This document shows, in pieces, positions 1-35,894 of a stretch of 35,894 nucleotides of DNA. This DNA comes from a virus, in the IMG/VR virus record IMGVR_UViG_3300031578_000171, positions 1 to 35,894 of that record; one strand, written 5' to 3'. The notes under the pieces were generated by a model that was given only the letters and a program-made list of their open reading frames with translations, was not told the DNA's origin and did no database searches. Position 1 is the first letter of the stretch. Each line of letters opens with the position of its first letter. The position numbers and the translations under genes were made by a program.

Positions 1-1
1 G

Positions 2-538
2 ATGCCTGACGACAAATGCCCAGAATGCGACTCAAGAAGAACTGGCCCCGTTGATAGCCTCGGCTACAAACTACATCCCGTGGGCGGCATAGATTGCCTT
101 CATAATCAACTTGCCAAGCTCAAGGCCGAGAATGAGCGGCTAACGGGCCGCCTAGATGCCGCAGAGGTTCATGTGCGCGATTACGAACAGGCAGCCACAA
201 CCTACCGCCAGCAGCGTGACCAACTCAAGGCCGAGAACGAGAAGCTGCGCACGATCAAAGGCGACACCGCCGCAGACATCGTCCGCACGTACCTCTTAGG
301 CCAAAACAATCGTCTACGCATCAAGAACACTGAACTAAACGAGCGTGTTCAACGAGCAGCATACGAACTCGCCCGTCTACACGCCATGGAGCAGCGGGTG
401 AAGGAAATAAACCCTGCGATTGACAAGGAGGGAAACCTGGTTCTCGTAATTACAAGCAAGCCGCCAAGTAATCTCTGTTGGCGCACCATCCAGGCGCAGT
501 TACTTGGAGATGGCAACGAAACGAAGGAGACGCAATGA
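2..538 (+). CDS. Zinc-ribbon plus coiled-coil phage protein
   Basis: A 178-residue protein whose ATG lies one base inside the window, so a longer upstream start cannot be excluded. The first 35 residues hold a CPEC pair and a later single Cys in GGIDCLHNQL, an arrangement often seen in small phage zinc-ribbon proteins. Residues about 36-85 and 100-135 are rich in Leu, Glu, Lys and Arg with heptad-like spacing (LKAENERL occurs twice in variant form), which suggests a coiled coil. No catalytic motif is visible. It overlaps the next gene by ATGA, which implies translational coupling at the head of the early operon. Function is unknown; a structural or adaptor role in early transcription or replication is a guess. 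Confidence 0.7.
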   Translation: MPDDKCPECDSRRTGPVDSLGYKLHPVGGIDCLHNQLAKLKAENERLTGRLDAAEVHVRDYEQAATTYRQQRDQLKAENEKLRTIKGDTAADIVRTYLLGQNNRLRIKNTELNERVQRAAYELARLHAMEQRVKEINPAIDKEGNLVLVITSKPPSNLCWRTIQAQLLGDGNETKETQ

Positions 539-915
539 GCGACAATAAACACCAGACACTCTCGATTGAAAACATTCTCATCACAACGCCCAGAGATTGC
601 TGGCAGGCATGGATTCGGGCTATAGCTACGGATCCTGATATGTCTGCTGATCGAGCACTCGTACATCTGAAAAACCATGTTGGTGGACACCTAAATCCAA
701 ACAGATTTGTCGAGTGGCTTGCCGGATGCTACAACCTGTTGGCAATTCTAGGTTGTATACAAGGGATAGATCCACAATATCTTGTTGGCGTTGATTTATT
801 GTACCGCAAGTGGTTATCTAACCCTAATAACTATACGCCACCGCCTGTAGGGAAAACAAAGAAAGCAAAACGAACCAAGACTGGTAGTGGGTCCAACGAG
901 TTGTCCGGATCATGA
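535..915 (+). CDS. Hypothetical early protein
   Basis: I place the start at 535, not at the longer upstream Met at 478. The 535 ATG overlaps the previous stop (ATGA) and sits 5 bases after an AAGGAGA ribosome-binding site at 523-529. The product is 126 residues. The middle (about 15-95) is a mix of hydrophobic and aromatic residues typical of a small helical domain (WQAWIRAI, RFVEWLAGCYNLLAILG). The C-terminal 25 residues are basic and low complexity (GKTKKAKRTKTG), perhaps for nucleic acid binding. I recognise no family. Its position in an operon leading to the DNA polymerase suggests an early or replication-accessory role, but that is only context. Confidence 0.7.
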   Translation: MSDNKHQTLSIENILITTPRDCWQAWIRAIATDPDMSADRALVHLKNHVGGHLNPNRFVEWLAGCYNLLAILGCIQGIDPQYLVGVDLLYRKWLSNPNNYTPPPVGKTKKAKRTKTGSGSNELSGS

Positions 916-943
916 GAACTATTAAGAAACCAGAGGAGATGCA

Positions 944-1921
944 ATGATAAGAGTCAAACTATCTTCTGACAAGTTTACTAGGATTTTGGAACCGTTTGTT
1001 TACTTGCCTGTTCTATGTAGACTCGGTAAAGCGCTTTACTCTCCAAACATGGCAGAAGTAGTCGGAGACTTTATAGATCTGTCGATGGCAGCTGTCCAAC
1101 TATCGATGCTCATGGAGAGTGCGGAGAGAAATACCAATCCGGAGTCGTTGACTAGGAAAGGGTTTGGAGTAATGTATTGGCGTTACCGAGTAGATTCCAA
1201 AAAGGCAGCAGTTGTTTGGAATATGTTGTCAGAATCCTTTTTTGAGTTCATGAAAACAGATGTAGTGTGCAAAACGGAAACAGAGCCAGTGAATTCAAGC
1301 TACTGGCCTTTTCTCTACGGACAAGCTCTTTTCCACCGGAATGTTGCACAGCTGCCGACATTTCCGATTGATGATATTGCAGGCTATTTTCCACGAGAGT
1401 CAAAGGTGCTAGACTTGGGTGGCGGCTTAGGTTTATTCTCACGTATATTCACAGAAATGTTTTCTTGCAATGTTACTTTGCAAGAGACACCGGAAATGGT
1501 TGAGGCGTTACAAAAGCAACTCTTTCCAAATTGCTCATCGAATGAAATATGTAAAACAGTCGTATCGCAGGCATACCCACCCATTGCTTCACCAAATGGG
1601 TGTTACACGGAAAACAAATTCGATGTTGTCTGGTTGTCCGAGTTCCTACATCTGTTCCCACCACGAGACACAGCGAAACTGCTCACAGACATCCGTTGTG
1701 AACTCATGCCAAACGGATATTTACTCATCAATGAGATCAACAAGAGTGGCAGACCATACAGTCTCTGGATGCCGGTGAGATTGTTACAACGGGGATCGCG
1801 CGGCACTGCTTATTCGTACGGGCAGATCAAAGAAATGTGTTTGGACCACAATTTCCATCTTGTTAATACCGTTCAATGGGAGCCGCACCACACTATATCG
1901 ATATTCAAGAAAGGTGATTGA
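944..1921 (+). CDS. SAM-dependent O-methyltransferase-like protein
   Basis: A 325-residue class I SAM-dependent methyltransferase. Motif I is VLDLGGGLG at residues 155-163, followed by an acidic post-I region. The segment FDVVWLSEFLHLF at about 226-238 and the strand PNGYLLINEI at about 256-265 match motifs IV and VI of the COMT/acetylserotonin-type O-methyltransferases (Pfam Methyltransf_2). Those enzymes have an N-terminal dimerisation domain, and the 150 residues before motif I fit that layout. There is no DPPY/NPPY or PC motif, so it does not look like a DNA amino- or cytosine-methylase. It has a good AGAGG-type site upstream, and its TGA stop lies two bases before the polymerase ATG. The substrate is unknown; it could act on a small molecule, a modified nucleotide or a host metabolite. 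Its base composition is more AT-rich than its neighbours. Confidence 0.8.
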   Translation: MIRVKLSSDKFTRILEPFVYLPVLCRLGKALYSPNMAEVVGDFIDLSMAAVQLSMLMESAERNTNPESLTRKGFGVMYWRYRVDSKKAAVVWNMLSESFFEFMKTDVVCKTETEPVNSSYWPFLYGQALFHRNVAQLPTFPIDDIAGYFPRESKVLDLGGGLGLFSRIFTEMFSCNVTLQETPEMVEALQKQLFPNCSSNEICKTVVSQAYPPIASPNGCYTENKFDVVWLSEFLHLFPPRDTAKLLTDIRCELMPNGYLLINEINKSGRPYSLWMPVRLLQRGSRGTAYSYGQIKEMCLDHNFHLVNTVQWEPHHTISIFKKGD

Positions 1922-1923
1922 CA

Positions 1924-3675
1924 ATGGCATTGTATGCCTTAGATTTGGAAACTACCGGGTTAGACCCGTTTCGGCACCGCATAGTTTCGGCGTCGATTTG
2001 TGGTACCGACTTGAAGCCGGAGTCTCGCAATTGGACACCGACATGGCGGGATAAGTTATATTCTATCGTGGCCAATCGGGATAACACGGTGCTTATACAG
2101 AATTCCGTTTTCGATTTGGCACATCTAATCAGAAATCGGTTCAAGATCAATTGCAAGGTCGCCGACTCAATGATCGGTGCTCATATTCTGCAGCCGAGTG
2201 AAAAGGCAGACCTCGGTTCAATAGTCAAGCGCTACCTGTGGCCTGTCAGAAACGACCTCGGGATTGTTGTCGATTGGAATTGGAAAGACAAAGTCAAACA
2301 ATACATGAAGGAACGCAACCGGTCATTCAGACGCCAACATGGACGTAGCATGGGGATGCAAGATATTCCGGAAACACTCCGCAATCATTATGGGCGCTGT
2401 GATGCGTTGTACCTCATGCTTGTCTGGCAGGCCATCAAGATACAACTCAAAACCGAGCACCTGTGGAAGGTATACCAGTTGGACATCGACACGGTGCCGA
2501 TCGTTCTCGGGATGTTCTCCAATGGAATCAGTCTTGACAGTGAATACTGCCGGAAGCGTATCAAGGAATTGCGGGCAAAAAACAGAGCCGTTGCCAAACG
2601 ATTCCATGGGACAAACCTAGGATCTCCGAAACAAATATACGAGAAGGTGTTCCCGAAGCTCGGAATAACCCCTCGGTACAAAACAGTAAAAGGTACGCCG
2701 AAGACCGATGAACAAACTCTCCTCCGGTACGCCAGAGAGAACCGAAAGATAATGGAAATCATTGATTATCGGAAGAGTGTAAAGGACATCTCATCGTATT
2801 TTGGAGCGTACCTCAAGTTGGTGCATTGCGGAAAAATACATCCCACATTCCGGATTGCTGCTGCTAAAACCGGAAGACTGTCGTGTGCTGATCCCAATCT
2901 CCAACAGATGAAGCGTGTCGGAAAAGGAATACGGACTGCTTTCATTCCACGTCCAGGTTATCTCATCTTCCGTTGGGACTACAACCAAATCGAAATGCGG
3001 TTGATTGCCTGTAAGTCACGGGACCCTAAACTGTTGAAGATCTTCAGATCCGGCGGCGACGTACATGTGGCCACGGCAAAATCCATGCACTTGTATTCCG
3101 ATGAAATGAAAGAGACCCTGCGTGGCCAAGACCCGCGTTTCGTTGCTAAGCAGCTCAACTATAAGTTGTGGTACGGAATGGGAGCAAATGCTATCTCGCT
3201 TGAACTGCTACTCCCAGTATACACTGTGAGGGCGCTGGTTGAGAGTTACTGGAAGACGTACAGTTGGGGCCACAGCTTCTTCGAACTCATTAGCCAACGG
3301 GCAACTGCACAAGGATACGTTCGCGACGAGTTCGGCCGTATATATGTTCCAGATGGCCCGTATTCCGGCTATAAGTGTGTAAACTACTTGATACAAGGTT
3401 CAGCCTCTTCAATCATGAAGATCGGGATGAAGCGATCGGCGCCGTTACTGATAGAGCCTGACGCTCGTCTGCTCCTCACCGTACACGATGAGATAGACGT
3501 CGAAGTGCGTGACGACCCCAATGTTTATGTACCGCTCATTCCGAAGGTAACAAAAGCACTTTCCGAATTTACCGGTTACGAAGTCCCGATAACCGTTGAG
3601 TGTAGTTTTACTAGAACAAATCTCGAAGATCTTCATCCACTAACTCAACTGAAAGGATTTGAAAATGTCAAATAA
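1924..3675 (+). CDS. Family A DNA polymerase with 3'-5' exonuclease
   Basis: Replicative DNA polymerase of 583 residues (the T7 enzyme has about 700). The exonuclease domain shows Exo I DLETTG (D7, E9), Exo II NSVFDLAHL (D64) and an Exo III candidate near GRCDALYL (D160). The polymerase domain has the TGRLS motif (316-320), motif A WDYNQIEMR (D352), motif B R405-K409-Y413-Y417 and motif C TVHDEID (D521). All catalytic carboxylates are present, so it should be active. Motif B reads NYKLWYG, not the usual NFGxxYG: Tyr is at the position equivalent to E. coli Pol I Phe762, and Lys replaces the following Gly. I chose ATG 1924 over TTG 1918 because the site AAGAAAGG lies about 8 bases upstream. 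The gene overlaps the next by 11 bases. Confidence 0.96.
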   Translation: MALYALDLETTGLDPFRHRIVSASICGTDLKPESRNWTPTWRDKLYSIVANRDNTVLIQNSVFDLAHLIRNRFKINCKVADSMIGAHILQPSEKADLGSIVKRYLWPVRNDLGIVVDWNWKDKVKQYMKERNRSFRRQHGRSMGMQDIPETLRNHYGRCDALYLMLVWQAIKIQLKTEHLWKVYQLDIDTVPIVLGMFSNGISLDSEYCRKRIKELRAKNRAVAKRFHGTNLGSPKQIYEKVFPKLGITPRYKTVKGTPKTDEQTLLRYARENRKIMEIIDYRKSVKDISSYFGAYLKLVHCGKIHPTFRIAAAKTGRLSCADPNLQQMKRVGKGIRTAFIPRPGYLIFRWDYNQIEMRLIACKSRDPKLLKIFRSGGDVHVATAKSMHLYSDEMKETLRGQDPRFVAKQLNYKLWYGMGANAISLELLLPVYTVRALVESYWKTYSWGHSFFELISQRATAQGYVRDEFGRIYVPDGPYSGYKCVNYLIQGSASSIMKIGMKRSAPLLIEPDARLLLTVHDEIDVEVRDDPNVYVPLIPKVTKALSEFTGYEVPITVECSFTRTNLEDLHPLTQLKGFENVK

Positions 3676-4027
3676 GGTCCACAGATTCATTCCTCACAAG
3701 TCGCAATCTGAACGGCCCTCTTGCGGCATCTGCGGAAAGGCAGCGTCACCGTCTCTGATACACGAACCGAAGATTTTCAGGGGTTTCGGTGTCGCAATGC
3801 CGTTAATTTCGGACAAAAGTCAGGTCGGTACGGCGACATTCGTGATTTGTTTTGATTGCCTCGGTGCTTTGTGCATCTCCGTACGGTCGATCAAGGCCAT
3901 TGTCGACGAGATCAGAGAAGGACTGAGTAAACAGGCAAAAGCAGAAGAAGCACAGCAAAAGATTGACAAGGCAGCAGAAATAAACAATGCAACAAATCCA
4001 GACGAAGAAGAGAAAGGAATAAAATGA
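3665..4027 (+). CDS. Small zinc-finger protein
   Basis: A 120-residue protein starting at ATG 3665, preceded by GAAAGGA at 3651-3657; a TTG at 3659 is a weaker alternative. Two cysteine pairs, CGIC (C20, C23) and CFDC (C62, C65), are placed to bind one zinc, like the treble-clef fingers of ClpX-type zinc-binding domains or phage transcription factors. The last 40 residues form a charged helix rich in Lys, Glu, Gln and Ala. The gene overlaps the 3' end of the polymerase and couples to the next gene by ATGA. A role in protein-protein or DNA contacts during replication is plausible; nothing in the sequence fixes the partner. Confidence 0.75.
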   Translation: MSNKVHRFIPHKSQSERPSCGICGKAASPSLIHEPKIFRGFGVAMPLISDKSQVGTATFVICFDCLGALCISVRSIKAIVDEIREGLSKQAKAEEAQQKIDKAAEINNATNPDEEEKGIK

Positions 4028-4533
4028 CCAAACAGAACTCGATGCAAGAACTAGTTGCCGATTTCATGGTAGCCGCCGGCTATCCGGTAAATGTGGAACC
4101 AATCGATCTGAAAGCGATGGAGGGCCGCATAGTGATTCTCCGTCCCGATTCTGACGGGAGTCCTTACAAGATATTTTTCAAGGAATACCTTTACAACAGA
4201 ATCACCTGGCTTGACGAAGAGCTCGACGAAATCTCGGAGGCTGTTGCAACTGGAGACCTCCCAGGCTTAGTTGACGGGCTCTGTGATCTGCTGTATTTCC
4301 TTCTTGGAACTGCCAGTTCTCTCGGAGTAGAAATCCGGCCGATCTTCGAAGTTATTCATGCGTCCAATATGGAAAAGACCGATAGCTCCAAGGCAGTATA
4401 TCGCGGAGCTGACGGGAAACTCGGCAAACCGGTGGGATGGAAGCACCCAGACATTGCCGCTGAAATACAGAAACAATTTACGAAACAAGGAACAAAAAAT
4501 GGCACAGGACCAAAAAACTCTCCGGCAAAGTAA
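4024..4533 (+). CDS. MazG-like nucleotide pyrophosphohydrolase
   Basis: A 169-residue protein of the all-alpha NTP pyrophosphatase (MazG/HisE/dUTPase-2) superfamily, which hydrolyses (d)NTPs to (d)NMP and PPi using Mg2+. The diagnostic acidic helix is DEELDE at 64-69 (E65, E66, E69). It is followed by LVDGLCDLLYFLLG at 82-95, with D84 and D88 as the second metal-binding set. EVIHASNMEK at 109-118 is the conserved Asn/Lys segment of phage members of this family. The C-terminal tail (140-169) is polar and probably disordered. In phages such enzymes are thought to adjust nucleotide pools or blunt (p)ppGpp signalling; the true substrate cannot be read from sequence. ATGA coupling to the preceding gene. 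Confidence 0.87.
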   Translation: MTKQNSMQELVADFMVAAGYPVNVEPIDLKAMEGRIVILRPDSDGSPYKIFFKEYLYNRITWLDEELDEISEAVATGDLPGLVDGLCDLLYFLLGTASSLGVEIRPIFEVIHASNMEKTDSSKAVYRGADGKLGKPVGWKHPDIAAEIQKQFTKQGTKNGTGPKNSPAK

Positions 4534-4975
4534 ACGGCAATGCATTCTCGTTGATACACGAGAAAAGCAGCCGTGGGCTTTCAAGGTAACAAAGCGCAAG
4601 ACGCTCCTCATCGGCGACTACACCATACAGGGTGGGACTACTAAGGTCCTCATTGAACGGAAGGGCTCAATCTACGATCTCTATCAGACAATGAGACCGC
4701 GGAATCGTGCGCGTTTCATGGAGAACATGCAGAGAGCAGCAGAGTCAGTTGATTGGGTATTTCTTGTCTTGGAGACCTCGCTAGCCTCCATTTACCGCGG
4801 AGTGAGAGAATGTCCAGTCCCGCCGCACGTTGTCGTTGATTGTCTGATAGAGTTGATAGGCCACGGAGTCAACGTCATATTCACCGGTGGCGGAAAGAGA
4901 ACAGGCCGCGACTTCGCTGAACGGCTCCTAAGAACTTTCGGAAACTTCCCAAAACCCACTAACCACGTTCGGTAA
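4499..4975 (+). CDS. ERCC4-type nuclease
   Basis: A 158-residue protein made almost entirely of an ERCC4/XPF-type nuclease domain. VDTREKQPW (18-26), GDYTI (39-43) and ERKGSIYDL (53-61) give the family signature GDx(n)ERKx3D with metal-binding Asp and Glu. XPF-family nucleases cut branched or flapped DNA, so this enzyme probably processes recombination or replication intermediates. It lacks a helicase domain and a recognisable HhH2 tail, so a partner protein may supply substrate recognition. I start it at ATG 4499, after AAGGAACAA; this overlaps the MazG-like gene by 35 bases. The reading frame is open back to an ATG at 4358, but that segment has no family sequence. Confidence 0.88.
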   Translation: MAQDQKTLRQSKRQCILVDTREKQPWAFKVTKRKTLLIGDYTIQGGTTKVLIERKGSIYDLYQTMRPRNRARFMENMQRAAESVDWVFLVLETSLASIYRGVRECPVPPHVVVDCLIELIGHGVNVIFTGGGKRTGRDFAERLLRTFGNFPKPTNHVR

Positions 4976-4990
4976 GAAAGGTACATTAAA

Positions 4991-5317
4991 ATGGCACCAG
5001 AAGAAAAAACAGAAGCCGGCAGTCAGGACAACAGGACCTACGTCGCAGTTGCCGAAAACGGGAAAGTTGTAGGCTGTCTCGGAGAAGTCGTCGAGGAACA
5101 GATCTTATTTGTCCTGATAACAAAGACCGCGGATAATAGGATCCTGAAGGTAGCTATTCCTATTTCCAAGGCATTCGTGGCGTTTGTGCACGGCGGAAAG
5201 CTGTTCATCACCGTCAGAGAGAACCTGTCTGTGACGTTCCAGACCCTGTCAGAACGCCACATGACTTCAAACGAGCTTATGAGCGATGAAAAAAATGACG
5301 AACCCAAAGGCAACTAA
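4991..5317 (+). CDS. Hypothetical early protein
   Basis: A 108-residue protein starting at ATG 4991, with AAGAAAGG about 10 bases upstream. After an acidic polar N terminus (1-15), residues 16-85 alternate short hydrophobic stretches with glycines (KVVGCLGEVVEEQILFVLITK, shown only in part here), suggesting a small beta-rich fold. The C-terminal 25 residues are acidic and polar. I recognise no family. It lies between two nuclease genes and overlaps the next gene by 32 bases, so it is probably expressed with the recombination module. Confidence 0.65.
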   Translation: MAPEEKTEAGSQDNRTYVAVAENGKVVGCLGEVVEEQILFVLITKTADNRILKVAIPISKAFVAFVHGGKLFITVRENLSVTFQTLSERHMTSNELMSDEKNDEPKGN

Positions 5318-5489
5318 GACCAGAGTCAGCGTCTACATGGATACCAAAGACCGCGAGCGGCTCGATTCCTTAGCAAAAAAACTGCTGAGATCCCGCAGCT
5401 TCACAGTAGTCCTGGCCGTGCGTCTTTTGTTACAATGTAATAATTACGACGAGCTGATCAAACGGCACTTCAAGGAAACGCGGAAATGA
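5286..5489 (+). CDS. Ribbon-helix-helix-like small protein
   Basis: A 67-residue basic protein. TRVSVYMDTKDRERLDSLAKKL (only its key part named: a beta strand with alternating residues, then helix A) resembles the Arc/MetJ/CopG ribbon-helix-helix fold, which binds DNA as a dimer through the beta ribbon. A second helix follows at about 35-60 (SFTVVLAVRLLLQ). It could be an early transcriptional regulator, or merely a nuclease accessory protein. The start is uncertain: ATG 5286 or ATG 5295, neither with a strong ribosome-binding site, so it is probably coupled to the preceding overlapping gene. It ends in an ATGA overlap with the nuclease gene. The fold call is from the pattern only. Confidence 0.6.
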   Translation: MKKMTNPKATKTRVSVYMDTKDRERLDSLAKKLLRSRSFTVVLAVRLLLQCNNYDELIKRHFKETRK

Positions 5490-6640
5490 AAGAAACGAGA
5501 AAGAAAAAGAAAACCGGTGTCGCTAAGACAAAACTATCACCGGAACTTATTTCGAAGTTTACTTCGCTAGCAAGAAGAAGCGAAGTCCCGAAACCGGTAT
5601 ACAAAGAGCCCGACCATTTCAGCGTCTCTTCAATCGGCACTTTCTTAGACTGTCGCCGTCTCTGCTGGTATACGAGAATACGCCAGCTGGTACAAAAGAT
5701 GCAACCGGAGTACTACTACATCGGAAGGGTGTGGCACTCTGTCCTGGAGACGCTATACAACTGGAAAGACTTCGACGCCGCAAGACGCCAAATTGCGCGC
5801 GCCTTCAAGTTGGAATCTAATTCCCCGTGGTTCACTGCTGCCCAGAACGAGTCAATGTTGACAGACAAGGCAAAGATCACAGGGATGCTCAAGGGGTATG
5901 AGAAACAATACGGCGAAGAGGACTTCAAGCTGTGGAAAGTGGTCCGCAGTGAAATCACTTTCAAATTGCCAGACTTCCTCAATTCCGGCTTCGACTTCAC
6001 AGGCCGTATGGATGGGGCAATACAGATAGACACCGGGCGGCACAAAGGACTGTGGTGCCTGGAGAACAAATCGGCTAGTTCGATCGAGCCGTATCAGTAC
6101 GATCGTGCGAAGATCGATACCCAACTTTTGGGGTACATTTGTGCTGCGACCCATATACTCGGACAAAAGCCGAGAGGAGTTATCTGGAACGTTGTTCGTA
6201 AGCCGTCGATCAGACAGAAGCAACACCAGACGATAGAGGATTACAGGAGGGAATTGATTGCCGATTATCAAGATCGTCCTGGGTTCTACTTTTATCGCGA
6301 TTTCCTCCCTGTATCCGTTACTGCTATGCAGCAATGGGAAGCAGAAATCTCAAACATACTGCTTGATTTCGAGTTGGCTTGCGAGAACCTAGAAGACAAA
6401 AGTTTCTGGTACAAGAACCCGAACCAATGTACGCGTTTCGGCCGCTGTCCGTATCTCTCTCTGTGTACGCGCGGAGAAACACGTAAAACACTGATGTATT
6501 TCCGGATCAAATCCATTGAAGAAGATGACATCATGAAGGGTAAGAAACATGGCAAAACAGCGAAAAGGAAAAGGGAAAAAGAGGAAGCTCGCGCGGCGAT
6601 CATTAAATCAAGACGAAAGCGTCGAGTTGGTGAGGACTGA
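5486..6640 (+). CDS. Cas4/RecB-like PD-(D/E)XK nuclease with Fe-S cysteines
   Basis: A 384-residue PD-(D/E)XK exonuclease of the PDDEXK_1 (RecB/AddB/Cas4) type. H84 in GRVWHSVLE, D176 in GRMDGAI, E193 and K195 in LENKSAS, and Q213 in DTQLLGY are the expected catalytic residues. One cysteine near the N terminus (C56 or C60 in DCRRLC) and three near the C terminus (C315, C321, C327) fit the 4Fe-4S cluster of Cas4 and AddB. N- and C-terminal tails are Lys/Arg rich. These enzymes resect DNA ends; here, next to a Sak4-like ATPase and a probable ssDNA-binding protein, it should generate single strands for recombination or replication. No cas1 or cas2 is present, so a CRISPR role is not supported. 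It overlaps the previous gene by ATGA and the next by 92 bases. Confidence 0.9.
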   Translation: MKETRKKKKTGVAKTKLSPELISKFTSLARRSEVPKPVYKEPDHFSVSSIGTFLDCRRLCWYTRIRQLVQKMQPEYYYIGRVWHSVLETLYNWKDFDAARRQIARAFKLESNSPWFTAAQNESMLTDKAKITGMLKGYEKQYGEEDFKLWKVVRSEITFKLPDFLNSGFDFTGRMDGAIQIDTGRHKGLWCLENKSASSIEPYQYDRAKIDTQLLGYICAATHILGQKPRGVIWNVVRKPSIRQKQHQTIEDYRRELIADYQDRPGFYFYRDFLPVSVTAMQQWEAEISNILLDFELACENLEDKSFWYKNPNQCTRFGRCPYLSLCTRGETRKTLMYFRIKSIEEDDIMKGKKHGKTAKRKREKEEARAAIIKSRRKRRVGED

Positions 6641-7388
6641 GCCGGCGGCGTCATTAACCGATTACACGGTGTTTATCTACGGGCCACCGAAAATCGGAAA
6701 AACGCGCCTAGCTTCAGAATGGCCGAATTCGGTGTTCCTCGCTACCGAACCGCAAGGGTTGAAAGCAGTGGAATGTGACGCTTTTCCGATAACCAATTGG
6801 CGCCAATTCCGAGGAAGTGTCAGCGCCCTCGTCGAAGACTTCGCCGGAAAATACCAGACAGTGATAGTCGACACCGTTGACCTGGCGTATAAGTTCTGCC
6901 TTGATTACTGCTGCGAGGTCCACGGGTTTGAGCACCCAAGCGACGAAGGATGGGGCAAAGGATGGGAGATCGTTGCTAACGAGTTGTTGAATCAAATACT
7001 CCGACTCTTCAACGGAGGGTTCCTCCCAATCTTTATCTCACACTCAAAGAAAACGGAAGTTAAGACTGCTTGGGAAACAAGAACGATTATTGAACCGACA
7101 CTGTCAAACACAGGGCGTCGAGTGATTTTGCCGATCGTCGACATCATTTTGTTAATGGAGCCAAAATCCATTGTTAAGAAAGGACGCCGTCGGATTGTGC
7201 GTACTGTGACATGTTCACCGGCTCCTGATAGAGAAGCCGGCGATCGCACCGGATTTCTCGGTAGCAAGCCGCTTGTAGTAAGAGAAGGGGAGGGATACGA
7301 GACCCTCTCTGCAGTGTTCAATGAAAATGTCAAAGCAGAAACAAAGAAAAGAAAGGAGAAGAAACGTAAAAAGAAGCAGACCAGTTAG
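6549..7388 (+). CDS. Sak4-like RecA-fold ATPase (phage recombinase)
   Basis: A 279-residue P-loop ATPase. Walker A is GPPKIGKT (45-52) and Walker B is TVIVDTVD (104-111). The strand FLPIFISHSKKTEVKT (about 158-173), a sensor-like segment, is typical of the phage AAA_24/Sak4 family. Sak4 proteins are minimal RecA/Rad51 relatives that promote single-strand annealing, usually with an SSB encoded next door; the DUF669-like gene downstream fits that pairing. Both ends are strongly basic (KQRKGKGKKRKLARR at the start, KKRKEKKRKKK at the end), probably for DNA binding. ATG 6549 follows AAGGG at 6537-6541 but overlaps the nuclease gene by 92 bases; GTG or TTG starts near 6625 would avoid the overlap. 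Confidence 0.88.
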   Translation: MAKQRKGKGKKRKLARRSLNQDESVELVRTEPAASLTDYTVFIYGPPKIGKTRLASEWPNSVFLATEPQGLKAVECDAFPITNWRQFRGSVSALVEDFAGKYQTVIVDTVDLAYKFCLDYCCEVHGFEHPSDEGWGKGWEIVANELLNQILRLFNGGFLPIFISHSKKTEVKTAWETRTIIEPTLSNTGRRVILPIVDIILLMEPKSIVKKGRRRIVRTVTCSPAPDREAGDRTGFLGSKPLVVREGEGYETLSAVFNENVKAETKKRKEKKRKKKQTS

Positions 7389-7431
7389 TAGAATGTTTCC
7401 GTTAACCCCTTACAAAATGTAGGAAAGTGAA

Positions 7432-8076
7432 ATGGCTAAGAAGAAGAGTTCGAAGAAGTCGAAAACCGCCACCAAGAAAAAAACATCGAAGAAGACTGGC
7501 GGCGGTAAAGTGAGTCCGGCTCTCAAGGCCCTACAGGCATTGTGGAAGAATGCTGAACCGCATGTCGGATTCAGCCCGCTTCCTGACGGCACCTACCAGG
7601 CAGAAATCAAGGACTGGAGAGAGGGTGTCACCAAGACCGACAAGGCGCAGCTGGACATGACGTTGGAAGTGCTCTCCGGAGAATTCGAAGGGCGCACTCT
7701 CCACAACTACGACATGCTGGTGACCGAAGAGAACATGAATTGGGTCCAGGGCACTCTGGAAACGCTGGAACTCAAGATCCCCGAAAGCGTCGGGAGTCTT
7801 CCCAAGACCATGAAAAAGGCCATCGGCAAGATCGTCGAGATCAGCGTCCGCAACGTCGGCGGTTTCACCAACGTCTACGTCAACGACCTCCTCGAAGAAG
7901 TTGAAGAGGAAGAGGAAGACGACGAAGAGGCAGAGGAGACCGAGGAAGAGGAAGAGGAAGAGGAAGAGGAAGAAGAAGACGAAGAAGAAGACGAAGACGA
8001 AGACGAGGAAGATGAAGACGAAGACGAGGAAGAAGAAGAAGACGACGAAGAAGACGATGAAGAGGAAGACGTATAA
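7432..8076 (+). CDS. DUF669-like probable ssDNA-binding protein with acidic tail
   Basis: A 214-residue protein in three parts. Residues 1-25 are Lys/Ser/Thr rich and basic. Residues 28-155 form a compact domain (FSPLPDGTYQAEIKDW, then LTLEVLSGEFEGRTLHNY-like strands) that resembles the DUF669 family of phage proteins, thought to bind ssDNA with an OB-like fold. Residues about 156-213 are almost only Glu and Asp. An acidic C-terminal tail is a hallmark of SSB-type proteins, where it recruits partners and competes with DNA, but this one is far longer than the usual 8-10 residues. AGGAAAG lies just upstream of ATG 7432. Its place after the Sak4-like gene supports a recombination or replication SSB role. 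Family assignment is by pattern. Confidence 0.8.
   Translation: MAKKKSSKKSKTATKKKTSKKTGGGKVSPALKALQALWKNAEPHVGFSPLPDGTYQAEIKDWREGVTKTDKAQLDMTLEVLSGEFEGRTLHNYDMLVTEENMNWVQGTLETLELKIPESVGSLPKTMKKAIGKIVEISVRNVGGFTNVYVNDLLEEVEEEEEDDEEAEETEEEEEEEEEEEEDEEEDEDEDEEDEDEDEEEEEDDEEDDEEEDV
7895..8073 (+). repeat. Purine-only GAA/GAG/GAC low-complexity tract
   Basis: About 180 bases of almost pure purine sequence on the plus strand, made of GAA, GAG and GAC codons. It encodes the Asp/Glu tail of the DUF669-like protein. Such tracts are prone to replication slippage and can form triplex DNA, so tail length is likely to vary between relatives. Confidence 0.85.
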
Positions 8077-8085
8077 TCGGCCGTG

Positions 8086-8200
8086 ACCGATTAGCTAAGG
8101 CTGTTGCATCGCAGCCAGGGACTGGAGAAAGAGTTCACAGTAGCACGTGCCTCCAGTCCCTGGCTATTCTTTTCACCGATTAGTTAGGATTAGCTAATGG
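8086..8200 (+). promoter_or_regulatory. Repeated GATTAGCTAA motifs flanking a terminator
   Basis: The motif ACCGATTAGCTAAGG at 8086-8100 recurs as ACCGATTAGTTAGG at 8175-8188, followed at once by GATTAGCTAATGG at 8188-8200, which runs into the start codon of the AAA+ gene. Three related copies in 115 bases around a hairpin suggest binding sites for a regulator or initiator. This is inferred from repetition alone. Confidence 0.4.
8113..8174 (+). terminator. Rho-independent-type terminator
   Basis: A perfect 15-bp inverted repeat (8113-8127 with 8151-8165; arm AGCCAGGGACTGGAG) with a 23-base loop is followed by ATTCTTTTC. It sits 37 bases after the DUF669-like gene and before the AAA+ gene, so it would end or attenuate the early transcript and make the AAA+ gene separately controlled. 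The long loop is less typical than a 4-8 base one. Confidence 0.7.
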
Positions 8201-9390
8201 CTTCTCCGTTGGATATTATCAAGAATGTATTTACGCAATGGCTCGATATTAGCCAAGATGACCGGAGAGTAGTTGACTATATTCTATCACTCCTTATTGC
8301 AAACAGGTGGCCTGGTGACCCTTTGTGGGGCTACTTAGTCGGCCCTCCTGGCTCCATGAAAACGGAACTATTGCGCACTTTCCGTGGAACCCCAGATGTA
8401 TCCTTCATATCAAATCTGAGAGCCCGTGCAATACAAAGCGGGTACCGCGGAAAAGACGGCAAAGACCCCTCACTGCTGCCGACATGGGATGGGAAGACAA
8501 TCATATTCAAAGACTTCACCGCTATTTTGACAAAGCCGAAACAGATACGCGAGTCAATCATCGGCGACTTACGAGACGCTTACGACAGCTTTGCCGATTT
8601 GGGAACTGGTACCGTCGGAATGGTACATCACCAGGCACGATTCGGGGTAATAGCAGCAGTCACACCGGCAGTTGACGGCTATTGGTCATTACACCAGCAA
8701 CTCGGTGAGCGATTCCTTTCTTTTCGCTTGACAGTAAGAGACAGGATGGGTCCAGTGCAGCAATCAGTAGCAAATATCAAATTCAAAAACAGGATGCGCA
8801 AATTGATGGCGGAGGCTGCTGCCGAGTTCCTTAAAACTTGTCCTGTACCGCGTATCAATGCCATGAAGGTCCCAAAGCGCCTCCGTCAACGACTAGAGGT
8901 CTTGGCCGACCTGGTAGCTCACTGCAGATCGTCAGTGACCCGCACGGGCTACGGGCACGCGTTGATGTACGTACCATCACCGGAGCTCGGCACGCGCATC
9001 GCACAGCAGCTGGCCAAGCTCACGATGGCTTGTGCGGTCGCTGACGGACGCACAGCTGTCACGCTGAGCGACTACGGCTTGGCGGCACGCGTCGGCCGTG
9101 ACTGTCTGTCAAGTTTGACCGCCATGGTCCTCAGACGGCTCTATCGTGCCGGTGCAGACAACAGTGGAAAGCCGAATGCTATGTCCACTGGGGAACTTGT
9201 AAAGCAGTTCTCGCATACCACGCTTCACCACCAGTGTGAAGATCTGCAGTTTTTAGGGGTAGTCGATAAAGTCAAGTCAACGAAGAGAGAAAGTTTTAGC
9301 GGGACTTGGCGTTTGAAGCAGTCTGTCTTCGAAGCAATGAAGTTAACAGAAATTTGGGTACCGATACAAAGAAAACGAGCAGCCAAATAA
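8197..9390 (+). CDS. AAA+ ATPase, probable replicative helicase or loader
   Basis: A 397-residue AAA+ protein. Walker A is GPPGSMKTE (49-57), a Walker B-like strand is TIIFKDFT (101-108), a sensor region lies at GVIAAVTPAVD (150-160), and LGERFLSFR (169-177) looks like the arginine-finger segment. The C-terminal 90 residues include MSTGELVKQFSHTTLHHQ and read like a winged helix. This combination suits an MCM- or DnaA-like phage helicase or helicase loader. No primase motif or separate primase was found, so a priming activity, if phage-coded, is unidentified. ATG 8197 follows AGGA at 8186-8189. It is the last plus-strand gene and is separated from the rest by a terminator. The exact role is inferred. 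Confidence 0.78.
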   Translation: MASPLDIIKNVFTQWLDISQDDRRVVDYILSLLIANRWPGDPLWGYLVGPPGSMKTELLRTFRGTPDVSFISNLRARAIQSGYRGKDGKDPSLLPTWDGKTIIFKDFTAILTKPKQIRESIIGDLRDAYDSFADLGTGTVGMVHHQARFGVIAAVTPAVDGYWSLHQQLGERFLSFRLTVRDRMGPVQQSVANIKFKNRMRKLMAEAAAEFLKTCPVPRINAMKVPKRLRQRLEVLADLVAHCRSSVTRTGYGHALMYVPSPELGTRIAQQLAKLTMACAVADGRTAVTLSDYGLAARVGRDCLSSLTAMVLRRLYRAGADNSGKPNAMSTGELVKQFSHTTLHHQCEDLQFLGVVDKVKSTKRESFSGTWRLKQSVFEAMKLTEIWVPIQRKRAAK

Positions 9391-9436
9391 CCTCAGCGGG
9401 CAACGCTCCAGTTGGAAAGAGGCTACTGGCTGCTCG
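9376..9436. terminator. Bidirectional terminator between convergent operons
   Basis: A perfect 10-bp inverted repeat, CGAGCAGCCA at 9376-9385 and TGGCTGCTCG at 9427-9436, spans the junction of the convergent plus and minus blocks. Read on the minus strand the second arm is followed by TTTTCTTTG, a good U-tract; on the plus strand it is followed by TAATACTATTT. The plus-side arm lies inside the last codons of the AAA+ gene. The 41-base loop is long. Confidence 0.55.
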
Positions 9437-9441
9437 TAATA

Positions 9442-10101
9442 CTATTTAGGACTCTTCTTCTTGTTTAACTTCTCCACGATCGGATCGACTTCTGCCTGCA
9501 ACCGTCGTTTCGATGTCTTGGAACCGTTTGTTCCAACGGCAGTTTCCTCAATTGACTCAAGAACCTTTTCCTTGAACTCTTCTGGCAGTTCTTGTATGCC
9601 GGTGACAACCGTGCGGAAAGCGAAGCTCTTGCGCCACATTTTCCATGCGGCATAAACAATGATGGCAAGTATAGCTACTCCAAACATAATAAGAGCCCAT
9701 GGGCCACTAAGTAAGACACGGCCCACAACAATGATGCCGATGCCGCTTGCTGCCACGTAAAGTCCAAGGCTCAACGACTTAGTCCACCATCCCAAGAAGG
9801 CCCCTACAACAAGCAGCAACCCGCCGCCAATGTAGAATAGCAACTGTCCCCGTGAACCGGCAGAATTGGAAGTAGGACCCGCTGCCGGGCGAGCCTGCCA
9901 TTCGTTCGCGCCAGTCTGTGCCATCTGCGTTGTTGCCGTTACTGGAGCATGCACTGGTGCTGGTGGCGGCGCCCAGCACGGGCTATTTGCAATGGTGGTT
10001 TTGGTAGCTCGTACGCCGTCACGTTCGGCAGTATCCGAGAGCCAGTAGAAGGTGCAGCCTGGAAAAACCATAAGCAAGATTATCGCTGCAAACAGTTTCA
10101 T
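9442..10101 (-). CDS. Membrane lipoprotein with three more TM segments
   Basis: A 219-residue protein. Residues 1-16 form a short signal ending in VFPGC, a plausible lipobox with C16 as the lipidated residue. A Pro/Ala/Thr-rich linker (35-80) follows. Then come three hydrophobic segments at about 86-106, 110-130 and 133-155, and a charged, Lys/Glu-rich tail (157-219) likely to be cytoplasmic. The gene is last on the minus strand, just before the terminator, and overlaps the upstream gene by ATGA with a strong GAAAGGAG site. No known holin or spanin motif is visible, but its place and topology make it a candidate for lysis or for altering the host envelope. Unrecognised family. Confidence 0.75.
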   Translation of the reverse strand: MKLFAAIILLMVFPGCTFYWLSDTAERDGVRATKTTIANSPCWAPPPAPVHAPVTATTQMAQTGANEWQARPAAGPTSNSAGSRGQLLFYIGGGLLLVVGAFLGWWTKSLSLGLYVAASGIGIIVVGRVLLSGPWALIMFGVAILAIIVYAAWKMWRKSFAFRTVVTGIQELPEEFKEKVLESIEETAVGTNGSKTSKRRLQAEVDPIVEKLNKKKSPK

Positions 10102-10589
10102 AGCTGTCTCCTTTCGATTACCGTTGTCTGTATTATGTGGTCATCCCAACCATCAGCAGTCACTTTCCCGTTTACCTTGTACAAAAGTGGTACATACGGG
10201 TTATTTGGGCGTAGGGACCCACGGAGAACACTTACTTCTACTCCAAAACAAGTCGGAAGATGTGTGCTGAGTAACGATACCAATGCTAAGCGACACTGGG
10301 TAAGTATCGGTGCTCCGCGAACAAGTCCGAGCCAGTTTCCCCATATCAATCCAGCAGCCTGGAACAGTACTCCGGCTGGGGAGTCGCCACCGAAACGTTG
10401 GAGCCCGTTGGCCCAAAAGAAGTCCCCTTCAGGCACGTCGCATTTGTGCAGTATTTTATTACAAATCAAGTACTCTCTGTTCCCGTACTCAAGTTTGTTG
10501 ACAACGGTGGCGTTCTCATTACTTGCAGTGAATCTGGCTCCATTGCTAGCGGCAACTGTCATAGCCTTCATGTTGCGCAGCTTAGACAT
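10098..10589 (-). CDS. Hypothetical late protein
   Basis: A 163-residue protein; I start it at ATG 10589, preceded by AAGAAGAGAAG, not at the upstream Met at 10640. It begins 10 bases after the dockerin-type gene stops and its last codons overlap the lipoprotein start by ATGA, so the three genes look like one unit. The N-terminal 30 residues are Ala/Asn/Thr rich (AMTVAASNGARFTASNENAT). The middle contains Gly/Trp-rich turns (FQAAGLIWGNWLGLVRG) and several Cys. The end reads as beta strands. No signal peptide or convincing membrane span is seen. I do not recognise it. Confidence 0.65.
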   Translation of the reverse strand: MSKLRNMKAMTVAASNGARFTASNENATVVNKLEYGNREYLICNKILHKCDVPEGDFFWANGLQRFGGDSPAGVLFQAAGLIWGNWLGLVRGAPILTQCRLALVSLLSTHLPTCFGVEVSVLRGSLRPNNPYVPLLYKVNGKVTADGWDDHIIQTTVIERRQL

Positions 10590-10599
10590 CTTCTCTTCT

Positions 10600-11694
10600 T
10601 TATAATGCTCTCTTACTGCAAGACCAGAGAAATAGTCCAATTACCAATAATGCACCCGTGGACATTTCGGGAACATCGGCGGCACTACCAACATCGTAAC
10701 CCCAGTTTGCAGCGAGAACCGATAAATCGTCAAGGTCCACGTCGTCGTCAAGATCCATGTCTCCGTCAGTCCACTTCATTCCTACCAGTGGCGGAGTCTT
10801 CCAGTTTGCAGCCAGAGTTGACAGGTCATCCAGATCGACATCGTTATCCAAGTCAACGTCGCCATTGTGCAGACCGAAGTCCGGCACCAATAGCAACTGT
10901 CCTATGAGTGCATCTTCGTGCATAAACAGCGTACAGGCAAATGAGTCGCCGCCGGTAAATACGCCAGTTAGACTACCTGACCATAAGTCGGTGCAGTTAT
11001 ACTCACCGTAAGCCGCCGGCATGCCGTCGATCTCGAAATCATTTCCAGTCAAAATGACTGTGCCGCCCCAAAAAAGGGATATAGCTCCCGAAGACAGGAA
11101 TGTCCCACCAATCATGGTCAATATGCCGAAATCGTGTGCTTGCAACTCATTCGTTATAGCATCGCCAGAGATCAGTACCCGCGAAAGACCGACTGACCGA
11201 ACAAGGTATATCGTCCCTGACGTGAAACTCGCATATCCGGTATCCTGCGCTGTCAAAATACTGGCATTCCCACCAGTTGCGAAAAAGGCACTACTACCCC
11301 CGGCAGACAATGACCCCGAATGCCCGCCTATAAAGTTTATTGTGCTGTTACTCTTGGCGTTGATGCAACCACTATTTTCGTCACCAGAAAAGTTAAGTGT
11401 TGCGTGATCGTCCACGTTTAAGGTCGCGACAGTACCGTCATCCATGTTGACGACACTTGTGTCGTGAATCCACAGATAGCATGAACCTAAACTCGCTCCC
11501 GTTGTAACATTGACAGTTGTTAGGCCAGCTGTCTCATGGTCGTAGATCTCCACAGGTTCGTTAATCTGGTAATCGATGGTGTGCGTCCCGCCATCGTTGA
11601 AGTACACAACAGCTTGGCAGGGCATGGCAGCGCACAACAACAAAATGACACTGGCCATTAGCTTCAGTCGGTAATCAGAAATTATACTGGCCAT
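10600..11694 (-). CDS. Secreted protein with dockerin repeats and PEP-CTERM-like tail
   Basis: A 364-residue exported protein. Start ATG 11694 has AGGAG seven bases upstream. Residues 1-28 are a signal peptide (hydrophobic MASVILLLCAAM, cleavage probably after CQA). Residues 30-270 are a Gly/Ser/Thr/Asn-rich beta-repeat region suggesting a right-handed beta-helix. Residues 278-298 and 311-332 are two dockerin-like Ca2+-binding repeats (GDVDLDNDVDLDDLSTLAANW and a close copy), in the form common in planctomycete secreted proteins. Residues 341-364 are a PEP-CTERM-like tail: VPE, a hydrophobic segment, then basic SKRAL. Such tails direct exosortase-dependent sorting to the envelope. In a phage this is probably a moron changing the host surface, or a host-acquired gene. 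It is strong evidence about the host, weak about its task. Confidence 0.85.
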   Translation of the reverse strand: MASIISDYRLKLMASVILLLCAAMPCQAVVYFNDGGTHTIDYQINEPVEIYDHETAGLTTVNVTTGASLGSCYLWIHDTSVVNMDDGTVATLNVDDHATLNFSGDENSGCINAKSNSTINFIGGHSGSLSAGGSSAFFATGGNASILTAQDTGYASFTSGTIYLVRSVGLSRVLISGDAITNELQAHDFGILTMIGGTFLSSGAISLFWGGTVILTGNDFEIDGMPAAYGEYNCTDLWSGSLTGVFTGGDSFACTLFMHEDALIGQLLLVPDFGLHNGDVDLDNDVDLDDLSTLAANWKTPPLVGMKWTDGDMDLDDDVDLDDLSVLAANWGYDVGSAADVPEMSTGALLVIGLFLWSCSKRAL

Positions 11695-11811
11695 CTTGAG
11701 GCTCCTATTTTTCTTTCCATGTCTTGTGTAACCAAACATACACCAAACGGTTTTTGTAAGTATGCCTTAAATTGGCACATGTCCTCACCGAGATTGTTAG
11801 ACCCATGTCTA

Positions 11812-12873
11812 TCATACGTAGGTAAACCCGTCAACCACATTCCAACGGACGTAGGAACGCTCGTATGAAGTCGCCATAGACAGGAAGCCACTCGATACCG
11901 CCTCGCCGACGCCCAGGGCCAGGGCCGAAAATGTTGGGGCCGTGGCGACATCTCCAACAGCATTGCTCGTGATCGTCGCACCGCTGCTGGCTGCGGTAGC
12001 CTGCGATTGGTAGTGGCTGTAGCTATCCTCTATCACATCGCAACCCTGCACGGCGTATTCTAGAGTAGCCCCCCCATAAATCCCAGGTGTCTTCTGCGTC
12101 ATCACATACCACTCAACGGTGCGGGCCACGGTATCATCCACCTCGACCTGCTGCGTCTTGCGCGCCCTATTGCACATCGAATGCCAAATGTTCGATGCTT
12201 CGCATTGCGTCGTCGCCGTGGCATTAAAAGCCACCGCCGCCGATTCGTGCCATGTGTCCGCGTCCCAGGCAGCAGCAGCGGCCGCCTCGGCGGCGGCGCG
12301 GTTGGGCTCGGAAACGCCCTGCCCCTGTCGATACGCCGGATCCACTATCGATATTGCGTCGCCGTCCAGGAGTTGCCATATCAGCATGTTCAGGGCCGTC
12401 TGGATATCGTACATGATCCAGGGGCCGATGATGTCACCCGCCACGGCATAGCCACCTGGCGAGATATAAGCCGGATCCGCCCAGTCCGTCCAATCGGTGG
12501 GGATAGTCGTAACTCGGCGGAACCCAGTATACTCGCCTCCACCACTCACGGCCTTTATCAGGTTGGCGGTCGTCCAAACGGGGATGGTTGTCTCACCGTC
12601 ATAGTAATCGGCGGCGCGGGGCGTCCCGTCGAGATCGTGGGACTGCACCCAATAATGTAAGGTATCAAAGATCCACTTTTGCAGGTCGGCCCATCCCATC
12701 CGACCTGCGGCGTGTGTTAGTGTCTGTGCGATGTCCCCGGCAACCGGCACCGACTTCGCAGCCTCCCCAAGGACCGTCAAGCGCTCGTTCCAGGCTCCGA
12801 CAAACTCAGTGGCATTGAGGACTCTATTGAAAGGCGTCGTGCCCCAGCCAAGACCTGTTGTTGTCCAACTCAT
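11812..12873 (-). CDS. Hypothetical tail-region protein, Ala/Trp rich
   Basis: A 353-residue protein at the distal end of the tail module. It is rich in Ala, Trp and Thr, with an Ala run (NRAAAEAAAAAAWDAD) near residues 192-207 and no signal peptide. The coding sequence is visibly more GC-rich than adjacent late genes, with codons such as GCC and GCG dominating, which hints at separate ancestry. It overlaps the upstream gene by ATGA. I see no catalytic motif. Its place downstream of the tape measure suggests a tail-tip, fibre or appendage protein, possibly receptor-binding. Confidence 0.7.
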   Translation of the reverse strand: MSWTTTGLGWGTTPFNRVLNATEFVGAWNERLTVLGEAAKSVPVAGDIAQTLTHAAGRMGWADLQKWIFDTLHYWVQSHDLDGTPRAADYYDGETTIPVWTTANLIKAVSGGGEYTGFRRVTTIPTDWTDWADPAYISPGGYAVAGDIIGPWIMYDIQTALNMLIWQLLDGDAISIVDPAYRQGQGVSEPNRAAAEAAAAAAWDADTWHESAAVAFNATATTQCEASNIWHSMCNRARKTQQVEVDDTVARTVEWYVMTQKTPGIYGGATLEYAVQGCDVIEDSYSHYQSQATAASSGATITSNAVGDVATAPTFSALALGVGEAVSSGFLSMATSYERSYVRWNVVDGFTYV

Positions 12874-13874
12874 GGGCCAACGAACCTCACATAGTCCCAG
12901 ACCGCCACGCCGCCGATGATGGTCAGGACTTGATAGTTTGTAACTGAACTTTCGGTGATGGTATGTTTATAGACGCCACCACCAACATCAGTGCCGATGA
13001 CGACTGTGTTCGCAGCAGGTGTCTTGGCTAGTGTGTCAGTGTGAACACCAGCGTTTAGGAGTGTGTGTGTTTTGACGCCACCGAAAGACAGCCGCACAAC
13101 AGCCCATTTTAGGCCAGTACCACCCTGGATCAACAGGATCTGAGCAGCTCCTGTGACCCCACTTGTGAGATAATCACGCTCATTGTTAGTGACGTCAGCA
13201 AAGTCGTGGTCAGTACTCGTTACATTGATCTTTACCGGGCAGACACCGGCAGCGTAGCCGGAACCCTTTGCTCCACTTAGAATGTCCTGTGCTGCTATCA
13301 CAAATAATCCGGTGTGAGCGGCCGTTGTCGGAGTTATTCCGGAAATTGCTACACGGCGTTTGAATTCTGGAAGATCAGCTGTGGGGTCAACTATGGCGGC
13401 ATCAATACCGAGGATTTGACAAGCAGTAATGTTGACACCGCTAGCATTTTCGATAAGAATAGTATGGGAAAGTTCAGTCGGTCCTACTATTACCCCTGCA
13501 ACATTGTAGTCGTCTTCAGGATGCGGGATGTAACGGAAAATGGTATCGGTACTCGCCTCCGATATTAGTCCGCTGATTACGTCGTCTCCAGTACTCCCAG
13601 TATACACCACTATATTGAACAGGTCTGCATTGGCACTGTAATATGCTCCATTCCTGTCGCACTCTCTCAGTGTCAGCGTGTTCCCACCAGTGTACGCCGC
13701 TTTCGGTCTACCGAACCGCACGTCAGGATCCTGTGGGGTATGGTAGGTACCCATTGGACCAGACTCAACACCCTTTCCTGTCGGTCTGCCGTGGAAAATC
13801 GTATCAAGCAAATCGTTGTAGTCAGTTGCCCTTATTCTACTCTTACCGGCGATTTTTCTAGTTAGCTTAGCCAT
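12870..13874 (-). CDS. Probable tail-tip or fibre protein
   Basis: A 334-residue protein starting with a basic segment (MAKLTRKIAGKSRIRATDYNDLL) that resembles the virion-attachment N terminus of phage appendage proteins. The rest is Gly/Thr/Val/Ala rich with short hydrophobic strands, as in beta-structured fibres (for example NIVVYTGSTGDDVISGL and YQVLTIIGGVAVWDYV). No enzyme motif is visible. It follows the tape measure and one other tail gene by tight spacing (one base after the previous stop) and overlaps the next gene. The structural role is inferred from position and composition. Confidence 0.7.
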   Translation of the reverse strand: MAKLTRKIAGKSRIRATDYNDLLDTIFHGRPTGKGVESGPMGTYHTPQDPDVRFGRPKAAYTGGNTLTLRECDRNGAYYSANADLFNIVVYTGSTGDDVISGLISEASTDTIFRYIPHPEDDYNVAGVIVGPTELSHTILIENASGVNITACQILGIDAAIVDPTADLPEFKRRVAISGITPTTAAHTGLFVIAAQDILSGAKGSGYAAGVCPVKINVTSTDHDFADVTNNERDYLTSGVTGAAQILLIQGGTGLKWAVVRLSFGGVKTHTLLNAGVHTDTLAKTPAANTVVIGTDVGGGVYKHTITESSVTNYQVLTIIGGVAVWDYVRFVGP

Positions 13875-13875
13875 A

Positions 13876-14634
13876 TCAGAAATAATCTCCGAAAGATCTT
13901 TCGAAATCTATCGCCTCGTAAAGCTCATAATCTTCTCCGGTTTCCCCATCAAACAGTTGGTTTTCGTTCCATGTTATAAACTCCGGTTTTCTGGTTTCTC
14001 CGAATTCAATGCGACCGGCTCTAATCCCGAAATTCAGAACCACATCAGAGTACCCTTTGGAATTTGTGTGAATTTGTGGGCCTTCAAACAGCCAAGTGTT
14101 CGGTGGGAAGGTATACCAGTAGTCGTCGTTGACACAGCAGGAAAAACGGAGAAGGTCGAAGATTTGCGCGCGGCTGAGTAAACCGACTACCAAATTCCGC
14201 GAATAATGTACAGTGATGCCAAGCACATCCAATTCTGGCGGAATCTTCTTTTCGTTGAAGTCTTGACGTGCCTTGATAGAACCGATAGAAGTTTCCAGCG
14301 AGTCGCTTTGGTATCCGAGAGCTTCTGGATCCGGTATCTCGATGTCTTCGCTTGTTAATCCACTTCCTGGTCCATAATTGACCTCGATCTTAGCATGCTT
14401 TACTCCCTCCACAACGTTGAATGGCCGTATAGTTATACCCCTGACTAAACTGTACGGGTCGTCCGGATGCTCTGCCCACAATTTAATGGGACCCGGCGGA
14501 GTAGACCCAGGGGTTAGAGCAGCTAAAGCAACCAAGGCACCGTCATACGGACCCTCCAAGTAGCGTACGATCGTTGTCCCGGAATCCGCTGAAAGGGATA
14601 TTTCTCCGCTTGTGTAGCTTTCAATATATTCCAT
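13876..14634 (-). CDS. Probable distal tail protein
   Basis: A 252-residue protein encoded two bases after the tape measure stop, where siphophages place the distal tail or baseplate hub gene. The N-terminal 75 residues are beta-rich, the middle (85-130) is acidic and helical, and residues 140-200 include a Phe/Tyr/Trp-rich stretch (DDYWYTFPPNTWLFEG). No known distal-tail motif can be confirmed by eye, so the name rests on gene order. Confidence 0.65.
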   Translation of the reverse strand: MEYIESYTSGEISLSADSGTTIVRYLEGPYDGALVALAALTPGSTPPGPIKLWAEHPDDPYSLVRGITIRPFNVVEGVKHAKIEVNYGPGSGLTSEDIEIPDPEALGYQSDSLETSIGSIKARQDFNEKKIPPELDVLGITVHYSRNLVVGLLSRAQIFDLLRFSCCVNDDYWYTFPPNTWLFEGPQIHTNSKGYSDVVLNFGIRAGRIEFGETRKPEFITWNENQLFDGETGEDYELYEAIDFERSFGDYF

Positions 14635-14636
14635 AT

Positions 14637-17222
14637 TTAGTGTCCCCAGACGGCATTTCCGATATTAGCGATTACTGTGTCTATTGCACGACTGACTTCT
14701 TTGGCAATCTCGCTTAACAGATTCTTTGATTCTTCGATGTTTCTTGCCTGTTGTTCCGGTCCCCACTTACCTTTTGTTTCCTGGACTCCCTTTGATTGCA
14801 TTAACAGCTTCCCACGCATGCCGAAGAAGACCCCACCAGGTGTGACGTACCGCTCACGAGCAAACCTATCGGTAACGGCTTTCAACTTGCGCTCATACTG
14901 CAGCGATTTCTTGATTCGTTCTTCTGTATATCCCCATCGCAGAGCCTCAACCCGCACCCAACGGTCAAGTTTGGCCCGTTCGATTTCTTCCTCTGTGTGG
15001 TCAAGTTCGTACAGTCTCCAAGCAGAATCAATGTACCACTTTCTAATTTTATTGGCTTCAGTTGTAGCATCCTTTATACTACGTTTCAACCGCTTGTCAT
15101 CTTCCTCAGCAGACAACCTCGCGGTCTCTGCCAACTGGTCTTGTTCTATTCTTCCAATTGACTGTATTAAAGCGCGGTACCGCAATCCCATCTCATAGCG
15201 GTCAGTTTCCAATCTTGCACGCTGTTCACCGAGTTTTTTGTACAACTGGGACTCGTGTCTCAGACTAGCACTACTTTTAGCAAGATCTGTCAGTTTCTCA
15301 TCATAGTAAGTGCTCCATGCTTCCCTTTCCTTATATATTCCAAGTAACTCCTTATCCGTTGATTCACGTACCATGGAGAGTTCTTTTTCATGTTCCGACA
15401 TACCGATTCTGGCAAGGTTATAACGAACAGCATGTAACCTTTCGGCGAACAGGAGCTTTTTCTTATCGAGTTCTAATGTCACCTTTTCAAAGCGTGTTTC
15501 AGCGTCCACTGCCATCAACCGGTCTTGTTCATATTTCAGCGCGGTTTTCAATGCTTGTACGCGGGTATTCAGGTAAACTCCCTCGGATGCGTAACCGGCT
15601 AATATGGCATCAATTCTAGCCTTTGATACATCTGTTGTTTCTTCGTATCCTCTCATTCCTTTGAAAGCCAATTTTTTCTCTTCAATAGCTTCAGCACGGA
15701 GCTCAACCTCTTTGAGAAGGCGAAGTAATTGCTCCACTCTTGTTGTTGCCTTTGGTCCGGCCTGCAATTCCCCGAGTTCCCTCATAGCATTGGCCGCTTT
15801 TTCCATGTGTTTGCCGGTTTCCTCTGTTACTTCTTCAAGTTTCCTCATTATCACCATTTGCTTGTTTGCATACCAGCCGATGGCAGCAAGCCCGATGACA
15901 AGAACAGCAAGGGTGGCTGAAAGTGCAACAGTGGCGATTTTTGCGATAGTGGCTGCTGCTGCTACACCTTTCCAAGCAATAGCTATCTTTGTGAGCAGTG
16001 CAGAGATACCCAACTTGGCAAGAGTCCAACCAAGAATTTTCCACCCAGCCGCAAAGCCAACTAGCACAAGAGTGATTGACGTAATCCATCCTATTATTGA
16101 CTTTGTTCTTTCTGGCAAAACTGTTACGCCCTTGGCAAACATCTCAGTACCTTCGAGCGCAGCCTTGACAGCTGGCAGATAACTTTCTCCGATTTCTCTT
16201 GACAAAGCGCCAATAGACTTTGTCAACTGCATAACCCTGAATTGCGCTGTGTCTTGTACTATTGCCAACTTTTCCGTTGTTAGTCCGGCTCTTTCCTGCA
16301 TATACGTCAAGTCTGACAGATAGCCCTCGTAGTTCTTTATCAGGGCTGCTACTGCGCGGTACCCACGGATAGTTGGAACAATTTGTCCGAGCTGCTCAGC
16401 AGTCGCATTTTTGAGGAGTTCTAGTACTCCGGTAAGACCGAGCACTTGCAGTGTCTGCTGGTTCATCTGCATGCCGAGATTCCTACCGGCTTCTTCCGTC
16501 GATCTGAGCGGACGCATAAAGGCACGGAGTAATCCAACCAGCGCCGTCATAGCTCGCGGTGCCCTCATTCCGGTACGAGTGATCGTTGAAATGGCAGCGC
16601 CAAGTTCCTCAAGACGTATTCCAGCCATGCCTGCAGACGGAGCAATAATACCGACAACTGGAGCCAGTTCATCCATCGTGACTTTGCCGCGGCGAACGAC
16701 AGCCCATAACCAGTCAGATATGTCGCCGGCACGAGTAGCCGCCATAGCGTAACTATTCAGCATCGTCGTAATGGCATCACCAGCAATTTGAACCGATGTG
16801 AAGCCGGAGACTGCTAGCTTACTGGCTTGTGTGAGTACATATAGCGACGTTCCCACCGGAACCATGGCTGACAGTACATCGTAAAGGGCCCGTGACATTA
16901 CTTTGGTAGATTGGGCAAAGTCAACAGACAGCTGTTTGACCCTGTCTGACAGCTCCCTCATAAGTATTAGTTCTTTACGCTCTAGTAAGGTTGCCACCAT
17001 GGCCATCTGGTATTCAAACATGGCCGCTGCCGTTGTCGTAGCAGTGATAGCTGTGACCAATCCAGAAAAAGCAGCAATCCCAGCCGCTTGTATCGCGGTC
17101 ATCACCTTCGGGTTTTCTTTGATGAGCTTGTGTAGTGAATCCCACTTTTGTCGGAAGACTGTGTCTTTGAGGCCTACCTCGATGTAGACTCCACCGATTT
17201 TTTTGTCTCCGCCTTCAGCCAT
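14637..17222 (-). CDS. Tail tape measure protein
   Basis: An 861-residue protein, the longest in the window. Residues about 60-330 match the TP901-type tape measure core: an amphipathic helical region with VMSRALYDVLSAMVPVGTS, then KLAVSGFTSVQIAGDAITTML and the GKVTMDELAPVVGIIAPSAGMAG stretch. Hydrophobic segments lie near 40-65, 380-400 and 425-450. Residues 460-800 are long charged helices (Glu/Lys/Arg/Leu), likely coiled coil. At the usual about 0.15 nm per residue it would set a tail of roughly 130 nm. It directly follows the tail chaperone genes, its stop-start contact being ATGG-type overlap at 17222. Confident from both sequence and order. Confidence 0.93.
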   Translation of the reverse strand: MAEGGDKKIGGVYIEVGLKDTVFRQKWDSLHKLIKENPKVMTAIQAAGIAAFSGLVTAITATTTAAAMFEYQMAMVATLLERKELILMRELSDRVKQLSVDFAQSTKVMSRALYDVLSAMVPVGTSLYVLTQASKLAVSGFTSVQIAGDAITTMLNSYAMAATRAGDISDWLWAVVRRGKVTMDELAPVVGIIAPSAGMAGIRLEELGAAISTITRTGMRAPRAMTALVGLLRAFMRPLRSTEEAGRNLGMQMNQQTLQVLGLTGVLELLKNATAEQLGQIVPTIRGYRAVAALIKNYEGYLSDLTYMQERAGLTTEKLAIVQDTAQFRVMQLTKSIGALSREIGESYLPAVKAALEGTEMFAKGVTVLPERTKSIIGWITSITLVLVGFAAGWKILGWTLAKLGISALLTKIAIAWKGVAAAATIAKIATVALSATLAVLVIGLAAIGWYANKQMVIMRKLEEVTEETGKHMEKAANAMRELGELQAGPKATTRVEQLLRLLKEVELRAEAIEEKKLAFKGMRGYEETTDVSKARIDAILAGYASEGVYLNTRVQALKTALKYEQDRLMAVDAETRFEKVTLELDKKKLLFAERLHAVRYNLARIGMSEHEKELSMVRESTDKELLGIYKEREAWSTYYDEKLTDLAKSSASLRHESQLYKKLGEQRARLETDRYEMGLRYRALIQSIGRIEQDQLAETARLSAEEDDKRLKRSIKDATTEANKIRKWYIDSAWRLYELDHTEEEIERAKLDRWVRVEALRWGYTEERIKKSLQYERKLKAVTDRFARERYVTPGGVFFGMRGKLLMQSKGVQETKGKWGPEQQARNIEESKNLLSEIAKEVSRAIDTVIANIGNAVWGH

Positions 17223-17515
17223 TAGCTTTCCTTAAAGGTTACTCCGGCCATTTTAGCAGCCAGTCGTAGGTCGTCGACGGTTTGTACCCTAACTGCCTGT
17301 CCACCAGTAAACAGGTGCCCACCTGACGGCGTGCCGGAATAATCTGCTGGTTCTAACAATCTTTCAACCTCAGCAATTTTCCAGACAAACAACTTTGCCT
17401 GGTAAAGCGACAGTTTTCCGACATCTTCGACACTCATTCTGTAATACTTAATTAGTAGAGGAACTGATTGGTCCCATGTCAGCTCTCTGGCTTTTGGGTC
17501 GCCTCCTCTACTGCT
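17222..17515 (-). CDS. T-frame extension of the tail chaperone
   Basis: The C-terminal 97 residues that only the frameshifted product carries. A conventional gene caller would report only the part from ATG 17437 (71 residues), but the frame is open upstream to 17515 and codes for sensible protein (TWDQSVPLLIKYYRMSV). There is no ribosome-binding site convincing enough to explain an independent start at 17437. It contains a helical stretch (LYQAKLFVWKIAEVERLLE) and then a Gly/Val-rich end. The T part contacts the tail tube in lambda. Confidence 0.75.
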   Translation of the reverse strand, partial: SSRGGDPKARELTWDQSVPLLIKYYRMSVEDVGKLSLYQAKLFVWKIAEVERLLEPADYSGTPSGGHLFTGGQAVRVQTVDDLRLAAKMAGVTFKES

Positions 17516-17955
17516 AAAGGGTTTTCAACACCGGTTGGGTAGTTGAGCTGATCGAGGAGTGTGATCACCTCACTGATATTGGTAATTGTTACCAGACTGC
17601 ACACTTCTTCTTCTGTAACTCCGGTGTTCAACTTGGAGACTGCACGCAGCAAGAAGAAACGCACGCCGAGGAGAGAACGCGACATTTCCATTTTCTCTTC
17701 GTCCGAGAAGACGTGTGCAAATAGCTCGACAATGGTGTTCTTGACTAACTCGGAGTCGAGATTAGCTTTCGCTGCACACTTCAGGAAGTCGTCCACTCGC
17801 TTAGCTTTGATATGCTCTTCGAAGTCGGCCATATCGTTGAGGTTTGTGCGCTGAGCCTGTAACTTTCTGCCACCAATCGTGATTTCACGCGAGGAGGCGA
17901 GTATCTCCGACAGTTGTGTTCTACCGGAAACGGTGTTTTCTGCAGCGTTGCCCAT
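17222..17955 (-). CDS. Tail assembly chaperone GT fusion by -1 frameshift
   Basis: Predicted fusion of the two chaperone frames: read 17955 down to 17515, slip back one base, then read 17515 down to 17222, giving 147 + 97 = 244 residues. The heptamer CCCTTTA (minus strand, 17521-17515) is in the right phase (C-CCT-TTA) for -1 slippage. The second frame is closed by TGA one codon upstream of the slip window and is open from there, through the region where no start codon exists, to its stop at 17222. The joined part reads as normal protein (SSRGGDPKARELTWDQSVPL and on). A 9-bp stem lies 2 bases downstream. In lambda, gpG and gpGT coat the tape measure before tube assembly; the same role is expected here. 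Confidence 0.82.
17479..17955 (-). CDS. Tail assembly chaperone G-like protein
   Basis: A 158-residue helical, acidic protein made without frameshifting. It starts at ATG 17955, with AAAGG about 10 bases upstream, and lies between the tail tube and tape measure genes, the fixed position of the G-type tail assembly chaperone. Residues 20-130 alternate charged and hydrophobic residues (RTNLNDMADFEEHIKAKRV), and the end is ENPLAVEEATQKPES. The Pro-Leu codons of ENPL are the slippery site. The chaperone binds the tape measure and recruits tail tube subunits; family assignment is by order, size and the frameshift signal. Confidence 0.8.
   Translation of the reverse strand: MGNAAENTVSGRTQLSEILASSREITIGGRKLQAQRTNLNDMADFEEHIKAKRVDDFLKCAAKANLDSELVKNTIVELFAHVFSDEEKMEMSRSLLGVRFFLLRAVSKLNTGVTEEEVCSLVTITNISEVITLLDQLNYPTGVENPLAVEEATQKPES
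17504..17521 (-). promoter_or_regulatory. -1 frameshift signal: slippery CCCTTTA and stem
   Basis: On the minus strand, CCCTTTA occupies 17521-17515. The arm AGTAGAGGA begins two bases later (17512-17504) and pairs perfectly with TCCTCTACT at 17462-17454, leaving a 41-base loop that holds a further CTGA/TCAG hairpin. A heptamer of form X XXY YYZ plus a downstream structure is the classic -1 frameshift layout; the same heptamer is used by Giardia lamblia virus. The spacer is shorter than the usual 5-9 bases unless the first pairs are melted. Confidence 0.8.
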
Positions 17956-17973
17956 TTTCTGTAATCCTTTCTG

Positions 17974-18354
17974 TTAGATCGCGCCAATTGTCAGGTCGTC
18001 CGTGCCACGGAAGTTGACCGTGCAGGCACCGAGGCCGCCGACAGGAGCAGACGGGTTAATCGACAGGCAAAAAGCGTTGCCCTTGAAACCGAACCCGGTA
18101 GCAACCACGAGTTCCAACGAGGTCGCGGCGGCACCAGGAGCCGGTAGGGCTGCCGTGTCATCGAGATGCACGGTCATCGACCCGCTCCAATTCTTGAGAC
18201 CCCCCCTGTATGAACGCCAACCGGTAGAGGCGAAGGTGGTTTTGTCCAACTCATCAGCCTCTACAGTCAGCGACCATTCGTGTGCGTTGACGACGGCGTT
18301 CGCATGGCCGCCTGCCCATGACACACTCGCATCGTACCCAGCAAATTCTGTCAT
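17974..18354 (-). CDS. Major tail tube protein
   Basis: A 126-residue protein with the order and features of short siphophage tail tube proteins: NAVVNAHEWSLTVEADELDKTTF leading into a WRSYRGGLKNWSGSMTVHLD segment, then a beta-rich Gly/Ala half. This pattern (a strand ending in a change from Asp/Glu to Thr, then trp-containing loop) is common in tail tube families. It uses a good GGAG site upstream and lies just after the terminator-type protein and before the chaperones, the canonical place. It polymerises around the tape measure to form the tail. The proposed name is well supported by order and moderately by sequence. Confidence 0.82.
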   Translation of the reverse strand: MTEFAGYDASVSWAGGHANAVVNAHEWSLTVEADELDKTTFASTGWRSYRGGLKNWSGSMTVHLDDTAALPAPGAAATSLELVVATGFGFKGNAFCLSINPSAPVGGLGACTVNFRGTDDLTIGAI

Positions 18355-18366
18355 TTTCTTTCTCCG

Positions 18367-18789
18367 TTAAATGTTCGTTGTTACTTTTCCTAAAACCAAA
18401 CGGTAATTAGTTACGATGTGCCAAACACCGTCGTCTTCCCTGATTGGATGGACTCTTGTTCGCATGCACATGTAACTGTTGTATTCTTCGCCTGCAAACT
18501 CCAACGTTACATTGTCGTAGGCAGCGTGGACCTCTTCCAGAATTTCGCTGGATTCTGAAATGTCCTCACTCTTGGAATAAACATTGATGCTTAGTGTCAG
18601 GTTCTCAATCTCAGATACGCCGCAGAAAGTGTACTCAACCGGTCCACTGATCAAATCGACGACAATGAACGGGAACACAGCAGTTTTCTGCGGTGCAAGA
18701 CTGAGGTAAACTCCAGTAACCCTGTTCATTAGGTCCGGAGCGCTCTTCGCCACATTTCCAATAGCCTCAATTATTGCTTTCAGATTCAT
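18367..18789 (-). CDS. Tail terminator / DUF3168-like protein
   Basis: A 140-residue protein with the pattern of the tail completion/terminator family: helix at the start (KAIIEAIGNVAKSAPDLM), then FPFIVVDLISG, then a beta-rich half with LTLSINVYSKSED and the ending HIVTNYRLVLG. Members close the top of the tail tube and bind the head-tail neck. It lies directly upstream of the tail tube gene. The residue pattern is suggestive; the gene order makes it likely. Confidence 0.72.
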   Translation of the reverse strand: MNLKAIIEAIGNVAKSAPDLMNRVTGVYLSLAPQKTAVFPFIVVDLISGPVEYTFCGVSEIENLTLSINVYSKSEDISESSEILEEVHAAYDNVTLEFAGEEYNSYMCMRTRVHPIREDDGVWHIVTNYRLVLGKVTTNI

Positions 18790-18795
18790 GTTTTC

Positions 18796-19182
18796 TCAAT
18801 CAACGTACGGCTTGCCAAGTAGGCGAATGATAGTCGGCATGGCACCGTAGGTAGTTTTCCAGAAAATTGGACGAGCAGCCATGTTAACGGTGCCGTCTTC
18901 AAGACAAGAGGCATAAAGACAGGTAGAACCAACAAAAATCCTTGGGTACCCGTTTGGAGCATCAATCCAGTGTATGCTCTCTATGAGTTCTCCTGTGCGA
19001 TACCGCGGTGGTTCCCCTGCGCGTGATGCTGGAGGATAAGCCAGACTAATCTCCACTTTTATCGCGTTTACCAAAAAATCTCCAGCTGCCCTGAGTCTCT
19101 GGTTGAGCTCAAGTAGCGTCTTGTTGACGAATTCTTTGATCTGCAGAGACATGTAATAATTGAAGTTCATTTCAAATGCCAT
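18796..19182 (-). CDS. HK97 gp10-like neck protein
   Basis: A 128-residue protein resembling the HK97 gp10/phage minor head family: a long N-terminal amphipathic helix (LLELNQRLRAAGDFLVNAIKV), then YPPASRAGEPPRYRTGELIESI, which is the typical Pro-rich loop followed by a Gly-Glu-Leu helix, and a final beta half (IFVGSTCLYASCLEDG). It overlaps the head-closure gene by 11 bases. The role is a head-tail neck or completion protein. Confidence 0.8.
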   Translation of the reverse strand: MAFEMNFNYYMSLQIKEFVNKTLLELNQRLRAAGDFLVNAIKVEISLAYPPASRAGEPPRYRTGELIESIHWIDAPNGYPRIFVGSTCLYASCLEDGTVNMAARPIFWKTTYGAMPTIIRLLGKPYVD

Positions 19183-19513
19183 TCTGGTCTATCTCCTCAA
19201 GTCTCAGTACTGCTCGTATTCCGGCTTCGTCGACGTCACGAATTCCGGTGATACTGAGATAGCGGGAACCAAACACCACTCTGCAAGTGGCATCTACACC
19301 TGAAAGTCTCTTTGGGTCGCAGTACATCTTGTGTGTGGTAGTCTCTGTTGTTTGGGCAGCTCTTATCTCCTCGAAGGAAGTCAGTGGACGGATACGACAA
19401 TGCAAACGACGCACGACTCTCGTCCAAGTAACTACCGGAGTCAAGTAGTCCCCTGGAGCCCGTGTTGGCTTCTCAATATCAACCGTATGGATATAGAGGC
19501 CGGATGGGTCCAT
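19172..19513 (-). CDS. Head closure / head-tail adaptor protein
   Basis: A 113-residue protein similar to the SPP1 gp16-like head-closure family: a beta-barrel pattern with WTRVVRRLHCRIRPLTSFEE, then KMYCDPKRL and YLSITGIRDVDEAG near the end. Head-closure proteins seat on the connector and block DNA exit before tail joining. It lies between a small membrane protein and the gp10-like gene, with a one-base stop-start overlap upstream (TAATG). Confidence comes from fold pattern plus order. Confidence 0.78.
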   Translation of the reverse strand: MDPSGLYIHTVDIEKPTRAPGDYLTPVVTWTRVVRRLHCRIRPLTSFEEIRAAQTTETTTHKMYCDPKRLSGVDATCRVVFGSRYLSITGIRDVDEAGIRAVLRLEEIDQNGI

Positions 19514-19743
19514 TACCCTTTACCTTTCCCGAAGCTTCTTATCTCTTCAGCTAGGCGTGTCAAAACTTCCGTGTTCTCTTTCATGTGGTTACCAATCAAA
19601 TCGAGATAATACTTGCGCTCGCGGCACGCCTCTTCCTCCCTGCGAGTGATATAACGAAGGAACAACACCACAGTGGTGATGACGGAAGCAGCCATTCCTG
19701 ATTGAAAAACCCAGTCGTAACTTATCTGCGCAATAATTGCCAT
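19513..19743 (-). CDS. Small single-pass membrane protein
   Basis: A 76-residue protein starting at ATG 19743, which overlaps the connector stop (TGATG). Residues about 13-32 form a hydrophobic helix (GMAASVITTVVLFLRYI), followed by a charged Arg/Glu/Lys region and a short amphipathic helix (HMKENTEVLTRLAEEI). It could be a holin-like protein or a virion-anchored factor, but it sits in the head-tail joining cluster, an odd place for a holin. Function unknown. Confidence 0.65.
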   Translation of the reverse strand: MAIIAQISYDWVFQSGMAASVITTVVLFLRYITRREEEACRERKYYLDLIGNHMKENTEVLTRLAEEIRSFGKGKG

Positions 19744-20852
19744 CACCTGTCAAGTCTCCTATTCATAAACATGCTTAGGGCCCTTTCAAATCTGTCAGAA
19801 GGAGTTATGGCATCGGCCACCCACCGATAATCTCCGAGGGTTTCTGACTTCAAAGAAAGATTGCGACGTATGTCGGCGTATTGGATGACTATTTCAGAAT
19901 ATATGATAGAAGCCAATTCTGCCGGAATGGTTTCATACCCGCTGCGGTACTTAACAATGACGTTGTCGATGCCGGAAGCCCAACCAGTTGACAGGAACAA
20001 AATCCCACGGTCAGAGTAGACCGCGTAGTCAGAAAGGAAGTTGGACGGGACATACGAGGTAACCCAGGTGTTGAGGACATACTTTCCAGGAGATGGAATC
20101 AGGTCAGCACTGGCATGGTCTATACTGGCAGCAACCACTGCTTCCCATCCATTTCCTAGTGCGTTGATGGCGGCGACCATCGTCGACAAAGTTGTATGAG
20201 CAGAGAACAGCAGAGCACTCACCGTTTCGGTTGCTCCAATTTTTACTGTCAGCGTTATCCCGATTGATGAGACAACGACAAAAGCGGTAGAAGCTGTGGT
20301 GCTGGAGTTACGAACCATGATTCCGTTGGCTGTGGAAGTTGCCACATAATAGACGGAGATAATAGGAAAGTGATCTAGCAATAACTCGGTGTCGTTGTTC
20401 CCATCCATAAATACGCGCCTATCGGTAGCCGAGAATACCATCCCACAGATCTTCTCTGCTTGGGCGCTGACCCCATCGCACAGCTGGTCGATAATCCAGT
20501 TGTTTACGACTTGCAACACCGCTAGGTTATCTTCTAACAGGCAGGCTGTCGCTGCAGTCCGCACGAAATCTGTCGGGTCGTTTCCTGGCACCCCGACAGC
20601 CACAACCGACCAGTTGGCTGAACCGGCGTTGACTGCTGTGACTAGTGCTGTCACCGTTGCGTAGGTAGCCAGAATGTAAGTAGTGGTTCCATTGATATTG
20701 TCGACAAGAACTAGGCCAGTCGTCGTTATCTCGACAGTCGCCGAAGTAACGCCGGCTTCTGCTGTCTTGTAAACTTCCAGACAGTCCACTCGCAGATCGA
20801 GGTCTGAGATCTTCAACCGGTCTTTGGTATTTTGGACAGTTACAAGACTCAT
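19743..20852 (-). CDS. Head-tail connector (gp6-like adaptor) with inserted repeats
   Basis: A 369-residue protein. The start LVTVQNTKDRLKISD and the end AELASIIYSEIVIQYADIRRNLSLKSETLGDYRW are those of the gp6-like connector family, which is normally about 100-200 residues. Here extra sequence is present: two copies of a beta module at about 35-97 and 186-256, each with an Ala/Thr helix such as ATVTALVTAVNAGSANW or TTLSTMVAAINALGNGW. The ATG 20852 (AAGGA upstream) is preferred over TTG 20858. It should form a ring below the portal. The insertions might be exposed on the neck. Confidence 0.75.
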   Translation of the reverse strand: MSLVTVQNTKDRLKISDLDLRVDCLEVYKTAEAGVTSATVEITTTGLVLVDNINGTTTYILATYATVTALVTAVNAGSANWSVVAVGVPGNDPTDFVRTAATACLLEDNLAVLQVVNNWIIDQLCDGVSAQAEKICGMVFSATDRRVFMDGNNDTELLLDHFPIISVYYVATSTANGIMVRNSSTTASTAFVVVSSIGITLTVKIGATETVSALLFSAHTTLSTMVAAINALGNGWEAVVAASIDHASADLIPSPGKYVLNTWVTSYVPSNFLSDYAVYSDRGILFLSTGWASGIDNVIVKYRSGYETIPAELASIIYSEIVIQYADIRRNLSLKSETLGDYRWVADAITPSDRFERALSMFMNRRLDR

Positions 20853-20854
20853 TA

Positions 20855-21169
20855 TCAATCCTTCAGGTACCGCGCTGTTCTTTCAAGTTTCATTGTTGTT
20901 TTCCAACCGTCGCCCGTAATAGTAGCCATAACATAGTAGTTGCCATCTTCAACGAGTGTTACAGTCGACGGGACCTCTCCGACGTAACATCCGTCAGAAT
21001 ATACAATGAAAGACAATGGGAGATCAATTGCTCCTGCTACAGCCACCCCAGCTTCTGTGTAGAGGGTGGCAGTTATGATCGCGTCGTTTATATACCCTTT
21101 GGTGACCGCGTTCCTTAGACCCGAAAGGTACACCGCGGTGTCTGTCAGAATCCAAATATGTTCGCTCAT
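20855..21169 (-). CDS. Beta-rich virion protein
   Basis: A 104-residue protein with an Ig-like or beta-sandwich pattern: YLSGLRNAVTKGYINDAIITATLYTEAG, then LSFIVYSDGCYVGEVPS and ALVEDGNYYVMATIT-like strands. Such small domains are frequent in phage virion genes between head and tail. It is separated from the next gene by a TGATA-ATG contact. No enzymatic motif. I describe it as a probable virion decoration or fibre-associated protein. Confidence 0.65.
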   Translation of the reverse strand: MSEHIWILTDTAVYLSGLRNAVTKGYINDAIITATLYTEAGVAVAGAIDLPLSFIVYSDGCYVGEVPSTVTLVEDGNYYVMATITGDGWKTTMKLERTARYLKD

Positions 21170-21170
21170 G

Positions 21171-21392
21171 CTACTTTACCCTCGTCGACATCTCTCCGCC
21201 CATCCGCGGGAAGGTTTCCGCACTCCCACAAATACGCGGGAATATCTCCATACTGCCACCGATACGCGGGAATGTTTGCATTCGTCCCCTGACAATTAAC
21301 TCAACTTCAAGTATCAGAGAGAACAAGGCACTGATCATATACGTTCGTTCCCGTTGATCAAGCAACGCATCCGGCCAGAGGAATAGATCCAT
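21171..21392 (-). CDS. Small protein with three FPR[IM]xG repeats
   Basis: A 73-residue protein. The N-terminal 35 residues form a helical, partly hydrophobic segment (RTYMISALFSLILEVELIV). The C-terminal half is three tandem 10-residue units of form MxTFPRIGGS, MEIFPRICGS and AETFPRMGGE. The stop lies one base before the next gene's start. I recognise no family. The repeat could be a binding or assembly element. Confidence 0.6.
   Translation of the reverse strand: MDLFLWPDALLDQRERTYMISALFSLILEVELIVRGRMQTFPRIGGSMEIFPRICGSAETFPRMGGEMSTRVK
21194..21290. repeat. Three-copy 30-bp tandem repeat
   Basis: The 6-base core CGCGGG recurs at 21205-21210, 21235-21240 and 21265-21270, exactly 30 bases apart, within the coding sequence of the small protein. 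The copies are imperfect and encode the FPR[IM]xG units. Confidence 0.85.
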
Positions 21393-23176
21393 TATGCATC
21401 CTCCGCTTTAGCCCACTGCTGCGTCGTTCCGTCGTCTGTGACAGCCTGTTCAGTTACCGGTGTAACTCCAGTGTTTTCGTAGGTAGTCGCTGTGCCAGTT
21501 CCGCCGACTCCCTTGACCAGTTTGTTTCTGCCGAAGAATCGCAAGAACAATTGGACAACCATCCCGCGGAAGGTCGTCGCCACTCCAGTTGGTGAGGTGA
21601 TAGGAAGGGTATCTAACCCATCAGCGGCTAATGCATAACCATTTTTACTGTCACAGTCAATAATAGTGGCAGACGCTGCAGAAACCTTTGTTCTGTCGTA
21701 TCGCGTATTCGTGATAACCATATCAACTGCGCCGGCACTCGTGTACAAATCATAACTTCCACCACTGCCAATCGTACTCGTGTAGATTCGGCAGTTCTCG
21801 ACAAGGACCGTTGTATCATATGTACCCGAGTCCTTTTTGGTACGGATTCCACACACAGGCGATGTAATGTTTGCGTGACTGCCCCTGCCATACAGATCAC
21901 AGTTGCGCAGTATAATACAACCCCGCTCAGCATACAACGGGGCGATTATCTCAGCACCGGCAACCGCTTTATCAGCCCACAGTTTTGTGTTTTCGACTAC
22001 TACAATAGGATTACCTCCTACTATAGAGATTGGACGACAGTGATTTGCACCACCATAGGACCCGTCACTCTCAAGCCAGCAGTTCCGAATCAACCAGTTC
22101 CCGGCTTCAATTGCAATTCCATCATAGTCACACTTAACACGACAGTTTTCGATGCGCATATTTGTGATACCGCCTGTATCACGTATCCCGTCTTGCGAGA
22201 CATCGATGTCGCAGTCATGGATAAATATGTTCTTTCGCGCGTCAGTTTCGGCGGCAAATATACCGATTCTGGTCGCTGATGTTATGGACATGCACCCAAT
22301 TTCACAGTCATCGTAACAATTGAAAAGTTCGTTTATACCGTCACCAGTTATATTTGTGACACCAATCCCAGCCCCAATCAGTCGTAGTGACTTTGTAGCT
22401 GCTTTGAGATCCGTACTCTCAGCATATGTTCCCGCTGCTATCATCATAGTATCACCACTCGCGGCAAGCGTTATGGCTTGGGCTATGGTGGCTTTTGCGT
22501 CAATCGGCGATTTGCCCGAATAGGCGGCGTTACCGTTGGTGCCGTCAACGAACCACGTATTACCGGCGATTGCGGAGTCGTGAGTTCGTCCAGCGAGAGC
22601 GCCATGGAGTGTAATTCCGCCAGTCCCATCAAGAAGATCGTCAAGTTTGGCAGCAGAAGCCGCTGCCAGACCAGATACAACTATGCCAGTTGCCGCAGTA
22701 ATATTGGTTGGCGTGGCTAACCCACTCTGGATTTTTGTTACAGTAGCAGCTTCAACACTCGCTGCATCAATCCAATCTGGCGGTGCGGCAGGAAGATTTG
22801 TTAAAGTGGTTATTGTGCCGCTATCAGCTTCAACATGCGGACTTAGATCACATTCAACCACTGCAGGTAGAAACAGGACATTGTCTTCAGTCACCATCAA
22901 TTGAACGTGGTCAACACCGGTAGCAAAGGCAGCATCGGGAAAGTCTACGCGCCACAGACCGTTGCCGCAATTAAAGATCTTGTTGTCTTCGTGCGCCGAA
23001 TTGGCAGCAGCCAGAAGAGCCGGACAACCAGTTAATACCTGGGCAGCCTGGTCCCGCTGATAGATCACGTTAAAGTCGGTAGTGGGGCTTGGGTTCGTTG
23101 CCCACGTGCCGCCAGTCACACCATCCTGGAGGTTAAAGTATGCAGATTGGTTTGTTGCGTTCTTGGCGACTATCAT
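21392..23176 (-). CDS. Beta-helix virion protein, probable receptor-binding/tail spike
   Basis: A 594-residue protein. The N-terminal 110 residues (MIVAKNATNQSAYF start; GLWRVDFPDAAF near 94-105) are a virion-attachment domain common in phage structural genes. Residues about 210-500 are a right-handed parallel beta-helix of the pectate-lyase-like type: repeated units with Asn/Asp-rich turns such as NTWFVDGTNGNAAYSG, FIHDCDIDVSQDG, RIENCRVKCDYDG and LRNCDLYGRG. The C-terminal 60 residues contain FLRFFGRNKL followed by a Thr/Gly-rich end. Such folds are used to bind or degrade surface glycans. No catalytic residues can be assigned by eye. It is unusual that it lies between the capsid and connector genes, away from the tail genes. 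Confidence 0.82.
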   Translation of the reverse strand: MIVAKNATNQSAYFNLQDGVTGGTWATNPSPTTDFNVIYQRDQAAQVLTGCPALLAAANSAHEDNKIFNCGNGLWRVDFPDAAFATGVDHVQLMVTEDNVLFLPAVVECDLSPHVEADSGTITTLTNLPAAPPDWIDAASVEAATVTKIQSGLATPTNITAATGIVVSGLAAASAAKLDDLLDGTGGITLHGALAGRTHDSAIAGNTWFVDGTNGNAAYSGKSPIDAKATIAQAITLAASGDTMMIAAGTYAESTDLKAATKSLRLIGAGIGVTNITGDGINELFNCYDDCEIGCMSITSATRIGIFAAETDARKNIFIHDCDIDVSQDGIRDTGGITNMRIENCRVKCDYDGIAIEAGNWLIRNCWLESDGSYGGANHCRPISIVGGNPIVVVENTKLWADKAVAGAEIIAPLYAERGCIILRNCDLYGRGSHANITSPVCGIRTKKDSGTYDTTVLVENCRIYTSTIGSGGSYDLYTSAGAVDMVITNTRYDRTKVSAASATIIDCDSKNGYALAADGLDTLPITSPTGVATTFRGMVVQLFLRFFGRNKLVKGVGGTGTATTYENTGVTPVTEQAVTDDGTTQQWAKAEDA

Positions 23177-24288
23177 TGTTTGCCTCCTGCCTTACCAATC
23201 CTCGGCAGCCACATACTCGGTAGTCCACGAGCAAAGCGGAGTACGTTATTGCCGGCGTCATCCATCGCAACTTCGCTTCGCAATTCACCTGCACCAAGCA
23301 ACAGTCCGAACTTGTGGTTTACTTTGTCTTCATAGCCGTCAGTCGCGCCTATTACCTCGGTGTTAACCCCTTTGTACAACGAGGCAAGCTTGACACCGAC
23401 AGATATTCCAGTGTTGCCGGCAAAGTAGTTGAACAGGTCGATAATGTACGCCGTGTCCATGTAGATGGCTCTAGTTGTGTTGTTTGTTAACCGGTTGCCA
23501 AACGCCAGAATAGGTCCATCAGTACCATACAAACCGTACTGCTGACCGTCCATCACACAGAACGCAGCTACCTGACAAGGAGCCAGTCTGAACCCAGCCG
23601 TGCCACAATCATGTGCAAGACACACTATATGAGCTGATGGACCTGAAGTTGGAAAAAAGCCATAGGCGGAATTGTCGATTGCAGAACAACCAATAAACAT
23701 GCATCGGCCGGTCGAGGTATACCCAAATGCGTTCCCGTTAGCTTGGCAACCGAAAAATATGCTGTCGTAAAACCTCTTTAATCCAGCAATACTGTCACCC
23801 CAACCGCTGATAACAGCATCATGAGAATAACAATTGATAAAGGCTATTCCGTATGCATGATTAGTTATGCAAACCGCGTTGCTGCCTATTGAACGATCTA
23901 ATTCGAAGTTGCGAAATGTGAGGTCGTACATTGAGTCAAACGACAAGCAGTTGACTGCCCCACCAGCTCCTCCACCGTCTAACTTAGTGCGTGTACCGTT
24001 TTCAACCCAACTATCTCCAGCCTCGATGCCGATGTACGTAATTGGTGTTCCCAGAGCCGAGTCGCCGACATTGATGTCAACATTTATGGTAACAGCGCCG
24101 ACGCCCCTATCATCATTTCCGGTGTTATTGAGCATGTACGTGCCGCGGATGTACACTGTGTCACCAGCAATTGCTGTGTCGAAAGCCAATTGCAGACCGG
24201 ATGTGTTTAACCAGGGGTTTGCCGATGTGCCAACATCACCGCCACCCCCTACATTCTGTCCATCGTCAACATAATAGGTACTGGCCAT
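23173..24288 (-). CDS. Second beta-helix virion protein
   Basis: A 371-residue protein, entirely beta-helix-like. It starts with STYYVDDGQNVGGGGDVG, the typical lead-in of pectate-lyase-like proteins, then repeats of Asn/Asp/Cys-rich rungs (FINCYSHDAVISG, FFGCQANGNAFG, FIGCSAIDNSAYG). It overlaps the previous gene by four bases. No separate attachment domain is seen at its N terminus, so it may assemble on the 594-residue protein or on the head. Receptor-binding, decoration or glycan-depolymerase functions are all possible; no active site is obvious. Confidence 0.78.
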   Translation of the reverse strand: MASTYYVDDGQNVGGGGDVGTSANPWLNTSGLQLAFDTAIAGDTVYIRGTYMLNNTGNDDRGVGAVTINVDINVGDSALGTPITYIGIEAGDSWVENGTRTKLDGGGAGGAVNCLSFDSMYDLTFRNFELDRSIGSNAVCITNHAYGIAFINCYSHDAVISGWGDSIAGLKRFYDSIFFGCQANGNAFGYTSTGRCMFIGCSAIDNSAYGFFPTSGPSAHIVCLAHDCGTAGFRLAPCQVAAFCVMDGQQYGLYGTDGPILAFGNRLTNNTTRAIYMDTAYIIDLFNYFAGNTGISVGVKLASLYKGVNTEVIGATDGYEDKVNHKFGLLLGAGELRSEVAMDDAGNNVLRFARGLPSMWLPRIGKAGGKQ

Positions 24289-24289
24289 T

Positions 24290-24748
24290 TTACTTTACCA
24301 CTGTCTCGGCGTAAACGAAAACTTCCTTCTGGAACTTCTGAATCGTTACGCCATCGGCGTCTTCTACCTTTTCAATCTTCACATTTGGTCTTTTTTGTGA
24401 AGTTGAGTTATTCTCCTTGCGGTACTCTTCTTCGTCTATCTCGACCCATTGCTTCGTGTCGCCCACACGATGCTTGCAATTCTCCGCACAGACAGGCAGA
24501 CCGCGCTCTACCAACCAGGAATTTACGTGAGAGCAACGTGACACCTGCGCCCAGTTTCCACCGGTAACGGTCCATGTTGGTTGCTGCTTGCAATTGACGA
24601 AGTTGCCCCCATGAATGGTTAGGTTCCTAACGTCATTACAAATCTCGGTATTAGGGTAAAGTTGGGAACAGTTGCACGATTCAACGACGTCGCCGTCTTT
24701 GAACGGCGGATCTTTGAACGACCAGTTGCCTGTTTCTATCGTTGTCAT
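24290..24748 (-). CDS. Cys-rich structural protein
   Basis: A 152-residue protein. Residues 1-75 have short beta repeats (NLTIHGGNFVNCKQQPTW and TVTGGNWAQVSRCSH). Cysteines C25, C27, C38 and several between 50 and 95 (SCNC; VCAENC) could bind a metal or form disulfides. Residues 100-152 are charged and helical. It is one base upstream of the beta-helix gene start, so they are probably co-translated. No known family; a small baseplate-, spike- or decoration-associated protein is plausible. Confidence 0.65.
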   Translation of the reverse strand: MTTIETGNWSFKDPPFKDGDVVESCNCSQLYPNTEICNDVRNLTIHGGNFVNCKQQPTWTVTGGNWAQVSRCSHVNSWLVERGLPVCAENCKHRVGDTKQWVEIDEEEYRKENNSTSQKRPNVKIEKVEDADGVTIQKFQKEVFVYAETVVK

Positions 24749-24809
24749 CGTAAGACCTTAATGTCTGTTTCTTCCACACAACTGTTGTCAGCGTCCTGCA
24801 ATCCATCGA

Positions 24810-25187
24810 TCACCGTGAATGCCAGTAAAGCGATATTGCAGACGTAGTGCCATTCCCGGAGCCTACGAACTTCACGGCGTGCATTCCCTTGACGTCGAGA
24901 ACAAAGACTACTGACGCTGCGTTGGCAAGCGTTACCGGACTGCCGCTTGACCCTACTACCGGAAACTTGTATGTCCCAGCAGTAAAATCGGCAGCAGCGT
25001 TGACGTATTCTTTGAATACCCCGTCGGGGTGTGCCTGAACCTCGACTGAGAATGCGTCAAGTGCACCGGTGCCGCCGTTTGCAACCTCTACTGCCATCCG
25101 AGAGGCTCCATCCTCAACTTCCACAGTGCCTATCTCAGTTGTCCCGGCGACTTCGACAGTCTTTACTATTTTTCCTTGCCAACTCAT
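24810..25187 (-). CDS. Hypothetical beta-rich virion protein
   Basis: A 125-residue beta-rich protein with Val/Ala/Gly/Thr strands (GTVEVEDGASRMAVEVANGGT; SVVFVLDVKGMHAVKFVG). It resembles small head decoration or stabilisation proteins in composition but I cannot assign a family. It overlaps the following start by four bases. A 61-base gap without a gene separates it from the Cys-rich gene. Confidence 0.6.
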   Translation of the reverse strand: MSWQGKIVKTVEVAGTTEIGTVEVEDGASRMAVEVANGGTGALDAFSVEVQAHPDGVFKEYVNAAADFTAGTYKFPVVGSSGSPVTLANAASVVFVLDVKGMHAVKFVGSGNGTTSAISLYWHSR

Positions 25188-25441
25188 TCTCTTACTGCCC
25201 TCCTCTTAGCGATCTTTTTGTTGGCCTTTCTTCCGACAGACACGTTCGTTGTCGTTTCTGGCGGCGTCGTTTTCACTTCCACCGTCGAAGTACTCTTCGA
25301 CTTGTCTGATTTTACCAGCTCGACCATTTGGCCGACCCCGTCTGGGTCCCAGTGCTTGTCACGGAGCTCAAACGTGTCTCCAGCGGTGTACAGACTGCCT
25401 CTGTACCGGATGAACTTGGTTGGCTTTACTCGTACCTTCAT
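25184..25441 (-). CDS. Small basic DUF7210-like protein
   Basis: An 85-residue protein. I start it at ATG 25441, with AAAGGA six bases upstream, not at the longer upstream Met. MKVRVKPTKFIRYRGSLYTAGDTFELRD matches the short beta fold common in phage proteins of the DUF7210 kind, located near the capsid gene. The remainder is Lys/Thr rich and probably disordered (KSTSTVEVKTTPPETTT). Its function is not known; the family match is by pattern only. Confidence 0.6.
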   Translation of the reverse strand: MKVRVKPTKFIRYRGSLYTAGDTFELRDKHWDPDGVGQMVELVKSDKSKSTSTVEVKTTPPETTTNVSVGRKANKKIAKRRAVRE

Positions 25442-25481
25442 GTTAGGTCCTTTCTTGCCGGACGTATCCGGCGTGTTGCCC

Positions 25482-25994
25482 TTATGCAGTGGCGCCAATA
25501 ACGATTACGTCGACTGCGACTGTCGCACCGGAACCGGTTGAATCCAGTCCGATGATCTTGTGAGTGCCGTCAATTACAATCTTGTCGACAGGACTCCAGA
25601 TCAGGAAGCATCCAAGCGGATCGATTTGGATCTCGACATTGTCGTCGACGAGTCCGGTGAGGCCGAAGTCGAGTGAGTTCGCCACCGTTGGGTCAATTGT
25701 GATGTATTGCCCGGCGGTAGTGTTTTTGTTTACAACCAGGACTCCGTTGCACTTCACCAGAACAAGAGTCTGGCCGAAGGCATCCGTTATGGTAGCAAGG
25801 TCAATACTTTGCGTCGTATTGACAACGGAGTAGGAATCATGGAACAGCCGGTCAGCCTTGTTTGCACCGGTTCCGGTAGCCAGTGCTTGTGAAAGCGAGT
25901 AGTCCATCGAATCCGTCGGCGTCGACAGATCGATTGGATCAATGTACTCGCACGTGAAGCGTAGGCCAAGTCGTGTTGAGAGTGCTCTGGCCAT
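25482..25994 (-). CDS. Virion protein, paralogue-like of the 34425-34928 gene
   Basis: A 170-residue protein, mostly beta strands. It shares an ordered pattern with the protein at 34425-34928: a G.G.N.AD..F.DS stretch, IDL, then DAFG..L, N..T, and an end with IWSPVD...DVIVIG against IEAPLV...DIYVLG. Duplicate decoration or accessory capsid proteins are plausible. It begins at ATG 25994 after GAAAGG. No enzyme motif. Confidence 0.65.
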   Translation of the reverse strand: MARALSTRLGLRFTCEYIDPIDLSTPTDSMDYSLSQALATGTGANKADRLFHDSYSVVNTTQSIDLATITDAFGQTLVLVKCNGVLVVNKNTTAGQYITIDPTVANSLDFGLTGLVDDNVEIQIDPLGCFLIWSPVDKIVIDGTHKIIGLDSTGSGATVAVDVIVIGATA

Positions 25995-26035
25995 TATTTA
26001 TACCTTTCTTTCTTTTTCTTGGTTTCTGGCAGTTC

Positions 26036-26785
26036 TTATCGCAGCTGCCAAACGTCGAAGTAATCGATGTACATGTACCTCGACGCAACGCTGTCGTTTT
26101 GGATTGCGAAAGAGACTGCCATCGGTTCGTCGTCGTTGATGTTGGTAGTTACCGGCGTACCCTTGACTCCGTTGACGTACGGAACTAGGATAGAGACACC
26201 GTCCCAACCGAAAGCGAGATCGATGAATATCCCGTCTTCCATTGTGGCCGCAGCGGCAACGGTGGTAGCTGCTGCATCCTTGTCGGAGACGAAGCCGACT
26301 AGAGCATTGCCAGTGGTGTCGGCCTTGAAGAAACCGGCACTGTCTTGCCTTCCTGTCATGATGGCCGTGTCTGTGACGTTCAACCCGACAAACAGAGCAC
26401 ATAACGAGATATCGTCGACTGCCACTCCTGCTTCGAACCACACCGGATAACCGGCACGGAACAAAACAGACTCGTTATTACATTGGAAGTTGATGTCGTC
26501 GTCGTCAGCAGTGGCATCTGTCGTCAGCTTCAGTACCCCGTTGGCAAGGTTGGCAAGTGCCACTGTGCCACCGCCGGTACCATTCTTGGTGATCGCCCAA
26601 TCTGCCGCTGTGAAGTGGGCAAAGTCGTCGCCGTAGTGATACCAGTCACGGGCATTCTGCAATCCGACATGGAAAGCTCTCGGGCCTCTCACCAAAGACC
26701 CATACATATCGGCCTGGAGGTCTGACGGGTTCCTCTCGGAGACCGTTGTCGGACCTCGGTCTAATCTGTCTGGGAATCGTAGCAT
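26036..26785 (-). CDS. Beta-rich virion protein (possible decoration)
   Basis: A 249-residue protein. I use ATG 26785, which lies 8 bases after AAAGGA; ATG 26791 is too close. After a polar N terminus (PTTVSERNPSDLQADMYG), residues 50-249 form a beta-rich jelly-roll or lectin-like pattern (DDINFQCNNESVLFRAGYPVWFEAGVAVDDIS; MAVSFAIQNDSVASRYMYIDYFDVWQ), resembling concanavalin-like phage proteins. It lies downstream of a hairpin. A head-surface glycan-binding or decoration role is possible but inferred. Confidence 0.65.
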   Translation of the reverse strand: MLRFPDRLDRGPTTVSERNPSDLQADMYGSLVRGPRAFHVGLQNARDWYHYGDDFAHFTAADWAITKNGTGGGTVALANLANGVLKLTTDATADDDDINFQCNNESVLFRAGYPVWFEAGVAVDDISLCALFVGLNVTDTAIMTGRQDSAGFFKADTTGNALVGFVSDKDAAATTVAAAATMEDGIFIDLAFGWDGVSILVPYVNGVKGTPVTTNINDDEPMAVSFAIQNDSVASRYMYIDYFDVWQLR

Positions 26786-26827
26786 TAACATTTTCCTTTC
26801 TTCTGTCGTAGAAAACTAGCAATGAGC

Positions 26828-26876
26828 GGCAGGCATCTAAGGGAGGAAACGCCGGAAGCACCTAAAGATGCCTGCC
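26828..26876 (-). terminator. Hairpin between virion genes
   Basis: A perfect 11-bp inverted repeat (GGCAGGCATCT at 26828-26838, AGATGCCTGCC at 26866-26876) with a 27-base loop lies in the 112-base gap between two late genes. On the minus strand it is followed about 10 bases later by a TTTT run, so it may be a weak terminator or an mRNA-processing hairpin setting the ratio of capsid to downstream proteins. Confidence 0.5.
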
Positions 26877-26897
26877 TGCCCTGTCGCCACCTTCCTA

Positions 26898-27308
26898 TTA
26901 CACCGGTGATTGCTTCGCCATGCCGAAAGCGACACAGGAAGCAAGCGCCTTGTTTGCCTCGTCGATTTCGAGTCTGACGCCGACGAAGTAGAACCCGCCG
27001 GCAGTGTCCAACTCTTCTGCACGGGCATCCGCTACGGCCACTCCGTCGGTGACTGTTGCAGTTGCGGTGAAGGTTCCGGCAGTGCCGAGTGCCTTAGCAC
27101 CGGCCCCTGCAGCAGATGTTGCTTGCAACAGCGTGACTGTCATGATCTTCGTGTTCGTGATGGTCCCGCAAATTCCGATGCCGAGGAATCGCTCGTATTT
27201 ACGAGCATCCACAAAAACCACGGAGTCGTTGTCGAATCCGATGATTCCTGAATCGGCTGCCGGAAGCGCGCCTGGATGCAATTTGAGAATTTCGCCAAGT
27301 TCGTACAT
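26898..27308 (-). CDS. Hypothetical head protein (decoration candidate)
   Basis: A 136-residue protein next to the capsid gene. It is Ala/Gly/Val/Thr rich with strands (SGIIGFDNDSVVFVDARKYE; TKIMTVTLLQATSA; GGFYFVGVRLEIDEAN). Capsid-adjacent genes of this size often encode decoration or stabilisation proteins, but I see no diagnostic motif. AAAAGG is the upstream site. Downstream lies a hairpin that could lower expression of the following genes. Confidence 0.62.
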   Translation of the reverse strand: MYELGEILKLHPGALPAADSGIIGFDNDSVVFVDARKYERFLGIGICGTITNTKIMTVTLLQATSAAGAGAKALGTAGTFTATATVTDGVAVADARAEELDTAGGFYFVGVRLEIDEANKALASCVAFGMAKQSPV

Positions 27309-27347
27309 TCCAATAACCTTTTTTCGGTTAGGTGTTTATGTTGGCTA

Positions 27348-28517
27348 TTAGACCTTGATCCCGTCGATGATGTCGAACTCCGCCGGCTGGCGGACTATGC
27401 AATCGACGCGCATGATCGCACGGACCCAGGTCTGGTCATACTTGAAAGAGTCTCCGCCAACGTCAGTGGCGACGATCTCGATCGAGTCCTTCTGGCCGAT
27501 CAGGAACTCAGTCCAGTTTCCGAGGATGCCGTAGGAGCAGGAGGTGCCTACTCCGCACGTTCTGTTCGTCGGAATCTGGGTAGTCCATCGAACTGGGAAG
27601 CCAAGCAGGGCATCGTCGATACCCTTGGCAAGGTTCCCGAGCTCCAACAGATACCGTCCGGCGCCGTCTTTCAACTGCCTGAGGGTGTTCTTCGTCCTCG
27701 GGTTGAAGACCCATCCGGTATACGTTCCATTAGCCAGTTCGATGACGCTCATGGCGTCCAGCAGGTCGTCGTAGGTCGGCTGAGCGCCGTTTCCGCCGCC
27801 GAGAATGGTCGTGGAGATACGGGCATCGTTCAGGATGCCAAGCGGCTGCGTGCCGCCAGCTCCCTGGATGAACACGAGATCTTCAGCCAGTTGACAGGCC
27901 GTTACGAGGTCCCTCTTGATGATGTCGTCAGCAGCCGGCGAAGCGTCTCTCAGCAGAGAGTTCTGAATCGGAACAAGGCCAAGGGCCTCTTTCAGAACGA
28001 GCTGGTTCTGCTTGAACGTCGGTTGTGACTGGACGGACGTAGCGTCGGTGCCTTCGGCTACCCACGTAACCGTCGCGCCGGTGGCCTGCCCACCGATGAG
28101 GAGCGTGTCGCCCTTCATGTTGTACGTCGACGGGTTCAACCCGCGGACCACGGCCTTCGCTCGCAGCAATCCGATGAAACCGGAGGAAACTTCCGGCGGA
28201 ACCAGGACGCCGCCGGTGCCCAACGTCTGCGAGGACAGTGCCTTCCTGAAAAACCACTTCTCGAGCTTCGCATCTGACCAGTCGCCGGATTTTACCCCGC
28301 GAATGTACTTGGCGATCGAGAAATAGTTTTTGATCTTGTTTATCGATGGGCCACGCCACGGGGCATCGGAACTGGAACCCCCACGTGACTTGCGCATCGA
28401 CTTCGCTCGCTTGCTCGGAGCAAGCCGTTTTTCAACGCGGCCAGAGACATAGGCAGACAGCCTCTTTTGGCGCTTGTTTCTTGCCTTTCTTGCGGCTCTT
28501 AACAATGGTCTTGGCAT
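27348..28517 (-). CDS. HK97-fold major capsid protein
   Basis: A 389-residue major capsid protein. ALSSQTLGTGGVLVPPEVSSGFIGLLR and the following TWVAEGTDATSVQSQPTFKQNQL are the hallmark N-arm/E-loop pattern of the HK97 family; LLRDASPAADDIIKRDLVTACQLAEDLVFIQG and GTYTGWVFNPRTKN are the spine-helix and P-domain pieces. Residues 1-45 are extremely basic (18 Lys/Arg, one Glu), in place of the usual acidic or coiled delta domain. The upstream site is weak. The gene follows the scaffold-like gene, as expected. No crosslink residues can be assigned by eye. Confidence 0.93.
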   Translation of the reverse strand: MPRPLLRAARKARNKRQKRLSAYVSGRVEKRLAPSKRAKSMRKSRGGSSSDAPWRGPSINKIKNYFSIAKYIRGVKSGDWSDAKLEKWFFRKALSSQTLGTGGVLVPPEVSSGFIGLLRAKAVVRGLNPSTYNMKGDTLLIGGQATGATVTWVAEGTDATSVQSQPTFKQNQLVLKEALGLVPIQNSLLRDASPAADDIIKRDLVTACQLAEDLVFIQGAGGTQPLGILNDARISTTILGGGNGAQPTYDDLLDAMSVIELANGTYTGWVFNPRTKNTLRQLKDGAGRYLLELGNLAKGIDDALLGFPVRWTTQIPTNRTCGVGTSCSYGILGNWTEFLIGQKDSIEIVATDVGGDSFKYDQTWVRAIMRVDCIVRQPAEFDIIDGIKV

Positions 28518-28544
28518 TCTTACATCCGATCATTCAGTTGCGGA

Positions 28545-29282
28545 TTAGGTTTTAACCTCTTCCTCTTCGTCTTCGTCTTCCTCTTCGGACTCTTCGCTGG
28601 CGGCCTCCTCGTCTTCGAGGTCTTCCAGCGACTCTTCCTCATCCTCACTGTCGTCGGCTGACTTCTCCAGAAGACCGAGGTCGTCCAGAGTATTGTCTAC
28701 GGCGGAGTCAATGAGTTCGTCGAGCTCTTTCCGAGTTAGTGAGATTCGGTCGTCGTCGAGAGAGCGTTTTGCTTTCTTAACGACCTTCAACTTCTTCGTC
28801 ACCCTTTGCTTCTTCCCCTTGGTCCCGGACAAAGCGCTCTTCTCGAGCTTCTTCTCCAAGCCTTCAAGGGCTTCGCTGATCTCAGAAAGTTGCTCTCTGT
28901 CTTCGTCCGAGAGTTTCACAGTTGTGGACTTTTTGCCTGTCGGCATCACGAAGCCGTCGCCGGCAGCTTTGGTCAGGACCCCGATCGCCTTTTGGAGATT
29001 GTCAGGGAAGTCGCCGAAGTACTTGCACAAGACTCTGACAGCCTTCTTCAACGATGACTGTTCAGTCTTGGGAACATCAGCTTTTTCCATTCTCTCGACA
29101 AAATCCTCCGGAGCATCGTCTCCGCAGAGTTCAGTCAGGCCTTTTACCAGTTCCTCGTTCATTTTGTTACCTTTCCTTTTTATTACACTGAAATGTCGAT
29201 TTGAAGCAGGTTCGTCAACAAGAGAAACTTCCCAGACAAACATGTGTTCCATTTCAACGGGCTTTTTCGGAATCTTTGCCAT
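28545..29282 (-). CDS. Scaffold-like protein with protease tail segment
   Basis: A 245-residue protein. Residues 1-40 contain VWEVSLVDEPASNRHFSVIKR, the segment that normally ends the XkdF-type prohead protease domain. Residues 41-245 are a helical, charged scaffold: EQLSEISEALEGLEKKLEK, KQRVTKKLKVVKKAKR, and a very acidic end of about 40 residues. A strong internal site (AAAGGAAAGG, seven bases before ATG at 29162) means the scaffold part may also be made alone as a 205-residue protein. In this phage class scaffolds guide capsid assembly and are removed by the protease. Frame and position suggest this gene was once joined to the protease gene above. Confidence 0.78.
   Translation of the reverse strand: MAKIPKKPVEMEHMFVWEVSLVDEPASNRHFSVIKRKGNKMNEELVKGLTELCGDDAPEDFVERMEKADVPKTEQSSLKKAVRVLCKYFGDFPDNLQKAIGVLTKAAGDGFVMPTGKKSTTVKLSDEDREQLSEISEALEGLEKKLEKSALSGTKGKKQRVTKKLKVVKKAKRSLDDDRISLTRKELDELIDSAVDNTLDDLGLLEKSADDSEDEEESLEDLEDEEAASEESEEEDEDEEEEVKT
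29160..29180 (-). promoter_or_regulatory. Internal ribosome-binding site for scaffold-only product
   Basis: On the minus strand AAAAGGAAAGG followed by TAACAAA precedes an in-frame ATG (29162-29160). It is much stronger than the site before the annotated start at 29282, so a nested shorter product starting MNEELVKG is likely. The arrangement is like the nested lambda C/Nu3 genes. Confidence 0.6.
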
Positions 29283-29370
29283 TCTTAATCTTTTCGTTAA
29301 AATGTTTGGAGTTCGAGGAAGCCCTTCTCTTGCGGTCAGAACGCATCGTTTGATCGCCCGACGCTATATA

Positions 29371-29376
29371 ATTATA
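29371..29376 (-). promoter_or_regulatory. Candidate -10 box for the scaffold-capsid genes
   Basis: A perfect TATAAT on the minus strand lies about 90 bases before ATG 29282 in a 169-base gap. A T-rich segment with TTGTTT lies 19 bases upstream as a weak -35. A promoter here would give high scaffold and capsid expression independent of the packaging genes. No experimental support. Confidence 0.4.
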
Positions 29377-29411
29377 CTCCGGGAGAGTTCATTGGAAACA
29401 AAAAAGTCACT

Positions 29412-29460
29412 GGAAAATTGAAACATTTTATTCCGACGGAAATCAAAACATTTATTCCGA
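29412..29460. repeat. Imperfect 26-bp direct repeat
   Basis: GGAAAATTGAAACATTTTATTCCGA at 29412-29436 is repeated with small changes as GGAAATCAAAACATTTATTCCGA at 29438-29460. The second copy includes the stop codon of the protease gene. It may be a duplication, or a regulator site upstream of the putative promoter. Confidence 0.7.
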
Positions 29461-31164
29461 TCTTGAAGCCAAACCGGCCATAGAGAATCCGGTGATTTCT
29501 TCGTCGATAATGGCCTGCCACACGTCAGGGTCACGAACGCGGACTGACAGCCACCACGCACCTGCCGGAATAAGAGTGCCCTCTTTATGCGTGTCTTCGC
29601 CGGCTTGGAAACATTCCAGAACGCAACAATTTAGTGGCTCCTCGTGATTCAATCGGATGAGCTGTGTACTCTCCATAAAGCTGAGCATTCCCTCAGTAAT
29701 AGCTTCCGCTGTGGCATACTCTCCGTGAGAGTCTACTTCATTGGGAGCGTATACTATCCCGCTGACAATGTGTTGTGCGCTATTCGACTTCTGTATCTCG
29801 AACCGGAGTTCGCTGGAGGTCGATTTCTTTGTCGCGACTTCCAGATTAGTTTTGTACTTGTGTTCCTTGAGCCACTTTCTCGCTTGTTCCGGTGTGAACT
29901 TACTGGCAGAAAACCGTATTGATTGGATCTCAGTTTTCTGGTCGCTCGTTATACCCCAGATGACGTGAATACCGGGACCGAATTTGTTGTTCTCACGTCG
30001 GAATCTTACGTACTTGCTCGGCGGATTCTGCCTGGCAGCATGTTCGTTTGGGAACGGCTTCATAACAAGGTCGAATTCTTTGTTTCCTGCAGCGCTCTTT
30101 TTTTTACCAACGATTAGAGCGTTGCCGTTGAATAGATTGGACACCGTATAAGTGGCGGCATCCAGTTCCTTCAGTTCCCCGTCAGATAGCCCGACTTCGC
30201 AGCCAACGTCGTCCCCTTCTACCACTTCCGTGACGGCCACGACACCGGACTTGGCGACTCTCATCATCTCTGCCAACGCCTTCCCACGGTCCTTGGCGCG
30301 AACAAGAGAGTGCTCAGCTACGACGACGTCGAAGGAGTTGTCTTGGAAACCGAGCTCTTCTATGAATCCAAGAGAAACCTTGAGTCCCTTTTGTTTTGCC
30401 ATTTCAACTGCGACAATGTTGTTGTCGGTGCCTACTACCTCACTTGCGGAAACCGATCGCAGAATCGGGAAAATGCGACCCGGACCGCAACCAACTACCA
30501 ATACCGTTACCGGGTTGAATCCCTTGACGGCCTTCGACAACGCAGCCCCATCGTGGATTCGCGACAGTGTCCACTCTTCAAGTTCCTTATAGTGGCGGAA
30601 CTGTTCATCTGCTTCAAAACCGTCCGGCCGGTCGATTTTACCGGTGCGTGATTTTGCTCGGAGGACCAGGTCAAATACCGGGATGTGCGGAGAGTACGGA
30701 CCGGTTGGATTATACATGAAGGCGGTCTTTTTCTCTACTTGGCTGCGAATTGATTTGGAGACCTTTATTTCCATTCCGGGATTCTCGTGCTGACTCTTTA
30801 CGACGATGTCTACGACACCGGCCTCATCTGGTTGAGAAAAGAACTCGCCACAGATTGAGATGTAATCCGGTACTAGTGTGACGTCGCCGAAGGCTGGTAC
30901 GTCTATCCCAACCATTGTCTTGTGGAACAGCGACAGATCGATTGAGCCTCTTCTTTTGACTGATAGACCCCTTGCTGACAGCTCCTTCGCTACCAATTCA
31001 TAGCGGTCAAGTATTTCGGACCGCGAGAGACCGCCCACTAGCGGGATCCCGATGCTCTTGCGGAAATTCTTGTTCCAAACCTGAATGAATCGCAGTCTAA
31101 CAGAAAAGAGGTCTTTGTCGCTCAACGTCTTCAGGTTGTCGCGCTCAATGTCTTCAATGTGCAT
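29452..31164 (-). CDS. Multidomain protein: NTase-like, methyltransferase and XkdF-like protease
   Basis: A 570-residue protein. Residues 1-70 are helical (LSDKDLFSVRLRFIQVW). Residues about 93-167 (VPDYISICGEFF; GVVDIVVK; YNPTGPYSPHIPVFDLVL) resemble a minimal nucleotidyltransferase-like phage domain. Residues 195-345 are a class I methyltransferase: VLVVGCGPGR (221-230), VVGTDNN (243-249), FDVVVAEHSL (278-287). Residues 366-436 (PFPNEHAARQ; FTPEQARKWLKEH) are a domain often found in phage polyproteins. Residues 455-570 are an XkdF-like prohead serine protease: IVSGIVYAPNEVDSHGEY (466-483), NHEE (H507) and GFSM (S561), the presumed catalytic pair. The protease is expected to cleave scaffold during head maturation. 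The 11-base overlap with the portal fits the head operon. Its usual last segment appears only in the next ORF. Confidence 0.82.
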   Translation of the reverse strand: MHIEDIERDNLKTLSDKDLFSVRLRFIQVWNKNFRKSIGIPLVGGLSRSEILDRYELVAKELSARGLSVKRRGSIDLSLFHKTMVGIDVPAFGDVTLVPDYISICGEFFSQPDEAGVVDIVVKSQHENPGMEIKVSKSIRSQVEKKTAFMYNPTGPYSPHIPVFDLVLRAKSRTGKIDRPDGFEADEQFRHYKELEEWTLSRIHDGAALSKAVKGFNPVTVLVVGCGPGRIFPILRSVSASEVVGTDNNIVAVEMAKQKGLKVSLGFIEELGFQDNSFDVVVAEHSLVRAKDRGKALAEMMRVAKSGVVAVTEVVEGDDVGCEVGLSDGELKELDAATYTVSNLFNGNALIVGKKKSAAGNKEFDLVMKPFPNEHAARQNPPSKYVRFRRENNKFGPGIHVIWGITSDQKTEIQSIRFSASKFTPEQARKWLKEHKYKTNLEVATKKSTSSELRFEIQKSNSAQHIVSGIVYAPNEVDSHGEYATAEAITEGMLSFMESTQLIRLNHEEPLNCCVLECFQAGEDTHKEGTLIPAGAWWLSVRVRDPDVWQAIIDEEITGFSMAGLASRSE

Positions 31165-32590
31165 CGGCCTTTGTCCTTTTATTTCGCTTCCTACGCCGTG
31201 TCAACACGCGTACATTATTCTCAGTCCGCTTGGCCAAGTTCTTGTTTGCGGTATCTTCGTCTGTGTTCCCGTTCTTGCCGGCAGTTTCCTCGTTTCTTAC
31301 ATTCGGCGGCAAACCGGTACCGCTAGCAGCCACTACCGGTGACATCGGGATTGTTGTCAACTGCTTGGAGATGTAAAACTGGTCGCCATCCTTGTACGGC
31401 TTGAGACCCTTGAACTTTCTAACCTCATTCGGAGTGAGCACCCCATGCTGTATATCGGCGTTGTGCATGCGGCTCATCTTGACGGGGTCACCCTGGAGAA
31501 AGGCGTCCAGCTCATAGCCGAAAATCAGTGAGTTGTCCCTAAACTTCGGAATAAGCTCGCGGTTGAGAACGTCGCGAATCATGAGGAGCTTAGGCACCAT
31601 CGTATCGCGATGGAACGCAGTTTCTTGCAGCTCGTAGTTCGCGAACTTGGCGTAGTCCAGTAGACCGACTTTTACCGGCGGTACCCCAAACACGCTGAGA
31701 ATCTCCTCGCGGTTGAGACGACGCAGAAGGAGCAGTTCCATGTCCTTTGTGCTTAGTGCAACAGGAGAATACTTCATGCCGCGAGGAAGTATGGGGGTCT
31801 GGTGGGAACCGGAAGGCCCGGTGAACCAGCGTCGCCAGTCAGAACGAAGGCGCTTAAGTTCCCCGCGACTCAACGGAAAGTCGGTTTCAAGTACCCCTGT
31901 GGGGGTGCCACCGTGTTGAAAGAAGTCCTTGTTGTAAGACGCTGCATACTGTTCAGTGAGAATTGTCTCGGTGGCAGCTTGAATACTGGACTGACCGTGC
32001 CAGTCATTGTTCGGGTTGAAATAACGGAAGTGTATGATGCTCCGCGGGAGAAACTTACACTTGTAGGTTCCAATCTTAAACGTGTACGACGTGATCCTTT
32101 TGCGGTCCTTCGACGTATTTATCGACATCCTTGACGGCCTCAACGGCCAAATCTCCGCCGGAATGCGCAACCGATTGTATACGATTTCCCAGTAAACCTC
32201 TCCGCACAGTTCGAGGTAGATCAGGGAGGCTTCTATGAGATCACGCCACGACATATTCGGATTCGGTCGATCAAGAAGAGTCAACAGGTCGTGGTCCATT
32301 AACTCTTCTTTACCGGTTTTCACCCGACGATAAAGATGTATCGGTATACCGGAACCAGTCGATGCAATAGCGAAGACACAGCTGTATACCCACACTACTG
32401 ACTGGTAAAGCGCGATGTACTCCGCAGCATCTTGCGGCGGTGCGATCTCCGTTCCGCCAAACAAGCTTCCGATAATCACTGGGAGAGTCTGCGACCGCTT
32501 GGCAATCGCTATTTGCGTTTTCCTTGTTGATTCGAGTTCTCCGGCAGTTGTTATACGAGCACTCTTTCTCGTTAACTTACCCACTGTCAT
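31154..32590 (-). CDS. Portal protein (HK97 family)
   Basis: A 478-residue portal protein. AEYIALYQSVVWVYSCVFAIA, GIPIHLYRRV, HDLLTLLDRPNPNMSWRDLIEASLIYLELCGEVYWEI and EILSVFGVPPVKVGLL are typical of the HK97-type portal family (TIGR01537). The C-terminal 60 residues are Lys/Asn-rich and polar. It forms the dodecameric ring through which DNA enters. The terminase gene is immediately upstream and the protease gene overlaps its 3' end, as in many siphophages. Confidence 0.94.
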   Translation of the reverse strand: MTVGKLTRKSARITTAGELESTRKTQIAIAKRSQTLPVIIGSLFGGTEIAPPQDAAEYIALYQSVVWVYSCVFAIASTGSGIPIHLYRRVKTGKEELMDHDLLTLLDRPNPNMSWRDLIEASLIYLELCGEVYWEIVYNRLRIPAEIWPLRPSRMSINTSKDRKRITSYTFKIGTYKCKFLPRSIIHFRYFNPNNDWHGQSSIQAATETILTEQYAASYNKDFFQHGGTPTGVLETDFPLSRGELKRLRSDWRRWFTGPSGSHQTPILPRGMKYSPVALSTKDMELLLLRRLNREEILSVFGVPPVKVGLLDYAKFANYELQETAFHRDTMVPKLLMIRDVLNRELIPKFRDNSLIFGYELDAFLQGDPVKMSRMHNADIQHGVLTPNEVRKFKGLKPYKDGDQFYISKQLTTIPMSPVVAASGTGLPPNVRNEETAGKNGNTDEDTANKNLAKRTENNVRVLTRRRKRNKRTKADAH

Positions 32591-32608
32591 GCTCCTTGTG
32601 GAAATTAA

Positions 32609-33943
32609 CTAGACAAATTGAATACGGGAAAGCATTCCGGCGGAGGCAAACAGCATCATCAGAGCGTCAGCTTCATCCGGGCTCTTTATCCCGCGCTTTT
32701 TCAAATCTTTCTTCGATTCAATCTGTGTTGTCTTGTCACTGCGTATTAGGTACTTAATCGATGTTAGTTGTTTCTTGAGATTGCTATCATTCGGCAACCG
32801 CATTTTGTCTTGTTCCAAGCGGAGACGTATGGCCCAGTACCCTTCAGCTCTGCGATTGAAGAACTTGTAGGCGTCATACGGCGTGTTGCCGCCCTTGAAT
32901 TCCTCTACCGGATAACCGAGTTCATCCAATCGGTCATAGACACCGGCACCTACTCCGAGAGAATCGACAACGATGATTGACGGGTGAAAACTATTGGCTG
33001 TTGCAGCAACATCTGCAACGACTTCCATCGTGTTCCCCCTCGGAAACTTCTGGAACTGGTAGACCCAATTACCCCGCCGTTTTCCGATGACTGTTTGGTT
33101 GGCTCCAGAGCGCGCCACATCGACAGACATTACTCGGGGGCCCTTGTGTTTTATGTTGCCGCCGCTTTTCTTTTCCATTGCCCGCGTTACCCAGAGAGCG
33201 GAAGCAATTTCATTACCGGATTCTGTTTCATCCCAGTTGCCCTCCAAGTACCGATTGACCCAGTCCGCCGGGTAGTTCCGACGGAGGCCGGCAATGTAGT
33301 CTGCTGGCAACGCCAAATTATCCGATGGCAGTGCTTGCACAAACCGGTGGTCTGGAATGTTTTCAGCGATAAAGCGGTCCCTAACCCAACCGGGCTCGGG
33401 ATTAGCCGTCAACAACCCGCGGTAGTATGGACGCGTACCGTCTGGAAGCACGAGGTCAAGTCTCGACATCAGCAAAAGGAAGATATCCTCCGTAACCTCG
33501 GTAGCTTCTTCAATCCCGAAGAACCCGAGAGTAAACGACTTGATGCGCTCATACGGCTTTTCGACCTGTGTCGGCTTTACTCCGCCGTAGTACAAAATTG
33601 ACCCATTAATAAATTCGATGTAGTGTTCCGTCTTGTGCCAGGTACTAATCAACCTGGGATCAAGAAACTGGCCAAGTGTCACCAGCGTGGTTCTCTGTAA
33701 AGAGGTAAGTTCGTAGCGACAAATGAATCCGACGTTCCCAGGGTACTCTAGGCAAAGTTGAATTGCCTCGTTAACAAACCAAACTGATTTGCCGGCGCGC
33801 ATGCCGCCGCCGAAAAGGACATAACGTTCGGGAGCTCGATGTGCCAACTGTTGCTTTGGATACGGTGTGTACCGTTTTGTCAGGTCCAATGTTGTCCCAG
33901 ATTCTACGCCCTTTCCGGCGGCTTTGTACATCGTCGGGCTCAT
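32609..33943 (-). CDS. Terminase large subunit
   Basis: A 444-residue packaging motor. Walker A is GGGMRAGKS (45-53), Walker B with the catalytic Glu is FFGIEEATE (141-149), and coupling motif-like LTANPE lies near 178-183. The RNase H-fold nuclease is marked by MSVDVARSG (D275), IIVVDSLG (D327) and SPDEADAL (D426), the three carboxylates that cut genomic DNA. The ATP-dependent motor and nuclease are therefore intact. It overlaps the small-subunit candidate by ATGA. Packaging type (cos or headful) is not readable from the sequence alone. Confidence 0.96.
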   Translation of the reverse strand: MSPTMYKAAGKGVESGTTLDLTKRYTPYPKQQLAHRAPERYVLFGGGMRAGKSVWFVNEAIQLCLEYPGNVGFICRYELTSLQRTTLVTLGQFLDPRLISTWHKTEHYIEFINGSILYYGGVKPTQVEKPYERIKSFTLGFFGIEEATEVTEDIFLLLMSRLDLVLPDGTRPYYRGLLTANPEPGWVRDRFIAENIPDHRFVQALPSDNLALPADYIAGLRRNYPADWVNRYLEGNWDETESGNEIASALWVTRAMEKKSGGNIKHKGPRVMSVDVARSGANQTVIGKRRGNWVYQFQKFPRGNTMEVVADVAATANSFHPSIIVVDSLGVGAGVYDRLDELGYPVEEFKGGNTPYDAYKFFNRRAEGYWAIRLRLEQDKMRLPNDSNLKKQLTSIKYLIRSDKTTQIESKKDLKKRGIKSPDEADALMMLFASAGMLSRIQFV

Positions 33944-34425
33944 GCAGTTCTCCCAGCGACGTGCGTAGCTTGCGCGGCAACTTGTGCGGCAGCTTGCAGT
34001 TCTTTCTTTTTTCTAAAGCGGCGCCCGCCGGACAGTGTGACTTCTTCGCCGCCTGGAGTTGCGATTTTCAAATCCGGCAACGCGATTGCTTTCGATTCAA
34101 TGAATCGCGTTTCCGGCTGGGCTGGAAGAGCGAGCCGTGCCGGAGGACGGGGGACCGCCGAAATCAACCTAACGGTTAATTTGTTATCGGAGGCAATGTG
34201 CTGCTCCACCGGGATTTGCTTGAAAATAGAGCCATAGACAAAACGCCGGTTCTCATCGCTCAGTCTCGCCCAACGGACTAGGCCCTTAAGGCCGCCAAGT
34301 TCGTGGAACGCAGCGAGGAGCCGCTCTTTGATGAGACGCGTTTGCGTCATCCGCGGCTTGCGACGGCCTCTTTCGCTAGCTGCGTTTAATTTCTCGTACT
34401 TGTTGTGTGGACCGAGTATAGCCAT
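33940..34425 (-). CDS. Probable terminase small subunit
   Basis: A 161-residue basic protein directly before the large terminase, with ATGA overlap. RLIKERLLAAFHELGGLKGLVRWARLSDENRRFVYGSIFKQIP matches the segment commonly annotated as small terminase in phages (helix-turn-helix region for DNA recognition). Residues 80-161 are Pro/Ala/Arg rich, with GGRRFRKKK, perhaps the oligomerisation or DNA-contacting tail. The start is well placed after the preceding stop. The identification rests on family pattern plus order. Confidence 0.78.
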   Translation of the reverse strand: MAILGPHNKYEKLNAASERGRRKPRMTQTRLIKERLLAAFHELGGLKGLVRWARLSDENRRFVYGSIFKQIPVEQHIASDNKLTVRLISAVPRPPARLALPAQPETRFIESKAIALPDLKIATPGGEEVTLSGGRRFRKKKELQAAAQVAAQATHVAGRTA

Positions 34426-34928
34426 TAGACATGTATCCCGAGGACGTAGATGTCGTAGGTGATCGGAGAGGCGTTATCTGCTGCGTGTGCCAGCCGCAGT
34501 GTGTCTTCACCGACACCAATGTCGTAACCAACAAGTGGGGCTTCAATCAGAAGTCGCCCTCCAGCAGGAACCTTGACAATGTCACCGACACCGACCAGCC
34601 AGCCTTGCCAAGCCGACGCACCACCGCCGACTAATAGGGTGGCCAATGTCCCGCGGTTCTTGATGTAGAGTAACTTGATCTTGGAAAAAGCAAGTTCGTC
34701 GCCGAAAGCGTCAACAATTGGCGCGCTGCCGACAAGGTCTATTCCGACGAAGTTGCCATATGTCAAAATACCGGAATCGGACCAGTGTATATCTGCCGCA
34801 TTCCCACCAGCCCCGTAGACATTTTCCATTCCACTTGCCGGCTGGAAGAAGTCCTTCGGGACACTGAGGTCGAGTGCTTTGGTTCCTGTGATAGCGATTG
34901 AAATGCGACTTACTCCGGTGATTACCAT
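34425..34928 (-). CDS. Beta-rich virion protein at the head of the late operon
   Basis: A 167-residue protein, first gene of the late block. It is beta-rich with Gly/Ala/Val strands (VITGVSRISIAITGT; KIKLLYIKNRG; DIVKVPAGGRLLIEAP). It shares an ordered pattern with the 25482-25994 protein (see that entry), so it is likely a paralogue and a virion component. The AAGGA-type site lies shortly upstream of ATG 34928. No known function. Its position upstream of the terminase is unusual for a virion protein. Confidence 0.65.
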   Translation of the reverse strand: MVITGVSRISIAITGTKALDLSVPKDFFQPASGMENVYGAGGNAADIHWSDSGILTYGNFVGIDLVGSAPIVDAFGDELAFSKIKLLYIKNRGTLATLLVGGGASAWQGWLVGVGDIVKVPAGGRLLIEAPLVGYDIGVGEDTLRLAHAADNASPITYDIYVLGIHV

Positions 34929-34966
34929 TTCTCTTGTCCTTTGTGTTGTGTCCTGTTGTTTTCAGA

Positions 34967-35004
34967 GCCAGTTGCCAACTACCCTGTCTCCACCGGCAAC
35001 TGGC
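34967..35004 (-). promoter_or_regulatory. Dyad in the late-operon leader
   Basis: A perfect 10-bp inverted repeat (GCCAGTTGCC at 34967-34976, GGCAACTGGC at 34995-35004) with an 18-base spacer lies about 40 bases before the first late start codon (34928). There is no U-tract on either strand, so it is more likely an operator or mRNA leader hairpin than a terminator. A possible -10 (TATACT) lies about 45 bases further upstream, without a good -35. Confidence 0.5.
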
Positions 35005-35563
35005 AGCAGCCACAATGTAATTGTACCCGGTAGCGGCCTCCTAGCGGAGTATAAAGTCGCAGGCAGATTGCAAATTGTGTTTTCCGGCAGAGTGTTATAG
35101 CTCGTCGCTAGCAGCAGCGTCTCGCGCTCGTCGCTGGCGGTAACGCCTAGCGGCGTCGTAACGAGCGGAGGGAGTGGAACGAGCGAAGCGAGTGTAGCGA
35201 GCAGAGAGAGCGGAGGCCCCCCTAAAAAAATGCAGGTGGAGTTAAAAAGCTGGAAATTGGAAAAAAGGACGTAAGGCGTAAGGGTAGAACAGTAATTTAA
35301 TTTTTCCATATTTGAAAAATAATCTTAATAGTCCCGATTGTAATAATAAGAATAATAATCTTAATAATCAAAAGCTAAAGAATCAATTTTCTTCGGTCCA
35401 AATAGTGGTCGAGATTGGTTTATACTTTTACTTTCTTTTTCCAATTTCCCTTTACAATTTCCAATTTCCATTTCCAATTCTCAAGACTTCAAATCTCAAT
35501 AAGCCCAACAATCAAGAATGCTATGCCCATCTTAAAATCTTAATAATCTTAATAATCCCAAAC

Positions 35564-35619
35564 TCACCCAAAATGGCCTCAAAGGTGATAATGGCCTGAA
35601 TCACCCAAAATGGCCTCAA
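35564..35619. repeat. Direct repeat, 19 bp, 37-bp spacing
   Basis: TCACCCAAAATGGCCTCAA occurs at 35564-35582 and again at 35601-35619 with no mismatch. It lies just before the 56-bp array and shares its GGCCT element. Confidence 0.8.
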
Positions 35620-35683
35620 TCACTTTTTAAGGCCTTAAATCTTAATAATCCCAATAACCTAGATTATCCATGATGCTTTGCCC

Positions 35684-35894
35684 ACCTTCAAATCTTAATA
35701 ATCCCAATAATCTTAAAATGTTCTTAAAAAACAATTTTTGGCCTACAATTTTAATAATTCCAATAATCTTAAAATGTTCTTAAAAACAATTTTAAGGCCT
35801 TAAATCTTAATAATCCCAATAACCTTAAAATGTTCTTAAAAACAATTTTAAGGCCTTAAATCTTAATAATCCCAATAACCTTAAAATGTTCTTA
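35684..35894. repeat. 56-bp tandem array running off the window
   Basis: Copies anchored on GGCCT begin at 35740, 35796 and 35852, exactly 56 bases apart; a more diverged copy lies at 35684-35739, and a further related element at 35631. Each unit contains the perfect palindrome TTAAGGCCTTAA in the good copies and a hairpin of CCTTAAAAT (35823-35831) with ATTTTAAGG (35845-35853). The third copy is cut by the window end. Confidence 0.85.

Follow-up and report, generated by a model that had tools for sequence, protein, structure and literature searches.

A Phycisphaerae-type envelope-protein gene in the late operon of a tailed phage and its possible role at the host envelope

Why should a tailed phage carry, among its late genes, a gene for a secreted protein with dockerin-like repeats and a PEP-CTERM-like tail, and what could the product do for it? 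The gene lies in a viral stretch of 35,894 nucleotides, an IMG/VR virus record (G000) that is referred to here, over its whole length, as the window. On balance, we favour the account in which a Phycisphaerae envelope-protein gene has come to reside in a phage late operon and its product alters the host envelope. An earlier note on this DNA had described a signal peptide, beta-repeats, two dockerin-like repeats and a VPE-hydrophobic-basic tail, all of which are found in the sequence, and had placed the gene at 10600–11694. We retain these limits as the better choice of start: the ATG at 11694 is preferred over the start at 11739 because AGGAG precedes it at 11702–11706. The gene, its parts and its two downstream neighbours are as follows.

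10600–11694, minus strand: gene for the secreted dockerin/PEP-CTERM-like protein, 364 amino acids (from sequence and homologues)
10600–11739, minus strand: longer open reading frame P0001, a mechanical ORF call of 379 amino acids from the alternative upstream start at 11739
11702–11706, minus strand: Shine-Dalgarno sequence AGGAG ahead of the ATG at 11694
11611–11694, minus strand: predicted Sec signal peptide, likely cleaved after PCQA (from sequence and an AlphaFold helix at P0001 residues 12–38)
10882–11607, minus strand: beta-solenoid domain, P0001 residues 45–286, homologous to Phycisphaerae ‘DGGxHxIDYxIN...’ PEP-CTERM proteins
10798–10863, minus strand: dockerin-like repeat 1 (GDVDLDNDVDLDDLSTLAANWK), from host-tail homology and an AlphaFold helix at 303–312 of low pLDDT
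10699–10764, minus strand: dockerin-like repeat 2 (GDMDLDDDVDLDDLSVLAANWG), from host-tail homology and an AlphaFold helix at 336–345 of low pLDDT
10603–10674, minus strand: degenerate PEP-CTERM-like tail VPEMSTGALLVIGLFLWSCSKRAL, VPE-hydrophobic-KR, assigned by its position relative to host tails
10098–10589, minus strand: g2, a 163-residue phage-only partner 11 bp downstream of the gene, 38% identical to a neighbour gene in podovirus G795 (see below)
9442–10101, minus strand: gene whose product has a lipobox and a number of predicted membrane segments, and is like a holin or spanin in its anatomy alone

Read from the upstream start, the minus-strand frame 10600–11739 (P0001) begins MFGYTRHGKKNRSLKMASIISDYRLKLMASVILLLCAAMPCQAVVYFNDGG... 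and contains the signal peptide MASIISDYRLKLMASVILLLCAAMPCQA, followed by VV at the likely cleavage site (judged from sequence and hydropathy; the h-region has a mean KD of 2.26). The AlphaFold2 model of P0001 (10 homologues) shows a beta-solenoid at residues 45–286 with a pLDDT of about 90 and, after the short helices 303–312 and 336–345, a C-terminal helix at 360–378. Foldseek gave no match to this model at E<0.01, and the beta-solenoid has no match that points to an activity. The two repeats (GDVDLDNDVDLDDLSTLAANW and GDMDLDDDVDLDDLSVLAANW) both contain xDLDDLSxLAANW, and DxDxDxDVDxxD occurs twice, as tandem predicted Ca loop-helix repeats in a region of low pLDDT; the acidic ligands of the dockerin/EF-type Ca loop are intact in both loops, and Gly6 is replaced by Asn/Asp. 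No model in Pfam, NCBIfam, PHROGs or PDB directly matches the protein. In particular, neither the whole protein nor its C-terminal 90 residues reach the dockerin type I cut-off of PF00404, and PF07589 gives no match at E≤1.

The homologues, on the other hand, give a clear indication of where the gene comes from. In a protein search at E≤1e-4, the full protein matches 105 of 298 Phycisphaerae genomes (Sedimentisphaerales counted within Phycisphaerae), with a best match of 1.5e-17 and 53% identity over residues 289–369; of 289 genomes of the control class, Alphaproteobacteria (to which an unrelated Sphingomonadales genome belongs), none is matched. Across 84,980 genomes, the N-terminal pattern DGGxHxIDYxIN is present on seven contigs. 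Five of them come from Phycisphaerae, Sedimentisphaerales or Anaerohalosphaeraceae MAGs and encode secreted homologues, several of which end in canonical PEP-CTERM tails; the match in L021 is due to chance, and the remaining one is in L023, from a Staskawiczbacteria MAG. A profile built from 21 host tails gives the phage C-terminal 90 residues 95.4 bits, where the highest-scoring of 2000 shuffles has 15.4, and this signal comes mainly from the dockerin pair. The tails of the host homologues are above the PF07589 cut-off and mostly above that of PF00404 too, whereas the phage C-terminus matches neither. It is because the host homologues pass these cut-offs that we use the domain names dockerin and PEP-CTERM for the phage protein. 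The earlier note had looked to profile models for similarity in the C-terminal residues; they do not provide it directly, and the relationship is found only through the host homologues. Its view of the protein as planctomycete in type, and of the dockerin/PEP-CTERM architecture as abundant in these bacteria, is borne out for Phycisphaerae by the genome matches. Judged from these comparisons, the gene is almost certainly homologous to Phycisphaerae modules and host-derived in origin.

Other probes were less informative. A strict 42-base dockerin pattern had no match in viral or genome contigs, the looser HTIDY[EQ]IN pattern drew only unrelated proteins from viral contigs, and an alignment of eight C-terminal sequences was too diverse for a viral scan. 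The planctomycete-type PEP-CTERM gene of the Staskawiczbacteria contig (L023 4362–5168, minus strand) is at its extreme end, possibly by mis-assembly or contamination, and a Phycisphaerae homologue with beta-domain and dockerin-like region (L019 742–1161 and beyond) is interrupted by an in-frame TAG.

The Phycisphaerae ‘DGGxHxIDYxIN’ PEP-CTERM proteins (L017, L075, L122) are like the window protein in their signal peptide, N-terminal motif, (I/V)xxSGG-type strands, closing FxxxGxxxxYG...LTGxLxxGD segment and C-terminal tail. In most of those found, no dockerin pair separates the domain from the tail (the exceptions are L112 and the interrupted L019), and their tail is canonical, VPEP...RRRR, unlike that of the window protein. 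The Phycisphaerae dockerin-pair proteins with PEP-CTERM tails (L049, L124; PF00404, PF07589) are 53% identical to the window protein over 81 residues and share with it two Ca loop-helix repeats ending in LAANW, about 30 residues apart, and then V-P-E and a hydrophobic stretch. Compared to these, the phage copy lies below both Pfam models, has PEM for PEP and fewer basic residues, and carries the Gly6 to Asn/Asp change.

The phage tail reads VPEM; the near-invariant Pro-Glu-Pro, kept in 18 of the 21 host tails, is absent. Its hydrophobic stretch has a mean KD of 1.75 over 14 residues, the basic residues are just the K and R of SKRAL, and the Arg cluster of the host tails is lost. With a tail-only PEP-CTERM profile it scores 5.6 bits, a score reached by 2 of 1000 shuffles, while the tails of two other phages score 21.5 and 24.8 bits (0 of 1000 shuffles). 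By its position, the tail appears to be homologous to the host tails, with a degenerate sorting box. According to Haft et al. (2006; PMC1569441), PEP is near-invariant and its partner is EpsH/exosortase; compared to the system described there, the window protein is alike in its signal peptide, V-P-E, putative transmembrane stretch and some basic residues, and differs in having no Pro-Glu-Pro and in being encoded by a phage without an exosortase. Each of the ten Phycisphaerae genomes tested has an exosortase (PF09721), and the window phage has none. As PEP is PEM, exosortase processing of the phage copy is doubtful, and we regard cleavage as possible rather than probable. We have not filed the protein under PF07589 or PF00404, since it lacks the PEP motif that defines such tails and matches neither Pfam model; its sequence indicates that it descends from PEP-CTERM surface proteins and would work like one.

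The window is a tailed phage with a minus-strand late module and a plus-strand early module. The late module encodes terminase, portal (PF04860), a protease/methyltransferase fusion, capsid (PF05065), tail proteins and tape measure, after which come three more tail-region genes and then the window gene, g2 and the lipobox gene; the early module encodes DNA polymerase A, PD-(D/E)XK, AAA_24 and DUF669 proteins. The gene is thus flanked by phage genes, with terminase, portal, capsid and tape measure on one side and the replication module on the other. Its GC and GC3 agree with the phage (GC3 0.52, near the neighbouring phage genes). The 11-bp spacing suggests that it is translationally coupled with g2, whose stop is overlapped by 4 bp by the start of the lipobox gene; the product of the latter has no family match. 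A scan that covers, among promoters, those of the sigma70 type only gave neither a promoter nor a terminator match on the flanks of the gene. The earlier reading of the gene as a moron is plausible insofar as a host-type gene stands within a phage late operon, but no promoter or terminator of its own was found and the gene is embedded beside g2 and the lipoprotein gene. Contig G001 is 99.97% identical to window 12024–35894 and ends at 12024, short of the gene; it therefore offers no independent second copy by which the junction could be confirmed or selection tested.

Searches of IMG/VR, INPHARED phages and PLSDB by exact peptide or tblastn found no relative. A scan of IMG/VR with VDxxDLxxLAxNW retrieved G795 (IMGVR_UViG_3300033153_003790; 42,149 bp, with a 114-bp terminal repeat, Head-tail_con portal and gpA-type terminase), which by its sequence is a complete podovirus, otherwise unrelated to the window phage. 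The viral loci compared below are these.

L138 9413–11058, minus strand: C13-peptidase dockerin/PEP-CTERM gene, podovirus G795 locus
L142 15742–16425, minus strand, and G797 26264–26734, plus strand (in L143): PEP-CTERM / dockerin-like loci of G797
L141 15515–17434, plus strand: dockerin/InlB-like protein of viral contig G793

The G795 protein has a signal peptide, a Peptidase_C13 domain where the window protein has a beta-solenoid, a dockerin pair and a canonical VPEPTILMILLGGLFVLRRSR tail (VPEP...RRSR). Its dockerin/PEP tail is 51% identical to the window protein over 85 residues, and its stop codon overlaps the start of a gene for a 147-residue protein homologous to g2 (38% identity, E 8e-36). 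The tail and g2 are the only proteins common to the two phages. In G797 (IMGVR_UViG_3300009285_002054), a contig of 49.6 kb, some ORFs look by eye like helicase and clamp-loader genes; a secreted protein with a canonical PEP-CTERM tail is encoded in what seems to be the replication operon, and a second secreted protein, dockerin-like, at another place. The terminase/portal/capsid contig G793 (IMGVR_UViG_3300032397_000113) has a gene for a secreted protein in which a dockerin pair occurs with InlB-type repeats. PEP-CTERM-type tails occur on at least three phage contigs, degenerate in the window and canonical in G795 and G797.

Nothing in Pfam, PHROGs, PDB, INPHARED or PLSDB matches g2 itself, nor does anything in 397 Phycisphaerae genomes (a search run without a positive-control genome), and its AlphaFold model was unusable (pLDDT 41). 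A third g2 (26–28% identity) is on the 14-kb contig L149. Judged by terminase (36%) and portal (32%), no contig found apart from G001 is a closer relative of the window. In L149, g2 comes after a sigma-factor-like gene and has no PEP-CTERM neighbour. PEP-CTERM is thus beside g2 in two of three loci, and the PEP-CTERM gene acts as the variable part. As to whether relatives of the phage carry the gene, a check proposed in the earlier note, L149 has no such neighbour at g2 and G001 ends at 12024; a similar dockerin/PEP tail occurs in the unrelated G795. Both L149 (6608–6988, minus strand) and the window (9442–10101, minus strand) have a lipobox followed by several hydrophobic segments; sequence similarity between the two was not detected.

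The gene content suggests a Phycisphaerae host. The proposal that the phage infects an exosortase-bearing planctomycete agrees with this content and with the exosortases of the Phycisphaerae genomes; the terminase and the spacers lend it no support. The terminase was rejected as a host marker, as it matches 17 of 397 Phycisphaerae and 33 of 385 Alphaproteobacteria genomes and so has no phylum specificity; L108 alone, a Phycisphaerae prophage-like locus, has terminase, portal and capsid in common, at about 25–30%. The suggested link through CRISPR spacers failed: a DNA search with window 12000–31999 found no spacer match and no spacer array among 198 genomes, yielding mainly low-complexity GA-rich matches at 28557–28660 and two isolated weak ones. 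The stretch 28557–28660 is GA-rich, codes for acidic residues and is matched spuriously by the DNA of many genomes.

The phage context, the module-by-module homology to Phycisphaerae, the operon position and the sorting module beside g2 in an unrelated phage are all evident from sequence. We infer that the product would be exported and anchored in a Phycisphaerae host, whose envelope it may shield. In our model, a gene whose ancestor encoded a Phycisphaerae envelope protein would now be expressed with the phage late operon; the protein would be made late in infection, very probably exported via Sec, and its signal peptide removed. The C-terminal hydrophobic tail would hold it at the envelope, with the beta-solenoid and then the predicted Ca-binding dockerin-like pair displayed on the periplasmic or outer side. 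The envelope would be altered before progeny release, most likely by shielding against adsorption or superinfection, or by a surface change; a shielding or exclusion function, as opposed to lysis or another role, is suggested only tentatively. Since an unrelated phage has a similarly sorted protein beside a g2 homologue, such phages may equip the host envelope with proteins in the style of the host's own. More speculatively, Phycisphaerae phages might share a mobile cassette in which a secreted effector domain that can be exchanged (beta-solenoid, C13 peptidase) is fused to a planctomycete dockerin/PEP-CTERM sorting module and paired with g2, which would use the host exosortase to place phage-chosen proteins onto the envelope late in infection; we think this rather unlikely.

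The cassette of envelope-tethered protein, g2 and lipoprotein/membrane protein could instead assist lysis or exit, breaching or reshaping the planctomycete envelope at release, with the N-domain exchangeable. The gene stands where the late operon ends, directly ahead of the lipoprotein/multi-membrane-segment gene, and the G795 counterpart is a peptidase. In G795 the cassette is flanked by the small terminase gene on one side and the tail-spike/large terminase genes on the other, in a region in which T7-like phages carry lysis genes. However, endolysin, holin and spanin models match none of the three window genes, the window N-domain has no recognised enzymatic fold, and L149, which bears g2, has a separate lysozyme-like ORF (by eye). 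We consider this role rather unlikely.

Chance capture of a host gene, now neutral or decaying as a transduced passenger, would explain the degenerate PEP box (PEP to PEM, Arg cluster lost) as lost constraint, and with G001 ending at 12024 there is no second gene copy. It seems improbable given the open full-length frame, the good ribosome-binding site, the coupling to downstream genes, the Ca ligands kept in both loops and the similar module beside a g2 homologue in the unrelated G795. That the product is a virion component (tail fibre or decoration), secreted in appearance only, is very improbable: beta-solenoids are common in tail spikes and the gene is downstream of tail genes, but the protein has a signal peptide and a C-terminal hydrophobic tail, its homologues are host secreted PEP-CTERM proteins, and it matches no tail-protein family. 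The break of the near-identical G001 at 12024, just short of the gene, might point to an assembly chimera or to bacterial contamination of the viral contig; with phage genes on both sides, one operon, agreeing GC3, g2 immediately downstream and an equivalent pairing in the independent complete phage G795, this is extremely improbable.

We return to the preferred reading, a host-type protein placed at the envelope by the phage. Ltp of TP-J34 (PMC3952083) is a phage-encoded surface lipoprotein that acts in superinfection exclusion. The window protein would, like Ltp, be a phage product on the host surface, an analogy of function only; unlike the window protein, Ltp has a lipoprotein anchor, a Gram-positive host and a gene in the lysogeny module. 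Phage-encoded envelope proteins are already known; here two unrelated phages have the dockerin/PEP-CTERM module together with g2, a gene otherwise unknown. A literature search on PEP-CTERM, phage and exosortase returned no title or abstract on a phage gene with a PEP-CTERM/exosortase-type tail. If confirmed, the finding would provide a sequence handle on phages of exosortase-bearing planctomycetes, which are largely uncultivated, and a way of testing phage exploitation of exosortase sorting.

Elsewhere in the window, repeated sequence at the contig end (35475–35894) shows as several alignments with the start of L001 that overlap one another, and the ORF at 29452–31164 (minus strand) fuses a class-I methyltransferase (PF08241, residues 222–309) with an XkdF-type protease (PF14550, residues 456–569).
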